From contig NZ_JACAEH010000007.1 of NCBI RefSeq assembly GCF_013388945.1, positions 1 through 64,000 on the forward strand: a DNA stretch of 64,000 nucleotides, read 5' to 3'. The notes beneath the pieces are model-generated. The model saw nothing but the letters and a program-made list of their open reading frames with translations, searched no databases and had not been told where the DNA came from. This DNA is from Nitrososphaera sp. GTDB taxonomy: Archaea; Thermoproteota; Nitrososphaeria; Nitrososphaerales; Nitrososphaeraceae. Of this stretch, positions 1 through 64,000 are shown piece after piece. Each line of letters starts with the position of its first letter. Position 1 is the first letter of the stretch. The position numbers and the translations under genes are program-made.

Positions 1-58
1 CGCCCAACCCGCCCACATCAGACTGCTTGCGCAGTCCTCATCGACTGATGGCTCTGAT
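1..58 (-). ncRNA. Possible 5' end of a structured RNA or leader, cut by window edge
   Basis: A TATA-like element (catataatta, 78-87) points leftwards and predicts transcription from about position 55-58. The RNA would contain a perfect 6-bp stem (21-26 with 31-36) capped by a GCAA tetraloop, plus an outer 5-bp pairing (16-20 with 46-50) around a 9-nt bulge. No reading frame or known RNA family could be recognised in the 58 bases available. It could equally be the leader of a gene lying left of the window. Confidence 0.25.
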
Positions 59-189
59 TCCTGTATTCTCTATCTATCATATAATTACAGGAGCACTTCG
101 GGGAGACGGGAGTGGGCTTCAATCAAAAATTCAACAATTCCTAACGCTTTAAACGTATTAATATCGACTTGGGGGCAGAGACTCCAGTT

Positions 190-263
190 GGGCCGGTCGT
201 CTAGTCCGGTAGGATACGGCATTGGCATTGCTGAGGTCGTGGGTTCAAATCCCACCCGGTCCA
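190..263 (+). tRNA. tRNA-Ala(GGC)
   Basis: A complete 74-nt cloverleaf can be drawn. The acceptor stem pairs GGGCCGG with CCGGTCC and includes the G3:U70 wobble pair that marks alanine tRNAs. The anticodon stem is CGGCA/TGCTG with loop TTGGCAT (anticodon GGC at 224-226). The T-arm is GTGGG-TTCAAAT-CCCAC and the discriminator base is A. The CCA end is not encoded. A T-run follows at 266-269 and a TATA-like stretch lies near 158-167. The 3' end overlaps the tail of the converging gene on the other strand. Confidence 0.95.
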
Positions 264-721
264 CCTTTTAACAAAATCTCCTCCCTTATCTCAAACGCTA
301 CTTTGCCGCGGTAGAATATCCTGTACGTCCTGTACGGTATCCCGTCGTTTACGCCCATCTTCGTTATCTTTCTGAACGTCTCCAGTCCTGCAGAAAATAT
401 GGCAGTTCCTATTCCCAACCTTTTGCGCCTTATCTTTTCGACAACTGCAGGCGGCAAATTCCTGCAGTAGACCTTGGAGCGTGCGCGGATGAGCGGCTCG
501 CCTGCGTCTGACGTGAGCACCACTTCCCTGCTTATGACGCCTTTTTCTTCCGACTGACTTGTCACATTTACGCGAATGGGCGAGCCTGTAAGGATGCTGA
601 GCACCTGCTCCACCGTGCCTGTCTCTGCAAGCAGGATTTTCTGCGCCATGCCAAGTTTAGCGCCCTTTCTCTCGAGCTCCTGAATCTTCAAAAGGGCGCT
701 TGCGCCAAAGTCCTCTCTCAC
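245..721 (-). CDS. Chorismate lyase-like (UbiC/DUF98 family) protein
   Basis: A 158-residue protein resembling the chorismate pyruvate-lyase/DUF98 fold. After a helical N-terminus it has a strand-rich core with the features SREVVLTSDAGEPLIRARS and RTYRIFYRGKVAFEIREEI, as in that family. Family members release an aromatic acid from chorismate in quinone synthesis; the exact substrate here is unknown. Its start overlaps the stop of the UbiA-like gene by four bases (718-721), so the two are probably translationally coupled. The stop codon and last six residues lie opposite the T-arm of tRNA-Ala, which is odd, and the true C-terminus may be less conserved. Confidence is good for the gene and moderate for the family. 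Confidence 0.7.
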   Translation of the reverse strand: MREDFGASALLKIQELERKGAKLGMAQKILLAETGTVEQVLSILTGSPIRVNVTSQSEEKGVISREVVLTSDAGEPLIRARSKVYCRNLPPAVVEKIRRKRLGIGTAIFSAGLETFRKITKMGVNDGIPYRTYRIFYRGKVAFEIREEILLKGGPGGI

Positions 722-1416
722 AAGAGCAGCCTCGCCACGACGAGGAGCGCCGAGAACGCTATTGTCGAGAGGCTGAGCACCTTCAGGCGCCTTTCAAGCC
801 TTGAAGCAAGCACAGGGTCATCACCGGACTTTTTCAGCTGCTTGTACGGCCTTGACATCCTTATTTCGGCAAGACTGGCAAGTCCTGCTGCTCCTGCTAC
901 CGCAAAGGGAAGCGGGCTCATTTCGCCTGTCTGTATCAGGTAGCCTGCCATGACTGGGAGCGCGCCCCAGGATACCACGAACCAAAAGTCGTTGTGGAAC
1001 CTGCCGCCCCAGATCTCAAAGTTGTAGGCAAGCAGGAAAAAGCCTTCCAGGATGGCGACAATTGCGAGCAGCGGGACGTAAAGCACGATGTAGTAGACGC
1101 CTATTGCGTAGGCTACTGCAAGCGACGAGGCCACGAGGGCAAGCATCTGGCGTTTCGTGAAATAGCTGCCCCACGGCTTGACCTTCCTTGAGCCTATGGT
1201 GTCGGCTGCGTGCGCGCCTATGCCAAGCGCAAGCGCGTATATCAGGGCAATGGCGCCTGCCCTGTCCCAGTGCACGTCTGCCGCAAGCATCGAGCCTGCG
1301 ACTCCAAAGGATATGCACATGCCGGTGTAGGGCAGAAACATCATGCCAACAAACGCGCGGAACCTGGGCGGGCCAAACGCCGGCACGAACCACTCGTTGA
1401 TTCTCGTGTTGCTCAC
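718..1416 (-). CDS. UbiA-like polytopic membrane prenyltransferase (probable)
   Basis: A 232-residue, very hydrophobic protein with about seven membrane helices. It probably belongs to the UbiA superfamily, which attaches isoprenoid chains to aromatic rings. The segment HAADTIGSRKVKPWGS follows a hydrophobic helix where UbiA proteins carry the first Asp-rich site, but the classical NDxxDxxxD motif is not clean. I chose the GTG at 1416 because it overlaps the upstream methyltransferase stop as GTGA; a longer frame to 1488 would run 75 bases into that gene. Its place between a UbiE-like methyltransferase and a UbiC-like lyase supports a role in quinone or prenyl-aromatic synthesis. The family assignment rests partly on this context. 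Confidence 0.6.
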   Translation of the reverse strand: MSNTRINEWFVPAFGPPRFRAFVGMMFLPYTGMCISFGVAGSMLAADVHWDRAGAIALIYALALGIGAHAADTIGSRKVKPWGSYFTKRQMLALVASSLAVAYAIGVYYIVLYVPLLAIVAILEGFFLLAYNFEIWGGRFHNDFWFVVSWGALPVMAGYLIQTGEMSPLPFAVAGAAGLASLAEIRMSRPYKQLKKSGDDPVLASRLERRLKVLSLSTIAFSALLVVARLLL

Positions 1417-2072
1417 TTTTTGTACCCCCACACGATTGCTGATGTCCCAAGCGTCTGGTAAACGACGCCGACGTCTTGAAAGCCGCACTCTATCATCGCC
1501 TCAGAGACGCTTCCGACCCAGCGCGACCGGCAGATGACGTCGTCAAGCTCGTCAAAGACCGGCCTCCACTGCCTGGAAAAGGCGCCTGCGATGTGCAGGA
1601 TGTCAAAGTAAGCGTTCCACAGGCTTCGCATCGCGCCTTTCGGGCAGGCAAAGTCGTGGAATATTGCGACGCCGCCGGGCAAAAGCACGCGCCAAGCTTC
1701 GTTCACTACAAGCCCCGCGTCGACGTACTTGGCTAGGTACGACGAAACGACGGCGTCAAAAGTTTCATTCCTGAAAGGCAGGACTTCTGCAGTCCCCTGG
1801 CACGCCGCCTTTGCCGGCGAGCGCGCAAGGTACCCGAACGCCAGGTCGATGCCGGTCACCGACGCGCCGGTCGCCGATATCATGGACGAGAGGATGCCGG
1901 TCCCGGACGCAAGGTCAAGCACGCTTTCCCGCCTGCCTGCAATCTCGACGATCCTGCGCTTCCACGCCCTGTCGCGGCCAAAAGTAGCCACAAGCGACAC
2001 CCTGTCGTAGCTGCGGGCATTTTCCGGGGTGAAGAACCGCCTTGCGCTTGCGTGGCCCTCGTGCACAAGCAC
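1413..2072 (-). CDS. UbiE/MenG-like SAM-dependent methyltransferase
   Basis: A 219-residue class I methyltransferase. The SAM-binding motif I reads VLDLASGTG, followed by an acidic strand end (VTGIDLAFG) and the DAVVSSYLAKY and RVLLPGGVAIF segments typical of UbiE/COQ5-type C-methyltransferases. The GTG start at 2072 lies about 27 bases from a TATA-like element (ctcttaatagc, minus strand, near 2098), consistent with a leaderless message. It is first in a three-gene set whose stop and start codons overlap by four bases at both junctions. The likely role, by inference, is methylation of a quinone-type ring precursor in the cytoplasm or at the membrane face. Confidence 0.8.
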   Translation of the reverse strand: MLVHEGHASARRFFTPENARSYDRVSLVATFGRDRAWKRRIVEIAGRRESVLDLASGTGILSSMISATGASVTGIDLAFGYLARSPAKAACQGTAEVLPFRNETFDAVVSSYLAKYVDAGLVVNEAWRVLLPGGVAIFHDFACPKGAMRSLWNAYFDILHIAGAFSRQWRPVFDELDDVICRSRWVGSVSEAMIECGFQDVGVVYQTLGTSAIVWGYKK

Positions 2073-2153
2073 GTCCTATTTACGTGCAACTTGCTATTAA
2101 GAGCCGCACCGGCGACGACAAGTAATTAACGCCGTTTTTGCCACTGGTACCAG

Positions 2154-2855
2154 GTGTACTTTGTAAACTGGCAGCGGCAGGTGTCTTTCGAAGAGCGCGC
2201 GGGCCAGAGGGTGGTGGTCAAGCGCACCAAGCCCACGACTGCATTTCACGAGTACATCCTGCTCTCGACTTATACGATGATTTCATTGCTCATGGGCCAC
2301 CCTTCGGCGCCGCCTCCTGCCGACAGCATTGCGAAAAACGAGGGAAAAGAGACGAGGGCGTCGCTTGCCCGGCTTGGGATACCCACGCCCCGGCTCGTGT
2401 CCATGTCAGAGGGCGAGCTTGTGGAGGAATTCATTGAAGGGGGCGACCTGTACAGGGCGCTTGCCTCCGGAGCCCAGCACGCACTTGCGTTTCAGGCCGG
2501 CGCGCTCACCGGCAGGCTGCACGGTGCAGGCTATGTGTTTACAGACAACAAGGCGCAGAACTACCTTGTAAGCGGCGAGTCGCTCCTGCGAACCGACCTT
2601 GGTTTTCTGCAAAAGAGCGATTCGGTCTATGCAAGGAGCATGGACGTCGGCTCGTTCCTTGCAAGCGTTATAGACCTGCCCGGCTATCGCGACGTCGAGC
2701 AGGCGTTCTACGAGGGCTACCGGCGAGAGGCAGGCCACAACTTTCCGTACCTGTCAATCGTTATTCGCAACATACTCTCTGCGGGATTTGCATCAGATAC
2801 AAGGATGGCGCTAAAGAACATGATGGGCGACACAGGCAGGCTGATAGCGTTCTAG
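2154..2855 (+). CDS. Bud32/RIO-like protein kinase-fold protein
   Basis: A 233-residue small kinase-fold protein. The N-terminal lobe has a VVVKR lysine strand and a conserved Glu region. The catalytic loop reads TDNKAQNYLV (Asp and Asn in the expected D-x4-N spacing, though the usual His/Arg before Asp is replaced by Thr), and the metal-binding motif is DLG in place of DFG. Such compact archaeal kinases include Bud32 of the KEOPS complex and the lipopolysaccharide-kinase-like group. The true Bud32 normally has a stronger HGD motif, so this is probably a paralogue. The GTG start sits about 28 bases after a TATA-like aattaac element. It converges on the next gene with a four-base overlap. Confidence 0.65.
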   Translation: MYFVNWQRQVSFEERAGQRVVVKRTKPTTAFHEYILLSTYTMISLLMGHPSAPPPADSIAKNEGKETRASLARLGIPTPRLVSMSEGELVEEFIEGGDLYRALASGAQHALAFQAGALTGRLHGAGYVFTDNKAQNYLVSGESLLRTDLGFLQKSDSVYARSMDVGSFLASVIDLPGYRDVEQAFYEGYRREAGHNFPYLSIVIRNILSAGFASDTRMALKNMMGDTGRLIAF

Positions 2856-3247
2856 ATGGGCGGAAGCTCTGTCTTTTTGTCAAAGCCGCCAGAGCCGAAC
2901 TTGCAGTAAAAGCACTGGTCTGACTGCATGTAAGTCAACTGCTGTATGACGATTGCGCCAAGCTTTAGCGCGACTTTGGTCATGAACCGGTACTTGAACG
3001 GCATCGACGGGATCACCTCGTCAAAGTAGACCCTGTAGTGGTCGGGGCAGAATTTCAGGGTTATCTGGGCCTTCTGGCGCTGGTCAGGGGGCAGGTCCCT
3101 GTTGGCGTCGCTGAGGTTCTGGGCGACTTTCATCTGCTCTCGGATGTACTCGTGCTTTGGGCAGGGGCAGTCCTTTCCACCCGGGTGCTTGTAGGCAGGT
3201 ATGTTCTTCCAGTCGAAATCCGGGTAGTTCCGCTCAAAATCGTCCAT
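2852..3247 (-). CDS. Conserved-looking hypothetical protein with Cys clusters
   Basis: A 131-residue protein of unknown function. It has a CPCPKHE segment near residue 27, a central CPDH and a C-terminal CFYCKFG, which together could bind zinc or an iron-sulfur cluster. The rest is charged and aromatic (NYPDFDW, DHYRVYFDEV), with no signal peptide and no membrane helix. It converges with the kinase-like gene, sharing four bases at the stops. I recognise no named family. Confidence 0.6.
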   Translation of the reverse strand: MDDFERNYPDFDWKNIPAYKHPGGKDCPCPKHEYIREQMKVAQNLSDANRDLPPDQRQKAQITLKFCPDHYRVYFDEVIPSMPFKYRFMTKVALKLGAIVIQQLTYMQSDQCFYCKFGSGGFDKKTELPPI

Positions 3248-3319
3248 CGCGTCGGTGCAGCTACAACCTCATGCAATATAAAGATGTATGAAACAAGGTT
3301 ACAGGTTGGAAATAACAAA

Positions 3320-3348
3320 AAATATATTTTCGGGTTCGTTAGAACCCG
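3320..3348 (+). promoter_or_regulatory. TATA element plus perfect inverted repeat upstream of coiled-coil gene
   Basis: A TATA-like aatatatttt is followed directly by CGGGTTC-GTTA-GAACCCG (3331-3348), a perfect 7-bp inverted repeat with a 4-base spacer. Transcription would start near 3352, just downstream of the palindrome, leaving a leader of roughly 40 nt. The palindrome is therefore placed like a repressor operator between TATA and start site. The binding protein is unknown. Confidence 0.45.
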
Positions 3349-3371
3349 TAAGTGACGCAGTTCACCCGCTA

Positions 3372-3398
3372 ATGGTGATGGTGCAATCTCTACATTGA
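3372..3398 (+). other. Possible mini-uORF whose stop overlaps the next start codon
   Basis: In the predicted leader of the coiled-coil gene, ATG at 3372 opens an eight-codon frame (MVMVQSLH). Its TGA stop at 3396-3398 overlaps the downstream TTG start as TTGA. The arrangement resembles translational coupling. No experimental support is visible, and so short a frame can arise by chance. Confidence 0.25.
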
Positions 3399-4339
3399 GC
3401 ACAACAAACAACAACATTTCAGTATCGAGTTCCGAGGACCCCAACCTGAAGACTCTACTCGAGTTCAAAAAGGGCGTCCAGGAAGAGCAGAAGGCCGGCG
3501 ACAAAAAGATCGAAGAAATAAACAGCAAGCTTGAGGCAGTCAAGAAGCAGATAGACGAGGAGAGGATGCAGCTGGACGAGCTGCGCGCCAAGCTGAAGAA
3601 GGTGAACGAGGAAAAGGATGCCGATTATCCCAGGTTTGTCGAGATGCGCAACAGCCTGATGGAGGCCAAGAACCAGATGAAGTCCCTGGACGACAAGGTC
3701 GGCGCAAGGTCAAGGAAGGAGCGCAGCGAGATGCACGGTCTGCAGAAGGCGCTTGAGCAGATAGAGCGCGACATACAGACAAAGAAGCTTTCAAAGGACG
3801 AGGAGCGCAAGCTCGTCGCCCGCTCAAAGGAGATAGCCACCAAGCTTCACACGCTCAAGCTTGCACAAAAGAAGGAAGGCAAGTACCGCGAGATGTCAAC
3901 GCAGTACGACGAGCTGAAGAGCAGGGTGAACAAGATCTTCAAGCAGAAAGAGGAGTTTGGCAACAAGATAGGCAAGCTCAAGGCAAGCATCGAGGCCCTT
4001 GTCAACACGCGTGAAAGCCTCTACGAGGAGCGCAGGCAGGCGATACACCAGGTGAGGGAAGCCGGAGCCAAGCTCGAGATGGTCGAGACCCAGCTGAACG
4101 CGATTGCATTCAAGAAATCACGCATGGCTAACGCCGAGGTCAGGCACAAGAAGCAGAAGGAGATGGAGGAGCGCCGCGTCGCAAGGCAGGAGGCGATGCA
4201 GGAGCGCCAAAAGCGCGACAAGGAGTACCAGGAGCGCTGGAACGAGCTTAAAGAAGCAGCGCTGAAAAAGATGTCTTCTGGCGAGAAACTGACCTTTGAC
4301 GAGATGAAGCTCATCTTCGGCGAGGCAGGACAAGAGTAA
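3395..4339 (+). CDS. Long coiled-coil protein (COG1340-like)
   Basis: A 314-residue protein that is almost entirely heptad-rich and charged, with extended Lys/Glu/Arg-rich helices from about residue 25 to 300 and no membrane segment. It resembles the archaeal coiled-coil family COG1340, found widely in thaumarchaea and euryarchaea and of unknown function. A short helical C-terminal motif (SGEKLTFDEMKLIFGE) may form a separate docking element. The start is TTG at 3395, preceded by a GGTGAT sequence and a structured leader, so unlike most neighbours it appears to be translated from a leadered message. A structural role is possible but cannot be read from the sequence. Confidence 0.8.
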   Translation: MSTTNNNISVSSSEDPNLKTLLEFKKGVQEEQKAGDKKIEEINSKLEAVKKQIDEERMQLDELRAKLKKVNEEKDADYPRFVEMRNSLMEAKNQMKSLDDKVGARSRKERSEMHGLQKALEQIERDIQTKKLSKDEERKLVARSKEIATKLHTLKLAQKKEGKYREMSTQYDELKSRVNKIFKQKEEFGNKIGKLKASIEALVNTRESLYEERRQAIHQVREAGAKLEMVETQLNAIAFKKSRMANAEVRHKKQKEMEERRVARQEAMQERQKRDKEYQERWNELKEAALKKMSSGEKLTFDEMKLIFGEAGQE

Positions 4340-4374
4340 ACGTTTTTGTGACCCGCAGGACAACGCTTTTGCGG

Positions 4375-4638
4375 ATGTCAGAGGACAAGCTAGAGTACAC
4401 CGGCAAGGTATACCTTTACAGCAGCGGCATGCCGGAGGATTTGATAACACTTTCAAAAGAGAAACTGATGGAGCGGGGCGTGAGCGAAAGCGACATCGTC
4501 GTGCTCCTAGACCCTGTCGGAGTGCCCGAGGGGAGCATAATGGCGACCATCTGGCCACACTACCTCTCTGTAGCCAGGGTCAAGAGGGTGCGGGAAGGCT
4601 CCATCTACGCGCCCCAGCTGTTCAACATCCAGTTTTAA
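4375..4638 (+). CDS. Small hypothetical protein
   Basis: An 87-residue soluble protein beginning MSEDKLEYTGKVYLYSSG, with a central hydrophobic strand (DIVVLLDPVGVPEG) and an aromatic C-terminal part. The frame is open from GTG 4348, but the ATG at 4375 gives a more natural N-terminus. It follows the coiled-coil gene by 36 bases on the same strand and may share its transcript. I recognise no family. Confidence 0.6.
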   Translation: MSEDKLEYTGKVYLYSSGMPEDLITLSKEKLMERGVSESDIVVLLDPVGVPEGSIMATIWPHYLSVARVKRVREGSIYAPQLFNIQF

Positions 4639-4677
4639 AGCAAAGCATAAATCGTGTTTCTGGTCTCCTGCTTGCGG

Positions 4678-4854
4678 ATGCTGACCTTTTTTTGCAAGCG
4701 GGACAAGCACGGCGACTGCCCCGGTGAGTGGCCGGTGGGCGAGGCGTGCGGGCCTGACCACGACTGCTCGTTTGACATGAAGATGGTCCGGTGCGCTTGC
4801 GAGTGCCACGAAAAAAAGGGAAAAAAGGCCGGCTCTAGGCCGAAAAAGCCCTGA
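4678..4854 (+). CDS. Small Cys-rich protein
   Basis: A 58-residue protein starting MLTFFCKRDKHGDCPGEW. It has about seven Cys and several His (CKRDKHGDC, ACGPDHDC, CACECH) followed by a Lys-rich tail. The pattern suggests a compact zinc- or metal-binding domain. ATG 4678 is preferred over the upstream frame opening at 4654. Its last 20 bases overlap the end of the converging dps gene. It is probably a lineage-specific micro-protein of unknown function. Confidence 0.6.
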   Translation: MLTFFCKRDKHGDCPGEWPVGEACGPDHDCSFDMKMVRCACECHEKKGKKAGSRPKKP

Positions 4855-5308
4855 GCATCCAGGCCATCTTTTCGTGCTTTTCCATGAGCCCAATCAGAAA
4901 GTCGTTGGTGCCCATGTCGTTGTGCTTTTCAGCCTCGTCTGCGGCAGCGCGGAGCGTCCTGATGACTGCCTCGTGGTCGGCAAGCAGGTTTGCAAGCATC
5001 ACCTGCGCTGACGGGTAGTCACCGGGGCTCTCCTTTAAGCGCGCAGTCTTGACAAACTCGGCAAGGGTTGCCACCGACTTGTCGCCAAGTGCCCTCGTGC
5101 GCTCGGCAATCTCGTCGATGCTTGCGTCAAGCTCCTCGTACTGGGCCTGGAAGAACTTGTGCAGGTCGTTGAACTGGGGACCGGTGACGTTCCAGTGGTA
5201 ATTGCGCGTCTTTGTGTAAAGCACGTACTCGTCGGCAAGCAATGCGTTCAGTATCTGGACCACGCTTTTCCTGTCGCTTTCCTGTATTCCGATATTGGCT
5301 TTTTCCAT
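4835..5308 (-). CDS. dps: Dps-family ferritin-like DNA-protection protein
   Basis: A 157-residue four-helix protein of normal Dps length. The Dps ferroxidase signature is seen in YHWNVTGPQFNDLHKFF followed by EELDASIDEIAER (His, His, Asp and Glu ligands shared between subunits). Dps proteins form 12-mers that oxidise iron with hydrogen peroxide and protect DNA. The gene is divergent from a Fur/PerR-type regulator. A perfect inverted repeat (5321-5335) overlaps its TATA region, which strongly suggests peroxide- or iron-dependent control. ATG 5308 is about 28 bases from the TATA-like ttaaataa, fitting a leaderless message. Confidence 0.92.
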   Translation of the reverse strand: MEKANIGIQESDRKSVVQILNALLADEYVLYTKTRNYHWNVTGPQFNDLHKFFQAQYEELDASIDEIAERTRALGDKSVATLAEFVKTARLKESPGDYPSAQVMLANLLADHEAVIRTLRAAADEAEKHNDMGTNDFLIGLMEKHEKMAWMLRAFSA

Positions 5309-5320
5309 TGCAGTTATTAT

Positions 5321-5335
5321 TAAGAACTATTCTTA
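5321..5335. promoter_or_regulatory. PerR/Fur-like operator between dps and perR
   Basis: TAAGAA-CTA-TTCTTA is a perfect 6-3-6 inverted repeat, close in length and AT character to Fur-family boxes. It overlaps the dps TATA element (ttaaataa on the minus strand, about 5333-5340) and lies 13 bases upstream of the dps start. Binding there would block TBP or initiation. Binding by the adjacent Fur-family protein is an inference. Confidence 0.65.
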
Positions 5336-5397
5336 TTTAAGGATTGTTATCTAAAGAGTATTGTAACTAATAAATAGCAGTCGTTCCAAGTTTATGC

Positions 5398-5820
5398 GTG
5401 CATCAGACAGAGTCTGTGATAGACTCGCTTCGAAAGGAAGGATTCAGGATTACCCCTCAGCGGGTCGCCATTGTAAACCACATTTTAAACACCGAGTCTC
5501 ACCCTTCTGCGGAGGAACTGCATGCCGCCGTCAGAAAAAAGCACCCTATGGTGAGCCTTGCAACCGTGTACAAGACGCTGGAGCTTTTGAAGAAAAAGGG
5601 GATGGTGCGCGAGCTGGACTTTCCGACGGGCGCAAGGTACGACTCTAACCTGGAAAAGCACGTCAACCTTGTCTGCGTAAAATGCGGCAGGATAGATGAC
5701 ATGGACGAGTCTACGCTTGGAGATCTCGAGTCGAGGGTCGCAAAGAAGGCCCGGTACAGCATCCTTGGGGGAAGGTTCGAGCTTTACGGATACTGCAGCC
5801 AGTGCCAGGGCAAGAAGTAA
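5398..5820 (+). CDS. perR: Fur/PerR-family metal-dependent repressor
   Basis: A 140-residue Fur-superfamily regulator of normal length. The winged-helix DNA-binding domain spans residues 1-85 (RITPQRVAIVNHIL, SLATVYKTLELLKKKGMV). The dimerisation/metal domain carries the structural zinc site as two CxxC pairs (CVKCG and CSQCQ). The Asp/His region DSNLEKHVNLVC resembles PerR regulatory-metal ligands, so PerR (peroxide sensing) is more likely than Fur, though sequence alone is not decisive. Divergence from dps fits a peroxide-response pair. The start is GTG 5398, about 26 bases after an aataaata element. Confidence 0.85.
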   Translation: MHQTESVIDSLRKEGFRITPQRVAIVNHILNTESHPSAEELHAAVRKKHPMVSLATVYKTLELLKKKGMVRELDFPTGARYDSNLEKHVNLVCVKCGRIDDMDESTLGDLESRVAKKARYSILGGRFELYGYCSQCQGKK

Positions 5821-5859
5821 CCTTTAATTGCTCTGCGCAAGCCAGATGGGCTGTCCGCA

Positions 5860-7005
5860 ATGGCAGACTTTTTCAGCTTCTTCCTCCAGCTCGGGGGCCT
5901 TGGCGAGGGTGACTTTGACGCTTCAAACCCTCTCATGTACGTCTACATCATCTCGCTTGCCACGATACCGTTCTTCATGCTGTACGGCCAGAGGATGCAG
6001 GGCAAGGTGGTCCTTGGCGAGATATCAAAGTCGCTTGTAAAGCTGAAAGGCATGCGGGACATGGCACGTCTTGACACAATCGAATACGTAAAAACCACAC
6101 TGCCGCAGTCACCCGATCCTGCTGCCAAGATAGACAAGTTCCTGGAATATTTCACTATAATGCCAGTCGACATCGACCCGACCGGCCTTGTGCGCAAGGT
6201 GGAGCACGTCGTGCGCACCAAGGACGAGCGCATGCGCCAGGAAGTGCGCAAGATATGCCCTGGCGTCAGCGACTATGAGGCGTCGAAAATAGAGAACATA
6301 CTCGAGGCTGCGTCTGCACTCAACATGATCTACAAAGTCGTCAGGCACTTTTACCTGATGGGCAAGCGCACGACAAGCGTGTACGTGCTTGTGCAGCTCC
6401 AGATGGTGATGCCCCTTCTTCTCGAGGAGGCGGAGGCCCTCAAAAAGGCGATAGGCACTTTCCAGAAGGGCCAGCCGATTGGCGACGGCATAGGGCCTAT
6501 GGTGGTCGGAAAAATGATGCTTGGCAAGGAAAAAAAGTACGCCGCCAAAGAGACCGTGTACTCTGAAAGCGAGTACAAGGGCCGGAAACTATACCTGCTA
6601 AAGGCAGAAGGTCCTGCAGGCACGGTGGGCAGGCCCGGCGAGGCCATACAAAGACTGGCAGGCGACCTTGCAATAAAGTTCGACGCGGTGATAATGATAG
6701 ACGCCGCGCTAAAGCTGGAAGGCGAGCGCACCGGCGACGTGGCAGAGGGCATCGGCGCGGCGATAGGTGGCATCGGGGTAGAAAAGTACCAGATAGAGGA
6801 GGTCGCAACGCAATACAACATACCTGTCTATGCCGTCATTGTCAAGCAGTCGGTCCTTGACGCGATAACCGTCATGCGAAAAGAGATTGCAGACTCGTTT
6901 GACAGGGTGACAGACACGGTGCATGCAGTGATAGAGGACAAGACTGTTGAAGGGCAGTCAGTTTTGATAATCGGCGTCAGCAACACGATGGGGGTGGCCC
7001 AGTGA
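5860..7005 (+). CDS. DUF1512 archaeal membrane-associated protein
   Basis: A 381-residue protein matching the archaeal DUF1512 family in length and layout. There is one N-terminal membrane segment (residues about 25-42, MYVYIISLATIPFFMLYG), then a long cytoplasmic part with helices and a Gly-rich Rossmann-like C-terminal region (GEGIGAAIGGIGVEKYQIEE). Its function is unknown; it is conserved across many archaea. It starts 39 bases after perR and may be read from that transcript or its own promoter. The next gene overlaps its stop by four bases, so the pair is coupled. Confidence 0.8.
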   Translation: MADFFSFFLQLGGLGEGDFDASNPLMYVYIISLATIPFFMLYGQRMQGKVVLGEISKSLVKLKGMRDMARLDTIEYVKTTLPQSPDPAAKIDKFLEYFTIMPVDIDPTGLVRKVEHVVRTKDERMRQEVRKICPGVSDYEASKIENILEAASALNMIYKVVRHFYLMGKRTTSVYVLVQLQMVMPLLLEEAEALKKAIGTFQKGQPIGDGIGPMVVGKMMLGKEKKYAAKETVYSESEYKGRKLYLLKAEGPAGTVGRPGEAIQRLAGDLAIKFDAVIMIDAALKLEGERTGDVAEGIGAAIGGIGVEKYQIEEVATQYNIPVYAVIVKQSVLDAITVMRKEIADSFDRVTDTVHAVIEDKTVEGQSVLIIGVSNTMGVAQ

Positions 7006-7205
7006 TGTTCTGGAGCCAAAAGCCCGAGCCCAAGCCGACGATATACACAGAGGAAACCTGCAATTCCTGCGGCGAGCGCGCGCGGCGTCCGTCTGAGGCA
7101 GGCGACAACGTATACGAGCAGGGCAGGACCTGCACCAAGTGCGGCTCGTCTACCGTGGTGACTGCGGTGTACGGCGAGTACCCGCCGGAAAAACCTAAAG
7201 CGTGA
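7002..7205 (+). CDS. Small zinc-ribbon protein
   Basis: A 67-residue protein with two CxxC pairs (CNSCGERARR and CTKCGSST), the classic zinc-ribbon layout. It is coupled to the DUF1512 gene through a GTGA overlap (start GTG 7002; ATG 7005 is an alternative). A partner role with the DUF1512 protein is plausible from the coupling. Its end overlaps the converging methionine aminopeptidase gene by 11 bases. Confidence 0.75.
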   Translation: MMFWSQKPEPKPTIYTEETCNSCGERARRPSEAGDNVYEQGRTCTKCGSSTVVTAVYGEYPPEKPKA

Positions 7206-8088
7206 TTACAGTTGACCCGCCGTCGGCAGGGATGAGCGTGTGTTCTGCCTGCACGACGATCTTCTCCCTTCCTTCCACAAGTATAGGGTAGGCGTGCACG
7301 TTCTTTTTCTTTATCAAGACGTCTGTGAGCCTGCGCAACCTGGGCACGTCGTACGCGTCTGTGAGCCACCTCAGCGCAAACGGGAGCGATTTATAGCGGC
7401 TCCATATCGTGTTCAAAAGCTCGTCTGCGTCGTCGTCCTTGGTGGGCTTTCTCGAGGTGATGCCAAAGATGTTCTTGACCTTGCCCTCGTGCACCACGCC
7501 TGCGCCGTCCCTGGTGGTGGCAAAGGGCTCTATGGCATACGCCTCGCCTGCCTGCAACGTAAACGACGAGCCGAGCGTCCAGATGTTTGGAATCGACTTG
7601 CCTGCGTGTATTGTATACTGCTGGAGCGAGTGGCCGCTCAGGTTCTGAATGGGCCGGTATCCCATCCTGCTGATGATATTTTCAATGGCCCTGCCGATGT
7701 CTGAAGCCTTTGTGCCCACCTTCGCCATCCGGACGGCTTCTGCGAGCGCGGCTTCGGCAGCCTTTACCATCTGGTCATACTTTGGGTCGTAGCAAACGGT
7801 GACTGCGGTATCTGCGATGTAGCCTTCGACGTGCACGCCGATGTCTATCTTCAGCACGTCGCCTTCCTTTACGGGCGTCTCGTCGTTGGGTTCTGCGGTA
7901 TAGTGCGCCGCTATCTCGTTCAGGCTGGCGTTTACCGGGAACGCCGGCTCTGCGCCCATCTCCCTTATCTGGGCCTCCGCATCCTCGCAGACCTGCAAAA
8001 GCGTCGAGCCCACGTGGTATTTTTTCCGGGCGTCCTCCCTTACCTTTGATGCTATCTTGCCTGCCTTGAGGTAGGCCTCGACGTTCAT
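7195..8088 (-). CDS. map: Methionine aminopeptidase, type II
   Basis: A 297-residue cytosolic metalloprotease of the pita-bread fold that removes N-terminal Met from nascent proteins. Metal ligands are visible as the Asp pair (KIDIGVHVEGYIADTAVTV), the His of the GHSLQQYTIHAG segment, Glu in EPFATTRDGAGVVHEGK and the terminal Glu in VVQAEHTLI. An inserted helical region between the His and the last Glu marks type II. ATG 8088 is 28 bases from a tatata element, so a leaderless message is likely; the longer open frame to 8211 lacks family similarity. Confidence 0.95.
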   Translation of the reverse strand: MNVEAYLKAGKIASKVREDARKKYHVGSTLLQVCEDAEAQIREMGAEPAFPVNASLNEIAAHYTAEPNDETPVKEGDVLKIDIGVHVEGYIADTAVTVCYDPKYDQMVKAAEAALAEAVRMAKVGTKASDIGRAIENIISRMGYRPIQNLSGHSLQQYTIHAGKSIPNIWTLGSSFTLQAGEAYAIEPFATTRDGAGVVHEGKVKNIFGITSRKPTKDDDADELLNTIWSRYKSLPFALRWLTDAYDVPRLRRLTDVLIKKKNVHAYPILVEGREKIVVQAEHTLIPADGGSTVITL

Positions 8089-8123
8089 TTCCCACACAAC
8101 TTGTGGGGGTTGGTATATAGAGG

Positions 8124-8789
8124 TTAGCCGGCCAGGCCGCGGCTGCCGTAAATCTCTGCCAGCGTCGAAAGCTCCATCGTGGTTATCGGCAGCTGGTCGT
8201 CCTCTTCCCAAAAGTCGAACTGGGGCGACATCAGGTAGCCCTTGATCTTTGCGTTGTGCGAAAGTCCAAGCACGTGCCCCATCTCGTGGACCGCGGAATT
8301 CCGAAAAGCGTAACCTGGAAGGTCGATTTCTGTCGAGCCGTCGCCGTGGAGCACCTTTGGCGACAGGTACACATCTGCCTCGTCGGAGATCCCGCCAGTG
8401 TACTGGACTGCCGTGTAGGCTCCCTTCTGGTCGGGGTAGCCCGGAAAGTCCTTGTACGTGTCATAGATGTGGACCCTTACGTCGCACCCTGCCATCGCGC
8501 CGTCGGGCGCGTACCTTGCGCTCATGCTCCACGCATCCGCGTCGCCGGTGTATTCCCTGAGCGCGCTGCGCCAGTCCTGCACGGCAAGCTTGGACCAGAC
8601 ATAGTACTTGTTGGGAACGCCGTCTTCCTTGCTTATGCACACCTGGAGGCTCTGCCTGTCCCACCTGTAGCCTGCTTCCGGCACGGAATGCTCGTCAAAA
8701 TCAGTCTGCTCCTCGTAGTATGTGGCTGCAAATGCTGGCATAAAGAACAGGGAAACAAAAAGCGACGCAGCGAGCGCTAGCCTCAGCAA
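8124..8789 (-). CDS. Secreted matrixin-like zinc metalloprotease
   Basis: A 221-residue exported protein. Residues 1-21 form a signal peptide ending AFA. The catalytic site reads HEMGHVLGLSH, a full HExxHxxGxxH zinc motif, followed by a Met-turn candidate (YLMSP), which places it among metzincins of the matrixin type. The catalytic domain fills most of the chain, with no obvious pro-domain cysteine switch. The TTG start lies about 27 bases from a cataaaagc element. Extracellular proteolysis is the likely role. Proteases of this kind are uncommon enough in archaea that transfer is possible, though base use looks like that of the neighbours. Confidence 0.85.
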   Translation of the reverse strand: MLRLALAASLFVSLFFMPAFAATYYEEQTDFDEHSVPEAGYRWDRQSLQVCISKEDGVPNKYYVWSKLAVQDWRSALREYTGDADAWSMSARYAPDGAMAGCDVRVHIYDTYKDFPGYPDQKGAYTAVQYTGGISDEADVYLSPKVLHGDGSTEIDLPGYAFRNSAVHEMGHVLGLSHNAKIKGYLMSPQFDFWEEDDQLPITTMELSTLAEIYGSRGLAG

Positions 8790-8821
8790 CGGTACTTTTT
8801 CCCGTGCGATGCTTTTATGTC

Positions 8822-9163
8822 TTAGGCGAAACTCTTGTCGCCCTTGTCAAGCGTGGCGATGTTTATCGACTGCTCGACTGTGGACACAAAGATTACGCCG
8901 TCGCCGTGCTCGCCGGTCCTAGACGACTCGACTATCGCCTGGATGACCTTGTCCATGTCGGCGTCGGCCACGAGTATCTCGAACTTGATCTTGGGCAGAA
9001 GGTCGTAGGCCACAGGCTGGCCCCTCCACTGGAGGTGGAGCTCACGCTGCTTGCTCCATCCTGACACGTTGGAGATGGTCATGCCGCCTATACCGAGTTG
9101 CCTAAGCTTTTCCTTGACGACTGGCATCTTTTCAGGGCGCACGATTGCCTCGAGCTTTTTCAT
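8822..9163 (-). CDS. PII (GlnB/GlnK-family) signalling protein, divergent
   Basis: A 113-residue protein with the PII start (MKKLEAIVRPEKMPVVKEKL), central DLLPKIKFEI and RTGEHGDGVIFV. PII trimers sense ATP/ADP and 2-oxoglutarate and control ammonium transport and nitrogen metabolism. The T-loop is unusual and lacks the tyrosine that is uridylylated in enterobacterial proteins. The usual GDGKIFV lysine is Val, and the C-terminal arginines that hold ATP phosphates are absent (SINIATLDKGDKSFA). No ammonium transporter gene is adjacent. It starts at ATG with a TATA-like element (aatttaagatt) about 28 bases upstream. Confidence 0.88.
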   Translation of the reverse strand: MKKLEAIVRPEKMPVVKEKLRQLGIGGMTISNVSGWSKQRELHLQWRGQPVAYDLLPKIKFEILVADADMDKVIQAIVESSRTGEHGDGVIFVSTVEQSINIATLDKGDKSFA

Positions 9164-9280
9164 CCAAACCCCCTATGCTAGAACAATCTTAAATTCTTTG
9201 TTATTATCCACATATACGAATTTTATGATAAATGGTTATGCTTGGCATGCTTTTTAAGCGCCCTCTCTGAGAGAAGGGCA

Positions 9281-11101
9281 TTGGCAAAGTTTGTACTTGA
9301 CACGAGCATAATAATCGACGGCGAGATAACGAAGATGCTTGAAGCCGGCAAGGTAGACGAGGGAAGCGAGATAATCATCCCCCTCGCGGTCCTTGACGAG
9401 CTGCAGTCGCAGGCGTCGACTAACAAGGAGCACGGGTTTGTCGGGCTTGCGGAGATAAAGAAGATGCGCGAGCTGTGCGCAAAGAAAAACATCAGCCTGC
9501 GCTTTGTGGGCCAGAGGCCGGACATCGACGACATAAGGCTTGCCAAGCACGGCAGGATAGACGCGATTATCAAAGACGTCGCGATGCAGGAATCCGCGAC
9601 TTTGTTGACTGCAGACTATGTGCAGGCGCTCGTCGCAGAGGCGCAGGGGATAAAGTCGCAGCACATAAGGGCGCCAACGAAAACGACAGACCTTGAATTT
9701 GAGAAGTACTTTGACGAGACCACGATGAGCGTGCACCTGAAGGAAAACGTGGTGCCGATGGCAAAGAGGGGGAGGCCCGGCAATTTCCAGCTTGTGCAGC
9801 TTGGAAGCGACAAGAGCACGTACGGCGAGCTGACCAAGATAATCAAGGAAGTGTCAGAGGCAAGCAGGGTGTCGGGCGCCGGCACAGTCGAGATTAGCAG
9901 GAGCGGCGCGACTGTCATCCAGTTTGGCAAGTACAGGATTGCCATCACCCGCCCGCCGTTTTCCGACGGCCTTGAGATAACCATCGTCAGGCCGACTGTC
10001 CGGCTGGCGCTTGCAGACTATAACGCAAGCGACAAGCTGATGGAGAGGCTCGCCGGCAAGGCGGAGGGCATCATCATCGCCGGTCCTCCGGGCTCCGGCA
10101 AGAGCACGCTTGCAAGCAGCCTTGCGGAATTTTATGCGGACAAGGGCAAGATAGTAAAGACTTTTGAATCGCCGCGAGACCTGCAGGTGCCCGAAGAAGT
10201 AACGCAGTACGCGCCGCTTGAAGGAAGCTTTGAAAAGGCAGTCGACATTCTGCTCCTTGTCCGGCCCGACTACACCATATACGACGAGGTGCGCCGTGCA
10301 CAGGACTTTAACGTGTTTGCAGACATGCGCCTTGCCGGCGTGGGGATGGTCGGGGTCGTGCACGCCTCAAGCCCGCTTGACGCCGTCCAGCGCTTTATGG
10401 GAAAAGTCGAGCTTGGCATGATACCGCACATACTTGACACTATAATCTTTGTCAAGGACGGTGCGATAAACAAGGTCTACGAGCTTGCGCTCACTGTAAA
10501 GGTGCCGACAGGCATGACAGAGGCCGACCTTGCAAGGCCGCTTGTGGAGGTCAAGGACTTTGAATCCGGCGCAGTGGAATACGAGATCTACACGTACGGC
10601 GAGGAAAACGTCGTGGTGCCTGTTTCAAAGGTGAAGGGGACTGCAGGAGAATCGGGCGTGCGAAAGCTTGCCCAGTCAAAGATAATGGACGTCGTGAGGC
10701 GCTTTGATCCGCGGGCCGAGGTCAACATCCTGTCCGACAGCAGGGTGCAGGTCAAGGTGAGCAAGGAGGCGGCGCCCAAGATAATCGGAAGAGGCGGCTC
10801 CACCATCAACGAGCTGGAGGAGGAGCTTGGTGTACATATCGATGTCGAGGTCAAGACGCCGACGCTTGGAAAAGAGATAGCGTTTGAAGTAAGTGAGTCG
10901 GGCTCTGCCATCACGCTGCTGGTGGACGAGGCCGTCATTGGCAAGACCGTTGACCTGTACATCGAAGACGAGTACGTGCTGTCAAGCCAGGTGGGCAAAA
11001 AGGCGCGGGTAAAGGTGGACAAGCGCTCCGATGCCGGCAAGCAGATTTTCAACGCCATCGTGTCGGGACAGGAAATGCGTATGTTTCTGAGCAAGCGCTA
11101 G
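9281..11101 (+). CDS. PIN domain-PilT-type ATPase-KH domain protein (PINA-like)
   Basis: A 606-residue three-part protein. An N-terminal PIN nuclease-like domain (FVLDTSIIIDGE, acidic residues, TLLTADYVQAL) covers about residues 1-135. A PilT/VirB11-type hexameric ATPase follows, with Walker A GPPGSGKSTLASS and Asp-rich YTIYDEVRRAQD. The C-terminal KH RNA/DNA-binding domain has the KIIGRGGSTINELEEEL GxxG loop. The same architecture is known from the archaeal PINA ATPase, linked to Holliday-junction processing. I chose TTG 9281, 27 bases after a tttttaag TATA element, rather than 9242. It converges on the DtxR gene with a four-base overlap. Confidence 0.9.
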   Translation: MAKFVLDTSIIIDGEITKMLEAGKVDEGSEIIIPLAVLDELQSQASTNKEHGFVGLAEIKKMRELCAKKNISLRFVGQRPDIDDIRLAKHGRIDAIIKDVAMQESATLLTADYVQALVAEAQGIKSQHIRAPTKTTDLEFEKYFDETTMSVHLKENVVPMAKRGRPGNFQLVQLGSDKSTYGELTKIIKEVSEASRVSGAGTVEISRSGATVIQFGKYRIAITRPPFSDGLEITIVRPTVRLALADYNASDKLMERLAGKAEGIIIAGPPGSGKSTLASSLAEFYADKGKIVKTFESPRDLQVPEEVTQYAPLEGSFEKAVDILLLVRPDYTIYDEVRRAQDFNVFADMRLAGVGMVGVVHASSPLDAVQRFMGKVELGMIPHILDTIIFVKDGAINKVYELALTVKVPTGMTEADLARPLVEVKDFESGAVEYEIYTYGEENVVVPVSKVKGTAGESGVRKLAQSKIMDVVRRFDPRAEVNILSDSRVQVKVSKEAAPKIIGRGGSTINELEEELGVHIDVEVKTPTLGKEIAFEVSESGSAITLLVDEAVIGKTVDLYIEDEYVLSSQVGKKARVKVDKRSDAGKQIFNAIVSGQEMRMFLSKR

Positions 11102-11550
11102 CGGAGCAGGCGCTGGCTTTTTGCCAGCTTGATAAACTCCTCGAGCTTTTTCAAAGTCTCGGGGTGCAGGTGGTGCTCTATGCCTTCCGCGTCATGGTTT
11201 GCAGTCTCGATGTCGACGCCTATCATCACCAGAAACTCTGCAAGGATCCCGTGCCTTTCGTGCATGCTCTTTGCGATTGCGGTGCCGGTGTCGGTGAGAG
11301 TTATCCCCCTGTATTTTTCATAGTTGACGTGGCCGGTCTCGCTCAGCCTCTGCAGCATCTTTGTAACGCTTGGCGAGCTGACGCTCAGATAGTTTGAAAT
11401 GTCGACAGTGGTCGCGTAGCCCTTCAACTGAATCAACTCATAGATGACTTCAAGGTAGTCCTCCATGCGGGTTGTCCTGGACGCCTTTTCCGCCTTGTGC
11501 GCGTCGCGGATTGAGTCAAGCCTGCTTTCGTCCAGTTTTTTTCTAGCCAA
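11098..11550 (-). CDS. DtxR/MntR-family metal-dependent regulator
   Basis: A 150-residue regulator. The N-terminal winged helix (MEDYLEVIYELIQ, SVSSPSVTKMLQRL, GITLTDTG) is followed by the dimerisation and metal domain. Likely metal ligands are Glu/His in MEDYLEVIY and in ERHGILAEF and EGIEHHLHPE, which match MntR/IdeR-type sites. No SH3-like C-terminal domain is present, so it is MntR-like in size. It would repress metal-uptake genes when Mn or Fe binds. TTG 11550 is preferred; the frame is open to 11652, but the extra residues do not look like the family. It is divergent from the rhodanese gene. Confidence 0.85.
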   Translation of the reverse strand: MARKKLDESRLDSIRDAHKAEKASRTTRMEDYLEVIYELIQLKGYATTVDISNYLSVSSPSVTKMLQRLSETGHVNYEKYRGITLTDTGTAIAKSMHERHGILAEFLVMIGVDIETANHDAEGIEHHLHPETLKKLEEFIKLAKSQRLLR

Positions 11551-11619
11551 TGCGGCCCTGCATGGGAGACATGCTTGACAGCAATAAATATTAGCATTGT
11601 AAAAAGCCTTTGTAGCCGC

Positions 11620-12411
11620 TTGAAACTCGTAATTTCTGCCGACGAATTGCATTCACTTATCGAGAAAAAAGGCATGAACCTGCTAATAGTGGACGCAAGG
11701 CCGTATGCCGAGTATGCGCAGGGCCATATTCCGGGCGCAGTCAACATCGACCTGATGCAGTTTCACTGGATAGACACATCACAGGAAGGGATTCGGCAGT
11801 TCAACCGCCAGTCAAAGATGCTCCTGTCAAACATCGGCGTGTCAAAGAACAGGTTCGTGGTTTTCTACGACAACGTTTCAGGGCCTTCGGCTGCAAGGGG
11901 CGTGTGGCTCTTGCTTTATTTCTCACACAGCAAGGTGGCAATGCTTGACGGCGGCCTCGAGGGCTGGAAGGCAAAATACGGGACAGAGACAAAGACAAAC
12001 CCTTTCAGGCACGCCAAGTTCGAGGGCAGGCCGGACCCGAAGATACTTGCAGACTACAAGACTATCCTGTCTGCAATGAAAAACAAGAGGACAGTCATAC
12101 TTGACGCGCGCTCAAAAGAAGAGTACGACGGGACCGCGGTAAGGGCGGCGCGTGCAGGCCACATCCCAAAGGCAGTCAACATAGACTGGAATGACAATGT
12201 TCACGGGCCGCAGTTCAAGGACTCGGAGGAACTTGCGCAGATGTATTCCAAGATGCCCAAGGACGCGGAGATCATCACCTACTGCCAGGGCGGATACAGG
12301 GCTGCAAACAGTTTCGTAGTCCTCAAGATGCTTGGATACGAGAACGTCAGGATGTACCTGGGCTCGTGGGGCGAGTGGGGCAACAGGCAGGACCTGCCGG
12401 TCAGTAAATGA
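11620..12411 (+). CDS. Thiosulfate/mercaptopyruvate sulfurtransferase (tandem rhodanese)
   Basis: A 263-residue protein with two rhodanese domains. The N-terminal one (VDARPYAEYAQGHIPGAVNI) lacks the active-site Cys. The C-terminal one (LDARSKEEYDG, AGHIPKAVNIDW) carries the loop YCQGGYRA with the catalytic Cys. This is the normal layout of SseA-type sulfurtransferases, which move sulfane sulfur to acceptors such as cyanide or thiols. TTG 11620 is about 32 bases after an aaatatt element; a longer frame from 11575 is less likely. It overlaps the converging SIS gene by 11 bases. Confidence 0.88.
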   Translation: MKLVISADELHSLIEKKGMNLLIVDARPYAEYAQGHIPGAVNIDLMQFHWIDTSQEGIRQFNRQSKMLLSNIGVSKNRFVVFYDNVSGPSAARGVWLLLYFSHSKVAMLDGGLEGWKAKYGTETKTNPFRHAKFEGRPDPKILADYKTILSAMKNKRTVILDARSKEEYDGTAVRAARAGHIPKAVNIDWNDNVHGPQFKDSEELAQMYSKMPKDAEIITYCQGGYRAANSFVVLKMLGYENVRMYLGSWGEWGNRQDLPVSK

Positions 12412-13309
12412 TGTCCGAGCTTGCTGCAAGCAGTTTCTCGTTTTGCAGAAAATAACATTCCTTCATCCTTTTCCTTCTTGCAACAGCAAGGACAAGGTGC
12501 TGCATGAAAAACGTCGCATAGAGTATTGAACAAAGTCCGTCGTATTTTCCGCAATCAACATACAGCACTTTCAGGCCGGCGCGCCCCAGCCGCCGGGAAA
12601 CACGCGCGTCATCTCCAGAGCCTAACACAACGGTCTGTTCATCTTTGTGACCGAAGAGAGGGGCGTGGCAGAAATCTTCCAAAGGATATGCTGCAGCCCT
12701 TGAGCCAAACACCTCGTTGAGCTTGAGGGCGCCGTACACTGCGGCAGGATAAAGCAGGGAATCTCCAAGCAAAACCGCGCTTTTTGTCTGGATGCTGCTT
12801 GCAATTCTTGTCGCCTTTTTTGACGCGGCGCCGTAGATTGCCTTAAGGTCTGCCGGACACGCGGCGCCTGAAGCAATCTGCGCGCATGCAAGCAACGACG
12901 CGGTAAAGCCAATCGTGCCGGACGTCTTGCCTGCGTTTTTGAATTGAAGGACAAATGTATTGTCGCACGCCTTTGCAAGCGGGCTTGAAGGCTCGGCGGT
13001 GACTGCGACGGTGGATGCGCCTGCACTGCGCGCCGCCTCTGCAGCCTGCACGTTTGCCCTCGTTTTCCCTGATATTGAGAGGAAATACGCGCTTGCACCT
13101 TTCACAATCGCAGGATTGGCGATAATGTCTGCCGGATAAAAGCACAGGACGCGGCCGGGCGAAAGATGGCTGCCTGCAAGGGCCGCGGCGTACGAATCGC
13201 CCGAGCCGGCAAATATCGCCCTGCCCCGGGCAGGCTCTGGCAGGGGCATGGCCGGCAGGTCGACAAGCTGGCGCCAGATGTCAAGCGCCATCGCTTCTAT
13301 CGAGTTCAC
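12401..13309 (-). CDS. SIS-domain protein (sugar isomerase-like)
   Basis: A 302-residue protein with two tandem SIS-type domains, as in the isomerase half of GlmS and in AgaS-like proteins. The first domain has the AIFAGSGDSYAAALAGSHLS loop and FLSISGKTRANVQAAEAARSAG. The second carries AVLLGDSLLYPAAVYGALKLNEVF and PLEDFCHAPLFG. It probably binds a phosphosugar; no glutaminase domain is present, so it is not GlmS itself. The start is GTG 13309, with a cttattatc TATA-like element about 27 bases upstream. The actual substrate cannot be inferred from its neighbours. Confidence 0.75.
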   Translation of the reverse strand: MNSIEAMALDIWRQLVDLPAMPLPEPARGRAIFAGSGDSYAAALAGSHLSPGRVLCFYPADIIANPAIVKGASAYFLSISGKTRANVQAAEAARSAGASTVAVTAEPSSPLAKACDNTFVLQFKNAGKTSGTIGFTASLLACAQIASGAACPADLKAIYGAASKKATRIASSIQTKSAVLLGDSLLYPAAVYGALKLNEVFGSRAAAYPLEDFCHAPLFGHKDEQTVVLGSGDDARVSRRLGRAGLKVLYVDCGKYDGLCSILYATFFMQHLVLAVARRKRMKECYFLQNEKLLAASSDIIY

Positions 13310-13342
13310 TGCCTTGATAAAAAGATGGAAAGATAATAAGGT

Positions 13343-13591
13343 CTACTTTTTGCCGCCCTGCCCCTCTATCACTATCATCGTGAGGGTCGAGCGAACCTTG
13401 TCTATCTTTCTCACGTGCCACGTGATGGTCTCCCTGAGCTTTTCCATGCTGTTTGAGCTGACCTTGGCGATGATGTCGTACACGCCGTAGACGCCGCTCA
13501 CCTCGACGGTTTCAGGCATCTTTCTCAGCTCGCGTATAATGTCGTCCTCGGAACCCAGATCGCAGTTGATTAGCACGTATGCAGTTGGCAT
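13343..13591 (-). CDS. Stand-alone AsnC/Lrp-type effector (RAM) domain
   Basis: An 82-residue protein that is only the ligand-binding, oligomerising domain of the Lrp/AsnC family: AYVLINCDLGSEDDIIREL, then VSGVYGVYDIIAKVSSNSM and TLTMIVIEG. No DNA-binding helix-turn-helix is present. Such stand-alone domains may bind amino acids and modulate full-length Lrp proteins. ATG 13591 is preferred over an upstream GTG at 13612. A paralogue lies at 40746-40997 in this window. Confidence 0.82.
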   Translation of the reverse strand: MPTAYVLINCDLGSEDDIIRELRKMPETVEVSGVYGVYDIIAKVSSNSMEKLRETITWHVRKIDKVRSTLTMIVIEGQGGKK

Positions 13592-13628
13592 GCACGCGCA
13601 TGGCGCGACCATATTATTAAACGGTTCG

Positions 13629-14606
13629 TCAGAACTTTTCCTTCGATCTCTTCTGTGCCTTCAAATAGTCCACAAAATAGTAGAGGTAGGCACGCTCGTT
13701 CACCTTCAGGACCCACGGGATGTAGGACTCGTTCTTGCTGCTTTTCTCAAAGATCTCAAAGCCCGAGTCCTCGACGAGCCGGCGGAACGACTGGCCGTCG
13801 TAGATCTTTTTCGGGGGCGGGTCGCGGTTAAAGTCGTAGGGGTCTGCGATTATCGTGCTTGCGTGCGGCTTTAACAGCCAGTGTATCGACGCCAACAGTT
13901 TCTCCGCGTCGACAAGCTCGAGCAGGTTGATTGCAAGGACCAGGTCGAACTTGTTTGGATGGAACGGCGGCGCAAGCGAGTCGGCTACGCAGAATTCCAC
14001 GTTGCCGAGCTTTTTTTCCATCATCTTCTTGCGCGCTTCTCTGATGAACGAAAACGACAGGTCGATGCCTATTGCAAACGCGTATTTCTGAGCAAGAAGG
14101 AGCGTGCTGTACCCCATGGAACACGCCATGTCCAGTACGACGCCGTCCATGTTGGAGTTTATGCCGTGCACTACTCTGTTGTATACCTCGTTTGGGCGCA
14201 GGTGCCACCTCATGTGCTTCAAGAACCTGTCCTCCTCGGTGTGCTCGTACTGGGTCCACCTGTAGGGCAAAAACCAGCTGCCGCCCTCCTCGTACCTGTC
14301 GTTGGTGGTGCTGGGCGTCAGCTTCGAGCCGCTCTCCTTCAGGAACTCCTTCATTTCCTTGGTGGAACTTTCAAGGAGCCACTTGCCGTACGTGTGCGAC
14401 CTGCCTGCGGCGTAGGCGGCAAAGTCCTTGACTACTATTGCCACGCCCTGAATTATCGGATAGCGTGTGCCGCACTCGGGGCACTTCAAAAAGCCTTCGG
14501 TGCACTCGTTCTCGTTCTGTCCAGTCGCCAGCGACTGAAGTTCAAGCCGTATCTGCCGCTCGCTGTGCTGCAGGCAGACCAGGTGGTGTGCAAACTGGAC
14601 CTTCAT
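13629..14606 (-). CDS. SAM methyltransferase with Trm112-like zinc N-terminus
   Basis: A 325-residue protein. The N-terminal about 60 residues form a Trm112-like zinc element ([24 protein letters not shown]). The class I methyltransferase domain follows, with motif [18 protein letters not shown], the acidic strand AIGIDLSF and a post-motif [12 protein letters not shown]. The C-terminus is basic. The target could be a small molecule, lipid or glycan; the sequence does not say. The zinc element resembles the separate small protein at 18099-18365. It lies immediately downstream of an unknown gene on the same strand. Confidence 0.8.
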
Positions 14607-14638
14607 GGCTTCCCGTCGTGGCCGGCCACATATATAGC

Positions 14639-15115
14639 CTAGAGCAGCCCGTCCTGGTGGAGCCGGTCAAGGAGCGGCGCCAGAAATTCCCTTACCTCTT
14701 TTTCGCCAAGCGTTATCCTGCCCCTGAGGCCTATCGCTATTGAAAGCATGTTCCTGTCCTCCCTTGCAGTGTGCACGCCTGACCCGAATATGGAAAACTC
14801 CTTTGCGTGCCTTGCAATCCAGCCCTTCCAGTCCTTTGACCTTGCGAGGTTTGCCTCAAGCGACCCAATGGCGTAGTCGATGTCCACGCCCTCCTCGTGG
14901 TCGAGCAGGTCGAGCTTTGCCATGGGGACAAGCAGGGTGCCTTCGTGCACGTCTTCGTGCCTCTTGTTCATCTGCTCGATTATCTCGTCCTCCTTTTCTT
15001 CAGGCACGATGCTCCCGTAGTGCGGGAAAAAGTACCCTGCAAGCCCGCCGCTTCCGTCGTAGACCTTGTAGTAGGTGTAGTCATACTCCACCTTCCACTT
15101 GATCCTGTCAGGCAA
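14639..15115 (-). CDS. Hypothetical protein
   Basis: A 158-residue acidic soluble protein of unknown function, beginning [21 protein letters not shown]. It has a stretch [19 protein letters not shown] and a C-terminal helix ending [11 protein letters not shown]. No Cys pattern, membrane segment or recognisable domain is seen. It is divergent from alba and sits upstream of the methyltransferase with a 32-base gap, so the two may form one transcript. Confidence 0.6.
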
Positions 15116-15189
15116 CCTGACTTTTTGCCATTGAGGAGTATTTGTAGCCTACCGTTGACTTAAATTAGCCCTGTGCCCCTTTTCTTTGC

Positions 15190-15546
15190 ATGACCGAAGC
15201 ACCTAGCACACCAGACGGACAACCAAGCACACCACAAACACAAGCCACCCCGCAGAGGCCGGAAAGAAGGGACGGGCCACACGATACAATCTACATCGGC
15301 AAAAAGCCGCTCATGGCGTACGTGACTTCGACCCTCATCCAGCTGGCAAACCAGCCGACTGTCACCATCAAGGCCCGCGGCCTCAGCATCGGCAGGGCAG
15401 TCGACGTGTCCCAGATAACCATCAAGAGGATGGAGAGCGCCGGCTACAAGATAGGCGACGTGAGGATAGGCTCGGAGACGGTCAAGTCCGAGGACGGAAG
15501 AACCCGAAACGTCTCCACAATCGAGATCGAGATAAAGAAAGCCTGA
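15190..15546 (+). CDS. albA: Alba family DNA/RNA-binding chromatin protein
   Basis: A 118-residue protein. A disordered Pro/Gln/Thr-rich N-terminal tail of about 30 residues precedes a complete Alba domain (TIYIGKKPLMAYVTSTLIQL, IKARGLSIGRAVDVSQITIK, RNVSTIEIEI). Alba dimers coat DNA and bind RNA and are a main chromatin component in many archaea. The tail is longer than in crenarchaeal Alba (about 97 residues in total). ATG 15190 lies 27 bases after cttaaatt, a good leaderless promoter. Confidence 0.95.
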   Translation: MTEAPSTPDGQPSTPQTQATPQRPERRDGPHDTIYIGKKPLMAYVTSTLIQLANQPTVTIKARGLSIGRAVDVSQITIKRMESAGYKIGDVRIGSETVKSEDGRTRNVSTIEIEIKKA

Positions 15547-15606
15547 GCCTGCACGGCTCCTCTTTTTGACTTATATTATATTGCTCTGTTCTATGGTTAG
15601 CAGAAA

Positions 15607-16215
15607 ATGGCTACAGCTGCCATCTACCTTGCGCACCTGAACCCGCTGACAAAGGCGCACGAGGAGATAATATCGACGCTTCTTCGGAACTACAAGGTGT
15701 ACGTCTTTCCTGTGCGCTTTGTGCAAGGCGATGTCGAGATAAACACGAAAAGTTTCCCATTCTCTTTCGAGGTCCGCAAGCAGATGGTCGAGGCAGTCTT
15801 TGGGGACAGGGTCAAGGTGCTCCCCGACTATACCTTTTACGCGCCTTTTTCAAAGTACATGCCGCCGCTCCTGTCGTCAAAGTCGTGGGAGCTTCGAAAC
15901 CAGATTGTGTCGCACGTAGAGGAGCGCGACTTTGTCAGCTACACCGGCGACAAGGCAGAGCGCCTGATGCTCAAGATATACCGCCTAAACCCAATAAAGG
16001 CCGAGAGGCTTGACATATCTGCGTCGTCGGTAAAGGAGATGCTGTACGCCGAGGCTCTTGGGCAGAAGGAACAGAACGGCTGGCGCGGGATGGTGCCGGA
16101 AGCAGTGGCAAAGATAATAGCGGCAAACTGGGACGTCGTGACAAAGTTTGCAAAATCCGAGGACGCCACTTCGCGCGTCATGGGCATGAAGTTCCCAAAA
16201 CAGGGCTACAAGTGA
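15607..16215 (+). CDS. Nucleotidyltransferase-fold protein (NMNAT/cytidylyltransferase-like)
   Basis: A 202-residue HIGH-superfamily nucleotidyltransferase. The N-terminal signature is HLNPLTKAHEE (compare HxGH), and the C-terminal DISASSVKEML resembles the ISSTxIR motif of adenylyl- and cytidylyltransferases. Which alcohol or nucleotide it joins is not clear; NMN adenylyltransferase activity is possible, but the protein is longer than archaeal NadM. It starts at ATG about 30 bases after ttatattatat and precedes ilvE by 34 bases. Confidence 0.75.
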   Translation: MATAAIYLAHLNPLTKAHEEIISTLLRNYKVYVFPVRFVQGDVEINTKSFPFSFEVRKQMVEAVFGDRVKVLPDYTFYAPFSKYMPPLLSSKSWELRNQIVSHVEERDFVSYTGDKAERLMLKIYRLNPIKAERLDISASSVKEMLYAEALGQKEQNGWRGMVPEAVAKIIAANWDVVTKFAKSEDATSRVMGMKFPKQGYK

Positions 16216-16249
16216 CATTTTTAAAGCGGAGTGCAAATCCCAGTCCTAC

Positions 16250-17167
16250 ATGAAGGAAAAGGGCGGGGAGTACATCTGGTTCGACGGCAAGTTCGTCAAG
16301 TGGGAAGATGCCAAGGTGCCGGTGTTCACCCACGCCATGCACTACGGGACCGCGGTCTTTGAAGGCATACGCGGCTACGCGTCCAAGGACAACGTCTACG
16401 TCTTTCGCTTAAAGGAGCACGTGGAGAGGCTCCGCCGGTCTGCCGGCGTCTACTCGATAGCATTACACCACTCTGTAAAGGAGCTGTGCGACGCTACAGT
16501 GGCTTTGTTGAAGAAGAACAACATGAAGCAGTCAGTCTACATCCGCCCGCTCACGTTTGTCGGCCTGCACGGCATCGACCTCAACGTGACTGACAAGTCG
16601 CCTACGCACACCGTGATAATCGCCTTTCCGTTTGAAAAGTACTTCAAGGGCGAGGGCATCAGCGCCTGCGTCTCTTCGTGGCGGCGCATAAGCGACCAGT
16701 CGACGCCGCCGCTTGCAAAGGCGGCAGGAAACTACCTTAATTCCATACTTGCGACGCAGGAGAGCCACCGCAACGGCTACGACGAGTCGATACTGCTTGA
16801 CATGGCCGGGAACGTCAGCGAGGCTTCCGGCGAGAACATCTTTGTAGTCAGGAACAAAAAGATCTACACGCCCTTCTTTGCAGACTCGGCGCTTGAGGGC
16901 ATAACCAGAGAGTCTGCCATGGCGATAGCAAAAGGCATGGGTTACGAGGTGGTAGAGCGCCCGATCCCAAGGGCCGAACTGTACATGGCAGACGAGATAT
17001 TCCTCACCGGGACTGCCGCAGAGATTGTGCCAGTAACTAGCGTCGACGGCCATGCCATCGGAAGCGGCAAGGAAGGGCACATAACGCGGAGCATACGCGA
17101 GGCCTATGCGCGCATCGTTACCGGCGGCGTCAGGGAATACATGGGCTGGCTGACGCCCGTATGGTAG
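16250..17167 (+). CDS. ilvE: Branched-chain amino acid aminotransferase
   Basis: A 305-residue class IV PLP enzyme of standard length that makes Val, Leu and Ile from their 2-oxo acids. Family features are YIWFDGKFVKWEDAKVPV, HAMHYGTAVFEGIRGY, the PLP-Lys segment LAKAAGNYLNSILA, VSEASGENIFVV and FLTGTAAEIVPV. ATG 16250 lies 28 bases after a tttttaaag TATA element. The next gene starts inside its last codons (seven-base overlap), so an operon with the sugar-type oxidoreductase is likely, although the functions differ. LeuC-LeuD elsewhere in the window serves the same amino acid family. Confidence 0.95.
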   Translation: MKEKGGEYIWFDGKFVKWEDAKVPVFTHAMHYGTAVFEGIRGYASKDNVYVFRLKEHVERLRRSAGVYSIALHHSVKELCDATVALLKKNNMKQSVYIRPLTFVGLHGIDLNVTDKSPTHTVIIAFPFEKYFKGEGISACVSSWRRISDQSTPPLAKAAGNYLNSILATQESHRNGYDESILLDMAGNVSEASGENIFVVRNKKIYTPFFADSALEGITRESAMAIAKGMGYEVVERPIPRAELYMADEIFLTGTAAEIVPVTSVDGHAIGSGKEGHITRSIREAYARIVTGGVREYMGWLTPVW

Positions 17168-18102
17168 CCCGGACGGCTGTCATCGGCGTAGGCGGCTGGG
17201 GCAAGAACCACGCAAGGGTGCTAGCCGAGCTTGGCTCGCTTGCAGCAGTGTGCGACGCAAATCCTGCGCGCGCAAATGAAATCGCGGGCAAGCACCGTGC
17301 AAAGGCGTATTCTTCAGTCGACGACATGCTGGCTTCCGAAAAACTGGACGGCTGCCTTGTCTGCACTCCTACCAGGACGCACTCGGCAGTCGCAAAGAAG
17401 GTGATGGAAAAAGGCCTGCACGCGTTTGTCGAAAAGCCGCTTGCGTTTTCCTCGCAGGAGTGCGAGGAGATGTCGCTCCTTGCAAAGAGAAAGAGCGTCA
17501 TCCTGACTGCCGGCTACATCGAGCGCTTCAACCCTGCCGTGAGCGAGACGAAAAAGCTCATGGAGGAGAAAAAGTACGGCGAGCCGCTCATGATAGAGTT
17601 CCACCGCGAGAACAGGGCGTCGCTGAGCGTCAAGGACGTCGGCATAATATTTGACAGCTCTGTGCACGACATCGACACTGCGATGTTTCTGTTTGACGCC
17701 AAGCCGCACGTGGTGTTTGCAAGGGCCGGCAAGCACGTGCATGCGTTTGAAGACTATGCCACCATCATGCTCGGCTTTGCAAACCAGAAAGTTGCAGTCA
17801 TCGCGTCAAACTGGCTCACGCCAAAGAAGGTGCGCACGTTCAGCGCGGTCTGCACCGAGGGCATAATCTCCGGCGACTTTATCACGCAGGAGACGAGGAT
17901 AGACCACGCAGGCGAGACTCTGGTCCCGCGCAGGCCTTTCCAGGAGCCGCTGACGCTTGAGCTGAAAAACTTTATCGAGTCCATCGAAGGCAGGGCAAAG
18001 CCGGTGGTCGACGCGTCGTCTGCTACCGACGTCACCCGAGTAGCAGAGGCAGCACTTTTATCAAGCGAGACCGGCTCTCCAATATACCTGGATCTGAAAT
18101 GA
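17161..18102 (+). CDS. Gfo/Idh/MocA-family NAD(P)-dependent oxidoreductase
   Basis: A 313-residue two-domain oxidoreductase. The Rossmann motif is AVIGVGGWGKNHARVLAEL, the cofactor Lys motif is HAFVEKPLA, and the substrate-domain signature IIFDSSVHDIDTAMFLF contains the HDIDT segment. It resembles WlbA/WbpB-type UDP-GlcNAc-uronate 3-dehydrogenases. The coupled hexapeptide acyltransferase downstream (18370) is WlbB/WbpD-like, so the pair may make an acetamido-sugar uronate. The specific substrate is inferred. It overlaps ilvE by seven bases and the following gene by four. Confidence 0.85.
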   Translation: MVARTAVIGVGGWGKNHARVLAELGSLAAVCDANPARANEIAGKHRAKAYSSVDDMLASEKLDGCLVCTPTRTHSAVAKKVMEKGLHAFVEKPLAFSSQECEEMSLLAKRKSVILTAGYIERFNPAVSETKKLMEEKKYGEPLMIEFHRENRASLSVKDVGIIFDSSVHDIDTAMFLFDAKPHVVFARAGKHVHAFEDYATIMLGFANQKVAVIASNWLTPKKVRTFSAVCTEGIISGDFITQETRIDHAGETLVPRRPFQEPLTLELKNFIESIEGRAKPVVDASSATDVTRVAEAALLSSETGSPIYLDLK

Positions 18103-18365
18103 AGCGCCTGATGCTTGACATACTCGCATGCCCGATAGACAAGCACTACCCTCTGGAACTTTTCGAGCTGCAGTCAAAGGACGAGATAGAGGAGGGCGCG
18201 CTCTACTGCCAAGAGTGCGGCCGCTATTACCCAATAATCGACGGGATACCTGTCATGCTGCCAGACGAACTGCGTGAGAGAAAGCGCGACACCGACTTTC
18301 TAAGCAAGTGGCAGGGCAAGCTCCCTGACAAGGTTTTAAGGCAGGGCAACCCTTGGCATCTCTGA
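18099..18365 (+). CDS. Trm112-like zinc-binding protein
   Basis: An 88-residue protein matching the Trm112/UPF0434 family: MLDILACPIDKHYPLELFEL near the start and YCQECGRYYPIIDGIPVML. Two Cys pairs form the zinc site. Trm112 proteins activate SAM methyltransferases that modify tRNA, rRNA and release factor. Coupling here is to sugar genes (ATGA overlap with the oxidoreductase), so the partner is uncertain. The C-terminal tail (RKRDTDFLSKWQGKLP) is longer than in bacterial UPF0434. Confidence 0.85.
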   Translation: MKRLMLDILACPIDKHYPLELFELQSKDEIEEGALYCQECGRYYPIIDGIPVMLPDELRERKRDTDFLSKWQGKLPDKVLRQGNPWHL

Positions 18366-18369
18366 TTCG

Positions 18370-18867
18370 ATGGCAGCATACAAGCCTCCAAAGGGCGTCA
18401 AGAACTATGTCGACAGAAAAGCCAAGGTTGGCAAGAACGTCAGGATATGGCACTTTGCCTACGTCGGCCCAAACACAGTCATAGGCAACAACGTCAAGAT
18501 AGGCTCGCTTGCGCACGTCGACTATAACGTCAGGATAGGCAACGATTGCAAGATAGAAGGCTCTGCATACATACCGCCGCTGACTGTGATAGGAAACGGT
18601 GTCTTCATAGGCCCTGCAGCCACTTTTACAAACGATCCTTATCCGATGAGTCCCAAGATGGTGGGCGCAGTGGTCGAGGACGGAGCCGTGATAGGCGCAC
18701 GCGCGGTGATCGCACCCGGCGTCAGGATAGGCAAGAACAGCGTAGTTGGCATGGGCTCCGTCGTCACAAGGGACGTTCCGCCAAACATGGTGGTGATGGG
18801 CGTCCCGGCAAAGGTCGCCTACAACAGAGAAGAGTTTGACAGGAAAAAGAAGTCCTGGGAGTCCTAG
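18370..18867 (+). CDS. Hexapeptide-repeat acyltransferase (WbpD/WlbB-like)
   Basis: A 165-residue left-handed beta-helix protein with repeated hexapeptide units (VGKNVRIWHFAYVGPNTVIG, IGNNVKIGSLAHVD, IGARAVIAPGVRIGKNSVVG). The C-terminal VVMGVPAKVAYN is typical of LbetaH acyltransferases. The segment FTNDPYPMSP matches the active-site region of WbpD-type UDP-sugar N-acetyltransferases. It follows the Trm112-like gene by four bases and the dehydrogenase, supporting a role in making an acetamido sugar. It converges with the hydroxyacid dehydrogenase gene with a four-base overlap. Confidence 0.85.
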   Translation: MAAYKPPKGVKNYVDRKAKVGKNVRIWHFAYVGPNTVIGNNVKIGSLAHVDYNVRIGNDCKIEGSAYIPPLTVIGNGVFIGPAATFTNDPYPMSPKMVGAVVEDGAVIGARAVIAPGVRIGKNSVVGMGSVVTRDVPPNMVVMGVPAKVAYNREEFDRKKKSWES

Positions 18868-19832
18868 GGGACCTGAGGGTTTACAAGAAAATAGGGGTCG
18901 GGCCTCTTGCCTGAAAGGGCGTCCAGAACGCAATTTACGGCTACTTCTGCCATCCTATGCCTTGTCTGCCTTGATGCGCTGCCGATGTGCGGCAGGAGCA
19001 CAACGTTTTTCATCCGTACAAGCGGGCTTGACTTTGGCAGCGGCTCTTTTTCAAACACGTCAAGGCCGGCGCCTGCTATCTGGCCCTTCTTCAGCGCCAC
19101 AATCAGGTCGCGCTCGTTTACTATTGCTCCCCTTGCGGTGTTTATCAAAAATGCAGTCGGCTTCATCTTTCGCAGCTTTTCCCTGTCTATCAGGTGGCGG
19201 CTTGCACCGTTCATCGACGCGTGTATCGAAACAAAATCGCTTCGCGCAAGAAGGTCGTCAAGCTCTGCGTATGTGGCAAGCCCTTGCTCCTTCTGTCTCC
19301 TGCCGTAGTACAGCACGTCCATGCCAAAGCCCTTTGCGCGCCGGGCAACAGCAGAGCCTATCCTTCCAAGGCCAATTATCCCGAGCGTCGCACCGTGCAC
19401 CTGCTGACCCAGAAGCAGGTCGGGCATCCAGCCCGCTTTCCATCTGCCTTGTCTCACCATCCTGTCACCCTGCACGACGTTTCGGGCGCAGGCAAGTATG
19501 AGCGCAAGCGTGAGGTCGGCTGTTGCTTCTGCCAGTATGTCTGCTGTGTAGGTCACGTAAATGCCCCTTTTTGTAGCCTCTTCGACGTCGATGTGCTCAA
19601 AGCCGGTGCTGTACGAGCTGATTATCTTCAATTGCGGGCCTGCCGCGTCCATGATCTCTTTGTCTATCCTGTCAGAAAGCATGCACAGGATCGCGTCCTT
19701 GCCTTTCACGTTTTTCAGAAGCTCCTTCCTTGAAGGCGGCAGGGCCTTTCTGTGAAGCGTGACTTTGCACCTCTTGGCGAGCTCGCCAAGTGCCGGCCCG
19801 GGCAGGCTCCTTGTCACGTAAACACTCTTCAC
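18864..19832 (-). CDS. D-2-hydroxyacid dehydrogenase (glyoxylate/hydroxypyruvate reductase-like)
   Basis: A 322-residue NAD-dependent dehydrogenase of usual family length. The cofactor motif is GATLGIIGLGRIGSAVARRA. The catalytic triad is in place: Arg in FLINTARGAIVNE, Glu in LDVFEKEP and His in LLPHIGSAS. It reduces 2-oxo acids such as glyoxylate or hydroxypyruvate, or oxidises D-glycerate or D-lactate; the sequence does not decide. It is monocistronic, between tRNA-Gln and a converging gene. Confidence 0.88.
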   Translation of the reverse strand: MKSVYVTRSLPGPALGELAKRCKVTLHRKALPPSRKELLKNVKGKDAILCMLSDRIDKEIMDAAGPQLKIISSYSTGFEHIDVEEATKRGIYVTYTADILAEATADLTLALILACARNVVQGDRMVRQGRWKAGWMPDLLLGQQVHGATLGIIGLGRIGSAVARRAKGFGMDVLYYGRRQKEQGLATYAELDDLLARSDFVSIHASMNGASRHLIDREKLRKMKPTAFLINTARGAIVNERDLIVALKKGQIAGAGLDVFEKEPLPKSSPLVRMKNVVLLPHIGSASRQTRHRMAEVAVNCVLDALSGKRPDPYFLVNPQVP

Positions 19833-19873
19833 GCATGCCGGTCGTACGCGCGGCGTTATGAATTTTTAGAAAA

Positions 19874-19966
19874 TAGCCCGGCCCAGATTCGAACTGGGGT
19901 CAAGGGCTCCAAAGGCCCCTATGCTTGGCCACTACATTCGGCGGAAAATAATTCCTCCACCGGGCT
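19874..19966 (-). tRNA. tRNA-Gln(TTG) with probable intron in the D-arm
   Basis: On the minus strand the acceptor stem pairs AGCCCGG with CCGGGCT (discriminator A). The anticodon arm is GGGGC-CTTTGGA-GCCCT, with anticodon TTG. The T-arm is CCCAG-TTCGAAT-CTGGG. The span is 93 nt, too long for this tRNA. Removing about 20 nt after G10 restores the usual archaeal tRNA-Gln D-arm (GTGTAGTGGCCAAGCAT) and gives a normal 73-nt tRNA. The CCA end is not encoded. Confidence 0.88.
19937..19956 (-). other. Probable non-canonical tRNA intron (about 20 nt)
   Basis: The inserted sequence (read on the minus strand) starts AGGAATTATTTTCC and contains a GGAA/TTCC stem with a five-base loop. It lies between tRNA positions 10 and 11, inside the D-stem, not at the canonical 37/38 site. 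The edges may shift by one base because either G10 or A10 would pair. A strict bulge-helix-bulge is not obvious, so a relaxed splicing motif is presumed. Confidence 0.7.
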
Positions 19967-20015
19967 TCCGGGCGTAACTCCACTGCCAATCTGGTCTTTA
20001 TAATCCTGATGATTG

Positions 20016-21059
20016 TCAGTGCTTTGTTATTGCAGAGATCATCACCTGCGTCGGATCCTCCATCGACGCAAGCAGCCTTGCCGCCTTCTTTCTCAGGTTC
20101 TTTCCAAACTTCTCGTCTGACAGCATCTTTTTGCCGGTGCGGACAAGCGACTTGGCGTCGCGCGCCCTTGCCACGAGGCCGGTCCTGACAAGGTAGTCGT
20201 CGACGTAGAACCTCACCGGCGCTATCGATATCGTGGGAACGCCCAAAAGCGCGGCCTCGGCGCTCATGGTTCCGCCTGCCCCCACGAAGAGGCTTGCACC
20301 CTTTATGAGCATCGCGCCGTCAAACACGTCCTCTGCGACCTGCGCCTTTCCTTCATAGCGTTTCTTGGCTTCCTCTATCTGGTCGTGGTACCTGCACAGC
20401 ACCAGCACGTCTGCAAGTTTTGAAAACTCGTTTATCGCAGCGTCAACAAGCGGCAGGCTTGCAAGCCCCTTGTCTGCGATATAAGACGCCTTGCTTTCTT
20501 CGAGCCTGACAAGCACCTTTTTCCTTTCTCTTGTGGTCTCGCCTGCCGGCATGCGCTTGAGCCACGCGGCGGGGTCAAGCGCCCTGTACCGCGTTATGTT
20601 TTTCCTTGCAATCCCGTACCTTGTCCACGCAGAATAGGGTATCACCCACGGGCACAGCAGCCTGCTCATGAGAGGGACAGTCAGCCGTGCCACCGGCTCC
20701 GAATGTGGCGAGTCATTAAAGCCGACGTGCCTGACGCCAAGGCCGTAGGCGACGCGCGCGCCTTCCGGAGAAGAAAAAGTGACAGCAGCATCCGGGCCAA
20801 ACCTGCCCACCACCTTTGCAAGTTCAAGCGTCCTTTCAGAGCTTGCGAGAAGCTTTTCGTACCTGTCAGCCCCGCCGTGCCTGCCCACTATTTCCATGGC
20901 AAATCCTTTCAGCCGCGCAAGCTCCACTGCCTCTCTGTACTGGCGGGAGGTGCACAGGACTTGATGACCTTTTTCGCGCAGGAGCGACACTGCAGGGCTG
21001 AAAAACATCACCTGCTTTGGCGTCAGCACGTCAAACCAGATCTTCAATTGCCTGAACAC
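20016..21059 (-). CDS. DUF354-family glycosyltransferase-like protein
   Basis: A 347-residue protein of the archaeal/bacterial DUF354 (COG1817) family, which shares the GT-B/UDP-GlcNAc 2-epimerase fold. The N-terminus KIWFDVLTPKQVMFF matches family openings, and the C-terminal part has the donor-site segment FVGAGGTMSAEAALLGVPTI. No catalytic function is firmly known. The start is GTG 21059 or TTG 21047; a cttaaag element lies about 30 bases upstream. A role in surface glycan synthesis is inferred from the fold. Confidence 0.8.
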   Translation of the reverse strand: MFRQLKIWFDVLTPKQVMFFSPAVSLLREKGHQVLCTSRQYREAVELARLKGFAMEIVGRHGGADRYEKLLASSERTLELAKVVGRFGPDAAVTFSSPEGARVAYGLGVRHVGFNDSPHSEPVARLTVPLMSRLLCPWVIPYSAWTRYGIARKNITRYRALDPAAWLKRMPAGETTRERKKVLVRLEESKASYIADKGLASLPLVDAAINEFSKLADVLVLCRYHDQIEEAKKRYEGKAQVAEDVFDGAMLIKGASLFVGAGGTMSAEAALLGVPTISIAPVRFYVDDYLVRTGLVARARDAKSLVRTGKKMLSDEKFGKNLRKKAARLLASMEDPTQVMISAITKH

Positions 21060-21142
21060 TAGACCGCGCCAGTGGAAAAACCTTTTCTTTAAGGGTGAGA
21101 ACGAGTATATAGCGGATTGTTCGGGGGAGCTAAAGGCATACT

Positions 21143-22309
21143 TTGAGCGCAGCAGCTATTCCGCCGGTTGCAGTGTACGGGCTCAGCACGGAGGGCTACC
21201 GGATAGCGTCGTCTATAGCGGTCAAGGGCGCCAAGGTCTCGCTCATCGACGAGTCGCTCAGAAACGCGATAACGCTCAAGGCAGACATCGCACGCACCTA
21301 CCCGGACGTGGGCTCGCTTGTTGAAGACGAGCCGCTGCTCGGCCTTGAGCCTATGGACGTGGCCGTGAGCGCGGCGTCGTATGTCTTTTTTGCGCCAAGG
21401 ATACGCAAAGTGGGAACAGAAGTCAAGGCCGACGTGTCTGCCAAGTTCAAGGACGCCGTCAAGGCCATGAAAAAAGGCTCGTCGCTTGTGTACATGCTGC
21501 CTACCGGCGTGGGGGGAAACAGCGAAAACATCGCACTTGTCGAGCACGTAACAGGCATGGAAGTGGACAAGGACATCTCGTACTACTACATGCCTGCAAG
21601 CAAGGTGGCGGCAGGCACCGAGAACCTGGTAGGCTCTGTCCGGTCAAAGCAGGACGCGACGCTTGCCAAGATGCTGGCAGACTATGACGGCAAGCGCAGG
21701 GTGGGCTTTATTGATACAGCGTCTGCAGAGCTGTCGCATGTCATCCGCACCCTTTCCCATTATTCCGGCATGGCAAGCATTCTCGAAGTCTGCAAAAAGG
21801 CCGCCGACGGCGGCGTGCCTGCTGACGAGCTTGCGCACGGCACGTTTTCAGAGCTATTCATAGACGACGTGACATCGGGGCTCTACGATCTGCGAGTCAT
21901 CGGCTCGTCGCTTGACGGCGCAGGGCCGCTCATGTACCTCGTAAACGGCAGCATCCGCGGAATCGAGGGCTATGTCAAGCATCTCATCGACCAGGTGAGG
22001 GCGACTCTAAAAAAGCGCGACCTGAAAGCAAGCAGGACAAAAGTGGCAATAGCCTGGACCATGGACCCGCACGAGATGCGAGGCGACAAGATGGAGCTCT
22101 TGTCGGCTCTTGAAACCAAGGTGCGCGACTACATCGGCGACGTGGAGCGCCACCAGGGGCCGACTTTTGATCTCTATCATACAGACAAGACTACAGTCGT
22201 CATCGCCTGCTCAAAGGCAGACTTTGAAAAGGTGTCGTCGAAAAACGCGCAGAGCGACGACCTGATAGTGATAAAGGCAAACCCGATGTGCGAGACTGTG
22301 CAGGGTTAA
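21143..22309 (+). CDS. Rossmann-fold dehydrogenase-like protein (UDP-sugar dehydrogenase-like)
   Basis: A 388-residue protein. The N-terminus reads VAVYGLSTEGYRIASSIAVKG, a dinucleotide-binding GxxxxG variant. The central SSLVYMLPTGVGGNSENIALV and the helical middle part recall UDP-glucose/GDP-mannose dehydrogenases. The catalytic Cys segment of those enzymes is not evident, so enzymatic function is uncertain. The C-terminal third (ASRTKVAIAWTMDPHEMRG) looks like a second nucleotide-fold domain. It is divergent from the DUF354 gene and 26 bases upstream of cutA. Confidence 0.6.
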   Translation: MSAAAIPPVAVYGLSTEGYRIASSIAVKGAKVSLIDESLRNAITLKADIARTYPDVGSLVEDEPLLGLEPMDVAVSAASYVFFAPRIRKVGTEVKADVSAKFKDAVKAMKKGSSLVYMLPTGVGGNSENIALVEHVTGMEVDKDISYYYMPASKVAAGTENLVGSVRSKQDATLAKMLADYDGKRRVGFIDTASAELSHVIRTLSHYSGMASILEVCKKAADGGVPADELAHGTFSELFIDDVTSGLYDLRVIGSSLDGAGPLMYLVNGSIRGIEGYVKHLIDQVRATLKKRDLKASRTKVAIAWTMDPHEMRGDKMELLSALETKVRDYIGDVERHQGPTFDLYHTDKTTVVIACSKADFEKVSSKNAQSDDLIVIKANPMCETVQG

Positions 22310-22335
22310 ATACGCCGGCCCGTACCTGAAAAAAG

Positions 22336-22692
22336 ATGGGCAAGCAAAAGGGCGTAATCGTCATCTCTACTTTTGCAAACGAGCAGGCGGCGCACGACGT
22401 CTCAAAAAAGCTGGTCGAGGCCGGCCTTGCCGCATGCGCCAACCTTGCACCCGTGCGCTCCATCTACGCCTGGCGGGGCAGGGTCGAGGACCACGGCGAG
22501 TGTCTAGTGCTCTTCAAGACGACGAAAAGCAGTTCAAAGGCGCTGAAAAAAGAGCTAGCAAAACTCCATCCATACGACGTGCCCGAGATAGTGGAGATAA
22601 AGATGGCCGACGTCGCCAAGCCGTACATGGAGTGGCTTGCAGGCTCAGCGGATGGCAAACCTAAGAAGCGCAACGATGCCGCCAAGCGATGA
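22336..22692 (+). CDS. cutA: CutA1-family protein
   Basis: A 118-residue protein of the CutA family: VIVISTFANEQAAHDVSKKL, AGLAACANLAPVRSIYAWRG and HPYDVPEIVEI are all recognisable. CutA forms stable trimers related in fold to PII. It was first linked to copper tolerance, but its physiological role is unclear. The C-terminal 20 residues (Lys-rich) extend past the core and are encoded opposite the end of pelA: the genes overlap by 48 bases in convergent orientation. Confidence 0.93.
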   Translation: MGKQKGVIVISTFANEQAAHDVSKKLVEAGLAACANLAPVRSIYAWRGRVEDHGECLVLFKTTKSSSKALKKELAKLHPYDVPEIVEIKMADVAKPYMEWLAGSADGKPKKRNDAAKR

Positions 22693-23703
22693 CACACGCA
22701 TGCCTATGTCGGTAGACGAGTCGACGGCGTACGTCGCCGCGCCGTGGCTTTCAGCCGCGTTCAGCATCTTTACGATTGCGCCCTCGTCGGAATTTTTAAA
22801 GATCGAGTCGGAAAAGATTATCGACTCGACTGCCTTTATCCTGACTGCGTCCTCAACTTCCTTCGGGCCCATGGCAAACTTGTTCTCGCCCCTGTTGACC
22901 ATCAGCATAACGCGGTCAAGCATCGCAGAGACCGTCGCAAGCTTGCTTGCGCCCATTGCCTCCTTCATCGCCGGCGAGCGCAAAAACACGAAAATCCCGT
23001 CCTCGCCTGCCACGTCGACCCCGTCTGCCACCTGCGCCCTGTCCTTTGGGATTCCGTGCTTGTCCAAGGAATTGTAGAACCGCCGCCGGGTCTCGCCCGG
23101 CCCGAACACTATGACTTTGTCGGACTCGCCAAGCACCGAGGCGACGAGCTTGGCGGTGTCCGCAAAAAACGTCTCGAGGCTGACGTTTTTTGTCTGGTAG
23201 CGCTTGCCGCTCTGGCCTGAATAGATGTTTGGTATCACCTTGACGTGGGTGCCGGAAACCTTTGCGACTGCCGCCTCCTGCGTGTCGATGGCAACAAGTA
23301 TGAACGACGAGCCGTCGCCGGACCGCCTCAGAAGTTTCAGCTCCACGTCCTGCCACCTGCGGTTTTTGTCTATTGTGAGCGGGTCGCCTGCTTGGACCGA
23401 CAGCGCGTGGTGGACTCCTTTGGAGACAAGCTCGTTGCTTGTCGCAATTATCGCGCCTGCAATGCGCAGCCTGTCGACAGACGAATCCAGTTCAACCCTG
23501 TCTACCCTGATGGTGAGCCTGACCTTGACGCGCTCGCCCTTGTCCGGCCTGCCGTACTCGGTTTCCTGCTTGACGACCCTCGTCGTGTCGGCGATCACAG
23601 TATCGCCCTGCTCAACCACGCGCCTCAGGGTAAAGAGGTCGTCGGCGTCTTCGGGTATCACGAAAAATGCGGTGGCAGATGCCTGGCTTGGCTTTACTAT
23701 CAT
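22645..23703 (-). CDS. pelA: Pelota (archaeal Dom34), mRNA surveillance factor
   Basis: A 352-residue three-domain protein that enters the A site of stalled ribosomes together with aEF1A and, with ABCE1, splits them. The N-terminal Sm-like domain runs to about residue 130 (LFTLRRVVEQGDTVIADTTRV). The eRF1-like central domain includes VVADG-type loops (QVADGVDVAGEDGIFVFL) but no GGQ, as expected for Pelota. The C-terminal domain ends GGIVALLRFAIR. ATG 23703 overlaps the upstream stop as ATGA; the frame open to 23775 is not family-like. Confidence 0.93.
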   Translation of the reverse strand: MIVKPSQASATAFFVIPEDADDLFTLRRVVEQGDTVIADTTRVVKQETEYGRPDKGERVKVRLTIRVDRVELDSSVDRLRIAGAIIATSNELVSKGVHHALSVQAGDPLTIDKNRRWQDVELKLLRRSGDGSSFILVAIDTQEAAVAKVSGTHVKVIPNIYSGQSGKRYQTKNVSLETFFADTAKLVASVLGESDKVIVFGPGETRRRFYNSLDKHGIPKDRAQVADGVDVAGEDGIFVFLRSPAMKEAMGASKLATVSAMLDRVMLMVNRGENKFAMGPKEVEDAVRIKAVESIIFSDSIFKNSDEGAIVKMLNAAESHGAATYAVDSSTDIGMRVSSLGGIVALLRFAIR

Positions 23704-24134
23704 GCTTGCTGGGCAGCGTTTTCCTGGCCTTCCGGCGCGGCTTCCTTGGTTGAAGCAAGGTACTGGTCGACCCACTCCTGCGTCAGCACGCCGGCTTCAA
23801 CCAGGTTCACAAGCGCGTTTGGCGACGCGGTGCCCTGCACCTTGCCGGAGCGCCTGCGAGTCTGCCTCCACTTTAGCTGCGTGTTGCCTGACTTTGAAGA
23901 GTAGATTATCCCTAGGATCTCCTTGGCGTTTACAAACGTCATCTCGCGGATCTTTTTCAGCGTGACCTTGTCTGCTGCCTCGATGTATATGGCTCCCGGC
24001 CCCTCCTCGCGCTCGGGGAACACCTCAAAGTCGCGGAGGTAGCTCTCAGGTATGAACGACCGGCACGTGCTTACTATGATGAATTTCCTGAAACTTTCCA
24101 GAGAACACGTAGTTTCTATTGGAACCATTTCCAA
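23700..24134 (-). CDS. Hypothetical protein coupled to Pelota
   Basis: A 144-residue protein with a mixed alpha/beta core (FRKFIIVSTCRSFIPESYL, GAIYIEAADKVTLKKIREM) and a low-complexity Ala/Glu/Gln C-terminal tail. I do not recognise a family. Translational coupling with pelA (ATGA overlap) suggests a link to translation or RNA. A TATA-like tgataaatg lies about 27 bases upstream of ATG 24134. Confidence 0.65.
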   Translation of the reverse strand: MEMVPIETTCSLESFRKFIIVSTCRSFIPESYLRDFEVFPEREEGPGAIYIEAADKVTLKKIREMTFVNAKEILGIIYSSKSGNTQLKWRQTRRRSGKVQGTASPNALVNLVEAGVLTQEWVDQYLASTKEAAPEGQENAAQQA

Positions 24135-24179
24135 CTATGAAGGACATGTAGTCATTTATCAAGCTTGTGAGAAATTTTG

Positions 24180-24259
24180 AGCGGATGGACAAACTCCTTA
24201 CTCAAGATCCTCCTCACCACGTCAGTAGGGCTAGTCCTGTCATTGTCTGACCATCCGCT
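24180..24259. repeat. Long imperfect inverted repeat between genes
   Basis: AGCGGATGG at 24180-24188 pairs perfectly with CCATCCGCT at 24251-24259. Pairing continues inward to 13 of 15 positions, and an inner CCTTACT/AGTAGGG stem is also possible. The 80-nt element lies between a DtxR gene and the Pelota operon promoter. It could be a processing signal, terminator or small RNA; no family was recognised. Confidence 0.45.
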
Positions 24260-24285
24260 TGAAGATTGGCGCCGGCACTAAAAAA

Positions 24286-24738
24286 CTATGGGCAGCAGCG
24301 GCCCTTTGGTATGTCGTGGTTGTGCGGGCACTTCCTCGGGTGCTTCAAGAGCGTGCACAGCGCGTCGGTAAAGATGTTCTTCATGTGGTGCTCTATGCCG
24401 CAGACCATCTCCTCGTCGATGTCTATCTTCAGCGCGTCCTTCATCAGGACTTCTAAAAGGCGCGTGTTGCGTATCATCTGCTTGCCTATCCTGTCGCCTT
24501 CCGCTGTCAGCTCAACCGATCCTTTGCCGTACCGCACCAAGTTGGAGCCGTTCAGCTTGCGCAGCATCTGCACGACTGACGGCTGCGTGACGTTGAGCAT
24601 CTTTGCGATAGAGCTTATCTTGACCTCGTCGCCGCGCTCGCGGATGTACCAGATTGCCTTCAGGTACATCTCGACGTGTTCCGACTCGGCGGTCCCTATG
24701 AAGAGTTCCTCGTCGGGCGCGGACTTGAAAGACTCCAA
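24286..24738 (-). CDS. DtxR/MntR-family metal-dependent regulator
   Basis: A 150-residue regulator with a DNA-binding winged helix (VEMYLKAIWYIRE, LNVTQPSVVQMLRKL, VELTAEGDRIG) and a metal/dimer domain with the EEMVCGIEHHMKNIF segment, where Cys, Glu and His match DtxR/MntR ligands. It ends in an unusual Cys/His tail (HPRKCPHNHDIPKGRCCP) that could bind an extra metal ion. The DtxR gene at 11098-11550 lacks this tail, so the two probably sense different metals. It is transcribed alone. Confidence 0.85.
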   Translation of the reverse strand: MESFKSAPDEELFIGTAESEHVEMYLKAIWYIRERGDEVKISSIAKMLNVTQPSVVQMLRKLNGSNLVRYGKGSVELTAEGDRIGKQMIRNTRLLEVLMKDALKIDIDEEMVCGIEHHMKNIFTDALCTLLKHPRKCPHNHDIPKGRCCP

Positions 24739-24781
24739 TGGCTCCGGCTAAAGTTATTGCAAATACCTTTTAACCTTATCT

Positions 24782-25567
24782 CTAGGGCTTTTTCCTTGCC
24801 TTTGCGTCGTCCCAGAGGTACTGGAAGTAGTCCTTGGCAAAGCCCGCAAGCGCCGCATGGTCGGCCCAGATGGCTATAGGCTCCACCATGCCACGCTCGC
24901 CTATGCTCTCGCCGAGAAGTATCACGACGTGCTTGCCGTCGCCTATGACTCCGCCTCCGAACATGACCTTTTTCAGGCGCACGTCTGCCACCCTAGAGAT
25001 CGCCTTTACGACGTCGGGATTGGTCTCGTCGGAGGCAAGGACGCTTATCCTGACGCCACGCTCGTGCAGGGTCCTCAGGACCGGCTGCATCTGCTTGGCA
25101 ATGCCTTCAGCAACGCCTGGGAGCGCGACCAAAAGTTCCTGCTGGCAGTTCTGCACAATCTCTCCGACCTTTGAAGCGATATTGTATATCCCACGGACGA
25201 CCCAGATCTCTGGGCGCTCCTTGATGCCGCTTTTCGTGTACATGGGCATCAGCTCGTTCACGATGGCAGCCTGGCTGTCGCGAAAGTTGTTCTCGCTCCG
25301 CATCCTCATGGCCTCGAGCGCCGTCGAAGGCGACCTTGGGAAGAACTGCTGCGGGCGGGAGCTGTCAGATTCAAGCCAGCCCTTTTCTTCAAGGCTGTTC
25401 AGGACTTCGTAGATCTTTGAATATGGAACGCCAGACTGCTTGGATATGGACGAAGCCGCCATTGCGCCGGATTCCAAAAGCGAAATGTAGACGCGTATCT
25501 CGTAGCCCGTCAGGCCCAGGTCCTCCATGGCCTTTTTCGACCTGTCGCTGATGCTCAAACTAGTCAA
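24782..25567 (-). CDS. TrmB-family transcriptional regulator
   Basis: A 261-residue protein. The N-terminal winged helix (LGLTGYEIRVYISLLESG, SGVPYSKIYEVLNSLEEKGW) is typical of TrmB. An effector domain follows, with helices and the segment ELLVALPGVAEGIAKQM. TrmB proteins in archaea control sugar and central metabolism genes; the ligand here is unknown. It is divergent from the radical SAM tetraether-synthase candidate, which makes it a possible regulator of that gene. TTG 25567 opens the frame. Confidence 0.85.
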   Translation of the reverse strand: MTSLSISDRSKKAMEDLGLTGYEIRVYISLLESGAMAASSISKQSGVPYSKIYEVLNSLEEKGWLESDSSRPQQFFPRSPSTALEAMRMRSENNFRDSQAAIVNELMPMYTKSGIKERPEIWVVRGIYNIASKVGEIVQNCQQELLVALPGVAEGIAKQMQPVLRTLHERGVRISVLASDETNPDVVKAISRVADVRLKKVMFGGGVIGDGKHVVILLGESIGERGMVEPIAIWADHAALAGFAKDYFQYLWDDAKARKKP

Positions 25568-25680
25568 GTTTTATTACGCCGTTATATAATACCTATCATC
25601 AACAATCGAATGAGGCGGGAAAAGGCCCGAAAAGGGGTAAAAAAGCTGTCACCCATTCCCACTAGTATTTGGTAGGTTAT

Positions 25681-25694
25681 CTTTATATATAAAA
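25681..25694 (+). promoter_or_regulatory. Strong TATA region of the tetraether synthase candidate
   Basis: ctttatatataaaa is the most complete TATA-like element in this intergenic region. It lies 28 to 41 bases before ATG 25722, so transcription would begin within about 10 bases of the start codon. AT-rich flanks reach to the TrmB gene start. Confidence 0.55.
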
Positions 25695-25721
25695 TCTGGA
25701 ACTTTTTGTATAGAAAGTAGC

Positions 25722-27425
25722 ATGGAGCTAATACAGATCTCGAATGTATCGAGCAAGAATGTTGCCGCAAGGAAGACTATACGCTTTACGCAGAGCATCT
25801 GCCCTGACTGCAACATGATACTTGACGCCGAGGTTTTTGAACGCGATGGCAAGGTTTTCATGAGCAAGACCTGCCCGACCCACGGTGAAACCGAGGAACT
25901 CTATTTCGGTTCATACGAAATGTACAAAAAGTTCAGCACGTACTGGATGGACGGCAAGGGTGCGCATGCGCCAAACGTCATGATAGACAAGTGCGCGTGC
26001 CCGAACAACTGCGGCCTTTGCACCAACCACCTTTCGCACTCTGGACTTTCCAACATGATTATCACCAACCGCTGCGACCTGACCTGCTGGTACTGCTTCT
26101 TTTACGTCAAGAAGGGCCTCGAGGGCGCTTATCTCTACGAGCCAAACCACGAGCAGGTGAGGGCCATGATGAAGACCCTGAAGGCAGAGAAGCCTATTGC
26201 GGGCAACTCTATCCAGATAACCGGAGGCGAGCCGATGCTCCGCGACGACATCACAGAGCTCATCAAGATAATGAAGGAGGAGGGCGTCGACCATGTGCAA
26301 CTGAACACCAACGGCATAAAACTTGCCATGTCGCCTGAGACGATGCGCCAGGTGAGAAACGCCGGCGTCAACAACCTCTACCTGTCCTTTGACGGTGTGA
26401 CGCCGAGGACGAACCCCAAGAACCACTGGGAGATACCCTATGCACTCGAATCGGCCCGCAAGTGCGGAATGACAGTCGTTTTCGTCCCAACAGTCATCAA
26501 GTCCATCAACGACCACGAACTTGGAGGCATAATCCGCTTTGCCCAGAAGAACCTGGACGTCGTACATGCGGTCAACTTCCAGCCGGTGTCTCTGACAGGC
26601 AGGATGGGCAAGAAAGAGCGCGAAAAATACAGGATAACGATCCCCGACTGCATCGAGCGCATCGAGGAGCAGACAAACGGCGAGATAACCAAGGACGCCT
26701 GGTTCCCGGTACCTTCGTGCATGCCCATGACAAACATCATCGAGGCGTTCAGCAAGAAGCCCAAGTACGAGCTGTCGATACACTTCGCATGCGGCGCAGG
26801 CACGTACGTCTTTGAAGACACGCAGACAAAGAAGATGACGCCTCTGACCTCGTTTGTCGACATCAAGGGCGTGCTTGAATACTTTGAAGAAAAGGCCGAC
26901 GAAATAAAGTCGGGCGCAAACCGCTACTGGACCATGCTTGAAGTGGTCAGAAAGCTAAAGACATTTGTTGACAAGGAAAAGCAGCCACACGGCCTCGACC
27001 TGGCAAAGATGTTCTCTAGCATACTGATGAAGCAGAGCTTTGACTCTGTCGGCAACTGGCACGTAAGGTCGCTGTTCCTGGGCATGATGCACTTCCAGGA
27101 CAAGTACAATGAAGACCTTGAAAGGCTCCAGAGATGTGATATCCACTACCTGACTCCAGACCTGAGGATCATCCCCTTCTGCGCCTTCAACGTCATTCCG
27201 GAATGGTACAGGGACCGCATCCAGAAGAAGTACAGCATCCCTGTGGAAGAGTGGGAGAAGGCACACGGCCAGACGCTCGAAGCGGGCCTTTACCGCGGCC
27301 TCATGAGGCGCGGCAAGCCAGAGGCACAGATGGGCTGCGCGCTCTCGGAGATGCACAGGGAAGCCGCGATGGCAAACGACGACCACCGCGGAGTGGAACT
27401 GCGCAACAACATGGCAGGCGCGTAA
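25722..27425 (+). CDS. tes: Radical SAM protein, probable tetraether lipid synthase
   Basis: A 567-residue radical SAM enzyme. The N-terminus carries extra Cys sites (ICPDCNMIL, KTCPTHGE, CACPNNCGLC). The radical SAM motif follows as NRCDLTCWYCFF (CxxxCxxC) and the SAM-binding GGEP as QITGGEPMLRDD. Further Cys-containing segments occur near residues 330-360 (VPSCMPMTN, HFACGAG). This layout matches COG1964, to which the tetraether synthase Tes (MJ0619 type) belongs. Tes joins two archaeol chains through their phytanyl ends to form GDGT membrane lipids, the hallmark of thaumarchaea. Assignment is by family layout, not by direct comparison. It stands alone opposite a TrmB regulator. Confidence 0.8.
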   Translation: MELIQISNVSSKNVAARKTIRFTQSICPDCNMILDAEVFERDGKVFMSKTCPTHGETEELYFGSYEMYKKFSTYWMDGKGAHAPNVMIDKCACPNNCGLCTNHLSHSGLSNMIITNRCDLTCWYCFFYVKKGLEGAYLYEPNHEQVRAMMKTLKAEKPIAGNSIQITGGEPMLRDDITELIKIMKEEGVDHVQLNTNGIKLAMSPETMRQVRNAGVNNLYLSFDGVTPRTNPKNHWEIPYALESARKCGMTVVFVPTVIKSINDHELGGIIRFAQKNLDVVHAVNFQPVSLTGRMGKKEREKYRITIPDCIERIEEQTNGEITKDAWFPVPSCMPMTNIIEAFSKKPKYELSIHFACGAGTYVFEDTQTKKMTPLTSFVDIKGVLEYFEEKADEIKSGANRYWTMLEVVRKLKTFVDKEKQPHGLDLAKMFSSILMKQSFDSVGNWHVRSLFLGMMHFQDKYNEDLERLQRCDIHYLTPDLRIIPFCAFNVIPEWYRDRIQKKYSIPVEEWEKAHGQTLEAGLYRGLMRRGKPEAQMGCALSEMHREAAMANDDHRGVELRNNMAGA

Positions 27426-27445
27426 AGCGCACCCTTTTTCCTCTT

Positions 27446-27943
27446 TTACCCTTTTTGACAGTCAGACGCTAGCGCAAGCGCACGCTTTCCTTTTTCTGTC
27501 ACAACATAGACGGTGCACGTCCCTGCTATAGCTGCGACCTGCACCAGGCCAAATTCCCGCATCTTTTCCACGTGCCTGTCGACTGCCTTCCAGTCTATTC
27601 CAAGCTCGTTTGCAAGCTGGAGCTTGTTTTTAGGCTCTGCAAGCAGGGCAAGGATCCTCGCTCGGGTGGGGCCGCCCCTCATCTGCACAAGTAACTCATA
27701 GACTCCGGCACACATGCCGCTTCCAGTCCAAGCCAGCCTGGTCTTTCCGCGGAAGCACTCGCCGAGAAAAGAGTGCCACTCGATCCCGAACTTGCGTGTC
27801 TGCAGGTACTGCATCTGGTTCAGCTGTTTTGCTTCTGCCCTTGCGTCGGACGCTCCAGATCTGTAGTCGACAAAAGCTGCATGCGCAAGGGTGAGGGCCG
27901 TGAAAAGCGCAACGATGACGCTCGCCGTCTTTGCAGCGTTCAT
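27446..27943 (-). CDS. Membrane-anchored winged-helix protein
   Basis: A 165-residue protein. A hydrophobic N-terminal segment (TASVIVALFTALTLAHAA) acts as a signal or anchor, followed by a linker. The C-terminal winged helix (GGPTRARILALLAEP, KLQLANELGIDWKAVDRHVEKM) is of ArsR/MarR type. The combination suggests a membrane-tethered regulator, or an exported protein with a misleading helix-turn-helix. I preferred ATG 27943; the frame is open to 28006 but would then run into the upstream Rieske gene. Confidence 0.65.
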   Translation of the reverse strand: MNAAKTASVIVALFTALTLAHAAFVDYRSGASDARAEAKQLNQMQYLQTRKFGIEWHSFLGECFRGKTRLAWTGSGMCAGVYELLVQMRGGPTRARILALLAEPKNKLQLANELGIDWKAVDRHVEKMREFGLVQVAAIAGTCTVYVVTEKGKRALALASDCQKG

Positions 27944-27989
27944 GGTGCTCGCGCTTGTACTATCTATAGTGTTTTTTGGATAAAAGGTT

Positions 27990-28625
27990 TTAGAGGTATC
28001 TTCCATAGCCCACTATCCCGTTTCCTCTGACGTTCCAGCTGGGAGGCAGTATCCACAGGTCGCCTGCCGGATCTGCCTCAAGTTCGAGCCTCGGGAGCAC
28101 ATTTGCAGGTGGCGCCTGCAGAGCCGCCGGCCCGCCGTACGCCTTGCCCGTAAAAACATCGTAGGTGCTTGCGTGGCAGGGGCAGGCGCCGTTGCCGCCC
28201 ACAATCTTTGTCGGGTCGTCGGCGTCAGGCCTTCGTGGGTAATACCTCCACAGGCACCACAGGTGCAGGCAGACCATGCTGTACAGGCGAAACGCCGTGG
28301 CGTCGTTCTTGCTTCCGCCCATCTCTTTTGGGAGCCTTATCAGCTGCCACGTCCTGAAAGCCTCCTTGTTGAGCACGGGGTCATTGGTTTTGGGATAGAT
28401 GACCACTTCTGCGTGGTCTACTGGAAAACTAGAGATGTTTGCGGTAACTCCGCTTGCCAAGACTATCTTGGTTTTGCCTGCCGCCTCGTTGCCTGAAGGG
28501 TTTGGCAGATACCTGCCCCACTCGACAAACGGGGCAAAAGTCATGGCGATGCCGGATGCTGCCATGAGTTTCATGAAATCCCTCCTTGACACCCTGCGCG
28601 ACGCTACTCCAACCCCCGGCTCCAC
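27990..28625 (-). CDS. Rieske [2Fe-2S] protein with Tat signal
   Basis: A 211-residue protein. A twin-arginine signal (SRRDFMKLMAASGIAM) at residues 13-30 precedes a Rieske domain whose two cluster loops read CLHLWC and CPCHAS. All four ligands (two Cys, two His) and the disulfide Cys pair are present. It is membrane-tethered and exposed outside the cell, as in cytochrome bc-type complexes that pass electrons from quinol to copper proteins in ammonia oxidisers. No cytochrome b gene is next to it, so it may be a stand-alone or alternative subunit. Confidence 0.88.
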   Translation of the reverse strand: MEPGVGVASRRVSRRDFMKLMAASGIAMTFAPFVEWGRYLPNPSGNEAAGKTKIVLASGVTANISSFPVDHAEVVIYPKTNDPVLNKEAFRTWQLIRLPKEMGGSKNDATAFRLYSMVCLHLWCLWRYYPRRPDADDPTKIVGGNGACPCHASTYDVFTGKAYGGPAALQAPPANVLPRLELEADPAGDLWILPPSWNVRGNGIVGYGRYL

Positions 28626-28692
28626 AAGTAAATTTGTGGAAAAATCGATTTAACGGTTGGTCCAAACGTTTGGACAAAATCTTTTATCGTTG

Positions 28693-29055
28693 TTATAAAA
28701 GCGCGTTTCTTATCTCTTCTGCAACCTTTTCCTTGTAGTCCACCTGCACAACCACTTCCCTGTAGACAAAGTCGTGGAGCCTTAGTGTCACGCACTTTTG
28801 CCTGTCGCTTAAAGCAAGGAAGATGAGGCCGGTGCCAAAGCTGTAGAACCTGCCTGCAAAGTGAGGCGGGAGCGCGGTCCCGCCCACCCTGACGCTCCTG
28901 TATATCTTGGGCCGGGGCACAGGTGCGGTGCTGACTGACTTTACGCAGGCAAGCGGGATTTTCATCCTTATTTTGAGCGCGGCAAACTTGGATATCCTGC
29001 CTTTTGGCTCTATCACGAGGCTGTCCTTTGATATGTGAACGACAACAGAGACCAA
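28693..29055 (-). CDS. PH-like domain protein (probable)
   Basis: A 120-residue strand-rich protein with the run of a bacterial PH-type fold: LVIEPKGRISKFAALKIRMK, IPLACVKSVSTA, then RFYSFGTGLIFLAL and a C-terminal helix (KVAEEIRNALL). No membrane segment is seen. The start is TTG 29055, because a palindromic TATA (gttataac, 29078-29085) lies 27 bases upstream; a longer frame to 29154 would overlap the M3 peptidase start. The function is unknown. Confidence 0.6.
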   Translation of the reverse strand: MVSVVVHISKDSLVIEPKGRISKFAALKIRMKIPLACVKSVSTAPVPRPKIYRSVRVGGTALPPHFAGRFYSFGTGLIFLALSDRQKCVTLRLHDFVYREVVVQVDYKEKVAEEIRNALL

Positions 29056-29077
29056 CGGCTGGTATCCGCAGGGAAAA

Positions 29078-29094
29078 GTTATAACGTTTTTAAC
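29078..29094. promoter_or_regulatory. Back-to-back TATA elements of divergent genes
   Basis: gttataac (29078-29085) serves the leftward PH-like gene (27 bases to TTG 29055). gtttttaac (29086-29094) serves the rightward M3 peptidase gene (27 bases to ATG 29117). The elements abut, so the genes probably compete for or share TBP/TFB. Confidence 0.5.
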
Positions 29095-29116
29095 ATCATC
29101 AGCCGCGCTAGTTGCC

Positions 29117-30565
29117 ATGAACCTAGAGCAGTGGTGCCAGCTCGACGAGCGCATCTACGTCGCAGAGTCCGACGAGCGCTACAAGCAGTACGCCGGCCTG
29201 CCGTACAGCGAAAAAGCGATAAAAAGTCTTGCCGAGATAAAAAACACAAGCGCCAGGTCGTTTCTGGAAAACTTTGACAAGCCACGCGAGCTGGTGCTTG
29301 CGGCCATCGAAAACATTGCCGACTCGTCCACGAAAAACCTGGAACTTGAGCTGTACGATGCAAGGAACAAGAAGGTGGTCTCAAAATTAAAGTTCGCCGG
29401 CGCGCCTGTGAACTGGAGCTCGTGGCGGCAGTTCAACAGCAGGGCAAAGGACGACGGCGCCCGCAAGCAGGTGTTTGACGAATTCGTCAAAAAGACGCGC
29501 TTTGTCTCGCCCGTGATAAGAAAGAGGTTTGCAGAAATCGGCCGCGTCTATGAGAGATATGGAACAAGCAAGAAGGTTCCAAGCCCGCTTGACGGCTACC
29601 TCGAGAACGAGCGCATCACTCATTCAAAGCTGATGCAGTTTGTCAAGTCGATGGGCCAGCAGGCCAAAAAGCCGTTCCAGGAATACCTTTCCGACCTTTC
29701 GCAAAAGGTGCTCGGCAGGCAGGCAGAATACTACGACGACTTTTACTTTTTCAGAAACCGCGTCTACTCTGACATCGAGCGGCACTTTGCAAAGGTCAGG
29801 CCGCCGGACCAGGTCACCAGCCTTCTGAAGCACCTGCAGTTTGACATGTCGCGCATTGCAATAGACGCGCAGAACCGCAAGAACAAGTACCCGTCGCCGA
29901 TCTGCTTTTTCGTGCAGGTGCCTACTGACATCCGCGTCCTGTACAAGGCCGAGAGCCCGTATTTCGACCTGCAGGGCTGCTATCACGAGATGGGCCACGC
30001 CATGCACGCCTCGTCTGTCAACGAGAATGCCACGTACTGGGACCGCTACGGGATCTCGATGGGCGTCGCAGAGATATTCTCTATCTTTTTGGAACGCCTC
30101 ACAAAGAACCGGCTCTACCTGAAATCGCTTGGCGTCACAGACGAAAAGGTGCTTGACGACCTTGAAAGAAGGAACAACTTTATGGAATTGTTCTTTGTCA
30201 CGTTCTACACGGCAAACTCGCTTATGAAGGCCGAGTTCTGGCGCAAGGGCCTGTCGATGGAGCAGGCAAGCGACCTTTATGCAAAGCTGCTCAGAGAGTA
30301 CGTCGGCCTTGACGTTCCTGGCGAGTACTGGATGCTGCACCACATACTGCCTGACGCTATAATGTACGTCCCAAGCTACATGCTTGCAGCAGTGAGGGCG
30401 GCAGAACTTGAACGCCACCTGCAAACTAGGTTCGGAGAAGAATGGTGGTCCCAAGCGCAAGCCGGAGCACACCTGCGGGAAATTATGGCGCCCGGCGCCT
30501 CGATAAAACTGGACAAATTTTCCAAGATGGACCCGGGCGTGTTCATGAAGGAAATAACATCCTAG
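29117..30565 (+). CDS. M3-family oligopeptidase
   Basis: A 482-residue cytosolic zinc metallopeptidase of the thimet/oligoendopeptidase F type. The active site is YHEMGHAMHASS (HExxH) near residue 293, with the third ligand Glu expected in VAEIFSIFLERL about 26 residues on, as in M3 enzymes. Long helices before and after form the channel that admits short peptides. It is somewhat shorter than bacterial PepF (about 600 residues). It degrades peptides released by the proteasome or other proteases. Its end overlaps the next converging gene by four bases. Confidence 0.9.
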   Translation: MNLEQWCQLDERIYVAESDERYKQYAGLPYSEKAIKSLAEIKNTSARSFLENFDKPRELVLAAIENIADSSTKNLELELYDARNKKVVSKLKFAGAPVNWSSWRQFNSRAKDDGARKQVFDEFVKKTRFVSPVIRKRFAEIGRVYERYGTSKKVPSPLDGYLENERITHSKLMQFVKSMGQQAKKPFQEYLSDLSQKVLGRQAEYYDDFYFFRNRVYSDIERHFAKVRPPDQVTSLLKHLQFDMSRIAIDAQNRKNKYPSPICFFVQVPTDIRVLYKAESPYFDLQGCYHEMGHAMHASSVNENATYWDRYGISMGVAEIFSIFLERLTKNRLYLKSLGVTDEKVLDDLERRNNFMELFFVTFYTANSLMKAEFWRKGLSMEQASDLYAKLLREYVGLDVPGEYWMLHHILPDAIMYVPSYMLAAVRAAELERHLQTRFGEEWWSQAQAGAHLREIMAPGASIKLDKFSKMDPGVFMKEITS

Positions 30566-30948
30566 ACAGCCGGCCCGCCGGGCGGATGGAATGTAGACGT
30601 GTCAAACGAGCCGCCAAGCTCGGACAGCTGACACTTCTCCGGCGACTTGATGCAGTCAAGCACGTACAGCCCAAGCTCTGTCAGCCTTACTTTTGTGTTG
30701 AGCATGCGAAAGAAAAAGTCGCCCGACTCGAAGGCTTCGCCGACGGTTTCCTCATGTGGCGCTCCTGCCTCGTACGCGATAACTCCCTTTGCAAGGGCCC
30801 TGCTTACCTCTTGCCTCGTAAATCCTGAAGCCAAAAGCTCGAGTACCGACATGCTTGTGATGTCGATTATCGTGACAAGCCTGATTAACGCGCTGTCCTT
30901 CATTACTTCGACTAGGGACTCTGCGCTGATGGGCTGTTTTTCGCTCAC
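30562..30948 (-). CDS. Helical hypothetical protein, possible winged helix
   Basis: A 128-residue protein. SALIRLVTIIDITSMSVLELLASGFTRQ resembles the start of an archaeal winged-helix domain, and the middle part reads KVRLTELGLYVLDCI, as in wing regions. The C-terminus is Pro/Gly-rich. It may be a small transcription regulator. No partner can be read from context; it converges on the peptidase gene and lies downstream of psmB. Confidence 0.55.
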   Translation of the reverse strand: MSEKQPISAESLVEVMKDSALIRLVTIIDITSMSVLELLASGFTRQEVSRALAKGVIAYEAGAPHEETVGEAFESGDFFFRMLNTKVRLTELGLYVLDCIKSPEKCQLSELGGSFDTSTFHPPGGPAV

Positions 30949-31000
30949 GCTGCTGTTTTTGAAAAAGAAGTAGATAACGGCTTCGAATGCAGTGCCGTGC

Positions 31001-31660
31001 TTAGTACACTACGCCGACTGCAGCTTTTTGCTCTTTTGAAAGCTCGCGCCAGCCGTCCTTGTCGATTATGACGACGTTGATGTTGTCGCCGGTGCCTGCG
31101 TTCCTGCGTATAGCCGCTGCGATTGCGTGCATCGCTATCTTGTACGCCTCGTTCACGCCCAGGCCTTCCTTGTATTCGGACTCGAGGTAGCCGTAGGCCA
31201 CGGGCGAGCCGGAACCTGTGGATATGAACTTCTCTGTTGAGAGCGAGCCGAAGAGGTCGATGTTGTATATTTGCGCCCCCTCTTTTGCAGTGTAGCCTGC
31301 CATGATGAGCTGCACGTAGTAGGGGAAGTAGCGCTGGTTAAACAGGACATTTGAGATCAGCCTCGCCGCCGACTTGATCGGCATGGGCTCCTTGTTCTGC
31401 AGGCGGAAAATGTTTGCATTGTAGCGCATAAGGTCTACCAGGTTCTGCGCGTCTGCGACGCCGCCTGCAATCGTCATGCCAAGGTGCTTGTCGACCCTCT
31501 GGATCTTCATGACGTGTCTGTCGGCTATGAACAAGCCTGCGCTTGCCCGGGTGTCGGCTGCCAGGACCACTCCGTCCTTGCATGTAAGCGCACAAGTCGT
31601 GGTGCCCTTCTTTATCTGCTCAGCGATATACTCGGGATAACGGTTGTCCTGGGGGTGCAT
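31001..31660 (-). CDS. psmB: Proteasome beta subunit
   Basis: A 219-residue Ntn hydrolase. A short propeptide of about 18 residues ends KKG before the catalytic Thr (GTTTCALTCKDGVVLAADTR). The Asp and Lys of the catalytic triad follow in the usual places (ADTR, HVMKIQ). The C-terminal region has the GTGDNINVVIIDKDG segment. It forms the inner rings of the 20S proteasome with the alpha subunit, which is not in this window. Confidence 0.97.
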   Translation of the reverse strand: MHPQDNRYPEYIAEQIKKGTTTCALTCKDGVVLAADTRASAGLFIADRHVMKIQRVDKHLGMTIAGGVADAQNLVDLMRYNANIFRLQNKEPMPIKSAARLISNVLFNQRYFPYYVQLIMAGYTAKEGAQIYNIDLFGSLSTEKFISTGSGSPVAYGYLESEYKEGLGVNEAYKIAMHAIAAAIRRNAGTGDNINVVIIDKDGWRELSKEQKAAVGVVY

Positions 31661-31743
31661 TTTACACCATCTTGGAGCAGAAAACCTGATTTAAGGTTTG
31701 TGAGTGCTAGGTTCAAATTTCCCTGCCGCCAACTCTACCTGCC

Positions 31744-33159
31744 TTGTCTGGCAGGACGCTGTTTGAGAAGATCTGGGACAATCATGTTGTCGCACAGAAG
31801 GACGGCGGGCCGGCGCTTCTCTACATTGACCGCCATCTGGTGCACGAAGTCACATCCCCACAGGCGTTTGACGGCCTGCGCATGAGCAAGCGCAAGGTCA
31901 GGAGGCCGGACCTAACGTTTGCCACTATGGACCACAACGTTCCTACGACAGCACGCTCGCTGCCAATAGTCGACCAGATCTCTGCCACGCAGATAAGGAC
32001 ACTTGCAGAAAACTGCAAGGAGTTTGGAATCACGCTTTACGACATGCACAGCCCGGACCAGGGCATCGTCCACGTTATAGGGCCGGAGCTTGGGCTCACG
32101 CTACCCGGGACTACAATCGTGTGCGGCGACAGCCACACGTCGACGCACGGGGCGTTCGGGGCGCTTGCACTTGGAATCGGCACAAGCGAGGTCGAGCACG
32201 TCCTAGCCACGCAGACCATGTGGATGGACAGGCCCAGGACCTTTGCGGTAAACCTCGAGGGCCGGCCCAAAAACAAGCACGCCGTGACTGCGAAGGACAT
32301 GATACTCTACGTCATAAGGACAATAGGGACTGCCGGCGGCACAGGCTGTGTCTTTGAGTACCGCGGGAGCGCGGTACGCGACATGTCGATGGAAAACCGG
32401 ATGACTGTGTGCAACATGTCAATAGAAGGCGGGGCGCGCGCCGGGCTCGTGGCTCCTGACGAAAAGACGTTTGACTATGTAAGGGGAAAAAGGTTTGCGC
32501 CAAAGGGCGAGCAGTTTGAGCGCGCAGTCGCGCAGTGGAGAGCGCTTGCCACGGATGCCAGCGCCGCGTTTGACAGGTCCATCACGTTTGACGTAGCCCG
32601 TCTTGCACCGCAGGTGAGCTGGGGCACAAACCCCGGGATGGTCGTGAGCGTGGACGAGGCAGTTCCACATCCCGACGAGTTTGCAAAGGGCAACGAGAAC
32701 GAGAGAAAGGCTGCGGTAAGAGCGCTCGAATACATGGCCCTTGAACCGGGCACGCATGTCACCGACATCAAACTTGACAGGGTGTTCATCGGCTCGTGCA
32801 CCAACTCGCGCCTTGAAGACCTGGTGGAAGCGTCAGTCGTCGTCAAGGGGCGCAAGGTGTCGCCGGCAGTCAGGGCAATGGTGGTCCCGGGCTCGCAGCA
32901 CGTCAAGGCGGCTGCAGAAAAGCTCGGCCTCGACTCTGTGTTCAAGGAAGCGGGCTTTGAATGGCGCGAGTCTGGCTGCAGCATGTGCCTTGGCATGAAC
33001 CCTGACATTTTGTCGCCGGGGGAGCGCTGCGCAAGCACGTCCAACCGCAACTTTGAAGGCCGCCAGGGCTCGGGCGGAAGGACGCACCTTGTGAGCCCGG
33101 TGATGGCAGCAGCTGCTGCAATCGAGGGGCATTTTGTAGACGTGAGGGAGTGGCTCTAG
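31744..33159 (+). CDS. leuC: 3-isopropylmalate dehydratase, large subunit
   Basis: A 471-residue aconitase-family enzyme of leucine biosynthesis that isomerises 2- to 3-isopropylmalate. Cys ligands of the [4Fe-4S] cluster are seen in [13 protein letters not shown] and [12 protein letters not shown]. The N-terminal [12 protein letters not shown] and [18 protein letters not shown] are family-typical. The TTG at 31744 opens the frame. The small subunit gene starts at the stop codon, giving an operon. Confidence 0.95.
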
Positions 33160-33746
33160 TGGAACCTTTTGTCGTGCTAAAGAGCAAGGCGACCCCGCTT
33201 GACAGGGTCAACGTCGACACCGACCAGATAGTGCCAAAGCAGTTCCTGAAACTTGTGAGCCGTGCAGGCTTTGGCAAGTACCTATTTTACGACTGGCGCT
33301 TTGACAAGGACGGCAGGCCGAGGCCCGACTTTGTGCTCAACGACTTGAAATACGCGGACAGGAAGATACTCCTTGCCCGGGACAACTTTGGCAGTGGCAG
33401 CTCGCGCGAGCACGCAGCGTGGGCTATACTTGACTATGGCTTTCGCGCAGTGATTGCGCCGTCGTTTGCAGACATATTCTACAACAACTGCTTCAAAAAC
33501 GGCGTGCTCCCTGTCAGGCTTGCGCCGGAAGAGGTCGACTATCTCTTCAAGAACGACGTGGAGATAGAGATAGACCTTGCACGCCAGTCGATATGCGCCG
33601 GCGACAGGGTGATGCGCTTTGAGATAGACGAGTTTCGAAAGAAACTCTTGCTCGAAGGCCTTGACAGCATAGCCCTTACGCTCAAGCTCGAGGCCGACAT
33701 CGCAAGGTACGAGCGCGAAAGGCAGACCTTTGCGCCGTCTGCCTGA
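33159..33746 (+). CDS. leuD: 3-isopropylmalate dehydratase, small subunit
   Basis: A 195-residue swivel-domain partner of LeuC. Family segments include NVDTDQIVPKQFLKL and DNFGSGSSREHAAWAILDYGFRAV with the active-site Arg/Ser region. GTG 33159 overlaps the leuC stop as TAGTG and gives the normal N-terminus ([18 protein letters not shown]); GTG 33150 is an alternative. Together with ilvE at 16250 it supports leucine prototrophy. Confidence 0.95.
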   Translation: MEPFVVLKSKATPLDRVNVDTDQIVPKQFLKLVSRAGFGKYLFYDWRFDKDGRPRPDFVLNDLKYADRKILLARDNFGSGSSREHAAWAILDYGFRAVIAPSFADIFYNNCFKNGVLPVRLAPEEVDYLFKNDVEIEIDLARQSICAGDRVMRFEIDEFRKKLLLEGLDSIALTLKLEADIARYERERQTFAPSA

Positions 33747-33783
33747 CAAGATTTTTATCTATACTGCAACATGTGTCCGGTAC

Positions 33784-35157
33784 ATGGCCGGGATTGTCGC
33801 CATATACAGCCACGGGACCGAGTCCAACAAGGCAGTGGTCTACCTGCTTGCGCACGCCATGAGGATGCTCCAGCACAGGGGCAAGGCACACTGGAAGATG
33901 ATGGTGGGAAACGGCTCTGCCGGCGCGGAAGGCTCGCTTCCCTCCGACGACGCGATTTTAAAGCTGGCGCACAGGGAAAAGCTGCACGGCGTCTGCGGCC
34001 TCGGCTACCTTTCGAAAAGGTCGCCGCCGTTTTCAAGCATGAACACGGTCCAGGCCGCGTTTGACGGATTTTTCGTCGACACGGAACGTCTGCACCTGCA
34101 CCCATACGTCGGCACGGCAAAGGACTCTGACTCGCTTTACAAGATTTACCACATCTTTACCACTCTTCTGAAAAAAAACCCCGAAAGGGCCGCAGAGTTT
34201 CTCGACCGGCACCTACGCGGCAACTTGGTGATAAAACTCGGCGACGAGATATACGCGTACAGGGACAGCACCGGCTTCAAGCCGCTTGTGACTGCCGTCA
34301 GGCGCGACGGGATGCTTTCGATAATCGCCTCTGAAAACTCGCTCCGCACGTCGCTTGACCTAGAGTTTGCAGACGTCAAGCCGGGCCAGCTGGTGATGGC
34401 AAGCCGGGACGAAGGGCTGCAGGTGATAGCGACAAGCCCCGGCGCAAAGCTGATGATGGACCCGTTCGAGTTCATCCGCGAGTCAAACGTGGTGGCAACC
34501 CTTGGCGGCAAGAGCATCTACTCGATACGAAAGGACATCGGCAGGGCGCAGGCAGACTTTCTCTCGCTTGACCTGAAGGTGAGCGACCTTGACTCTGCGT
34601 ATGCCGAGCCCGACTATACACGCCCGATGACGCTTGGCTTTTCCCTTGCATACCGGTCGCATTTCCGCTCGTTTGAGGTGGGAGAAGGCGTCATAAAGGA
34701 CAGGTACGACGACTCGGACAACATGATAGACTTTTCAGAGCTTGACAGCAAGAACAAGCTCCTGACGACCGGCAGGTCCCTGAAATTTGTCATGCAACCG
34801 CTGGTGCAGGGAAAAAAGATTGCCACCGTTCAGGGCACTATACAGACAAGCGCGACTGCCAGGGAGACGATATACTACCTGCGCAACGCCGGCGCAAGGC
34901 GCATAGACGTGATTGTAAGTTACGTGCCAACAGTCGACGGCCGGCAGGTGGGGCTTTACACACACAACCGCGATCTTATCGCAAACAAGTACGTGGGGGA
35001 GGTCTCGTCGATAAACGAGCTGAACCTGAACATCGCAAAGGAGCTTGGCGCCGACAACGTCTACTACAACTCGCCTTCGGTGCTTGCAAGGGGCATAGGG
35101 GTGCCGGAGCACAGCCTCTGGTTCCCCGAGTGGGTGAGGTTCCTGGACTACAAATGA
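33784..35157 (+). CDS. PurF-like protein lacking catalytic residues
   Basis: A 457-residue protein with the overall plan of amidophosphoribosyltransferase: an N-terminal Ntn glutaminase domain and a C-terminal phosphoribosyltransferase domain. The glutaminase nucleophile is missing (MAGIVAIYSHG in place of MCGI). The PRPP loop, normally a DDSxVRGTT type, reads IATVQGTIQTSATARETIYY. The rest still follows PurF order (RNAGARRIDVIVSYVPTV, GLYTHNRDLIANKYVGEVSS). It is therefore probably a pseudo-enzyme or a protein with a new activity. ATG 33784 is the first family-like start. The next gene overlaps by four bases. Confidence 0.8.
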   Translation: MAGIVAIYSHGTESNKAVVYLLAHAMRMLQHRGKAHWKMMVGNGSAGAEGSLPSDDAILKLAHREKLHGVCGLGYLSKRSPPFSSMNTVQAAFDGFFVDTERLHLHPYVGTAKDSDSLYKIYHIFTTLLKKNPERAAEFLDRHLRGNLVIKLGDEIYAYRDSTGFKPLVTAVRRDGMLSIIASENSLRTSLDLEFADVKPGQLVMASRDEGLQVIATSPGAKLMMDPFEFIRESNVVATLGGKSIYSIRKDIGRAQADFLSLDLKVSDLDSAYAEPDYTRPMTLGFSLAYRSHFRSFEVGEGVIKDRYDDSDNMIDFSELDSKNKLLTTGRSLKFVMQPLVQGKKIATVQGTIQTSATARETIYYLRNAGARRIDVIVSYVPTVDGRQVGLYTHNRDLIANKYVGEVSSINELNLNIAKELGADNVYYNSPSVLARGIGVPEHSLWFPEWVRFLDYK

Positions 35158-35468
35158 AAAGCGACCTTGAGCCTGGCCGCACAGGCGGGCCTCCCGCAAA
35201 ATCGTTACAGCTCTTGCACAATCAGATGAAGATGGAAGGGGTCTTGATAACAAAGATGGAGATGCGGCAGTACGTCGAGCGCAGGGACGAGCGCCTCGGC
35301 GACTACTCGCTTTTGACGGTGGTCGTGGAAACTGACCGGGGCGCAGTAGAAATGAAGTACGACGAGGGATTCCGCGGCCCCGACGCTCTCGAGTCTGCCG
35401 CAAAACTGCTACTGCAGTACGCCGGCCTTGCCGCGCTCATCAACAGGGCGCTCATAGAGCTGTCATAG
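35154..35468 (+). CDS. Hypothetical protein coupled to the PurF-like gene
   Basis: A 104-residue protein starting MKSDLEPGRTGGPP, with a strand-rich middle (LGDYSLLTVVVETDRGAVEMKY) and a C-terminal helix (LLLQYAGLAALINRALIEL). ATG 35154 overlaps the upstream TGA as ATGA, so translation is coupled and the protein is a candidate partner of the PurF-like protein. No family was recognised. Its end overlaps the converging HAD gene by six bases. Confidence 0.65.
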   Translation: MKSDLEPGRTGGPPAKSLQLLHNQMKMEGVLITKMEMRQYVERRDERLGDYSLLTVVVETDRGAVEMKYDEGFRGPDALESAAKLLLQYAGLAALINRALIELS

Positions 35469-36017
35469 CAGGCGCTCTGCCTCAGAAAGCGTGTTCACCC
35501 TTGCCGGCCAGCTAAAGTCCCGGTTCCAGGGCTGGTTGAAGAGTATGGCAGTCTTGGGCGCGGGAATGTCTACCAGGTTTTTTGGCGCGTCGTCGATGAG
35601 GACGTCAAACGGGTACTCGGCCTTTGGCACGGCGTCAAACACGAACAAAAGATCATCGAGGTACACGCCATTGTGGTCAAGCCACTTTGCCACGTACGCG
35701 ACCGTGGGGCGCTCCCTCTTTGTGATGACAGAGATCCTGTACCCCTTTCTGTGCAGGCGCTCGGTGATTGCGCCTATTCTGTCCTCCGTGGGCGGTATCT
35801 CCTCCCACCTTTTCTGCCACACATGGATAAAGTACTCGTAGACCTGCTCGGGCGTTATTGGAAGCACTGTTGGGATGTCCCACCTTGTTATGTCCTCCTT
35901 TGTTATTTTCGTGCCCCTGCGCCTGTTGTACTCATCGACCCAGACCAGCATCACGTCGGCAAGGACAGAATCCACGTCTATTGCAACCGTCCTGACAGCC
36001 TCTGAAATGCCGGACAT
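35463..36017 (-). CDS. HAD-superfamily 5'(3')-nucleotidase-like protein
   Basis: A 184-residue HAD phosphatase. Motif I is VAIDVDSVLADV (DxDxV), motif II lies in ISVITKRER and motif IV is the DVLIDDAPKNL Asp pair. The length and cap insertion match the NT5C-type 5'(3')-deoxyribonucleotidases and related archaeal HADs. The likely activity is removal of phosphate from nucleotides; the true substrate is unknown. It is divergent from the gene at 36104. Confidence 0.8.
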   Translation of the reverse strand: MSGISEAVRTVAIDVDSVLADVMLVWVDEYNRRRGTKITKEDITRWDIPTVLPITPEQVYEYFIHVWQKRWEEIPPTEDRIGAITERLHRKGYRISVITKRERPTVAYVAKWLDHNGVYLDDLLFVFDAVPKAEYPFDVLIDDAPKNLVDIPAPKTAILFNQPWNRDFSWPARVNTLSEAERLL

Positions 36018-36103
36018 GACGCGGGGATTTGGGGGCGGACTTTATTTATACGATGTCAAAACTACACATACTTTTATAGAACATCTCGCTATATGTTGAG
36101 ACA

Positions 36104-36412
36104 TTGAACCTGCAGCGGCTTGCATGGAAGTGCACGCAGGAGGTCATAACCACGCTTGGCGAGCCTACAATGCAGTCACTTGAATGGCACATGAGCCAGT
36201 CAGGTATTTCGATGGTCCCGGAGAAGTTTGACATCAAGAGGTTCCACGCCGCGCTATACGAGCTCATGGGGGATGGCGCGGACATCATTATGGAGCTTGT
36301 AGCCAAGCAAATGGCAGAAAAACTAGAGATTTCAGCCGATTACGACAAGGGCCTGATCGGCATCGAGAGGGTCCTGAGGCTCTTCGAGATTGCCGAAAAG
36401 GTGAAGGGCTAG
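36104..36412 (+). CDS. Small helical hypothetical protein
   Basis: A 102-residue soluble protein rich in helices (NLQRLAWKCTQEVITTLG, RFHAALYELMGDGADIIMEL, GIERVLRLFEIAEKV). TTG 36104 lies about 30 bases after cttttatag. Coupling to the following membrane protein gene is tight (stop and start overlap as TAGTG). I recognise no family. Confidence 0.6.
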   Translation: MNLQRLAWKCTQEVITTLGEPTMQSLEWHMSQSGISMVPEKFDIKRFHAALYELMGDGADIIMELVAKQMAEKLEISADYDKGLIGIERVLRLFEIAEKVKG

Positions 36413-37236
36413 TGCAGACAACAGCGTTTGATCCGCAAGTCATCCGGCGATGGCTCACTGTCACGCTCGCAGTCGCCCTGGTCGCTCTCAACCTTCCGTT
36501 AATACTCGCTGATGGTGAAGGAAGGGTGTTTTTTGGCAACTGGATACTGAACGCTACTTCTGCCGGCGCGTTTGCACTGGCAGCAGTTGTGGCGCTGCGA
36601 CAAGGCAAGTCCGGCCTGTACGGAAAGGCGCAGGCTGCGTTTGCGCTTGCGCTTGGACTCTGGCTTGCCGGCGAGCTTTTGTGGACCTACTACGAGCTCG
36701 GGCTTGGCATCGACAACCCCTTCCCGTCGCTTGCAGACGCTGCCTGGCTTGCCGGGTACGCGCCTGCCGCGTACTATCTTTTCAGGATTTACCGGTTCTT
36801 TGGAGCAGGGCAGAACCGCCTTGCGCTTGCCGTCTCCGTCGCGACTGCCGCCTTTGTGGCCTACAGCGCGATAGAACTGGTGCTGGTCTCCGCGGACCCG
36901 GAAGGGGACGCCCTCTCGCTTGTCGTGTCTCTCCTTTATGTGGCAGTTGACGGGCTGCTGATAGTGCCGGCAGTCCTCGTGCTTTTGCGCCTCAAAAGCG
37001 GCAAGTTGACAGGGGTGCCCTGGTTCCTGCTGTCGATATCAATGCTGCTTTTTGCCGCAGCAGACCTGGGCTTTGCCTATCATTCGGCAATAGGCGCCCC
37101 TGAAAACGACTGGGTGTGGGACCCGCTCTACAACGCAGCTTACATCATGATGGCGGCCACGCTTTTCTGGCACAACAGGTTCTTCATCTACGACAGGGAC
37201 GCCGCCAGGAAGACGTGGCAGCAAGAAAACCGGTAA
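36412..37236 (+). CDS. Polytopic membrane protein
   Basis: A 274-residue protein with about seven to eight membrane helices separated by short loops (LTVTLAVALVALNLPLIL, AGAFALAAVVALRQG, LSLVVSLLYVAVDGLLIVPA, FLLSISMLLFAAADLGFAY). The arrangement recalls the membrane sensor domains found at the N-termini of signalling proteins, but no signalling domain follows. It is coupled to the upstream small gene. It ends two bases before the 3' end of tRNA-Pro on the other strand. Confidence 0.75.
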   Translation: MQTTAFDPQVIRRWLTVTLAVALVALNLPLILADGEGRVFFGNWILNATSAGAFALAAVVALRQGKSGLYGKAQAAFALALGLWLAGELLWTYYELGLGIDNPFPSLADAAWLAGYAPAAYYLFRIYRFFGAGQNRLALAVSVATAAFVAYSAIELVLVSADPEGDALSLVVSLLYVAVDGLLIVPAVLVLLRLKSGKLTGVPWFLLSISMLLFAAADLGFAYHSAIGAPENDWVWDPLYNAAYIMMAATLFWHNRFFIYDRDAARKTWQQENR

Positions 37237-37237
37237 A

Positions 37238-37311
37238 TGGGGCCGGCCGGATTCGAACCAGCGACCTCCAGCGCCCGAGGCTGGCATCCTGCCAAGCTAG
37301 ACAACGGCCCC
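37238..37311 (-). tRNA. tRNA-Pro(CGG)
   Basis: The acceptor stem pairs GGGGCCG with CGGCCCC. The anticodon arm is CCAGC-CTCGGGC-GCTGG (anticodon CGG) and the T-arm GCTGG-TTCGAAT-CCGGC has one G-U pair. The discriminator is A, the span is 74 nt and no intron is needed. The CCA end is not encoded. Confidence 0.95.
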
Positions 37312-37456
37312 CAGAAAACCAGTGCCCGGCAACCCCATTATATCTCTTGTACTTGCAAAAAATGCGTTTGTAGTACGCTGCACTGCGGGGGACGCCGTTG
37401 TAGTGCAATATCGTGCACAGTACCCGTGTCGCTAAAATAGCAAAATCGCCACTGTT

Positions 37457-37711
37457 ATGGCGGACATGCCTGCGATAAGCAAGTGCGACGCCGACACGAT
37501 GTACCTGGCTCTCAGCGAGATAGGCATCAACATGAGGGAGCTTGACAAGAAAGATCCCTCCCTGCAGTATCTCCAGGAGCTCTATGCGTTTCTTCTGTAT
37601 GCACAGCTTGTCGCATGGAGGTCAGGCAGAGGCCACCGCCAGCTGATAAGGATAGTCAACCAGACCCTGGTAGGCCCAAAGCAGCAGAAAACGATAAGGG
37701 CGAAAAAGTAG
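37457..37711 (+). CDS. Small hypothetical protein
   Basis: An 84-residue mainly helical protein (DTMYLALSEIGINMRELD, YLQELYAFLLYAQLVAW) with a basic C-terminus. It has no Cys pattern or membrane segment. The ATG at 37457 begins MADMPAISKCDA; ATG 37466 is an alternative. It converges on a zinc-finger gene 11 bases away. Function is unknown. Confidence 0.55.
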   Translation: MADMPAISKCDADTMYLALSEIGINMRELDKKDPSLQYLQELYAFLLYAQLVAWRSGRGHRQLIRIVNQTLVGPKQQKTIRAKK

Positions 37712-37722
37712 ATCTCTTTGGT

Positions 37723-37920
37723 CTAGTAGGAATGCTCGTCTGCCTTGTGCGTCCTGAGCAGCTTGAAGCTTGAAAACGGGCTGCCGCACTTGTCGCACTG
37801 CCACTTGTTTGCCCTTGCGTCCCTGTACGTGTCAAACGCCATCCTGCCTACCTGGTACGTCCTTGTCAGCGCGTCGTACCGCACGGGATTGTGGTTCAGC
37901 CTGTACTTGATGCCACTCAT
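37723..37920 (-). CDS. Small C2H2 zinc-finger protein
   Basis: A 65-residue protein with one C2H2 finger at its C-terminus (CDKCGSPFSSFKLLRTH, then KADEH). The N-terminal part is basic and aromatic. C2H2 fingers are scarce in most prokaryotes, but single-finger micro-proteins occur in archaea. It could bind nucleic acid or protein. ATG 37920 was chosen; 37923 and 37944 are alternatives. Confidence 0.7.
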   Translation of the reverse strand: MSGIKYRLNHNPVRYDALTRTYQVGRMAFDTYRDARANKWQCDKCGSPFSSFKLLRTHKADEHSY

Positions 37921-38081
37921 CATCACACGCAGTTTTGGGCGCACGACTAAAAAGTAGATTGGTGGGGTATTACAGAATTCGTTTCCATAGTCTGGCTCGC
38001 TGAATGAAAACCGTGTGACTAATAGGGGATAACGGCTTCACCAGTATCCATAACGAGAAACTTTTTATACAAACACCCCTA

Positions 38082-38160
38082 TTACAACGCTACAGCCAAC
38101 CCCTACTGTACGTCACGTGCATTCGGGCCCGAAAGTCGAAGGATGAGTAGGGCCTGACAA
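38082..38160 (+). ncRNA. Candidate structured small RNA (H/ACA-like?)
   Basis: A TATA-like ctttttatac (38051-38060) predicts a start near 38082. The transcript would fold with a 7-bp base stem (CCCTACT 38101-38107 with AGTAGGG 38146-38152), an inner TTCGGGCCCGAA palindrome (38122-38133), an ACA at 38157-38159 four bases past the stem, and a T-run after 38161. No protein frame of substance is seen. The ACA placement recalls archaeal H/ACA guides, but a k-turn is not clear. Confidence 0.4.
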
Positions 38161-38172
38161 CTTTTCCAAAGC

Positions 38173-38310
38173 TTAGTGCAGGACCGTCATCGCGTCCTTT
38201 TCTTCGTCGCCAAACCTCCTTGCTGAAAAGAGGTCAAACTCGTGCAGGATGCTGTATGTGTCGGCGCACTCGTCGCACTTGCACCTTCTCGGCGGCTCGG
38301 TTGCTCTCAT
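38173..38310 (-). CDS. 45-residue Cys-containing micro-protein
   Basis: A short frame from ATG 38310 encodes 45 residues beginning MRATEPPRRCKCDECADTYS. Three closely spaced Cys occur near the N-terminus (CKCDEC) and the rest is helical and acidic (LHEFDLFSARRFGDEEKD). It has the base and codon character of real genes here and fills an otherwise empty stretch. With only three Cys, a metal site might need a dimer. Function is unknown. Confidence 0.5.
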   Translation of the reverse strand: MRATEPPRRCKCDECADTYSILHEFDLFSARRFGDEEKDAMTVLH

Positions 38311-38383
38311 GCGTTTTCGTTGCAATCCTACTGATAAAAGGTAGCTCAATTTAGATCCGTGGCGTGAGCTAGCTGAATATAGA

Positions 38384-38539
38384 TCACTTGCCCTGCGAGC
38401 TGAACATCAGCTCGCAGTCGCCGGAGCAAAAGTGGCGCGTCTTTTTCCCTTCTTTGACGGTTATCGGGTCGCTGCATGCTTGCCCGCAGGTGGCGCAGTT
38501 TGGCACAGGTGCCCGGACGCACCCGGCATATTTGCACAT
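38384..38539 (-). CDS. 51-residue zinc-binding micro-protein
   Basis: A 51-residue protein starting MCKYAGCVRAPVPNCATCGQ. It has seven to eight Cys and a His in a layout like a TRASH or MYM-type finger (CATCGQAC, HFCSGDCELMF). ATG 38539 is chosen because it lies beyond the upstream gene's stop; the frame remains open to 38593. It is adjacent to the next gene on the same strand (four-base gap) and may share its transcript. Roles in metal sensing or handling are possible. Confidence 0.65.
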   Translation of the reverse strand: MCKYAGCVRAPVPNCATCGQACSDPITVKEGKKTRHFCSGDCELMFSSQGK

Positions 38540-38543
38540 TTCG

Positions 38544-39047
38544 TCACTGCCCGTACGCGGAGGCAAGGGCCCTGTCGACGTCGCTTTCTGCAAGCCCGAA
38601 AAACAAGAGCGCGTCGGCTATCTTTGGCTTTTGCAAACGAGCAGAGCCTGCAGCCACTGCGACGTAGGCGTCAGACGCTTCCACAAGCACCAGGCGCGCA
38701 TGCGCAGTCCATGCCTGCAGGCCGCCCTGTTCGTGCTTTATCAAGTGGACGAGCTTGGCAAAAGCTGCGGCAATTGCAACCCTGTATTTCTGGAGCAGGG
38801 TCTTGGCAGGCGAGTCTGCAAGCGACGGAACGAGCGCGCAGATCCTGTACTGGTATTCGTCGAGGTTCTTTGCGACGCTGAACGCGTCGGCAAAGGCCTG
38901 CGAGCTCTTTTTAGCGGCCCTTGCGTCTATTGAAACGCCCCCAAAGGCGCCGCCAAACTCGCTGACTGTAAAGTCCAGCGTCGTTATCCCGTCGCCGGCC
39001 AGAAATTTCCTGCACCTAGTCTGCGACATGACCGCGTCTACGAGCAT
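38544..39047 (-). CDS. Hypothetical protein
   Basis: A 167-residue protein with a strand-rich start (GDGITTLDFTVSEFGGAFGG) and a long helical C-terminal half (TLLQKYRVAIAAAFAKLVHL, SDAYVAVAAGSARL). ATG 39047 lies about 27 bases from a tttatacac element, giving a leaderless start clear of the upstream gene. The open frame to 39224 would overlap that gene. I recognise no family; it may be co-transcribed with the zinc micro-protein downstream. Confidence 0.6.
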   Translation of the reverse strand: MLVDAVMSQTRCRKFLAGDGITTLDFTVSEFGGAFGGVSIDARAAKKSSQAFADAFSVAKNLDEYQYRICALVPSLADSPAKTLLQKYRVAIAAAFAKLVHLIKHEQGGLQAWTAHARLVLVEASDAYVAVAAGSARLQKPKIADALLFFGLAESDVDRALASAYGQ

Positions 39048-39087
39048 GACGCCAAGTCCTGCGCCTGCCGTGTATAAACCGAGCCGG

Positions 39088-39291
39088 TCAGGCCGCCTGG
39101 GAGCTTGCAGCAGCACTGTTTTCCTGCGCGCCTTTTCTTGATTGCAGGTAGCCCAGGTTGTCGTCGAGCTCTGTCTTGATGTTGTGGATGTACCTGATGG
39201 CGTCGTCGATGTTGCCCTTTCCAAGCGCTACTTCGAGTCCCTTGAAGTAGACCCTGAGGTCGTTGGCAACTATCTCCACATCTTTCGCCAT
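39088..39291 (-). CDS. Small helical hypothetical protein
   Basis: A 67-residue protein: MAKDVEIVANDLRVYFKGLE, then a predicted second helix (DDAIRYIHNIKTELDDNLGYL) and a disordered Ala/Ser/Gln tail. The helical hairpin form suggests a protein-protein interaction module. ATG 39291 gives this compact form; upstream codons to 39348 look non-coding. Function is unknown. Confidence 0.6.
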   Translation of the reverse strand: MAKDVEIVANDLRVYFKGLEVALGKGNIDDAIRYIHNIKTELDDNLGYLQSRKGAQENSAAASSQAA

Positions 39292-39442
39292 GCAGTTTTT
39301 TCGCCGCAAAATTACAAAAGCGATCTGGTGGCTCGCTCTGTACGACATCTAGGCAGGAAAGACAAGAGGGTTCAGTCTACCAGAGTGCGCTTATAGAGAG
39401 ATATCTGATAAGTCTTTAATTTAAAAAACGAAAGTATCTTGT

Positions 39443-40657
39443 ATGGAAGTCAAGGTGTTGGCAATGCTGCTGGGGTCCGTCCTCCTGGCAGGGGTTGTCC
39501 TGACCGGTGCAAGACCTGCATACGCAGAAAATTATACGTGCGCAGCAACCCTGGACGGCTCGCAGGAGGTCCCTCCTGTCGAGACCGACGGCGCGGGAAC
39601 GGCGTCTCTGACGTTTGATTCCGCGACAAACACGCTTGCCTGGGAGATAGAATTCTCAGGACTGTCCGGGCCTGCGACTGCGGCGCATTTCCACGGCCCT
39701 GCAGTTAACGGGACCAACGCCGGAATACTTGTAGACATTGGCGGTGCCTCAGACGTCTCGTCGCCCCTGACAGGCTCCATAGTTGTCGGATCCAATTCCG
39801 CGACCTACCTGCTTGCCGGGCAGATGTATATAAACATACACACCTCTGCAAATCCAAGTGGCGAGATTCGCGGGCAGATAGCCTGCGAGGCTGTGGGAGA
39901 AATGAAGACTGCTGCTCTGACGTACGGCGAAGAAGAGCACGAGATCCAGTATTCGATTACCAACGGAACGCTGACCGAACTGACCGGCGACGCAGATAAC
40001 AAGATGATAACTGCGCAGATATCTGCCGCGCATGACGGCGAGCTGAAAATCCAGCTTCCAAGGGAATTGATAGATTCTGCCGCAGGAGAGCAGGACCTTG
40101 ACTACATAGTCTTTGTCGACGAGATGGAAGTGTACGCCGAGGACGACTTTGGGGCGGACGTGAGGACACTCACTATTCCGTTCACGGAAGGAAGCGCGCT
40201 TGTAGACATCGTCAGCGCGTCTCCGCCGGCAGCCGAGCCTGGCCTGCCCGCAACCACTCACACGGTGTCAGTCGCAGGCGCAAACATAGACATCGCCGTA
40301 AGGAGCTCGTCGACGATAACCGCGTTCTCGCTGGACGAGGGAAGCAAGACCGTCTCGTTTGCAGTCGCAGGTGAAGAAGGGACGCCGGGCGTGACTGAAA
40401 TCACAATCGGAAGAGTGCTTGAAGGGCCGTACACAGTAATGGTCGACGGCGACGTGACAACCGACTTTGAAGTCGACGAAAGTTCAGGAGAGAGCGTGAT
40501 AAGGCTGACGTACGTGCACGGCATCGGCGAGGTGACCATCACGGGTGCCAACGTCGTCCCAGAATTCCCGCTTGCCGCAGTGGCGCTTGCGGCAGCCATA
40601 GTCGGCGTCGTCGCAGTCACGGCAAGGTACGGCAAGTTCAGCTTCCTGCCAAAGTAG
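39443..40657 (+). CDS. Exported CHRD-domain protein with PEFG-like C-terminal anchor
   Basis: A 404-residue surface protein. The signal peptide covers residues about 1-28 (ending AYA). A CHRD-type domain follows (YTCAATLDGSQEVPPVETDG, AAHFHGPAVNG, MYINIHTSANPSGEIRGQI). Beta-rich repeats come next. The C-terminus has VVPEFPLAAVALAAAIVG and a basic tail, the PEFG-type sorting signal known in thaumarchaea. Processing at the PEFG-like site probably attaches it to the cell envelope. It has a good TATA (tttaattta) about 26 bases before ATG 39443. Binding partners are unknown; CHRD domains occur in extracellular proteins. Confidence 0.85.
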   Translation: MEVKVLAMLLGSVLLAGVVLTGARPAYAENYTCAATLDGSQEVPPVETDGAGTASLTFDSATNTLAWEIEFSGLSGPATAAHFHGPAVNGTNAGILVDIGGASDVSSPLTGSIVVGSNSATYLLAGQMYINIHTSANPSGEIRGQIACEAVGEMKTAALTYGEEEHEIQYSITNGTLTELTGDADNKMITAQISAAHDGELKIQLPRELIDSAAGEQDLDYIVFVDEMEVYAEDDFGADVRTLTIPFTEGSALVDIVSASPPAAEPGLPATTHTVSVAGANIDIAVRSSSTITAFSLDEGSKTVSFAVAGEEGTPGVTEITIGRVLEGPYTVMVDGDVTTDFEVDESSGESVIRLTYVHGIGEVTITGANVVPEFPLAAVALAAAIVGVVAVTARYGKFSFLPK

Positions 40658-40745
40658 GAAGCTGGACCGTCCCCCTTTTTCTGTCATGAAAAACCGGTAG
40701 CAGACAGAGAGACACTGTCTTGCCTAGGATACGAACATCGCTTTG

Positions 40746-40997
40746 TCAGCCTGATTGCCAGTTGCCCAGCTCTTCTGCGACAATCATGGTGGAGCACGAC
40801 CTGACATGCGCAATCAGGTGAAACTTTCTGAGAATGCTTGTTATCCCGTCATTTGAATCGGCTCTGAGCTTGGCTACTATGTCATAGATTCCTGAAACTC
40901 CGACAGCCTCAGAAACTCCCGAGATGGACCTCATGCTGAACAGCACTGATTTCTCTGCACCGATGTCGCAGTTCAACAGGACAAAAGCAAGCGTCAT
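40746..40997 (-). CDS. Stand-alone AsnC/Lrp-type effector (RAM) domain
   Basis: An 83-residue RAM domain without DNA-binding part: AFVLLNCDIGAEKSVL, VSEAVGVSGIYDIVAKLRAD, SCSTMIVAEE. It resembles the protein at 13343-13591, so the two are paralogues. ATG 40997 opens the domain; an upstream frame to 41054 adds no domain residues. It may bind an amino acid and modulate a full-length Lrp protein. Confidence 0.78.
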   Translation of the reverse strand: MTLAFVLLNCDIGAEKSVLFSMRSISGVSEAVGVSGIYDIVAKLRADSNDGITSILRKFHLIAHVRSCSTMIVAEELGNWQSG

Positions 40998-41091
40998 GAT
41001 CAGGTTGTGCATCCCCGCTATAAAAGGCCGCTTGCAGCTCTTCAAGCTACGCAAGACGGATCCGTGCCCTGTTTGAAAGCCATATAAGCCG

Positions 41092-41292
41092 ATGCGGGGT
41101 ACAGGCGCAGTGGCAAAACCATTTCAAACAAGGCCTGCAAAGGCGGGAACAAAGGGCGGCACAGGTTTTTGCGTGTCATGCGCGGCGGTGGCAACAACAG
41201 AGGCTCTGTTCAAACTCGAAGGCGCGATAGTCATTCAGAGGTACTGTGACAGCTGCCTTCCTCAGGCGCGGTACGAGACTTCAGGATACTGA
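41092..41292 (+). CDS. Small zinc-binding protein
   Basis: A 66-residue protein with two CxxC sites (GFCVSCAAVATTEALF and RYCDSCLPQ), a zinc-ribbon layout, preceded by a basic N-terminal tail. It is followed after one base by a 31-residue zinc micro-protein on the same strand. It is the first of the Cys-rich genes in this accessory stretch. Function is unknown. Confidence 0.6.
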   Translation: MRGTGAVAKPFQTRPAKAGTKGGTGFCVSCAAVATTEALFKLEGAIVIQRYCDSCLPQARYETSGY

Positions 41293-41293
41293 G

Positions 41294-41389
41294 ATGGCTC
41301 TGACTTTTCTGCGCAGGGACGTCTGCCGGAATTGTGGCTTGAGGGATGTCCGGGCCGGCAATTACTGCGACGGCTGCGCGAGGGCCTGA
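41294..41389 (+). CDS. 31-residue zinc-ribbon micro-protein
   Basis: The frame from ATG 41294 to TGA 41387-41389 encodes MALTFLRRDVCRNCGLRDVR and eleven more residues with a second CxxC (YCDGCARA). The two CxxC pairs, about 12 residues apart, could hold one zinc ion with little other structure. It starts one base after the previous gene, suggesting co-translation. It is one of the smallest plausible genes in the window. Confidence 0.5.
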   Translation: MALTFLRRDVCRNCGLRDVRAGNYCDGCARA

Positions 41390-41391
41390 CG

Positions 41392-41781
41392 TTACCGGTC
41401 AATTCTCGAGCCGTCGACTGCGTCCATTATCACCTGGGCGGCGTGGCTGCCAAAGTTTGTCTTGCAGTAATTTTCGTTTCGCAGTTTCGAGTCCAGCCTG
41501 CCCGCCCTTATCAGGTCAGAGATCCTGTTTACGGCGGCAAGAAAGTTCATCGACGACGTCCACGTGAGTATTATCTCGCATTTGTCGCACACCTGCATCC
41601 TTGCGTTGCGCGCAAATATCTCTCCACAGAATATACAGGTGCCGTATACCATCGACTTGCCGGAGCGCGGGGCGCCTATGCCAAAATGAACCATGTTGAA
41701 ACACCCCCTGCACAGGTGCTTTGCGCATGTCAGGCAGGTGTGGTATTCCTCGCCTTTGCTACAGATTTCGCACAGGACCAA
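41392..41781 (-). CDS. Cys-rich zinc-finger protein
   Basis: A 129-residue protein. The first 70 residues carry several Cys pairs (LCEICSKGEEYHTCLTC, LCRGCFNMVH, GTCIFCGEIF, VCDKCEII), resembling B-box or double zinc-ribbon arrangements. The C-terminal part is helical and basic. It follows the 41786 gene on the same strand after four bases, so co-transcription is likely. Function is unknown. Confidence 0.65.
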   Translation of the reverse strand: MVLCEICSKGEEYHTCLTCAKHLCRGCFNMVHFGIGAPRSGKSMVYGTCIFCGEIFARNARMQVCDKCEIILTWTSSMNFLAAVNRISDLIRAGRLDSKLRNENYCKTNFGSHAAQVIMDAVDGSRIDR

Positions 41782-41785
41782 TCGA

Positions 41786-42433
41786 TCACTGTTCTTTGAA
41801 CCGTCGGTACACCTTATCCTGGAACTCGAGAAAATTGATTTCCACGCTGGAGCCTTTCAACGATTGCGTTTTTGCTGCAAGGCGCGACGGGCGGCAGTCA
41901 TAGCCATAGGAAGACGAGTAATACACGCTGCGCAGGCTGGGGTGCGCTGCCAAGATGTCTCTGATTGCGCTGAAGTACTCTTGCAACGGCTCGGCACCGG
42001 TCGCTTTCCTTCCCGCGTTGTTGTTTTGCATGCCTACGGCCACCAGCTCTTCTGTCGCGCGACTGAATATGCAGACATCGAAAACGTGCTCCTGATTTGA
42101 CCTGCCCCGGATCTTGTTTGCCATTACAAACTTGTACATTGCAGGAGTAAATTTCGACGACAGGAGCACCGCAAACCTGAACCTTGAAAAAGAGTCCTCG
42201 CAGTCAAGGAACGTCCGCCTCAGCTGGATAAGCGACTGGTCGTTAAGCCCGGATATCAACGAAGGCTTTTTGCTTTTTCCCCGGGTCTCCCTTCTGCCTG
42301 CGACGGCTTCGCTGCAGTTGCATTCTTCTGCTATGATTTCAAGGATCTGAAAAGGGATGTGGTAATTTGCAAGGCGGGACTCGATCTCCTGCCTCTCCTT
42401 CGGGGAAAGCCGCTGTTCAACTGCAGACAAGTG
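41786..42433 (-). CDS. Hypothetical protein
   Basis: A 215-residue protein starting MHLSAVEQRLSPKERQEIE. It has a helical first third and an alpha/beta middle with VFDVCIFSRATEELVAVGMQ and SLRSVYYSSSYGYDC, which could be a small nuclease-like or ligand-binding fold. No firm motif can be named. ATG 42433 lies about 27 bases from ggtttaatag, so it is preferred over 42448. Confidence 0.55.
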   Translation of the reverse strand, partial: HLSAVEQRLSPKERQEIESRLANYHIPFQILEIIAEECNCSEAVAGRRETRGKSKKPSLISGLNDQSLIQLRRTFLDCEDSFSRFRFAVLLSSKFTPAMYKFVMANKIRGRSNQEHVFDVCIFSRATEELVAVGMQNNNAGRKATGAEPLQEYFSAIRDILAAHPSLRSVYYSSSYGYDCRPSRLAAKTQSLKGSSVEINFLEFQDKVYRRFKEQ

Positions 42434-42490
42434 CATTCTATACAACATGACGACTATTAAACCCGGGTATTTGGCCGCATCAATTTCGCA

Positions 42491-42514
42491 TGTTTATTAG
42501 GCACGCAGTGCCTA
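42491..42514 (+). promoter_or_regulatory. TATA element overlapped by a perfect palindrome
   Basis: tgtttattagg (42491-42501) is the TATA region. TAGGCAC-GCA-GTGCCTA (42498-42514) is a perfect 7-3-7 inverted repeat between TATA and the expected start site (about 42520) of the leaderless TFB-like gene. Its place is that of a repressor operator. Confidence 0.55.
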
Positions 42515-42521
42515 CGACATC

Positions 42522-42839
42522 ATGTCACAAAGCAATAACTCGACCTTGTTGAAAGTTAACGAGGGCATCAATGAATTGTGCGACAAGCTAAAGCTTACAT
42601 CTTTTGTGAGGGAGAGGTGCCTTGAAATGTCCGGAAAACTGGAAAGAGAAGGCGGCGCAGGCCTGACCGGCTCTACCACAAACGCGGTTGCCTGCAGCAT
42701 TGTATCAGTGGTCCACGAAGAAGCGCATCGGCGGGGCAGAGTGCCCATGCACCTTCCTGACAAGATGATAGGAAAAGTGTTTGGTCTGGACGGCGGGGAT
42801 ATAGCCCGGGGCAAGCACATAATGAACTCGCGAAGGTGA
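42522..42839 (+). CDS. Single-cyclin-repeat TFB-like protein
   Basis: A 105-residue protein that looks like one cyclin repeat of TFIIB/TFB: a helix with VNEGINELCDKLKL, then SFVRERCLEMSGKLE, STTNAVACSIVSVVHEEAHR and HLPDKMIGKVFGLDGGDIAR, the last comparable to the recognition helices of TFB repeats. It has no zinc ribbon, no B-finger and no second repeat. It could compete with TFB or act as an adaptor or regulator. Full-length TFB is at 49312. The leaderless start is ATG 42522. Confidence 0.6.
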   Translation: MSQSNNSTLLKVNEGINELCDKLKLTSFVRERCLEMSGKLEREGGAGLTGSTTNAVACSIVSVVHEEAHRRGRVPMHLPDKMIGKVFGLDGGDIARGKHIMNSRR

Positions 42840-43009
42840 CATTGGAGGTAGTGAACGGCCTCGGGAGACCTCGTCTTAAAATCTGGCTCTGCCGCTGAAA
42901 GCGTAGTGGCAGAAGGCATTTCGCCAGAATAGCTGCAGCACTGCGCTTGGCAGAGTTTTGCTGGGAGTTATATGTCCGTACGGTCATCATTATTCTGTGA
43001 GCATGGCAA

Positions 43010-43192
43010 ATGTTTTCTTTATCCGCCTGGGCCATGCCCATAGTCAATGCGCTGGGGCCGTCCGGCTACCCTGCGCTTCAGAACTTTCTGTGGCACGTAT
43101 TGGACAAGAACCGGCTCTTCTCGTCAGGTAAGAGGATATTCTTTATCCTTCTTGCTGCTGTCACTTTTGAGATGCTTGAGGAAGCAATCTAG
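43010..43192 (+). CDS. Possible small hydrophobic protein
   Basis: A 60-residue frame (MFSLSAWAMPIVNALGPSGY) with a hydrophobic C-terminal stretch (RIFFILLAAVTFEMLEEAI) that could be a membrane helix. A TATA-like gttatatg lies near 42971. Support is modest: no similarity was recognised, and another short frame overlaps it. Confidence 0.35.
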   Translation: MFSLSAWAMPIVNALGPSGYPALQNFLWHVLDKNRLFSSGKRIFFILLAAVTFEMLEEAI

Positions 43193-43280
43193 CATGCGTC
43201 GGTAGGCATTTCTGCGGCGTCTGAATTCGCAGGGGTTTAAGTTTGCCTGAGCTTTACAGGTAAATCCGCCGACAATTCTG

Positions 43281-43490
43281 TCATGAATGGGAAATCTCTT
43301 TGAACGAAGGCGACGCTCCGACAAACCTGGCAATTTTGTGCTTTAGAAAAACTTCGTGCTCTTTGCCGCAGTCGTTGCATCGGAGTCGAATTCTGCCGGA
43401 AACACTTCTGTATTTTGGCTTTATTGTGTCATCTTCTGCAACGCATACCATCACGTTGCCGCAATCGCAGGAAAATGACTGCTTTACCAT
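43281..43490 (-). CDS. Small zinc-ribbon protein
   Basis: A 69-residue protein starting MVKQSFSCDCGNVMVCVAED. The Cys pairs CDCG and CNDCGKEHEVF form a ribbon-like site with strands between (IRLRCND). ATG 43490 sits about 27 bases from ccttaag. It is one of a group of Cys-rich small genes in 41-45 kb. Confidence 0.55.
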   Translation of the reverse strand: MVKQSFSCDCGNVMVCVAEDDTIKPKYRSVSGRIRLRCNDCGKEHEVFLKHKIARFVGASPSFKEISHS

Positions 43491-43604
43491 GTGTCTGTTT
43501 GGCATGCCGGCCTCTTAAGGTTTGATAGAGTATGACGCGTGCAGAAAGTGGCGGGCCCAGGGGGTCCAGGAGTCTTTATAGAACACGCAGAGGTGACAAA
43601 AGCA

Positions 43605-43853
43605 TTGAAAGGTAACAGGCTGCCTTATAAAAAAGAAGGCGTGTACATCCTGGCGCGCAGCAGCACCCGCCCCGAATACCATATTGCAAAAATCATAAGC
43701 GAGGGCGAGACGTCCAACCCGAGTTCGGTTGGAAATGCGAGCACGAAATGCCTGCGCTATTACAAGAGCCACGAATATTCGATAGCGGAAAAGGAGCCCC
43801 GGCGCGACGAGATTTGCCGCAAATGCCAGTCGATGAGGCATGCCGGCGGCTGA
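43605..43853 (+). CDS. Small basic protein with a C-terminal Cys pair
   Basis: An 82-residue protein with a strand-rich middle (GVYILARSSTRPEYHIAKII) and a late CRKCQSMRHAGG. TTG 43605 is about 30 bases after tttatag; GTG 43593 is an alternative. The frame is open to 43539, but that part covers a tRNA-Arg-like fragment and looks non-coding. Function is unknown. Confidence 0.5.
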   Translation: MKGNRLPYKKEGVYILARSSTRPEYHIAKIISEGETSNPSSVGNASTKCLRYYKSHEYSIAEKEPRRDEICRKCQSMRHAGG

Positions 43854-43877
43854 AACCGTGCCTGCCAATCATTGTGT

Positions 43878-44168
43878 CTAGATCTCACTGGTGCCCTTCC
43901 AGCCCATCTTTTTCGCCCCTGCCTGCCACGACTTGGCAGCCGCCTCTGTCGCGAAATCTTCGGTGTACACTTCGCTCATCGAATCCCTCACGTTGAACGG
44001 GCCTCTCCACAAATTCAGCTTTGCGTCTTTGTGTTTCGCCTTTATGTGGTCGTTTATCGACATGCGGTGCTCTGCGCTGGTCTTGTAGTCTTTGGCGATT
44101 ATGTAATGCCCGCAGACGCCGCAATAGGCTGCAATCGCTGCAATGCGCTTGCCTTCTTTGCTCGCCAC
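43878..44168 (-). CDS. Zinc-finger protein (C2H2-like)
   Basis: A 96-residue protein. The first half has a zinc-finger-like element YCGVCGHYIIAKDYKTSAEH followed by HIKAKHKD, giving Cys-Cys-His-His spacing with a long insert. The second half contains VRDSMSEVYTEDFATEAAA. The GTG at 44168 opens the frame. Possible nucleic-acid binding; unknown function. Confidence 0.6.
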   Translation of the reverse strand: MASKEGKRIAAIAAYCGVCGHYIIAKDYKTSAEHRMSINDHIKAKHKDAKLNLWRGPFNVRDSMSEVYTEDFATEAAAKSWQAGAKKMGWKGTSEI

Positions 44169-44252
44169 CGTGTTCTCCTGCCTTTACTCCTTGAGCCAGC
44201 CACCACTAATAATTCATCGCTCTGTCATCAAGCCGCAGGTTTCGGATCGCGG

Positions 44253-44585
44253 CTATTGAAACTCTGGAAAATGTTTGCCAAGCATATTGATGCCTTGCCT
44301 GGTGATCGATACTTCATGGAAGTCCGCGTGATTTCTTAGAAAACCCCTGTCTATCATCCAGCGCGTGATTTTGTAGAGGTTGCGCCTGTAGCTGTCGCCT
44401 GCATTAATGCGCAGATATTTCTCCAATTCAAGCTCGTTGCCCCAGTAATTCTTTGCTTTTATGTATTCGACGACGTTTGTCATGAGCACGGTTCTTCCCA
44501 CCACCCCTCCTTTCATCTCGTATATCCCACGCAGGAGCCAAGGCCACAGGGTTTCATTGTCTTCCGGACTCCACCTTTCTGACAC
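44253..44585 (-). CDS. Winged-helix-like hypothetical protein
   Basis: A 110-residue protein. The middle reads TNVVEYIKAKNYWGNELELE and YLRINAGDSYRRNLYKITRW, followed by FHEVSITRQGINML, consistent with a winged-helix fold. It may be a small DNA-binding regulator. Its start lies 56 bases from the tRNA-Arg-like repeat that marks the left edge of the HicAB unit. Confidence 0.55.
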   Translation of the reverse strand: MSERWSPEDNETLWPWLLRGIYEMKGGVVGRTVLMTNVVEYIKAKNYWGNELELEKYLRINAGDSYRRNLYKITRWMIDRGFLRNHADFHEVSITRQGINMLGKHFPEFQ

Positions 44586-44640
44586 AGGGATTGAATGCAG
44601 AACCGGATATTTTAGGCAGCTTCCCGTTCAGAACAAAGTA

Positions 44641-44663
44641 CGGGCCCAGAGGGACTCGGACCC
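44641..44663 (-). repeat. Displaced 3' fragment of tRNA-Arg (attachment-site-like direct repeat)
   Basis: cgggcccagagggactcg (44641-44658) is identical to 45224-45241, the 3' end of tRNA-Arg(GCG). With one mismatch the match runs to 22 of 23 bases. Both copies face the same way and enclose about 580 bases with hicA and hicB. This is what remains when an element integrates into a tRNA 3' end. Confidence 0.7.
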
Positions 44664-44694
44664 GGATGGGTTCGGGTCTTGTAGAAAAATACAG

Positions 44695-44922
44695 CTAATT
44701 GGGGATCTCTATTACGATCTTTCTGTCCTTCTTTGCCTGCTCTTCAAGTGTATCCAATACCAGCTGGATGGCTTCGGTCATGTTCTCTTTCAATTCTTCA
44801 ATAGTTTCGCCTTCGCTGATGGCTCCGGGAAGCTCTATGCATTGCCCTGTATATCCTCCTTCGGGCGCTTCCTGGATTCTTATCGTGAATTTTCTATTAC
44901 CGACGTTCTTCTTAAGGGCCAT
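44695..44922 (-). CDS. hicB: HicB-type antitoxin
   Basis: A 75-residue HicB protein: a partial RNase H-like fold with FTIRIQEAPEGGYTGQCIEL, PGAISEGETIEELKENMTEA and a helix IQLVLDTLEEQAKKD. No C-terminal DNA-binding domain follows, so it belongs to the short type. HicB binds and neutralises HicA. It lies 41 bases after hicA in the usual toxin-first order, in visibly AT-richer DNA than the flanks. Confidence 0.9.
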   Translation of the reverse strand: MALKKNVGNRKFTIRIQEAPEGGYTGQCIELPGAISEGETIEELKENMTEAIQLVLDTLEEQAKKDRKIVIEIPN

Positions 44923-44963
44923 CTATGGGATATAGCCTCGTTTGATTATAAAAGCTTAGCATG

Positions 44964-45179
44964 CTATAACTCGTTGAGAAACTCTTCCTTGGATATCCCT
45001 GCTTGGTCGAGTATCGACTTGAGGGTCGGTTCCTTTATCGGATCGTGCCTTGGAACCGTGGCATACCTTCCGTCCTGATGCATCAAGATGATGTGGCTGC
45101 CGCGCTGCCGGACTATTCTGAAGCCTTTGCGATCAAGTACTTTCAAGACATCGCGGTAGCTATGATTGCGTAAGCTCAC
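44964..45179 (-). CDS. hicA: HicA-type mRNA interferase toxin
   Basis: A 71-residue dsRBD-like protein: YRDVLKVLDRKGFRIVRQRG, then SHIILMHQDGRYATVPRHD and LKSILDQAGISKEEFL. The catalytic His follows the Gly-Ser in RQRGSHIIL. HicA cleaves mRNA and halts translation. GTG 45179 lies 27 bases from a catatac element; a longer frame that runs through tRNA-Arg was rejected. With hicB it forms a standard toxin-antitoxin pair. Confidence 0.92.
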   Translation of the reverse strand: MSLRNHSYRDVLKVLDRKGFRIVRQRGSHIILMHQDGRYATVPRHDPIKEPTLKSILDQAGISKEEFLNEL

Positions 45180-45223
45180 TCCTTGTAGGACTGAAAAAGT
45201 TGTATATGAATATGTACGGAAAG

Positions 45224-45298
45224 CGGGCCCAGAGGGACTCGAACCCTCGACCAACTGCTCCGCAGGCAGCCATTCTGTCCAAGCTGAACTATGGGCCC
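45224..45298 (-). tRNA. tRNA-Arg(GCG)
   Basis: The acceptor stem pairs GGGCCCA with TGGGCCC, with discriminator G. The anticodon arm is GCTGC-CTGCGGA-GCAGT (anticodon GCG) and the T-arm is GAGGG-TTCGAGT-CCCTC. The span is 75 nt with no intron. Its 3' end is repeated at 44641, which suggests that it served as an integration site. hicA starts 45 bases downstream of its 3' end. Confidence 0.95.
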
Positions 45299-45332
45299 AG
45301 TAGGGGTCAAGTCTAGCAACCATAATTAATAC

Positions 45333-45833
45333 CTAGCCGGCTGCAAGAACGGCGGCGTCTGCCTCTGCGCTGTATTTCAATGAAAGCGACAGCAGGTCCT
45401 CGGACTTGCGCAGCTCGCTCTCGTCGCCTGTGAGCAGGTAGTTCTTGAAGTGGTCGTTGCTTATCATCTCGGTCTCTATCGACTTTACGAGAAGCTCGCG
45501 AGATTCTGAATACTTGTCAGGAGTGTCGATGGCGTTTGCCCTTGCTATGAGCGACTGGTAGCGGGGCCTGTAGTCGTCGACGATGCCTGCCATCTCCTCG
45601 TTGCTGTACCCGCCTGCCTTCCACTTGCCTTCATGCGCCTGGTATTCCTGCGTCAGGTCGCCTGTCTCAAAGGCGATGGCGTTCCACGACTGGCGGAACG
45701 CGATGTCGCTTGCGTTTGCTATCTGGGGGTAAACGAGCAGGACGGCAAAAGCAACAACCGCCCCTATCACGCCGGCGGTGAGGATCAGCTGCCTCTGGCT
45801 CTTGCGCAACGCCTGTAGTGTCCAAAAGCGCAA
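45333..45833 (-). CDS. Single-pass membrane protein with helical external domain
   Basis: A 166-residue protein. One membrane helix (LILTAGVIGAVVAFAVLLVY, residues about 16-36) anchors a helical domain (GYSNEEMAGIVDDYRPRYQS, YSESRELLVKSIETEMISN) that recalls the four-helix sensor part of receptors. No cytoplasmic signalling domain is present. It could be a small sensor or stress protein. Its start is 87 bases from the divergent scpA gene. Confidence 0.6.
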   Translation of the reverse strand: MRFWTLQALRKSQRQLILTAGVIGAVVAFAVLLVYPQIANASDIAFRQSWNAIAFETGDLTQEYQAHEGKWKAGGYSNEEMAGIVDDYRPRYQSLIARANAIDTPDKYSESRELLVKSIETEMISNDHFKNYLLTGDESELRKSEDLLSLSLKYSAEADAAVLAAG

Positions 45834-45919
45834 AATAAACTAAGCGTCATTGGAGCAAGGTGTCAGGTTTTGTTGCGCGATAGCGTATTATATGCAAAAA
45901 CCGACCTCAGGGTGGAGAA

Positions 45920-46612
45920 TTGTCAGAAGCTGGGGGAGTGCCGGACACAAAGAAGACCATAGCCCAGCCCCCGCTCAACCTGCTGTTCAACCCCTCAATC
46001 CTTGCCAAAAAGGACGTCTGGAACGTCGACATCGTGGGGATACTGCAGCTGTTCCTCAACCTTCTCAATGCCACCGGCAACAAGGACCTGAGGATCTGCG
46101 GAATCGCGGCCGTGTCGTCGTCTATGATATACAGGCTAAAGGTCGAGAGCATATTTTTGCTTGAAAAGATTGCGATGCAGAAAAAGGGCCTGCAGGATCA
46201 GGAGCAGCTTCCGATCCCCGACCTTAACACGATAGAGCTGCCGTTCAGGGTCGAGTCCACCTACCCTGTTTCAGTCGAGGACCTGATGAAGGTGCTTGAA
46301 AACATGATAATGGAGCTTGCCCATCCAAGGCCGCGGAAAAAGCAGGTTGACCTTGAGCCCATCCAGACCTTTGACTTTGACCAGTACCTCGTAAAATTCG
46401 AGCAGATAATCCAAAAGTACGAGGACATGATATTTGACATAGTAAGCGCCGACGGCTCGGCCACGTTCAAGGCGCTGGTCGCAAACATGGACCCTGTCGA
46501 GATGGCAAGGTGCTTCATAGCGATGCTGTACCTTGCCATGAAGGACAAGGTCGACCTGGAGCAGCCAGACGATTCAGACGACGTCAGGATAACGCTGAAG
46601 CAGAAACAATAA
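45920..46612 (+). CDS. scpA: ScpA-like kleisin (chromosome segregation)
   Basis: A 230-residue protein. The N-terminal helical part binds SMC heads in this family (PPLNLLFNPSILAKKDVWNV, DIVGILQLFLNLL, DLRICGIAAVSSSMIYRLKV). The C-terminal winged helix closes the ring (ATFKALVANMDPVEMARCFI, AMLYLAMKDKVDLEQPD). With ScpB and SMC it forms the condensin-like complex. The SMC gene is not in the window. TTG 45920 opens the frame; scpB follows after 25 bases. Confidence 0.85.
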   Translation: MSEAGGVPDTKKTIAQPPLNLLFNPSILAKKDVWNVDIVGILQLFLNLLNATGNKDLRICGIAAVSSSMIYRLKVESIFLLEKIAMQKKGLQDQEQLPIPDLNTIELPFRVESTYPVSVEDLMKVLENMIMELAHPRPRKKQVDLEPIQTFDFDQYLVKFEQIIQKYEDMIFDIVSADGSATFKALVANMDPVEMARCFIAMLYLAMKDKVDLEQPDDSDDVRITLKQKQ

Positions 46613-46637
46613 AGTAATTCAGGCTTTCACACTAAAA

Positions 46638-47198
46638 ATGGTGCGCAACACGCTCCCTGACGACGAGGTGACTGCAAGGATAGAGGCCGCGCTCTACTCT
46701 GCAGGCAGGCCGCTGACAGTCGACGAGCTGGTCAGGGCGTCGGGCACAAACTCGAAGGAAAAGACGGTGCGCATAGTGGGCGAGCTTGTGAAAAAGACGA
46801 AATCGACGTTCAAGGCAATCGAGATAACGCCCCTTGAGGACGGCTCGTACGTCTTTCAGCTAAAGCCTTCGTTTACCCCCCTCATCCGCAAGTTCGCGCA
46901 GAGACCCATCATATCCGGCGCCACGCAAAAGACCCTCACCTACATCGCCTACGAGCAGCCGGTGACCTCAAAGCGCCTGGTGCAGATACGCGGGAGCCAG
47001 GTCTACCAGCACGTCAAAGAGCTTGAGCAGATGCAGTTTGTCGAGCACGAGTCGCTTGGAAGGCTGAAGGTGTACAGGACGACTGAAAAATTCAAAGAGT
47101 ATTTCGGCATAACCGACCTTAACTCCATGAAGAGCAAGCTGGTGGCAGAGACCAACCGGCAGAACCCCAAGCCTGCCGGCAAGCCTGAAGAGGCATAG
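46638..47198 (+). CDS. scpB: ScpB segregation and condensation protein
   Basis: A 186-residue double winged-helix protein. Domain 1 has EAALYSAGRPLTVDELVRAS, and domain 2 has QKTLTYIAYEQPVTSKRLVQ and IRGSQVYQHVKELEQMQFVE. The C-terminal TTEKFKEYFGI is typical of ScpB. It dimerises and clasps ScpA in the SMC complex. It sits in an operon with scpA. Confidence 0.92.
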   Translation: MVRNTLPDDEVTARIEAALYSAGRPLTVDELVRASGTNSKEKTVRIVGELVKKTKSTFKAIEITPLEDGSYVFQLKPSFTPLIRKFAQRPIISGATQKTLTYIAYEQPVTSKRLVQIRGSQVYQHVKELEQMQFVEHESLGRLKVYRTTEKFKEYFGITDLNSMKSKLVAETNRQNPKPAGKPEEA

Positions 47199-47272
47199 CG
47201 GCCCGGCTACAAGTATGAAAAATGAAAAAATTCTGAGACAAAAACTTATTTGCAAGCCCGGGGATGCGACGA

Positions 47273-48148
47273 ATGAGCATCCGCGTGACAGCCGGTACCC
47301 CTGCTGAAGTGATAGATGCCGCCATGACGGAGACACTCGGATCCTCGGCGGCAAATGCGCTAAAGTTTCACATCGCAAGGATGGCCGGCGTGGGCGACGC
47401 GTCCGCTCTTGCAGTCGAGGACCCTGACGCGTTTGAAGAGGTGGCAGCGCGATTGTTTGGCGCAGGCTCTGCCGCGCTCCTCAACAGGCTGGCCGCCTAC
47501 CTGTTCCGGTCCATAGTTCCTGCTTCTCGGTCCGGACCGCCTGATTATGCAGTCAAGGGCTCATTTGGAGAGCATGTGCGCCAGCTACGGGGCGCCTACA
47601 TCATCAAAAACGCCGTGCTTGAAATGAAGGACCGCGACCACGTGATAGCCTACTATTCGTCGCCGTTCCAGCTCGAGCAGATGGTGTACCACTTTGTCGT
47701 CAGGGGCCTGCAGAACAACCAGGTAACTTTCATGGCCGTGAGCAGGCAGGAAGAGCGCGCGTTCAGGGAGTTTCTTTGGGCAAACGGCATGGACGCAGAC
47801 AGCCTTGTTAAGCGCGGGGACATCGTAACCGTGTCCCACGACGAGCTGTATCCCGAAGGGCTTGACCCGTCCATCGAGCCCATCCTTGCCCGTCTGTATG
47901 CCGCAAGGGCTGAAATAAAGTCGAGGAAAAGGGCCGGCCTGAACATAATCGGGACCGTCGCAGGCAACCTTGCCCTGCGCGGAGAGGACGACAGGTGCCT
48001 CCGCCTGGAGCAGGCCTGGCACAGGACGGTACAGGACTATGCCGTGCCCGTGACCCTGCTGTGCCCCTACTCGGCAGACGTAATGACAGCCGAGTCAAGG
48101 GCAATGCTGATAGAGTGCCACAGCCGCAGCGTGCGCCCGCCCCTCTGA
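47273..48148 (+). CDS. MEDS-domain (DcmR-like) sensory protein
   Basis: A 291-residue protein with no DNA-binding domain. The C-terminal 190 residues match the MEDS domain, a RecA-related sensory fold: HVIAYYSSPFQLEQMVYHFV, NNQVTFMAVSRQEERAFREF, GDIVTVSHDELYP. The N-terminal 90 residues form a separate helical domain. MEDS proteins are linked to sensing of C1 compounds in methylotrophs and methanogens; the signal here is unknown. ATG 47273 is 25 bases after acttatttg. Confidence 0.75.
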   Translation: MSIRVTAGTPAEVIDAAMTETLGSSAANALKFHIARMAGVGDASALAVEDPDAFEEVAARLFGAGSAALLNRLAAYLFRSIVPASRSGPPDYAVKGSFGEHVRQLRGAYIIKNAVLEMKDRDHVIAYYSSPFQLEQMVYHFVVRGLQNNQVTFMAVSRQEERAFREFLWANGMDADSLVKRGDIVTVSHDELYPEGLDPSIEPILARLYAARAEIKSRKRAGLNIIGTVAGNLALRGEDDRCLRLEQAWHRTVQDYAVPVTLLCPYSADVMTAESRAMLIECHSRSVRPPL

Positions 48149-48199
48149 CCAGCAATCCGGCGCATGTTTTTTATTAGAGTGCAAAATACACAACTGCAA

Positions 48200-48586
48200 A
48201 TGCGCAAGTCTATAGAGAACCTTGCGGGCCGCAAGTTCACAGGTGGCCGCAGGATTGCCAACAGGGGCAGGAGAAAGTTCGAGATTGACAGGTATCCAAA
48301 TGAGGCTATTGCAGGTCCTACCGACATCGTGACAAGGAGGACGAGGGGCGGAAACGTCAAGGCTGCCTTCAAGTTCGCCGAGTTTGCAAACGTCATCGAC
48401 CCTGCTACGCACAAGGCTGTCAAGTCCAAGATAACCAAGGTCGCCAAGAACCCGGCAAACCGGGACTATGAGAGGCGTGGCGTGGTAAGCAAGGGCGCGC
48501 TCATCGAGACCGAGGCAGGCACTGCGCTTGTCACCTCGAGGCCGGGCCAGACGGGCGTCGTGAACGCCGTTTTAGTGAAGCAGTAA
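48200..48586 (+). CDS. rps8e: Ribosomal protein S8e
   Basis: A 128-residue small-subunit ribosomal protein, matching archaeal S8e in length. The N-terminus (RKFTGGRRIANRGRRKFEID), TRRTRGGNVKAAFKFAEFAN and the ending GVVSKGALIETEAGTALV are characteristic. It binds 16S rRNA. ATG 48200 is 29 bases from ttttttatt, giving a leaderless start; the frame open to 48164 is not used. It heads a run of translation-related genes (SRP19, Gar1). Confidence 0.96.
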   Translation: MRKSIENLAGRKFTGGRRIANRGRRKFEIDRYPNEAIAGPTDIVTRRTRGGNVKAAFKFAEFANVIDPATHKAVKSKITKVAKNPANRDYERRGVVSKGALIETEAGTALVTSRPGQTGVVNAVLVKQ

Positions 48587-48627
48587 TCCCGCCTCAATTT
48601 ATTAATGAGGCACTGTTCATTTTTGCC

Positions 48628-48948
48628 GTGAAGGACTACGACCACGTCATACTCTGGCTTGACTACTTTAACAAGAACTTAAAGCGCAGGCAGGGCCGCA
48701 AGGTCAAGCGGGAGAGGGCTGTCTTTGACCCGACGGTTGCAGAGCTGACAGAAGCCGTCAAGACCGCGGGCTTTGAGGTGGCCGACGACGAGGTGAATGA
48801 CCATGCGCGCTTTCCGCGCAGGTCGTTTGTAAAGTCCGGCTACGTCATGATAACCAAGAAGGAAGGCGTGAAGAAGTCCAAGGTCCTTGACGCAGTTGCA
48901 GAAAAGCTGTTGCAAAAGCGCGCGAGGCAGAAATCGGGCAAAAAGTAA
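48628..48948 (+). CDS. srp19: Signal recognition particle protein SRP19
   Basis: A 106-residue RNA-binding protein (VILWLDYFNKNLKRRQGRKV, FPRRSFVKSGYVMITKKEG) with a basic tail. SRP19 binds SRP RNA helices 6 and 8 and helps SRP54 assemble for protein targeting. The start is GTG 48628, with a basic consensus tail at the C-terminus as in archaeal homologues. It follows S8e by 41 bases. Confidence 0.93.
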   Translation: MKDYDHVILWLDYFNKNLKRRQGRKVKRERAVFDPTVAELTEAVKTAGFEVADDEVNDHARFPRRSFVKSGYVMITKKEGVKKSKVLDAVAEKLLQKRARQKSGKK

Positions 48949-49015
48949 CTTAGCTTCGCATCCGTCGATTTAACTGCGGCCGCAGGAATATTGTTTATCT
49001 ACAAACTTAACAATT

Positions 49016-49315
49016 TTGACAGAAGCTTATGATAATGACATCAGCATGATTGCCAAGTACGTGGGGGAGATCGGGGAAGTCATGCATCTGGCAAGAAGCG
49101 GCAGGCTAATCGTTAAACTTTCATCGGAGGCGAGGCCGGGAGAGATTCTCGTCGACGCTTCAGGCAAGCGCGTTGGAAAAATTGCAGAGCTCATAGGTCC
49201 GGTAAAGGCGCCGTACGCGTCTGTCATACCCATGACTGACAGGACCGCAAAACTGGTGGGCGCCAAGGTGTTTTCGGCCGGCATGGCCAAGCCTGCAAGG
49301 AGGCAGAGGCGATGA
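49016..49315 (+). CDS. gar1: Gar1-like H/ACA ribonucleoprotein subunit
   Basis: A 99-residue small beta-barrel protein: IGEVMHLARSGRLIVKLSSE, DASGKRVGKIAELIGPVKAP, YASVIPM and a basic C-terminus. This is the Gar1 fold, which binds Cbf5 and completes the pseudouridine-forming H/ACA complex. A TTG start at 49016 is used. tfb starts within its last four bases. Given Gar1, H/ACA guide RNAs are expected in the genome. Confidence 0.9.
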   Translation: MTEAYDNDISMIAKYVGEIGEVMHLARSGRLIVKLSSEARPGEILVDASGKRVGKIAELIGPVKAPYASVIPMTDRTAKLVGAKVFSAGMAKPARRQRR

Positions 49316-50307
49316 CTTCAGTAGAATACGCGACGCAGTGCACCGAGTGCGGCGCAAACCTCATCCAGGATTACTCTAAAGGCGAGTTCATCTGCGAGCG
49401 TTGCGGGTGCGTGGTCGTGGACGAGATGTGCGACTATGGCCGCGAGTCCAATTCCACCGACTTTGAGGAGAAGGCCCGGACCACCCGCGCAAGCGGCTCC
49501 ACCAGCTTTGCATTGCACGACTACGGGCTCAGGACCGAGATTGCCTTTGGCTCAAAGGACTATGCCGGAAAATCAATAGGCTCTGAGATGGCCGAGCAGA
49601 TGAACAGCATACGCAAGTGGCACATAAGGTCGCGCATAGTCTCGCCCCAGGAGCGCAGGCTCTCAAACGTGCTTACAAGGATAAACGAGACCTGCGCCGC
49701 CATGTCGCTTCCAAAGCTGATACTTGAAACGGCCGCTATGGTCTACCGGAACTACGAGAGCATGCAGGAGGCAAAGGGCAAGTCCATTGCCTGCATGGCG
49801 GCTGCCACAATCTACCTTGCCTGCAAGAAATGCAACGTCGTCAGGTCGCTTGAGGAGATTGTCGTCGCCACCGGCGTGACTGAGCAGGACAGGTCGAGCG
49901 TGAAATTGGCCTCGAAGTACTACCGCATGATGGTCATGGAGATGGGAAGTTTCTCCGAGCCGGAAAAGCCGGTCGAGATGCCGCAGGTCCAGTCCGCCAC
50001 GTCGATTGACCAGTACATTTCCAAGCTCTCAAACATGGCCAAGATTGACACCAAGGTGGAGAGGCTTGCAATAGACATCGCCCACAAGACAAACGACCAC
50101 CTGCTTGCTGACGGCAAGGCACCAAACGGCCTTGCGGCGGCATACATCTATGTCGCGGCAATCTTGCTTGGCATAAACATACTGCAGCGCGACGTGTCAA
50201 GTTTGTCGGGCGTCACGGAGGTCACGATACGGAACAGGTGCAAGGACATACTCGGCTTATTCAAGCTGACAGTCACCGTCAAGCCCGGAAGGCCGGGCTT
50301 TGCCTGA
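49312..50307 (+). CDS. tfb: Transcription initiation factor TFB (TFIIB)
   Basis: A 331-residue TFB. The N-terminal zinc ribbon (CTECGANLIQDYSKGEFIC, CGCVVVDEM) recruits RNA polymerase. The B-linker segment follows. Two cyclin repeats span about 130-315 (AMVYRNYESMQEAKGKSI, AAYIYVAAILLGINILQRD) and bind TBP-DNA and the BRE. The four-base overlap with gar1 indicates coupling. A one-repeat relative lies at 42522. Confidence 0.96.
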   Translation: MTSVEYATQCTECGANLIQDYSKGEFICERCGCVVVDEMCDYGRESNSTDFEEKARTTRASGSTSFALHDYGLRTEIAFGSKDYAGKSIGSEMAEQMNSIRKWHIRSRIVSPQERRLSNVLTRINETCAAMSLPKLILETAAMVYRNYESMQEAKGKSIACMAAATIYLACKKCNVVRSLEEIVVATGVTEQDRSSVKLASKYYRMMVMEMGSFSEPEKPVEMPQVQSATSIDQYISKLSNMAKIDTKVERLAIDIAHKTNDHLLADGKAPNGLAAAYIYVAAILLGINILQRDVSSLSGVTEVTIRNRCKDILGLFKLTVTVKPGRPGFA

Positions 50308-50371
50308 TTTTGGTTCTTTTCTATAACATTTGTCGTAATTGTTTAAAAGCAAGCTGTGCGGTAGACTAGCA

Positions 50372-50578
50372 ATGCTTTGCAGAGCATGCGGAAGCGAGAT
50401 GGAGCCTGCAGAGACCTGCCCGTCGTGCAACGAAGCAGTCCTCTGGAAGTGCCCGTCTTGCGAAAGAGAGAACGACCGGTCCATACACACCTACCACGCC
50501 AGGTCGTCATGGGCCGCGTCACTTTTCTGGGCGGCGCTCAGCATGATGTCCGGCGCGACTACGTACGTCATTCTGTAG
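50372..50578 (+). CDS. Zinc-ribbon protein with C-terminal membrane helix
   Basis: A 68-residue protein. The N-terminal half has two Cys pairs plus extras (LCRACGSEMEPAETCPSC, KCPSCERENDR). The C-terminal half (SSWAASLFWAALSMMSGATT) can be a membrane helix, so the ribbon would be tethered to the membrane. ATG 50372 was chosen; an upstream frame to 50339 is not family-like. It converges with a single-helix micro-protein, overlapping by 11 bases. Confidence 0.7.
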   Translation: MLCRACGSEMEPAETCPSCNEAVLWKCPSCERENDRSIHTYHARSSWAASLFWAALSMMSGATTYVIL

Positions 50579-50723
50579 GCCAGTCCGGCTGCTTGTTCCT
50601 CTTGTGCCTCAGGTACATCGCTATGCCTACAAGGATTGCGAGCCCCGCGACAAGGACAAAAAACACGCCCTCGTTCCTGACGCTACCTTCGGGCAGTATC
50701 TGCATGGCCGGCAGCCAGTCCAT
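50568..50723 (-). CDS. 51-residue single-pass membrane micro-protein
   Basis: From ATG 50723 a 51-residue protein starts MDWLPAMQILPEGSVRNEG and has a membrane helix (VFFVLVAGLAILVGIAMYL) with a basic end (RHKRNKQ). It is the usual shape of small membrane proteins that attach to larger complexes. Its stop lies inside the end of the converging gene. Function is unknown. Confidence 0.6.
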   Translation of the reverse strand: MDWLPAMQILPEGSVRNEGVFFVLVAGLAILVGIAMYLRHKRNKQPDWPTE

Positions 50724-50756
50724 GGATCTAGCGTGCGCAAGAGACCTTTTATGCGT

Positions 50757-52037
50757 TTAACCAACGAGTTTTATTGCAGTAGCAAGGACCTCTGCGCCCA
50801 TCAGGAGTCCGAGGCTCCCCTTCTTGCCGTACTTTTCCGTGAACCTTGCGCTTCCGTCCTGCTTCACCCTGCTTCCCGACACGAGGAGCGGGACGGGGTC
50901 GTCGCTGTGCGCCTTTTTGACGCAGGGAGTCGAGTGGTCGCCTGACACAACTATCACCGGGTTCTTGACGCCTGCAAGGTCCTTCAAGAGCGTGCCAAAG
51001 AACCGCCTGTCGATGTCTTCAAGGTTCTTCTTCTTGCCCCTTGCGTCGCCGTCGTGTCCAAACTCGTCTGGGCCCTTTATGTGGACGTACACGGCGTCGA
51101 CCTTTGACAGGCTCTTTGCCGCCACCCGCGCCTTCAGCTCGTAATCCTCAAGCGAGCCGGCCTCAAACATCTTCATCCCTAAGACCTTTGATATGCCGAC
51201 CTCGACGGGCATCTCTACGATGCAGCCGATCTTCATCCCATACTTTTCGTTTATCGGCTGCACCGACGGGAACCTATTTCCAGAGTCGCGTGCAAGTATG
51301 CAGTTCATCGGCTTTCTTCCAGACGCTATTCTTGCCCTGTTGACGGGATGGTCTTTGAGCAATTTGACGACCTGCTCTGTAAACTCGTTGAGCATCTGCG
51401 CCGCGGTCCTCGCTTCTGCTGTGCTTTCCTGCGCCTCTGACTTTTGGACAAACATGTCGCCTGTCGTGGCCTTTGCGATGCCCATGCCCTCCACCTTGTC
51501 GTACGCAGGGTCGGTGTTTGTTATCTTGTCTGACAGCTTCATCCTGTTGTGGCGCAGCCGTATGACGACGCGGTGGGCAACCGTCGGCTCAAGGGCCACC
51601 GACGCGTCAGGGTCGCTGAACCTGATGTTCTCGCTCAAAGTCTTGCAGACTGCCCTTGCCTCCTCTTGCGAGATGACCCTGCCGGCGCGCCTGTCAGTTA
51701 TGCGGTTGCTGTCGTCTACAGTCGCAAAGTTGCCCCTGAGAGCCAGGTCGCCGTCCTTGAAGTCAATGTTGCAGCCTATCGACTCTATGACGCCCCTGCC
51801 GACGTAGCCGCCGTCGCGAAAGCTGTATCCGAGCATGTTAAAGACTGCAATGTCTGACTGCGGCGCAATCCCCCTGCCGACACTTATCACCTGGCCCATG
51901 GCGCCGTTTCTTGCAAGCAGGTCAAGGTTTGGCGTGTATGCGGCTTCAAGCGGGGTCAGGCCGTTCAGCGCGGGGTGGGGCAGGTCTCCGACCCCGTCAA
52001 GGAGCACGTAGACAATCTTTGCGCCGTCTTTTCTCAT
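50757..52037 (-). CDS. apgM: Cofactor-independent phosphoglycerate mutase, archaeal type
   Basis: A 426-residue alkaline-phosphatase-superfamily enzyme that interconverts 3- and 2-phosphoglycerate. Metal and catalytic segments seen are VYVLLDGVGDLPHPALNGLT, the catalytic Ser in APQSDIAVFNMLGY, VDAVYVHIKGPDEFGHDGDA and VIVVSGDHSTPC. ATG 52037 is preferred because upstream codons to 52097 do not fit the family. It overlaps no neighbour. Confidence 0.93.
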   Translation of the reverse strand: MRKDGAKIVYVLLDGVGDLPHPALNGLTPLEAAYTPNLDLLARNGAMGQVISVGRGIAPQSDIAVFNMLGYSFRDGGYVGRGVIESIGCNIDFKDGDLALRGNFATVDDSNRITDRRAGRVISQEEARAVCKTLSENIRFSDPDASVALEPTVAHRVVIRLRHNRMKLSDKITNTDPAYDKVEGMGIAKATTGDMFVQKSEAQESTAEARTAAQMLNEFTEQVVKLLKDHPVNRARIASGRKPMNCILARDSGNRFPSVQPINEKYGMKIGCIVEMPVEVGISKVLGMKMFEAGSLEDYELKARVAAKSLSKVDAVYVHIKGPDEFGHDGDARGKKKNLEDIDRRFFGTLLKDLAGVKNPVIVVSGDHSTPCVKKAHSDDPVPLLVSGSRVKQDGSARFTEKYGKKGSLGLLMGAEVLATAIKLVG

Positions 52038-52062
52038 ACCGGCGAGAGCCGGCCTCGTCAAT

Positions 52063-52428
52063 TTATTTTTTCGTGTGTCTCTGCTTGTAATAGGCAAAAT
52101 ACCTCCTCAGCCTCGCAGCGTGCGCGCTTGTAATGGCAAACACCTCGCCGTCCTCGTCTGATACAAGCTGGCGCCTGTGCCTTTCAAGCACCATCCCTTC
52201 AGCAAGGCCCCTGTAGTAGCCTGCGCGGTGGCCGTACAGAAAGTCATATGCGCTGTCGCACTTCCACGTCTTTTTCAGCCTGGGAAGGCGCTCTCTGGGG
52301 ACCTTGGGCGCTGCAAGGTCGCCTTCTATCACTTTTTCTATCGTCTCCCTGATGTCACTGTCAAGCGGCACGCCTGAATATCGGCCCGGTGCGGGAAAAA
52401 CCTTGCTGGGAAGATGTTTTAATATCAT
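52063..52428 (-). CDS. Hypothetical basic protein
   Basis: A 121-residue basic protein starting MILKHLPSKVFPAPGRYSG. It has DIRETIEKVIEGDLAAPKVP and, in the C-terminal half, many Arg, Lys and Tyr (RLRRYFAYYKQRHTKK), suggesting nucleic-acid binding. ATG 52428 avoids overlap with the divergent zinc-ribbon gene; the frame runs back to 52455. No family was recognised. Confidence 0.55.
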   Translation of the reverse strand: MILKHLPSKVFPAPGRYSGVPLDSDIRETIEKVIEGDLAAPKVPRERLPRLKKTWKCDSAYDFLYGHRAGYYRGLAEGMVLERHRRQLVSDEDGEVFAITSAHAARLRRYFAYYKQRHTKK

Positions 52429-52446
52429 GTACGCGTTTTTGACGGC

Positions 52447-52584
52447 ATGGAGCACTGCAGGTTCTGCGACCGCGTAGTTATCGACGACTCTGGTGCCCAG
52501 ACGCAGGATTTTGGAACTGTGCGGAACAACCGCTACATCTGCTCAAGGTGCATGCGCGCGTTTGAATTTTCGCTCGGAAGCTGA
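52447..52584 (+). CDS. 45-residue zinc-ribbon micro-protein
   Basis: A 45-residue protein beginning MEHCRFCDRVVIDDSGAQ, with a second pair ICSRCMRAFEF. The two CxxC pairs, about 28 residues apart, match a minimal zinc ribbon. A gttttaatatc TATA element lies about 27 bases before ATG 52447, inside the start of the divergent gene. Function is unknown. Confidence 0.6.
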   Translation: MEHCRFCDRVVIDDSGAQTQDFGTVRNNRYICSRCMRAFEFSLGS

Positions 52585-52635
52585 CCGTGCAGAACCTTTA
52601 ATTAAAAGGGGTTGCACGTTTTTGTGGGAACGCGC

Positions 52636-53661
52636 TTGAGGGAGCTTCGCAAAGACTATGTGCTTGACAAATTCGTGCTCGTCCCGGACTCCTCGGGCGC
52701 GCCGGACGCCGGCAAGCAGCCGGAAAAGTGCCCCTACTGCCCCGGAAACGAGTCGATGACCCCGCCGGCGCTGCTTGCGCTGGTGGTTAAAGAAGGCATG
52801 CTCCAGCGCCTGTCAGACAGCGAGGACGCGCTTGTCGACGACTGGTCGGTGCGCGTCTTTGAAAGCAGGTCGCCTGTCGTGACGCAAACGTCGGCTGCCA
52901 CTTACAGCGACAAGCCGCTGTACAGCGAGCCTGCGTACGGCTACCACCAGGTCGTCGTGGCGACGCCGGACCACAAGCAGAGCCTGACCAAGATGTCGGT
53001 AGACCAGTGGGGCAACGTGCTTGTAGTCATCCAGGACCGCGTGAGGTGGCTGTACACGCAAAAGAGCGTCACCTATGTCTCGATATACGTGAACTCGGGG
53101 ACAGCCGCAGGCGCGCAGGTGCCGCACCCACACCTTAACATGGTCACGTTTTCGCAGATACCGCCTGCAATAGAGCTTGAGGCCGAGGGCTCGCACAGGT
53201 TCATGAACGAGAACGGCTCGTGCCCTGCGTGCAACATGATATCGGTAGAGTCAAGCGGGCCCCGGCAGATACTTGCCACTGACAGCTTTCTTGCGCTGTG
53301 CCCCTGGGCTCCGACATACCCTTACGAGTTCTGGATATACCCGAAAAGGCACATCACCTCTTTTTCGAAAATAACGCAGAAGGAGATAAACGACCTTGCG
53401 CTCATGCTGCGCGCGACGCTTGGCGGCATGTCAAAGGCGCTAAAAGACGTGCCATTTAACATGGTGTTCCACCTGTCGCCGGAGAAAAAGAACAGCAGGC
53501 AAATACACTGGCATATTGAAGTTTATCCGCAGCTGTCGACGTGGTCGGGACTTGAACGCGGTTTCGGGGTTTTCGTCAACAACGTCAGGCCGGAAAAAGC
53601 AGCCGAGGTCTTGGGCTCTGCATGCCGGAAAGAACTTGCCGGGCTTGTCGGGATAACCTAA
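52636..53661 (+). CDS. GalT-like nucleotidyltransferase (HIT superfamily)
   Basis: A 341-residue member of the galactose-1-phosphate uridylyltransferase family. Zinc-site Cys occur in KCPYCPGNE and SCPACN. The active site reads VPHPHLN, keeping the HPH nucleophile, but the residue after it that is usually Gln is Asn. Residues NSGTAAGAQ precede it as in GalT. It probably transfers a nucleotidyl group between sugar or nucleoside phosphates. TTG 52636 gives the family-like start RELRKDYVLDKFVL; GTG 52624 and TTG 52612 are alternatives. Confidence 0.8.
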   Translation: MRELRKDYVLDKFVLVPDSSGAPDAGKQPEKCPYCPGNESMTPPALLALVVKEGMLQRLSDSEDALVDDWSVRVFESRSPVVTQTSAATYSDKPLYSEPAYGYHQVVVATPDHKQSLTKMSVDQWGNVLVVIQDRVRWLYTQKSVTYVSIYVNSGTAAGAQVPHPHLNMVTFSQIPPAIELEAEGSHRFMNENGSCPACNMISVESSGPRQILATDSFLALCPWAPTYPYEFWIYPKRHITSFSKITQKEINDLALMLRATLGGMSKALKDVPFNMVFHLSPEKKNSRQIHWHIEVYPQLSTWSGLERGFGVFVNNVRPEKAAEVLGSACRKELAGLVGIT

Positions 53662-53685
53662 GGGTTTAATTAGCAAATTCTGTAA

Positions 53686-54135
53686 ATGAGCGGCATGAAG
53701 ATGGAGACCTGGGTCGCGCTGGCGTCGCTTGGGCTATCTGTCATGTTCGTGGCCCTCGTCATTTCGTTCTACAACTTTCTAATTGGGCCTGAAGGTCAGG
53801 GTCCTGACAGGGTGGTCGACCCTGCGGGGCTTCTGATACAGCAGGTCTCGATATCTGCCGGGCCTTCGATAATCCTTGCAGTGTTTTCGTTTGTGATGGC
53901 AAAGGGCACTGGCAACAAGCAGGCAGGCGTGTTTCTGATAGGCGCCGGCATAATCATGATAGCAGGCATGTTCTTTGCAAGCACTCTTGTGCCACTGATA
54001 AAGAACGAGTTTGTGGTCGGCGGAGTCGGAATAGTGCCGTACCCGTTCATGGTAGCCGGCGCCGGGATGGCGGGGCTTGGCGGCTACCTTGCGTCAAAGA
54101 AGGCCCGGGCAACGCACTTGGATGATCTGCGTTGA
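53686..54135 (+). CDS. Four-helix membrane protein
   Basis: A 149-residue protein with four predicted membrane helices (WVALASLGLSVMFVALVISF, SIILAVFSFVM, GVFLIGAGIIMIAGMFFAST, YPFMVAGAGMAGLGGYL) and a short soluble tail. No family was recognised. It is coupled to the UDP-GlcNAc 2-epimerase gene, whose TTG start overlaps its stop. Confidence 0.65.
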   Translation: MSGMKMETWVALASLGLSVMFVALVISFYNFLIGPEGQGPDRVVDPAGLLIQQVSISAGPSIILAVFSFVMAKGTGNKQAGVFLIGAGIIMIAGMFFASTLVPLIKNEFVVGGVGIVPYPFMVAGAGMAGLGGYLASKKARATHLDDLR

Positions 54136-55583
54136 GCGCAGACAGCGAGATACCCGTGTCAAGGGACCTTCTGCCCATCAGGATCTCGGGCAGCCTGCCG
54201 TCTGTCTTTGAGCAGGCAAAAAAGGCTGCAAGCCCGGTTCTCTCCATAGTGACTGGGACCAAGCCCGACTTTTACAAGCAGGCGCCCCTTATGGCCGAGG
54301 CCAAAAAAGAGGGCATTCCTGCATTTGTGATAAACACGGGCCAGCATTTTGACGACGTGCTCGGGTTTGGCATGAAAGAGTTTGGCCTCGACGAGTTTGT
54401 GGGGTGCAACCTGCAGATTCGGGGCGACCTCATGGAAAAGGCAAGCGAGATGATACTGAAATTTGGCTATTTCGGGCGATACTGCCGCAAGAACTTTCCA
54501 GACATGCCCGTGCTCCCTGTGGTGCACGGCGACACCATAGTGGCAGGCATCGCGCCCCTTGCCTGGGTCTTTGGCATCGGACAAAAGGTCGCGCAGAACG
54601 AGGCGGGCCTGCGCTCGATGAGCCCGGAGGCTATGAAGCACGTAAAGGCAGGCAAGGAGCCGACGCGCAGGCAGGCAGAGAGCCTGGTGCACAGCCAGCT
54701 TGCAGGCCGGTGGTTTTTGGCGCGCGAAGAACCTTTCCCTGAGCAGATAGACACCTGGATATGCTCTGCCGGCACCCAGTTCTTTTTTGCGCCGACGCAG
54801 CTGAACAAGGACAACCTAGTGCGGGAAGGCTACCCCGAGGAATTCGTGTACGTGACTGGCAACTCTGTAGTCGACGCAATACACCAGAAGCGCAGCCAAA
54901 AGGCAGACAAGAGCGTCTTTGAACTCTACCCGCAGCTTGAAAGCGGGCAGTGGATAAGGATGGACATACACCGGCGGGAAAACCTGACAGAGCGCCGGTT
55001 CAAGTCAATAGTGGGCGGGCTTGCAGAGCTTGTGAAAAACTCGGACAAGAAAATAGTCCTGGTCATGCTCAATGCGACGCTTTCTGCGCTCAAGCACTAT
55101 GACCTTGAGTCAAAACTTGAGAGGCTTGCAGGCGACTACCCTGACAAGTTTGTGATGACGCCTCTCTGGAAAGAGTACGCGCATGTCGTCGAATTCCTGG
55201 ACAGCGGGCACTGCTGGGCGGAAATGACCGACTCTGGCTCGATGCAAGAAGAGCTCCTGTACTTTCCAAAGGTCGCGTCGCTGACAGTCAGGCTCAACAC
55301 CGACAGGCCAGAGACCGTGTTTGACGCAAAGAGCAACATCCTGGTACCTCCCCTGAGCCCGTCGTGGATTTCTGCAGTTGTCAACGTGGCCGGGGAAAAG
55401 GGCGAGGGCCTCGGGCTGAGGCTGAAGAAAAAGAAGCCCATCTACGGCACGCCGGGTCAGGTGTCAAAGAAGATAGTGCGGATAATAAAGAAAGAGTTTG
55501 AAAAAGGCGATGCCAACTTTTACCCCTGGCTCCACCAGAGGCTCGGGCTCTGGAAGGAAAAGCAGGGCATAACGTACATGTGA
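54132..55583 (+). CDS. wecB: UDP-N-acetylglucosamine 2-epimerase, non-hydrolysing type (long)
   Basis: A 483-residue GT-B-fold epimerase that interconverts UDP-GlcNAc and UDP-ManNAc. Family marks are IVTGTKPDFYKQAPLM, INTGQHFDDV, VVHGDTIVAGI, the catalytic-site MDIHRRENLTERRF, TDSGSMQEELLYF and VRLNTDRPET. The length exceeds the usual about 370, with an insert in the middle of the chain (residues about 160-215) and an extended C-terminus. It supports ManNAc-type sugar synthesis for glycans. TTG 54132 overlaps the upstream stop. Confidence 0.88.
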   Translation: MSADSEIPVSRDLLPIRISGSLPSVFEQAKKAASPVLSIVTGTKPDFYKQAPLMAEAKKEGIPAFVINTGQHFDDVLGFGMKEFGLDEFVGCNLQIRGDLMEKASEMILKFGYFGRYCRKNFPDMPVLPVVHGDTIVAGIAPLAWVFGIGQKVAQNEAGLRSMSPEAMKHVKAGKEPTRRQAESLVHSQLAGRWFLAREEPFPEQIDTWICSAGTQFFFAPTQLNKDNLVREGYPEEFVYVTGNSVVDAIHQKRSQKADKSVFELYPQLESGQWIRMDIHRRENLTERRFKSIVGGLAELVKNSDKKIVLVMLNATLSALKHYDLESKLERLAGDYPDKFVMTPLWKEYAHVVEFLDSGHCWAEMTDSGSMQEELLYFPKVASLTVRLNTDRPETVFDAKSNILVPPLSPSWISAVVNVAGEKGEGLGLRLKKKKPIYGTPGQVSKKIVRIIKKEFEKGDANFYPWLHQRLGLWKEKQGITYM

Positions 55584-56822
55584 CTAGACTGAGAACCTGC
55601 CCTTTCTCACGCCTGACTTTTTGCGCTCTACTGCAGTCATCAAAAAGACGTCTCGTAGCATCTTTTCGTACGCCTTGCTCATGGTCTGGCCGCGCCGGCC
55701 CATCATCTTTCTCTGCGTCTCGATGGCCGACGACAGCTCGAGCTCGACGTTTCTGGCGCCGACTCCAGCGCCCCAGATTGAAAACGACGGGACGTCCTTT
55801 GCGACCAGGCCGTGCAGGTGCGACGACACCCCTATCTTCCTGCCGCTGTAGGTGAGCGTCCCAATCGACGTCTTTGCCATGTCTGCGATGAACGCGCCCA
55901 CCTTGTTCAGGCCGGTGTCGGTGCCTCCCATCTTGATGTTTCCGTACGTCATCTTCAGGTCAGAAGTGGTGGTCATGGCGCCAAGGTTCACCCACTCGCC
56001 GACGTACGAGTGGCCCACAAAGCCTGCGTGGGCCTTGTTGGTATAGTCGGAAATGACCGAGTGCTCTATCTCGCCTGCAACTCTGCAGCTGACGCCGATG
56101 TAGCTTGAGTCTATCACTGAAAACTGCTTTACCTGCGCGCCGGCGCCAATGTAAGCAGGACCTGTTATCCTGCACGGCGCAACCTGGGCACCCGGGCCTA
56201 TGTAGATGCCGCCGTTTCTTGTGTCAAGCACCGCGCCCTCCTCGACCTCTGCGCCTTCTGCCACGACGCCTGCCGCGCCGGTGACCCTTGCGCCCAGAGG
56301 GTCGGACCTCTCGTCTGAGGCAGTCTGCATGGCAAGCGAGTTTTCAAGCACCCTTATGATGTCCCAGAGGTCTGACAGGATGCCGCTCTCCTGCCCCGCG
56401 TCGGTGGCCTTGTCGACATTCAGTTTTTTAACATTGACGGCCGCGCCGGCCCTGACGCACTTTGACAGGTATTCGGCGTCCTTTCTCGACAGGCGGGCCA
56501 CGACGAGCCTGTTTCCTGACGTTATCGCAAAGGTGTGGGTTATCTTTTCGAGCCTGTCGATATCAAGCGCCGAGGGGTGCACGAGCCCGTTGACAAAGAT
56601 GGTGTCGCCGTCATGCGAGCCCGTGTTCACCTCGCAGCCGTGCCTTTCCTTTGTTATCTCCTCAAGGTGCTTCCTTGCCAAAAGAGAGACGGGGCGCCTG
56701 CCTGCATGCTCGTACTCTTCAAGGATTGTCCTTGCCCCTATCTTGACGTTAAAAGTCGCCCTCGTGAGCGTGAGGGGAGCAAAGTTTTTCCAGTGGTGGT
56801 CCTCAAAGAGCGTGACTGGCAT
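55584..56822 (-). CDS. GlmU-related sugar nucleotidyltransferase with beta-helix domain
   Basis: A 412-residue two-part protein. The N-terminal part (LFEDHHWKNFAPLTLTRATF, FVNGLVHPSALD) matches the NTP_transf_4 family of GlmU-related enzymes. The C-terminal left-handed beta-helix has hexapeptide turns (GGIYIGPGAQVAP, AYIGAGAQVKQFS, VGHSYVGEWVNLGAMT). It probably adds a nucleotidyl and/or acetyl group to amino-sugar phosphates. It is in one transcript with the nucleotidyltransferase at 56822, with a one-base overlap. Confidence 0.8.
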   Translation of the reverse strand: MPVTLFEDHHWKNFAPLTLTRATFNVKIGARTILEEYEHAGRRPVSLLARKHLEEITKERHGCEVNTGSHDGDTIFVNGLVHPSALDIDRLEKITHTFAITSGNRLVVARLSRKDAEYLSKCVRAGAAVNVKKLNVDKATDAGQESGILSDLWDIIRVLENSLAMQTASDERSDPLGARVTGAAGVVAEGAEVEEGAVLDTRNGGIYIGPGAQVAPCRITGPAYIGAGAQVKQFSVIDSSYIGVSCRVAGEIEHSVISDYTNKAHAGFVGHSYVGEWVNLGAMTTTSDLKMTYGNIKMGGTDTGLNKVGAFIADMAKTSIGTLTYSGRKIGVSSHLHGLVAKDVPSFSIWGAGVGARNVELELSSAIETQRKMMGRRGQTMSKAYEKMLRDVFLMTAVERKKSGVRKGRFSV

Positions 56823-57526
56823 TATATCTTGCCCAGCCTGCTGGCGTACTTTTTGTATGCGTCAAGGTACGACTTTTTGTCGCCAATGTCCACAAAGCCG
56901 GTGGATTCAACCTTGAACGCCTTGACCTTCTTCTTCTCGTCAAGCGCCTTTCTCACCGCGTCGTCCATGCCAAACGCGCCGGTCGCCGGTATCATCTTCA
57001 AAAGGTCGGGCTCCATCACGTAGCAGCCTATGTTGATGAGGCCGGATATCTCGGGCTTTTCGCGCCAGCCCGTGATGTCGCTGTTCTCGGTGTCGATGAA
57101 TCCGTACTTTAGCTTTGTAGTGTAGGGCATGAGCGCCATCGACACAAACGCCCCTGACTCTTTGTGCATCTTTATCATCTTGCGAAGGTTGAACTCGTAG
57201 ACCGAGTCGCCGTAGACGCAGACAAAGGGCCCGTTCACAAACTTTTCAGCAGTCTTGAGCTGGCCTGCCGTTGCAAGCGGCCTTTCCGCACGCGCATATT
57301 CTATCTTGACTCCAAAGCGCGCGCCGTCCTCGAAATAGTCCTCTATCGTCCTGTGCAGGTAGCTGACGCACAGGACAACCTCCTTTATGCCGCCGGCGTT
57401 TCTCAGCCACTCGATGATGTACTCCAAAAGCGGCTTGTTTCCAAGAGGTAGCATGGGTTTTGGGATAAAGAACGTGTAGGGCTGGAGCCGGGTTCCGAGC
57501 CCGCCAGCAAGTATGACTGCCTTCAT
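56822..57526 (-). CDS. Sugar-1-phosphate nucleotidyltransferase
   Basis: A 234-residue NTP transferase. The GGxGTRL loop is seen in MKAVILAGGLGTRLQPYTFF, followed by KPMLPLGNKPLLEYIIEWL. Further marks are CVYGDSVYEFN, ITGWREKP and STGFVDIGDKKSYLDAY. It makes a nucleoside-diphosphate sugar, possibly UDP- or dTDP-linked. It precedes and is coupled to the GlmU-related gene. It lies upstream of the divergent-facing epimerase block. Confidence 0.88.
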   Translation of the reverse strand: MKAVILAGGLGTRLQPYTFFIPKPMLPLGNKPLLEYIIEWLRNAGGIKEVVLCVSYLHRTIEDYFEDGARFGVKIEYARAERPLATAGQLKTAEKFVNGPFVCVYGDSVYEFNLRKMIKMHKESGAFVSMALMPYTTKLKYGFIDTENSDITGWREKPEISGLINIGCYVMEPDLLKMIPATGAFGMDDAVRKALDEKKKVKAFKVESTGFVDIGDKKSYLDAYKKYASRLGKI

Positions 57527-57594
57527 TTCTGAACCACAAATAGCATTCTGGTATATATAAGATAAAACATATCCTTACAGAGAAGTACTGCAGT

Positions 57595-58926
57595 TCACGC
57601 CTTCAGTATCTTCTCGACCCTGGCAAGCACGTCTGCAGGATTTTTCCCAAATATCGTTATCATGGGTTCCTTGCCGACAGCGCCCTTGTGGTAGATGACG
57701 TCTGCTGCAGGGTTTTTCGCAAGAGCCAAGGTTGTTCCCCAGAAAACAGATGAGCCCTCTTTGCGCTTGATGCCTGCAGGTTCCTTGCTTCTGTCGTAGC
57801 TTGACACGGAAAATAGTCTCTTGCATGCTTCAATAATCCTGTTGTCGTACCTGATGTTTATCACAGAGCGCGTCGCTGTCTTGACTTTCATGCAGGCAAG
57901 AACGGCGTCTGCCATGTGGCTTGACGCGCCAAACTCTACCCTGCTAACTGGGACTGCCATATCGCCAGCCCTGACAATCCTGCCCCTGACTGCTGCCACG
58001 TCCTGCGCGCTTGCCGCGTCGGGCAGGGCGTAGGCAAAGTTGGTCGCAGTCTCGGGTATCAGGCGCGCAAAGCCTGGAAGCGTCACAAGTCTGTCGACAG
58101 CGGCCTGCAGTTCCATGATTGCCGCATAGCGCTGCGCATCTCGGTACATCGGCGCAAGCGGGTTTGTTACAGGCAGCCCCTTGCCTACGGCAACGGCAGA
58201 CTTGATGGCGTTTTGCACGTACTCGTTTGCCCCCGCGCACGCCTCTGCTATTGTAAGCCTTCTTGCAAGAAACGCCGTTGCGGCGGCTGAAAAGTTGCAC
58301 CCCGAGCCGTGCGTCTCTTTTATCCTGATGCGCGGGTTTGACATCCTGGTTATCCTGCCTGATTTTTCAAGCAGTATGTCCGTGACTGTGTCCTTGCCGG
58401 AGTGGCCGCCCTTTATTATGACGTTTTTTGCGCCAAGCGCGCGGATCTTTCTTGCCGCACTGATAACATCGCGGTCATCGCGTATTTTCATGCCTGCAAG
58501 CTTTTCTGCCTCCATCCTGTTAGGAGTGACAAGAGTACACAGCGGGATCAGTCTCTTGACAAGAGGTTCCATCGCGCCTTTCTGCAATAGCCTGTAGCCC
58601 GTGCCTGCCGCCAATATGGGGTCAAGCACTATCGGCACCTTTGTTTTTGAAAGTAATCCTGCGACAGCCTCGATGGTGTCGCTGCTGTAGACCATTCCTA
58701 CCTTTATCGCGTCAGGAGGCGAATCTGACATGACTGCCTTTATCTGCGCCCTTACCGCGTCGGCCGGAACCTCAAACACACCTGCGACTTTTCTAGTGTT
58801 CTGTGCCGTTATTGCAGTGATTGCGGTGCAGCCGTGGACTCCGAGCGCGGAAAACGTCTTCAGGTCCGCCTGGATGCCTGCTGCGGCTCCAGAGTCGCTT
58901 CCGGCAATCGACAGCACTACCTTCAA
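57595..58926 (-). CDS. thiDN: HMP/HMP-P kinase fused to thiamine-phosphate synthase ThiN
   Basis: A 443-residue fusion. ThiD (residues about 1-265) has VVLSIAGSDSGAAAGIQADL and TPNRMEAEKLAGM and the anion-hole segment THGSGCNFSAAATAFLAR. ThiN (about 275-443) contains ATNFAYALPDAASAQDVAAV, FGASSHMADAVL and KEPMITIFGKNPADVL. ThiD phosphorylates HMP-P to HMP-PP, and archaeal ThiN joins it to the thiazole to form thiamine phosphate. It is divergent from thiC, which makes HMP-P, with 92 bases between starts. Confidence 0.95.
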   Translation of the reverse strand: MKVVLSIAGSDSGAAAGIQADLKTFSALGVHGCTAITAITAQNTRKVAGVFEVPADAVRAQIKAVMSDSPPDAIKVGMVYSSDTIEAVAGLLSKTKVPIVLDPILAAGTGYRLLQKGAMEPLVKRLIPLCTLVTPNRMEAEKLAGMKIRDDRDVISAARKIRALGAKNVIIKGGHSGKDTVTDILLEKSGRITRMSNPRIRIKETHGSGCNFSAAATAFLARRLTIAEACAGANEYVQNAIKSAVAVGKGLPVTNPLAPMYRDAQRYAAIMELQAAVDRLVTLPGFARLIPETATNFAYALPDAASAQDVAAVRGRIVRAGDMAVPVSRVEFGASSHMADAVLACMKVKTATRSVINIRYDNRIIEACKRLFSVSSYDRSKEPAGIKRKEGSSVFWGTTLALAKNPAADVIYHKGAVGKEPMITIFGKNPADVLARVEKILKA

Positions 58927-59018
58927 CGCCGGTCTGTTCTCTCCATCACTTATTCAGTCTATCGGACGCTCTCAACATCAATGCTTTATATCGCATCGCT
59001 GCAATACATACCGATATT

Positions 59019-60353
59019 ATGGCTACTCAAATGTCCAGCGCAAGGAGGGGAATAGCTACCGACGAGATGAAGCTGGTAGCAAAGGAGGAGGACGTTTCGC
59101 TAGATTTCATTGTCCACGCAGTTGCAAGCGGCTCTATAATCATCCCAAAGAACGTCGCCAGGCCGCAGAGGGAGCGCAAGGTGGTGGGCATCGGCAAGGG
59201 GCTCAAGACAAAGGTCAACGTGAACATCGGCACATCGACTTTGCACCAGGACCTTGACGAGGAGATATCAAAGGCAAAGGTGGCAGTCAAGTACGGCGCT
59301 GACACGATAATGGACCTGTCAGACGGGGGCGACATCGACCACATCCGCCGGACGCTTTTAGAAGCGGCGCCCATAACCTTTGGCACGGTGCCCGTCTATC
59401 AGGCGTACTGGCACGGCGTCGAGAAATACAAGAACCCGCTCAACATCACAGAGGACGACTACCTCAACGCGTTTGAAAAGAACTGCCAGGACGGCGTCGA
59501 CTATACCACCATACATTCGGGAATCACGAACGAGCTTGCCAAGCGCGTCCTTGAAGTGAGGAGGCACGGCGGCATCGTCTCAAAGGGCGGCACGATTACA
59601 GCAGCGTGGATGCTAAAGTACGAGAAGGAGAACCCGTATTTTGAGCACTTTGACTACATGTGCGAGATTGCAAGGAAGTACGATGTGACTTTCAGCCTCG
59701 GCGACGCGCTGAGGCCCGGCTCTATACTTGACTCGCACGACGAGCTGCAGGTGGCAGAGATGATAAACGTGTCAAGGCTTGCCAAGAGGGCGCACGAAAA
59801 GGACGTGCAGGTGATGATAGAGGGGCCCGGCCACGTCCCGTTGAACGAGGTTGCTGCAAACGTGAGGCTTGCCAAGTCGCTCATAGGCGACGTGCCATAC
59901 TATGTCCTTGGGCCGCTTGTGACAGACGTTGCGGCAGGCTATGACCACATCGCAAGCGCAATAGGCGCGGCCGTGTCTGCTGCGGAAGGCGTCGACCTGC
60001 TGTGCTACCTCACACCTGCCGAACATCTGGCGCTGCCGACAGCAGAGGAAGTCAAGGACGGGCTCATCGCATACCGCATAGCGGCGCACGCCGGCGACCT
60101 TGTAAAGATCCGCGACAAGGCAATAAAGTGGGACAGGGCGATAACCGAGGCAAGGCGCACGCTCAACTGGGAGCAGCAGATAAAACTTGCGATAAACCCG
60201 GAAGAGGCGGCGAGAATTCACTACAGGGAAGGCCAGCACGACGGCAACAACGTACCATGCACGATGTGCGGCGCAGCGTGCGTATACATCATGCTCCCGC
60301 AGCAGCGCCAGCCAAAAGAGAAGAAAGAAGAGGCGCCTGCGCAGACCAGCTAA
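59019..60353 (+). CDS. thiC: HMP-P synthase ThiC, archaeal type
   Basis: A 444-residue radical SAM enzyme that converts aminoimidazole ribotide to HMP-P. Core segments include VNVNIGTSTLHQDLDEE, DTIMDLSDGGDID, HSGITNELAKRVLEV, LGDALRPGSILDSHD, MIEGPGHVPLNEV, CYLTPAEHLALPT. The C-terminal cluster site reads CTMCGAACVYI (Cx2Cx3C, the spacing usual in archaeal ThiC). ATG 59019 follows a tttatatc element by about 30 bases. No TPP riboswitch is seen in the short leader. It opposes thiDN, giving the thiamine pair. Confidence 0.95.
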   Translation: MATQMSSARRGIATDEMKLVAKEEDVSLDFIVHAVASGSIIIPKNVARPQRERKVVGIGKGLKTKVNVNIGTSTLHQDLDEEISKAKVAVKYGADTIMDLSDGGDIDHIRRTLLEAAPITFGTVPVYQAYWHGVEKYKNPLNITEDDYLNAFEKNCQDGVDYTTIHSGITNELAKRVLEVRRHGGIVSKGGTITAAWMLKYEKENPYFEHFDYMCEIARKYDVTFSLGDALRPGSILDSHDELQVAEMINVSRLAKRAHEKDVQVMIEGPGHVPLNEVAANVRLAKSLIGDVPYYVLGPLVTDVAAGYDHIASAIGAAVSAAEGVDLLCYLTPAEHLALPTAEEVKDGLIAYRIAAHAGDLVKIRDKAIKWDRAITEARRTLNWEQQIKLAINPEEAARIHYREGQHDGNNVPCTMCGAACVYIMLPQQRQPKEKKEEAPAQTS

Positions 60354-60487
60354 AGAACATAGTTACAGAGACAGACGCGCTTGCCGCAGCAGGGGCATTT
60401 CTCTGTATCCTGCGCTATGCTGCAGCGCCTGCCATGGGTCTCGCAAAACACGAACCGCTCTGAATCTGCTTCCTGTGCTGCCTGCAT
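60350..60487 (-). CDS. 45-residue zinc micro-protein
   Basis: From ATG 60487: MQAAQEADSERFVFCETHGR, then RCSIAQ and CPCCGKRVCLC. About seven Cys and one His give a potential zinc-binding core. Its stop codon overlaps that of thiC in convergent orientation. It is similar in style to the other micro-zinc genes here. Function is unknown. Confidence 0.55.
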   Translation of the reverse strand: MQAAQEADSERFVFCETHGRRCSIAQDTEKCPCCGKRVCLCNYVL

Positions 60488-60523
60488 GTCATGCCGTATC
60501 GAAAACGTTGCTTAATACATCAA

Positions 60524-60550
60524 GCAAGCTAATTTAGACACGCAAGCTAA
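60524..60550. repeat. Short direct repeat upstream of sucC
   Basis: GCAAGCTAA occurs at 60524-60532 and again at 60542-60550, 18 bases apart start to start, with similar bases after each copy. It lies about 35-60 bases upstream of the sucC TATA element and could be a regulator half-site pair. Support is weak. Confidence 0.3.
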
Positions 60551-60616
60551 CTTCCATAGATTTGCGATTTTAACGTAGAATTATAAATGACGTACATCGC
60601 TGCCCTCACTGCAAAT

Positions 60617-61726
60617 ATGCGGTTACTTGAATATCAGGGTAAGGAGCTTTTCGATCAGTACGGGATAAGGATACCCCGCTCGCACCTTGCCAACACCGTC
60701 GAAGAGGCAAGGGAAGGTGCAAAGAAGATAGGGATCCCGCTCGTGCTAAAGTCACAGCTTACAGTCGGCGGCAGGGGCAAGGCCGGCGCGATTTTAAAAG
60801 TAAAATCCGAGGCCGAGCTTGCGCCGAAATTCAACGAGCTAGTCCACAAGGAAGTCAAAGGAGAGCTCCCGCGCGGCATACTGCTTGAAGAGATGGCCGA
60901 CATAAAGAAAGAGCTGTATCTCTCGCTTTTCCTGAACCGTAGCAAGCGCTGCTACTCGCTCATCTCGTCTGCTGAAGGCGGGGTCGAGATAGAAAGCGCA
61001 GGCAACAAGGTCGTGGTAGACATCCCGGTCGACGGCCTGACGCCGCAGGTTGCAGAGGACACGGCTACAAAACTCGGGCTGACAGGCAACGCGGCAGTAG
61101 CGTTTGTCGACCTCACTACAAAACTGTCAAAACTTGCAAGCGAGAAGGAGGCCGAGCTTGCAGAGATAAACCCTGTGGCGATACTTGGCGACGGCTCGAT
61201 GCTTGCGCTTGACGCCAAGGTGATAATAGACGACAACGCCATGTTCCGCCACCCCGAGCTGAAAAAGTACGAACACGTGTCAGAGCTTGAAAAGCAGGCA
61301 GAAGTCTCGGGCTTTTCGTTAGTCGAGCTTGAAGGCAACATTGCAATCATCGGCAACGGCGCGGGGCTTGTCATGTCCACACTCGACCTCGTCGCCGACG
61401 CCGGCGGAAAGGCAGGCGCGTTTTTGGACTTTGGCGGCAGGGCGACCACCGAAACAATCTACGAGGCGCTCAGGGTAGTGAGCCAGATAAAGAAGGTCGA
61501 AGCAATCCTGGTCAACCTGTTTGGCGGAATCGTGCGCACGGACCTCGTGGCGCAGGGGCTGCTTGACGCTTACAAGAACAACGTGATTACCGTCCCGGTG
61601 TTTGCAAGGATCTCCGGCGCCGAGTCAGAGCGCGCAAAGCAGATGCTGCAAGGAAGCAGGGCGAAACTCTATAACACGGTTGAGGAGGCAATACAGGCCG
61701 CAGTTGCGGCAGTCGGGAGGAGATGA
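60617..61726 (+). CDS. sucC: Succinyl-CoA ligase, beta subunit
   Basis: A 369-residue ATP-grasp subunit. N-terminal MRLLEYQGKELFDQYGIRIP and QLTVGGRGKAGAILKV mark the ATP-grasp domain; LVNLFGGIVRTDLVAQGLL is the C-terminal CoA-ligase segment. It links substrate-level phosphorylation with the TCA reactions. ATG 60617 is preferred to 60587; ttataaatg lies upstream. sucD follows with a four-base overlap. Confidence 0.96.
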   Translation: MRLLEYQGKELFDQYGIRIPRSHLANTVEEAREGAKKIGIPLVLKSQLTVGGRGKAGAILKVKSEAELAPKFNELVHKEVKGELPRGILLEEMADIKKELYLSLFLNRSKRCYSLISSAEGGVEIESAGNKVVVDIPVDGLTPQVAEDTATKLGLTGNAAVAFVDLTTKLSKLASEKEAELAEINPVAILGDGSMLALDAKVIIDDNAMFRHPELKKYEHVSELEKQAEVSGFSLVELEGNIAIIGNGAGLVMSTLDLVADAGGKAGAFLDFGGRATTETIYEALRVVSQIKKVEAILVNLFGGIVRTDLVAQGLLDAYKNNVITVPVFARISGAESERAKQMLQGSRAKLYNTVEEAIQAAVAAVGRR

Positions 61727-62631
61727 CAATGGCAGGCTATGACATATTTGACATACTGGTCGGGCGTGGCGACGAGAAAAAGCCGGTGATAGTGCAGGGC
61801 ATAACCGGAAGCTACGGCTCGACGCACACCCGCCTCATGAAGGCGTACGGCACAAACATTGCAGCAGGCGTCACACCCGGCAAGGGCGGGCAGTCATTTG
61901 AAGGAATCCCCGTCTACAACGGCATGGCAGAGGCGGTGAAGGCGACAGGCGCGCAAATATCCGGGATATTCGTTCCGGCGCAGTTCTTTCTTGGGGCCGC
62001 GATGGACGCGCTTGACGCGGGCATAAAGCTGCTTGTTGCAATACCGGAGCACGTGCCTATCCGCGACTCGATAAAGGTGATAGAGCACGCCAAGAGCAAG
62101 GGCGCAAGGATGGTCGGCCCCAACACCGCCGGCGTTATTGTGCCAGAGGTAATGAAAGTAGGCATCATGCCTGCCCAGCCGTTCAAGCGGGGCAACACCG
62201 TCGTGTTTTCAAGGAGCGGAACTCTGATGTACGAGGTCTCGTACAACCTGTCCAACAGGGGGTACGGCCAGAGGCTGTGCCTTGGGATCGGGGGCGACCC
62301 GATAAACGGTACCAACCTGATAGAGGCGTTTGACCTCGTGCGCAACAGGCCCGACGTCGACTCGGTGGTCGTGGTGGGAGAAATCGGCGGCGACGCGGAG
62401 GAGCAGCTTGCCGACTATATCATCCGCACGTCGTTCTCAAAGCCGGTCGTCGCATACATCGCAGGCAGGGCGGCGCCGAAAGAAAAGAGGATGGGCCACG
62501 CAGGCGCCATTGTGTATGGCAACTACGGCTCTGCCGAGTCCAAGGTGGCAAACTATGCCAAGGCCAGCGTGCCTGTAGCAAAGAGGCCTGCAGAAGTGCC
62601 AGAACTGCTCGCACAAAAGATGCGCAGGTAG
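61723..62631 (+). CDS. sucD: Succinyl-CoA ligase, alpha subunit
   Basis: A 302-residue subunit with a CoA-binding domain ([37 protein letters not shown]). The active-site His is expected in [18 protein letters not shown], and [20 protein letters not shown] is present. With SucC it converts succinyl-CoA and ADP/GDP to succinate. ATG 61723 gives the overlap ATGA; ATG 61729 is possible. Confidence 0.96.
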
Positions 62632-62632
62632 A

Positions 62633-62815
62633 TTACGAAAACTCGTCTCTGTAACGCTCGCGCAGGTAAAGGAGCCCCTTTACGAGATCACGGGCCTGCG
62701 CAGGCGTTATCTTGCTTTCCTGCAAGAACTTTTCATCGACTCCAAGCGAAAGGAGCTTCATGATGTCCCAGTGCATCTGGACAATCTGCGGATCTCGCAC
62801 AATTGCCGTATGCAC
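62633..62815 (-). CDS. 60-residue helical protein
   Basis: A 60-residue protein MHTAIVRDPQIVQMHWDIMK with a KITPAQARDLVKGLLYLRER end. It has helical character and no Cys. Its stop lies two bases from sucD's stop in convergent orientation. It may be a small DNA- or protein-binding helix pair. Unknown function. Confidence 0.5.
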   Translation of the reverse strand: MHTAIVRDPQIVQMHWDIMKLLSLGVDEKFLQESKITPAQARDLVKGLLYLRERYRDEFS

Positions 62816-62839
62816 TTCAGGTATAAAAGGATAGGCGTG

Positions 62840-63370
62840 TCAGCCCCTGAGCCACGCCCTGTACTTTTTTGCGTCTATGCAAAAGACGAGGGCGCACTGG
62901 GCAAGGGCGCCCATGTTGTTCTGGAGCATCCTGACCCAGATGGCCGAAATGAGCGGGTGCTTCTCGGGGTTTGGTATCCTCACCGCCTTTTTGATGTCGG
63001 CACCTGACACGGGGATCACTTCATTGTAGATGAACTTGCTCTCCTGCTCGCCCACCCTTATTGGCAGGCCGAGCTTGTAGGCAAGGGCGCGCATCAGAGG
63101 AAACGGCAGGTCGGTCTTGGCGTCTTTGACAAACCTTTCCTTTACGCGAAACGCTAGGTCTATCATCAGGTCTTCCTTCTCTGCATGCGCGCTGATAATG
63201 ACATAGTCGCCGCGCTTTAGTTTCTTGCTGTACATGACGATGGTCAGGCCCTGCGATTCGAGGCGCTGCTCTCTGTCTGGCTTTGCAATGGCGTCTTTCA
63301 CGATGGGGCGAGTCAGGCCAAACTTGCCCTCGCACTCTTTGCGGAAAAGCTTTGTGTATTTTACGGCCAT
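62840..63370 (-). CDS. Hypothetical protein
   Basis: A 176-residue protein starting MAVKYTKLFRKECEGKFGLT, with an alpha/beta middle (QGLTIVMYSKKLKRGDYVII, EKEDLMIDLAFRVKERF) and a C-terminal helical part (ISAIWVRMLQNNMGALAQC). No family was recognised. It is followed after 24 bases by the 60-residue gene on the same strand and may share its transcript. Function is unknown. Confidence 0.6.
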   Translation of the reverse strand: MAVKYTKLFRKECEGKFGLTRPIVKDAIAKPDREQRLESQGLTIVMYSKKLKRGDYVIISAHAEKEDLMIDLAFRVKERFVKDAKTDLPFPLMRALAYKLGLPIRVGEQESKFIYNEVIPVSGADIKKAVRIPNPEKHPLISAIWVRMLQNNMGALAQCALVFCIDAKKYRAWLRG

Positions 63371-63427
63371 CCTGCGGGGTATCTTTGCTCAAGCATATTA
63401 AAATTACAGGGCCGCCGATGAAAGGCA

Positions 63428-63601
63428 TTGCCGGTGGAAAAGCGCTTCTGCGACAGGTGCATGGCCCGCACAGCGCACGACGTGATGGAGGAGCCGGACG
63501 CGATATACACGTACAAGCGCCGGCGAAAATACAGGTGCCAGGAATGCGGCAAGACCAGCTTCAAGCGGGGCTTGCGCCCAAGCGCGGAGTCGGTCTACTG
63601 A
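63428..63601 (+). CDS. 57-residue zinc-ribbon protein
   Basis: TTG 63428 opens a 57-residue protein. The first pair is RFCDRCMARTAHDVMEE and the second YRCQECGKTSFKRG, separated by a charged Lys/Arg strand, which is a zinc-ribbon layout as in some ribosomal or RNA-binding proteins. The next gene starts on its stop (TGATG), indicating coupling to the methyltransferase-like gene. Confidence 0.65.
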   Translation: MPVEKRFCDRCMARTAHDVMEEPDAIYTYKRRRKYRCQECGKTSFKRGLRPSAESVY

Positions 63602-64000
63602 TGGACGCAGGCGCCATAGTCAGGCTCAAGGCCGAGTTTGCGAAAAACTACAGGGGCTCTAGCCACATGCACGAGGCTGTCCCGAACCAGTCGTCGGCGA
63701 GCCTGCCGGTTGAGCCGGGAGGACTTGCCGCCATGCACGCGTTTGCAAAGAACAACCCCATCTACTTTGGCTCAAAGGAGATGGAAATTGCAGGCATTCC
63801 CTGCACCGTGTATGAGGGCGACATCAACGAGTACTGGCTTTCAAGCATCAAGCACGACTCGGGCTACCAGCCCTTCTACCCGACGTGGATACTGTCAGCG
63901 TACGCGCTTGCAATAGCGTCAAGGGAGATGGGCTTTGAGCAAATAGTCGACATTGGCTCCGGCGACGGCAGGATAGCCTACTGCGCAAAAGCAGCCGGCC
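63601..64000 (+). CDS. SAM methyltransferase-like protein (partial)
   Basis: The frame runs off the window after 133 codons. The N-terminal about 105 residues are not recognised. The sequence then reads EQIVDIGSGDGRIAYCAK, a class I methyltransferase motif I (VDIGSGDGR). It is coupled to the upstream zinc-ribbon gene by a TGATG overlap, so the ribbon protein may be its partner. The substrate and length cannot be known from the window. Confidence 0.7.
   Translation, partial: MDAGAIVRLKAEFAKNYRGSSHMHEAVPNQSSASLPVEPGGLAAMHAFAKNNPIYFGSKEMEIAGIPCTVYEGDINEYWLSSIKHDSGYQPFYPTWILSAYALAIASREMGFEQIVDIGSGDGRIAYCAKAAG

Follow-up and report, generated by a model that had tools for sequence, protein, structure and literature searches.

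The window (the whole 64,000-nucleotide stretch of Nitrososphaera sp. DNA analysed here) carries at positions 33784-35157 a paralogue of PurF which is specific to the Nitrososphaeraceae, groups as a single clade with a very long stem and now evolves under strong constraint. Judged by all residues known to be required, the encoded protein is not a glutamine-using PRPP amidotransferase: Cys1, RYST, NGT and the Asp-Asp that binds PRPP have each been replaced, as have the four Fe-S cysteines. The open reading frame is intact (457 aa and a stop codon), and the elements of the locus are as follows.

33752..33759, forward strand: TATA-box-like element TTTTTATC of the PurF-like gene, directly past the leuD stop codon; putative promoter
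33784..35157, forward strand: PurF-like paralogue of 457 aa, with replacements at the Fe-S site and at the two PurF active sites
33784..34458, forward strand: Ntn-type glutaminase-like domain, residues 1-225, with LSKR as the RYST equivalent and DGF as the NGT equivalent
33787..33789, forward strand: Ala2, corresponding to the nucleophile Cys1 of PurF, from 57 distinct orthologues and structural superposition
34459..35154, forward strand: phosphoribosyltransferase-like domain, residues 226-457, with 69 of the 107 invariant positions
34603..34632, forward strand: AEPDYTRPMT, residues 274-283, in place of PVPDSARPAA
34696..34740, forward strand: flexible loop KDRYDDSDNMIDFSE, residues 305-319, acidic and conserved, where the true PurF has KDRYSKKGSMRSFIE; pLDDT mostly below 50
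34831..34857, forward strand: QGTIQTSAT, residues 350-358, where the true PurF has its PRPP loop DDSIVRGTS; QGTIQT invariant in 57/57
35154..35468, forward strand: gene of a 104-aa protein with a beta3-alpha2 model; ATGA overlap; a usual, non-obligate neighbour

The relationship to PurF extends over the whole chain. TIGR01134 matched residues 15-439 at 58.8 bits, short of its 350-bit cut-off (which many archaeal true PurFs also fall just under), and the order of PurF segments was preserved from end to end. All solved relatives that were found are PurF structures, and the predicted structure contains the two-domain Ntn and phosphoribosyltransferase (PRTase) fold of PurF (Foldseek E 4e-24). The AF2 model, which is of moderate quality (pTM 0.68) with low confidence in the acidic loop, aligned with B. 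subtilis PurF (1gph) over 388 residues at a VIA Z of 24.8 (model 2-452 on chain 1-444), placing Ala2 on Cys1. The two-domain fold, segment order, length, and the QHRG and F-K/R-P elements are common to this protein and PurF (TIGR01134; 1gph, 1ao0, 1ecb, 6czf, 6lbp), and 35 of the 131 PurF-invariant columns are retained at ~27% identity to cellular PurF.

On the other hand, the residues on which PurF chemistry depends have been exchanged. The true PurF of the same genome (G000:C28:77081-78445), which adjoins purL on the same contig ~42 kb from the PurF-like gene, has the Cys, RYST, NGT, DDSIVRGTS and all four Fe-S Cys. Relative to it, the PurF-like protein shows i) Ala for the nucleophile Cys; ii) LSKR for RYST and DGF for NGT; iii) AEPDYTRPMT for PVPDSARPAA; iv) KDRYDDSDNMIDFSE for KDRYSKKGSMRSFIE; and v) QGTIQTSATA for the PRPP loop DDSIVRGTSS. 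Moreover the four Fe-S Cys positions (B. subtilis/archaeal type) were occupied by Asp, Arg, Trp and a gap in 32/32 sequences. These results bear out the earlier note on this DNA, which had described an intact gene with PurF segments in order, the Cys changed to Ala and the PRPP loop replaced; the comparison with a true PurF of the same genome, which it had proposed, shows that this is not the sole PurF. The note had also raised a Cys start just upstream. Such a hidden start was looked for and rejected: an in-frame Cys does lie four codons 5' of the Met (TATCVRYM-AGIV), but by chance, as orthologue stop codons rule out a start there, standing directly before the start codon in six orthologues (L006, L009, L012-L015) and four codons before it in another (L003).

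Conservation within the family was strong. Among 57 distinct full-length orthologues, position 2 was Ala in 47 and Gly in 10 and never Cys, QGTIQT was invariant and the acidic loop was nearly so. While these sequences diverge to ~48% identity, 107 of the 457 positions were invariant, of which the PRTase-like half contains 69 (p 0.001), and the median dN/dS was 0.07 (pairs with dS <1.3). At 39 positions which are invariant in true PurF, the PurF-like family is fixed to another residue. PurF-invariant columns were over-represented among the conserved columns (39/88 versus 61/317, Fisher p 3e-6) with the columns that keep the PurF residue excluded; these column tests assume independent columns, and the sequences have common ancestry. 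The fixed replacements fall at AEPDYxRPM, KDRYDDxDxMIDxSE, QGTIQTxxT, PTxDGRQxGLYT and LWFPEW and are densest in the phosphoribosyltransferase-like half; in PurF, the loops that carry them line the PRPP/nucleotide pocket. Thus, by column conservation, the active sites are rewritten, not relaxed or eroded, since the columns that are invariant in PurF are conserved here too, even without those that keep the PurF residue. Decay to a pseudogene was ruled out by the intact ORF in all full-length members and by the dN/dS. The earlier note had likewise argued against decay, a judgement which holds from the intact gene, the dN/dS of 0.07 and the fixation in a single clade of Ala/Gly (57/57) and QGTIQT (57/57), but not from the coupling to the 104-aa gene, as that partner is non-obligate. 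The locus is a clean example of a metabolic enzyme that was duplicated, had its two active sites rewritten and has since kept them unchanged.

The Nitrososphaeraceae are abundant ammonia oxidisers of soil, and the PurF-like gene is lineage-defining and strictly retained in them. It was found in 20/20 genomes of the family examined at completeness of at least 90% (19 full length; an N-terminal fragment in G019), and true PurF was present in 19 of the 20. It was absent from 24/24 genomes of other families of the order, where the matches were PurF genes or those of PurF', a second, Cys-less PurF cluster of Crenarchaeota adjoining purF (Brown et al. 2011, PMC3261824). When the family profile was run against 398 genomes from across the phylum, full-scoring members were confined to the same family. 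A search of GTDB species contigs gave 54 loci, almost all of which bear titles of Nitrososphaeraceae (Nitrososphaera and Nitrosocosmicus among them) or Nitrososphaerales; the few with other titles (e.g. Nitrosopumilus, 'bacterium' MAGs) showed 49-63% identity and are probably mislabelled bins. Annotation may label the gene a purine enzyme, and no mention of such a paralogue in Nitrososphaera was found in the open-access literature.

The neighbours of the gene vary across the family. leuCD is the upstream neighbour in the window's genus alone, which rules it out as a family-wide operon partner; in most other genera, divergent GTPase, kae1-like and bud32-like genes (named by sequence motifs) are found upstream. 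This latter flank was seen at L048, L049, L082, L085, L087, L091, L098, L100 and L112; in the window's genus its place is taken by leuCD together with a proteasome beta gene. The PurF-like gene probably has its own promoter, as the TATA-like TTTTTATC follows closely after the leuD stop and a similar element, AAGATTTTTATC or of TTTAAAT type, stands 5' of the start codon in most orthologues. Downstream, the ATGA coupling to a 104-residue ORF (35154-35468) described in the earlier note is real, and 54 of the 62 distinct members have the 104-aa gene after the PurF-like gene, a few of the remainder ending at a contig edge. A convergent NT5C/HAD-family gene (PF06941; 35463-36017) overlaps the end of the 104-aa gene and adjoins the pair in many genera.

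Nevertheless, the 104-aa gene is not an obligate partner, a reading ruled out by its separate occurrence and by its decay or absence beside intact PurF-like genes. One copy is present in each of 22 Nitrosopumilaceae genomes, and at the two loci opened there it had no PurF-like neighbour; at both (L207 7324-7653; L208 7604-7942) it lies about one gene upstream of a thrS-like gene. Within the Nitrososphaeraceae, G032 retains only a remnant of it broken by stop codons (E 1e-8), a weaker trace of the same kind is present in the G002/G004/G006/G010 group (E 0.002, one member), and no copy was found in G027; in all of these the PurF-like gene is intact. Such remnants downstream of intact PurF-like genes were located at L077-L079 and L089. 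From its presence in Nitrosopumilaceae and its remnants or absence beside intact PurF-like genes, the 104-aa gene is most likely older than the PurF-like gene and not required by it; otherwise near-universal in the family, it was apparently lost independently. Thus neither the position beside leuCD nor the coupling, both pointed out in the earlier note, is supported as a guide to function. The model of the 104-aa protein is confident (pLDDT 91; beta3-alpha2), but structure searches gave nothing beyond background level (Foldseek E 0.1 and VIA Z 3.9 at best) and there was no match in Pfam or NCBIfam. Its family is shared by Nitrososphaeraceae and Nitrosopumilaceae and is absent from the other sampled families of the order.

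A pocket that is both rewritten and invariant argues for a bound ligand, whether the protein is a regulator or a new enzyme. The earlier note had offered these two roles, regulatory pseudoenzyme or new chemistry; the intact, constrained paralogue would fit either. We favour a sensing or regulatory role, giving about an even chance to a ligand-binding regulatory pseudoenzyme, its inertness being read from residues. The old PRPP/nucleotide pocket would now accommodate a different ligand, which is probably a nucleotide or a phosphorylated metabolite, with the mobile acidic loop (of low confidence in the model) closing over it; less surely, the protein may be a ligand-sensing pseudoenzyme that regulates nitrogen or nucleotide metabolism in trans. 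Action in trans is suggested by the fact that no purine gene is linked and that leuCD and the 104-aa neighbour are dispensable. Two features expected of a regulatory pseudoenzyme were observed, purifying selection (dN/dS 0.07) and a complete true PurF paralogue in the same genome. Regulatory pseudoenzymes of PRPP metabolism also have a precedent in the PRPS pseudoenzymes (PRPSAP), which are thought to assemble with their active paralogue (PMC13252144). These are inactive paralogues in PRPP metabolism beside an active one, as the PurF-like protein may be, a likeness of working only; they derive from another enzyme (PRPP synthetase), are eukaryotic and are reported to keep their interfaces. A regulator docking on PurF would be expected to retain the subunit interfaces of PurF.

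A new enzyme on the PurF scaffold is a less probable but serious alternative: the rewritten PRTase pocket would catalyse some other reaction, and the Ntn-like half would have been kept for structure or for substrate binding. The invariant charged and polar residues (D306, R307, Y308, D309, D310, D312, D316, E319, Q350, Q354, E361, D385, R387 and Q388) would suit catalysis, and the 39 PurF-invariant positions fixed to a new residue and the single, strictly retained copy in nearly every genome of the family are consistent with it; but no reaction, substrate or linked pathway is indicated, and the neighbours vary among genera. Were it true, the PurF scaffold would have been rebuilt into a new active site that is neither glutaminase nor PRPP transferase, and soil ammonia-oxidising archaea alone would carry, as a fixed trait, an enzyme with new chemistry.

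It is rather improbable that the PurF-like protein is instead a subunit of the true PurF oligomer, i.e., a hetero-oligomeric modulator as PRPSAP is for PRPP synthetase. The same fold across both domains, the presence of true PurF in 19/20 near-complete genomes of the family and the assembly proposed for PRPS pseudoenzymes (PMC13252144) would all suit such a subunit, while the ~27% identity to cellular PurF, the stem of ~3 changes per site and the lack of linkage to purF weigh against it.

The origin of the gene bears on a further possibility, that it is a divergent orthologue of crenarchaeal PurF' (PMC3261824). In our trees the PurF-like proteins formed one clade with a stem of ~3 changes per site, beside thaumarchaeal PurF and apart from PurF', and the split from PurF' had an SH-aLRT of 99 in a 97-row tree, with a like placement in a careful tree of 46 rows. 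Constraining the PurF-like group with PurF' cost 15 log units with an AU p of 0.098, so a long-branch error in the placement is possible. Diagnostic residues leaned towards thaumarchaeal PurF over PurF' by 9 to 6 (16 to 7 at a looser threshold), without significance, and matches were at E ~1e-25 to 1e-36 to PurF versus 1e-5 to 1e-8 to PurF'. The two groups do resemble each other, both being Cys-less, with Ala or another non-nucleophile at the N-terminus and the same glutaminase-site losses, and both co-occurring with true PurF. However, the PRPP loop of PurF' still has DDS in our alignment, its Fe-S cysteines are nearly always present, and it is described as adjoining purF, whereas the PurF-like protein has neither residue set and its gene neighbours leuCD or the GTPase/kae1 cluster. 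Orthology to PurF' is therefore disfavoured, and we regard it as quite unlikely. The archaeal PurF duplications noted in 2011 and left unexplained (PMC3261824) are extended to a more extreme and apparently separate case.

Finally, an ammonia-dependent PRPP aminotransferase would suit an ammonia oxidiser, and E. coli PurF that lacks Cys1 is still able to use ammonia (cited in PMC3261824), but the Asp pair and Arg of the PRPP loop (DDSIVRG) are replaced in 57/57 and a complete PurF exists in the genome, making this the least credible of the readings.

Other PurF duplicates also lack the nucleophile Cys. Mlab_0150 of Methanocorpusculum labreanum is a PurF duplicate with the nucleophile Cys changed to Ser (PMC3261824); it resembles the PurF-like protein in having lost that residue, but is a recent single-species duplicate near its own PurF, unlike the PurF-like family. 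Across the Thermoproteota, and in some families of Nitrososphaerales too, PurF' paralogues commonly stand beside purF (L052-L056, L152-L201). Their PRPP loop is variable (DDSVVRG, DDSMVTG, DDSLLTG), which suggests more than one functional state among PurF'.

Follow-up and report, generated by a model that had tools for sequence, protein, structure and literature searches.

A 583-bp hicAB unit between copies of the tRNA-Arg(GCG) 3′ end in Nitrososphaera, a probable integrase-less cassette

In the genome of a soil ammonia-oxidising archaeon of the genus Nitrososphaera, a 583-bp segment that contains a hicA-hicB toxin-antitoxin pair is enclosed by the tRNA-Arg(GCG) gene on one side and a second copy of the 3′ end of this same gene on the other. 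We think it rather probable that this segment is an att-bounded cassette without an integrase of its own, which entered the 3′ end of tRNA-Arg(GCG) through an integrase acting in trans. The initial annotation of the DNA stretch analysed here (64,000 nucleotides, hereafter the window) had left two options side by side, namely a minimal unit mobilised in trans and the remnant of a larger element. We favour the former because the unit appears to have passed between species with both of its ends. Given that it does not encode an integrase, we do not class it as an autonomous integrative element.

The intact tRNA-Arg(GCG) gene is located on the minus strand (45223..45298), with its 3′ end at 45223 and facing left. 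The sequence of this 3′ end, CGGGCCCAGAGGGACTCGAACCC (45224-45246), which we treat as the attB/attL-like core, recurs as CGGGCCCAGAGGGACTCGGACCC at 44641..44663 (attR-like core, given for the plus strand). As originally described, the two copies agree in 22 of 23 positions, the first 18 of which are identical, have the same orientation and start 583 bp apart. By chance, only 3.7e-7 matches of 22/23 or better are expected in 64 kb, considering both strands and the base composition, and the left copy is the sole non-tRNA copy in the 1.99-Mb assembly (≤2 mismatches over 18 nt). An intact tRNA gene at one end and a displaced copy of its 3′ end in the same orientation at the other is the structure by which tRNA-targeted elements of the Campbell type, integrated by tyrosine integrases, are recognised. 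A weak further core copy at 43552 of the window, with 7 mismatches in 23, was within chance and was dropped. Directly outside the left core, the 15 nt GTTCAGAACAAAGTA (44626..44640, plus strand) are identical to those beside a degenerate core copy in the related genome G014 (G014:C1, at about 574370) and possibly mark where another, older element on the left side ends, so that the left copy may join such an older element and not virgin chromosome. Inside the unit, GGGTTCGGGTC (44669..44679, plus strand) is close to the inverse of the core's T-loop half. Motifs resembling GGGTTCGAG, the inverse of this half, accompany the core on its right side in 8 of the 20 copies from the genus, compared with a background of 3%, as well as in the window at 44669, and are candidate recombinase half-sites.

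Between the two core copies there are only hicB and hicA, both on the minus strand, and no integrase, as the initial annotation had it. The hicA product, of the mRNA interferase toxin family, is a HicA-domain protein that matches PF07927 (HicA_toxin) over its full length with an E-value of 3e-18 and 66.1 bits (cut-off 27), and also matches 1whz and 6hpb. Mechanical gene calling gives an ORF of 119 aa that extends through the tRNA; the start is likely the GTG at 45179, giving a protein of 71 aa (44964..45179) that is 94% identical in the related genome G007. The adjoining antitoxin-like hicB (44695..44922; 75 aa; 97% identical in G007) matches part of the domain model PF15919 (HicB_lk_antitox) with an E-value of 1.7e-5 and 25.4 bits, for a cut-off of 27. 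The unit end that adjoins the tRNA 3′ end (45180..45222, plus strand) probably contains the hicA promoter. With a GC content of 45.8%, compared with 55.4% for the window, the unit is the lowest among the sampled 559-bp stretches, and the AT-richness that had been suspected for the enclosed DNA is therefore stronger than claimed. A hicB relative at another locus in G012 retains the same GGGTTCRGGTC end. In IMG/VR, we found no relatives of HicB or of the G008 integrase described below, and a viral origin was rejected: the single viral contig bearing the core proved to carry an ordinary tRNA-Met within a phage tRNA cluster. A different tRNA is concerned in G005, where the 3′ end of tRNA-Met recurs in two copies, one beside a hicAB relative and the other beside a second, partial hicB (L042:8052, 8894, 12104), with tRNA-Met itself 3 to 4 kb off in the same orientation; an intact hicA ORF was not seen in this relative, and the second 3′-end copy, having 1 mismatch in 12, is weak alone.

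The hicAB unit is also present, with equal spacing, at tRNA-Arg(GCG) of G007, which is the only other instance among genus members with a readable site. Homology between the two loci starts at the repeat (44640/44641): identity is 87% from the repeat to the tRNA and 27.5% over the 40 bases outside, which is random-like. At synonymous sites, hicA and hicB together show 36 differences in 92 sites (pS 0.39), compared with 165 in 241 for two chromosomal genes nearby (Fisher p 1.5e-6) and a weighted chromosomal pS of ~0.64 over 51 reciprocal ORF pairs. Although low, the value of 0.39 is not extremely so, and it is matched by a few short ORFs, among them probable antisense shadows. Judged by chromosomal genes, the window species is no more distant from G014 and G015 than from G007, and G014 has only a distant hicAB, at another locus (pS 0.71-0.81). 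Since the divergence of hicAB is clearly below that of chromosomal genes and the outer flanks are unrelated, the unit was probably exchanged between lineages after the species split, and the identical end beside hicB in both genomes argues that the small unit predates this exchange. Because the window and G007 do not match each other to the left of the repeat either, the chromosomal half of this junction has to be deduced.

Across relatives, the tRNA-Arg(GCG) site is a hotspot of changing gene content. Upstream of the tRNA, the DNA is conserved in the genus, beginning with a small membrane-protein-like gene and continuing through scpA and scpB and beyond; downstream, it differs from locus to locus in all 13 that were compared. 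The island so formed has tRNA-Pro(CGG) as its left anchor, and the interval between the two tRNAs measures 8 kb in the window, compared with 22.6 to 35.4 kb in G015, G011, G014 and G008, with largely different content among these five, making the window locus a short version of a hypervariable island. Additional core copies in the same orientation are present on the 3′ side of tRNA-Arg in G007, G011, G014, G015 and G008, and a scan of the opposite strand of five islands revealed none, so that all copies share the orientation of the tRNA. G014 and G015 are syntenic for ~13.6 kb from tRNA-Pro. The synteny stops at 17007 (oriented position in G014), 23 bp short of a core copy at 17030; other copies in G014 are located at 30245 and, in degenerate form, at 32127, with the tRNA at 33932. 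An interval that varies from 8 to 35 kb between fixed sites, together with the stacked core copies of G014, is the make-up of an additive island. A 13-kb segment of G014 resembled an integrated element at first sight, but 5.5 kb of this segment is matched by homologous DNA at C29 of the window's genome; the block concerned is hydrogenase/complex-I-like (G014:C1 about 571500-589500, in the tRNA-Arg island, and G000:C29:3560-8998, L117) and 77.7% identical over 5.5 kb. Part of the segment may therefore be ordinary chromosome relocated by rearrangement, a process that adds to the variability of the island.

The initial annotation had proposed comparing the same tRNA-Arg locus in relatives for either an empty site with one repeat copy or a larger element with an integrase. 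The empty site was not found, the left flank of the window (35000-44640) being joined to tRNA-Arg in no relative and several contigs breaking there. Many of the relatives are MAGs whose contigs end exactly at the tRNA-Arg site, which suggests repeats or population heterogeneity at this position. In G034:C71, G075:C346 and G086:C322, and likewise in G004:C9, G006:C8 and G012:C4, the contig end falls within the tRNA-Arg(GCG) gene or no more than about 130 bp from its 3′ end.

The larger element was found in G008, where a tyrosine recombinase (PF00589; PHROG integrase) lies ~64 bp from the tRNA-Arg(GCG) 3′ end and an exact 15-mer direct repeat of the tRNA end follows 27.8 kb away, so that G008 apparently holds a complete 27.8-kb integrase-bearing element at this attB (L049:6773-8119 and G008:C1:148395-176182). 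Integrases of the G008 type are located 64-337 bp from tRNA-Arg(GCG) in 12 genomes of the family (G008, G074, G071, G066, G068, G092, G087, G063, G029, G019, G069 and G076), and comparison of coordinates places them on the 3′ side of the tRNA in 12/12. In at least four of these (G068, G019, G069 and G076), the integrase at the site is decayed and contains stops. A second, distant integrase type adjoins tRNA-Arg(GCG) in G003; this integrase-like protein was missed by Pfam and was assigned via homology to PF00589-positive relatives. An integrase of the G003 type lies next to a tRNA-Ala gene in the window's own genome (L147, G000:C9). In the window, G007, G011, G014 and G015, the island showed no integrase, and the window's assembly yielded no close G008-type integrase, the best match being weak (E 1e-10). 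The hicAB unit is therefore probably immobile today, unless a matching integrase enters the cell.

Further segments without an integrase were seen in G015, where two 1.6-kb segments (L183:6100-7699 and L055:8774-7195) carry unrelated cargo between matching ends, namely ~75 nt at 93% identity on the left and ~130 nt at 80% on the right, and look like cargo-swapped non-autonomous elements. In G034, contig C46 (L173) contains an array of same-orientation cores at 95, 4631, 5175, 7665 and 10588, and comparable arrays are present at L172, L174, L178 and L179. Some of these cores have inverted-repeat arms, and the arrays divide segments of one or a few metabolic genes, among them those for an SDH-like flavoprotein, a SnoaL-like protein, a reductase and an alcohol dehydrogenase. 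The SnoaL-like gene (84% nucleotide identity) is found near cores in three places in two genera (L037 and L054 of G015, and L173 of G034), and its orientation varies.

Copies of the core away from tRNA genes, as they occur in G014, G015, G004 and G034, with 17 model matches across many contigs in G004, raise the question of whether the left copy is one of a family of dispersed repeats, MITEs or terminators resembling the tRNA end, with no integration involved; some of the copies even have inverted-repeat arms on both sides. Since this made a dispersed repeat the strongest alternative, we compared the flanks of 58 core sites (40 nt left and 50 nt right) with a shuffled null. Among the Nitrososphaera copies, 11 flank-sharing pairs scored far above the null, and all of them (11/11) were one-sided, with the other side at background level; for example, G015_1702/G015_2874 scored 75 on the left and 12 on the right, and G015_2631/G015_2156 scored 8 on the left and 90 on the right. 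A repeat family should share both flanks, yet the copies of the window's genus share one, a pattern which fits attL, attR, attP and attB sites and not a repeat or terminator family, and which likewise disagrees with a stand-alone promoter or terminator piece, the reading that the initial annotation had named as contrary to its own. Moreover, some left arms recur beside real tRNA-Arg genes: the left flank of G014_1021 matches the DNA next to tRNA-Arg in G003, and a core copy of G031 shares its left arm with a G086 tRNA. A different arm family is found in G034, G004, G086 and G002, in which left and right arms are mutual inverted repeats, found both in combination and alone, and in which one left arm directly adjoins the real tRNA-Arg of G086; the count of one-sided pairs in these four genomes depends on the threshold, because at lower scores the full sites have both arms in common. 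Considering also the uniform direction of the copies in the five islands and the lack of any other non-tRNA copy in the window's assembly, we judge it quite improbable that the left copy is such a repeat.

Even less credit is due to vertical inheritance in which the tRNA end was duplicated locally, a history that would make hicAB an old resident of the locus and would account for the same arrangement in two species (G000 and G007). The unit is absent at this site in the other genus members with a readable site, and the low synonymous divergence relative to the chromosome and the unrelated left flanks largely refute this origin; the pairing of hicAB and the repeat in all relatives with a normal phylogeny, which had been named beforehand as evidence against integration, was thus not what we saw. 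The possibility that a larger integrase-bearing element, comparable to that of G008, was deleted internally, leaving an addiction-kept hicAB between its att copies, is the main rival, even though we consider it unlikely. Integrase-bearing elements do occupy tRNA-Arg(GCG), some of them with the decayed integrases described above, and G014 and G015 contain segments that are decayed or arranged in tandem. Tandem integration and the loss of integrases after integration have been documented in archaea (PMC8371274). However, the left end by hicB is the same in G007 and the window despite the unrelated outer flanks, the divergence is too low for vertical descent, so that a small unit with this end would predate the move, and the integrase-less segments of G015 show that common ends with swapped cargo exist in the genus.

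The integrases at the tRNA, the unit in G007 and the flank test together support the footprint of tRNA-directed site-specific integration that had been proposed for this locus, and a cassette mobilised in trans could have formed it as follows. The tRNA-Arg(GCG) 3′ end (CGGGCCCAGAGGGACTCGAACCC) would serve as attB for a family of tyrosine integrases, as their positions in relatives suggest. A DNA with the same core, either a small circle in its own right or borne on a larger carrier element, would have recombined at this 3′ end through the tyrosine integrase of another element acting in trans, after which one core copy would complete the tRNA and the other mark the far end at 44641. In agreement with the divergence test, the hicAB unit, complete at either end, would then have passed from one Nitrososphaera lineage to another. 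With each further use of the site, small segments would accumulate into an additive island from tRNA-Pro(CGG) to tRNA-Arg(GCG), of the kind present in relatives, and HicA/HicB, judging from the known behaviour of its family, would retain and stabilise the otherwise cargo-less unit by addiction. More tentatively, and with considerable doubt, one could imagine that Nitrososphaeraceae run an integron-like cassette economy on the tRNA-Arg(GCG) 3′ end and its look-alikes, in which small segments lacking an integrase, each with the core and one or a few cargo genes, would be captured, stacked and passed between species through shared tyrosine integrases acting in trans, with hicAB as the smallest cassette seen, stabilising the array. 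Toxin-antitoxin cassettes are known in superintegrons.

If the proposed explanation is true, it provides for soil ammonia-oxidising archaea, in which genetic manipulation is difficult, a defined gene-capture site whose sequence is known, along with a candidate family of integrases and a natural cassette of minimal size. The att-bounded movement of archaeal toxin-antitoxin pairs and the trans mobilisation of integrase-less segments would also become testable. For annotators, it would mean that small changes in gene content and contig breaks at tRNA-Arg(GCG) probably reflect site-specific recombination.

Several known systems resemble the locus in part. The fGI-2 islands of Methylophilaceae, which are additive flexible genomic islands, are marked by repeats of the final 20 bp of tRNA-Lys and range upward from 330 bp and 1 CDS (PMC10872708); like them, our locus has direct repeats of one tRNA 3′ end and highly variable adjacent cargo segments, but it differs in its archaeal host, in the use of tRNA-Arg(GCG), in a unit that consists of a toxin-antitoxin pair only and in the one-sided flank sharing at the core. 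A survey of integrated elements in Thaumarchaeota, whose main text does not contain the term 'tRNA-Arg', describes the targeting of tRNA 3′ ends, att sites with a median of 17 bp and a large cryptic class (PMC6563490); the elements it presents are complex and multigene, whereas hicAB is a 583-bp unit without an integrase. CALINs, which are integrase-less arrays of integron cassettes that can be mobilised in trans (PMC11389934), share with the unit the lack of an integrase and the possible trans mobilisation, but the site of the hicAB unit is a tRNA 3′ end and not a folded attC. Tycheposons, as named in PMC11389934 and PMC10872708, are tRNA-bordered cargo elements of 4-200 kb with a tyrosine recombinase; the hicAB unit has the tRNA border in common with them and carries no such recombinase. 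With chromosomal HicAB modules, it shares a full-length HicA family protein, the hicA-hicB order and the compact two-gene organisation, but its HicB has only 75 aa and a partial domain match, and its toxin is predicted from sequence. As far as we found, what is new is therefore the combination: an archaeal, integrase-less unit consisting only of a toxin-antitoxin pair, which was probably exchanged between species at a dedicated tRNA.
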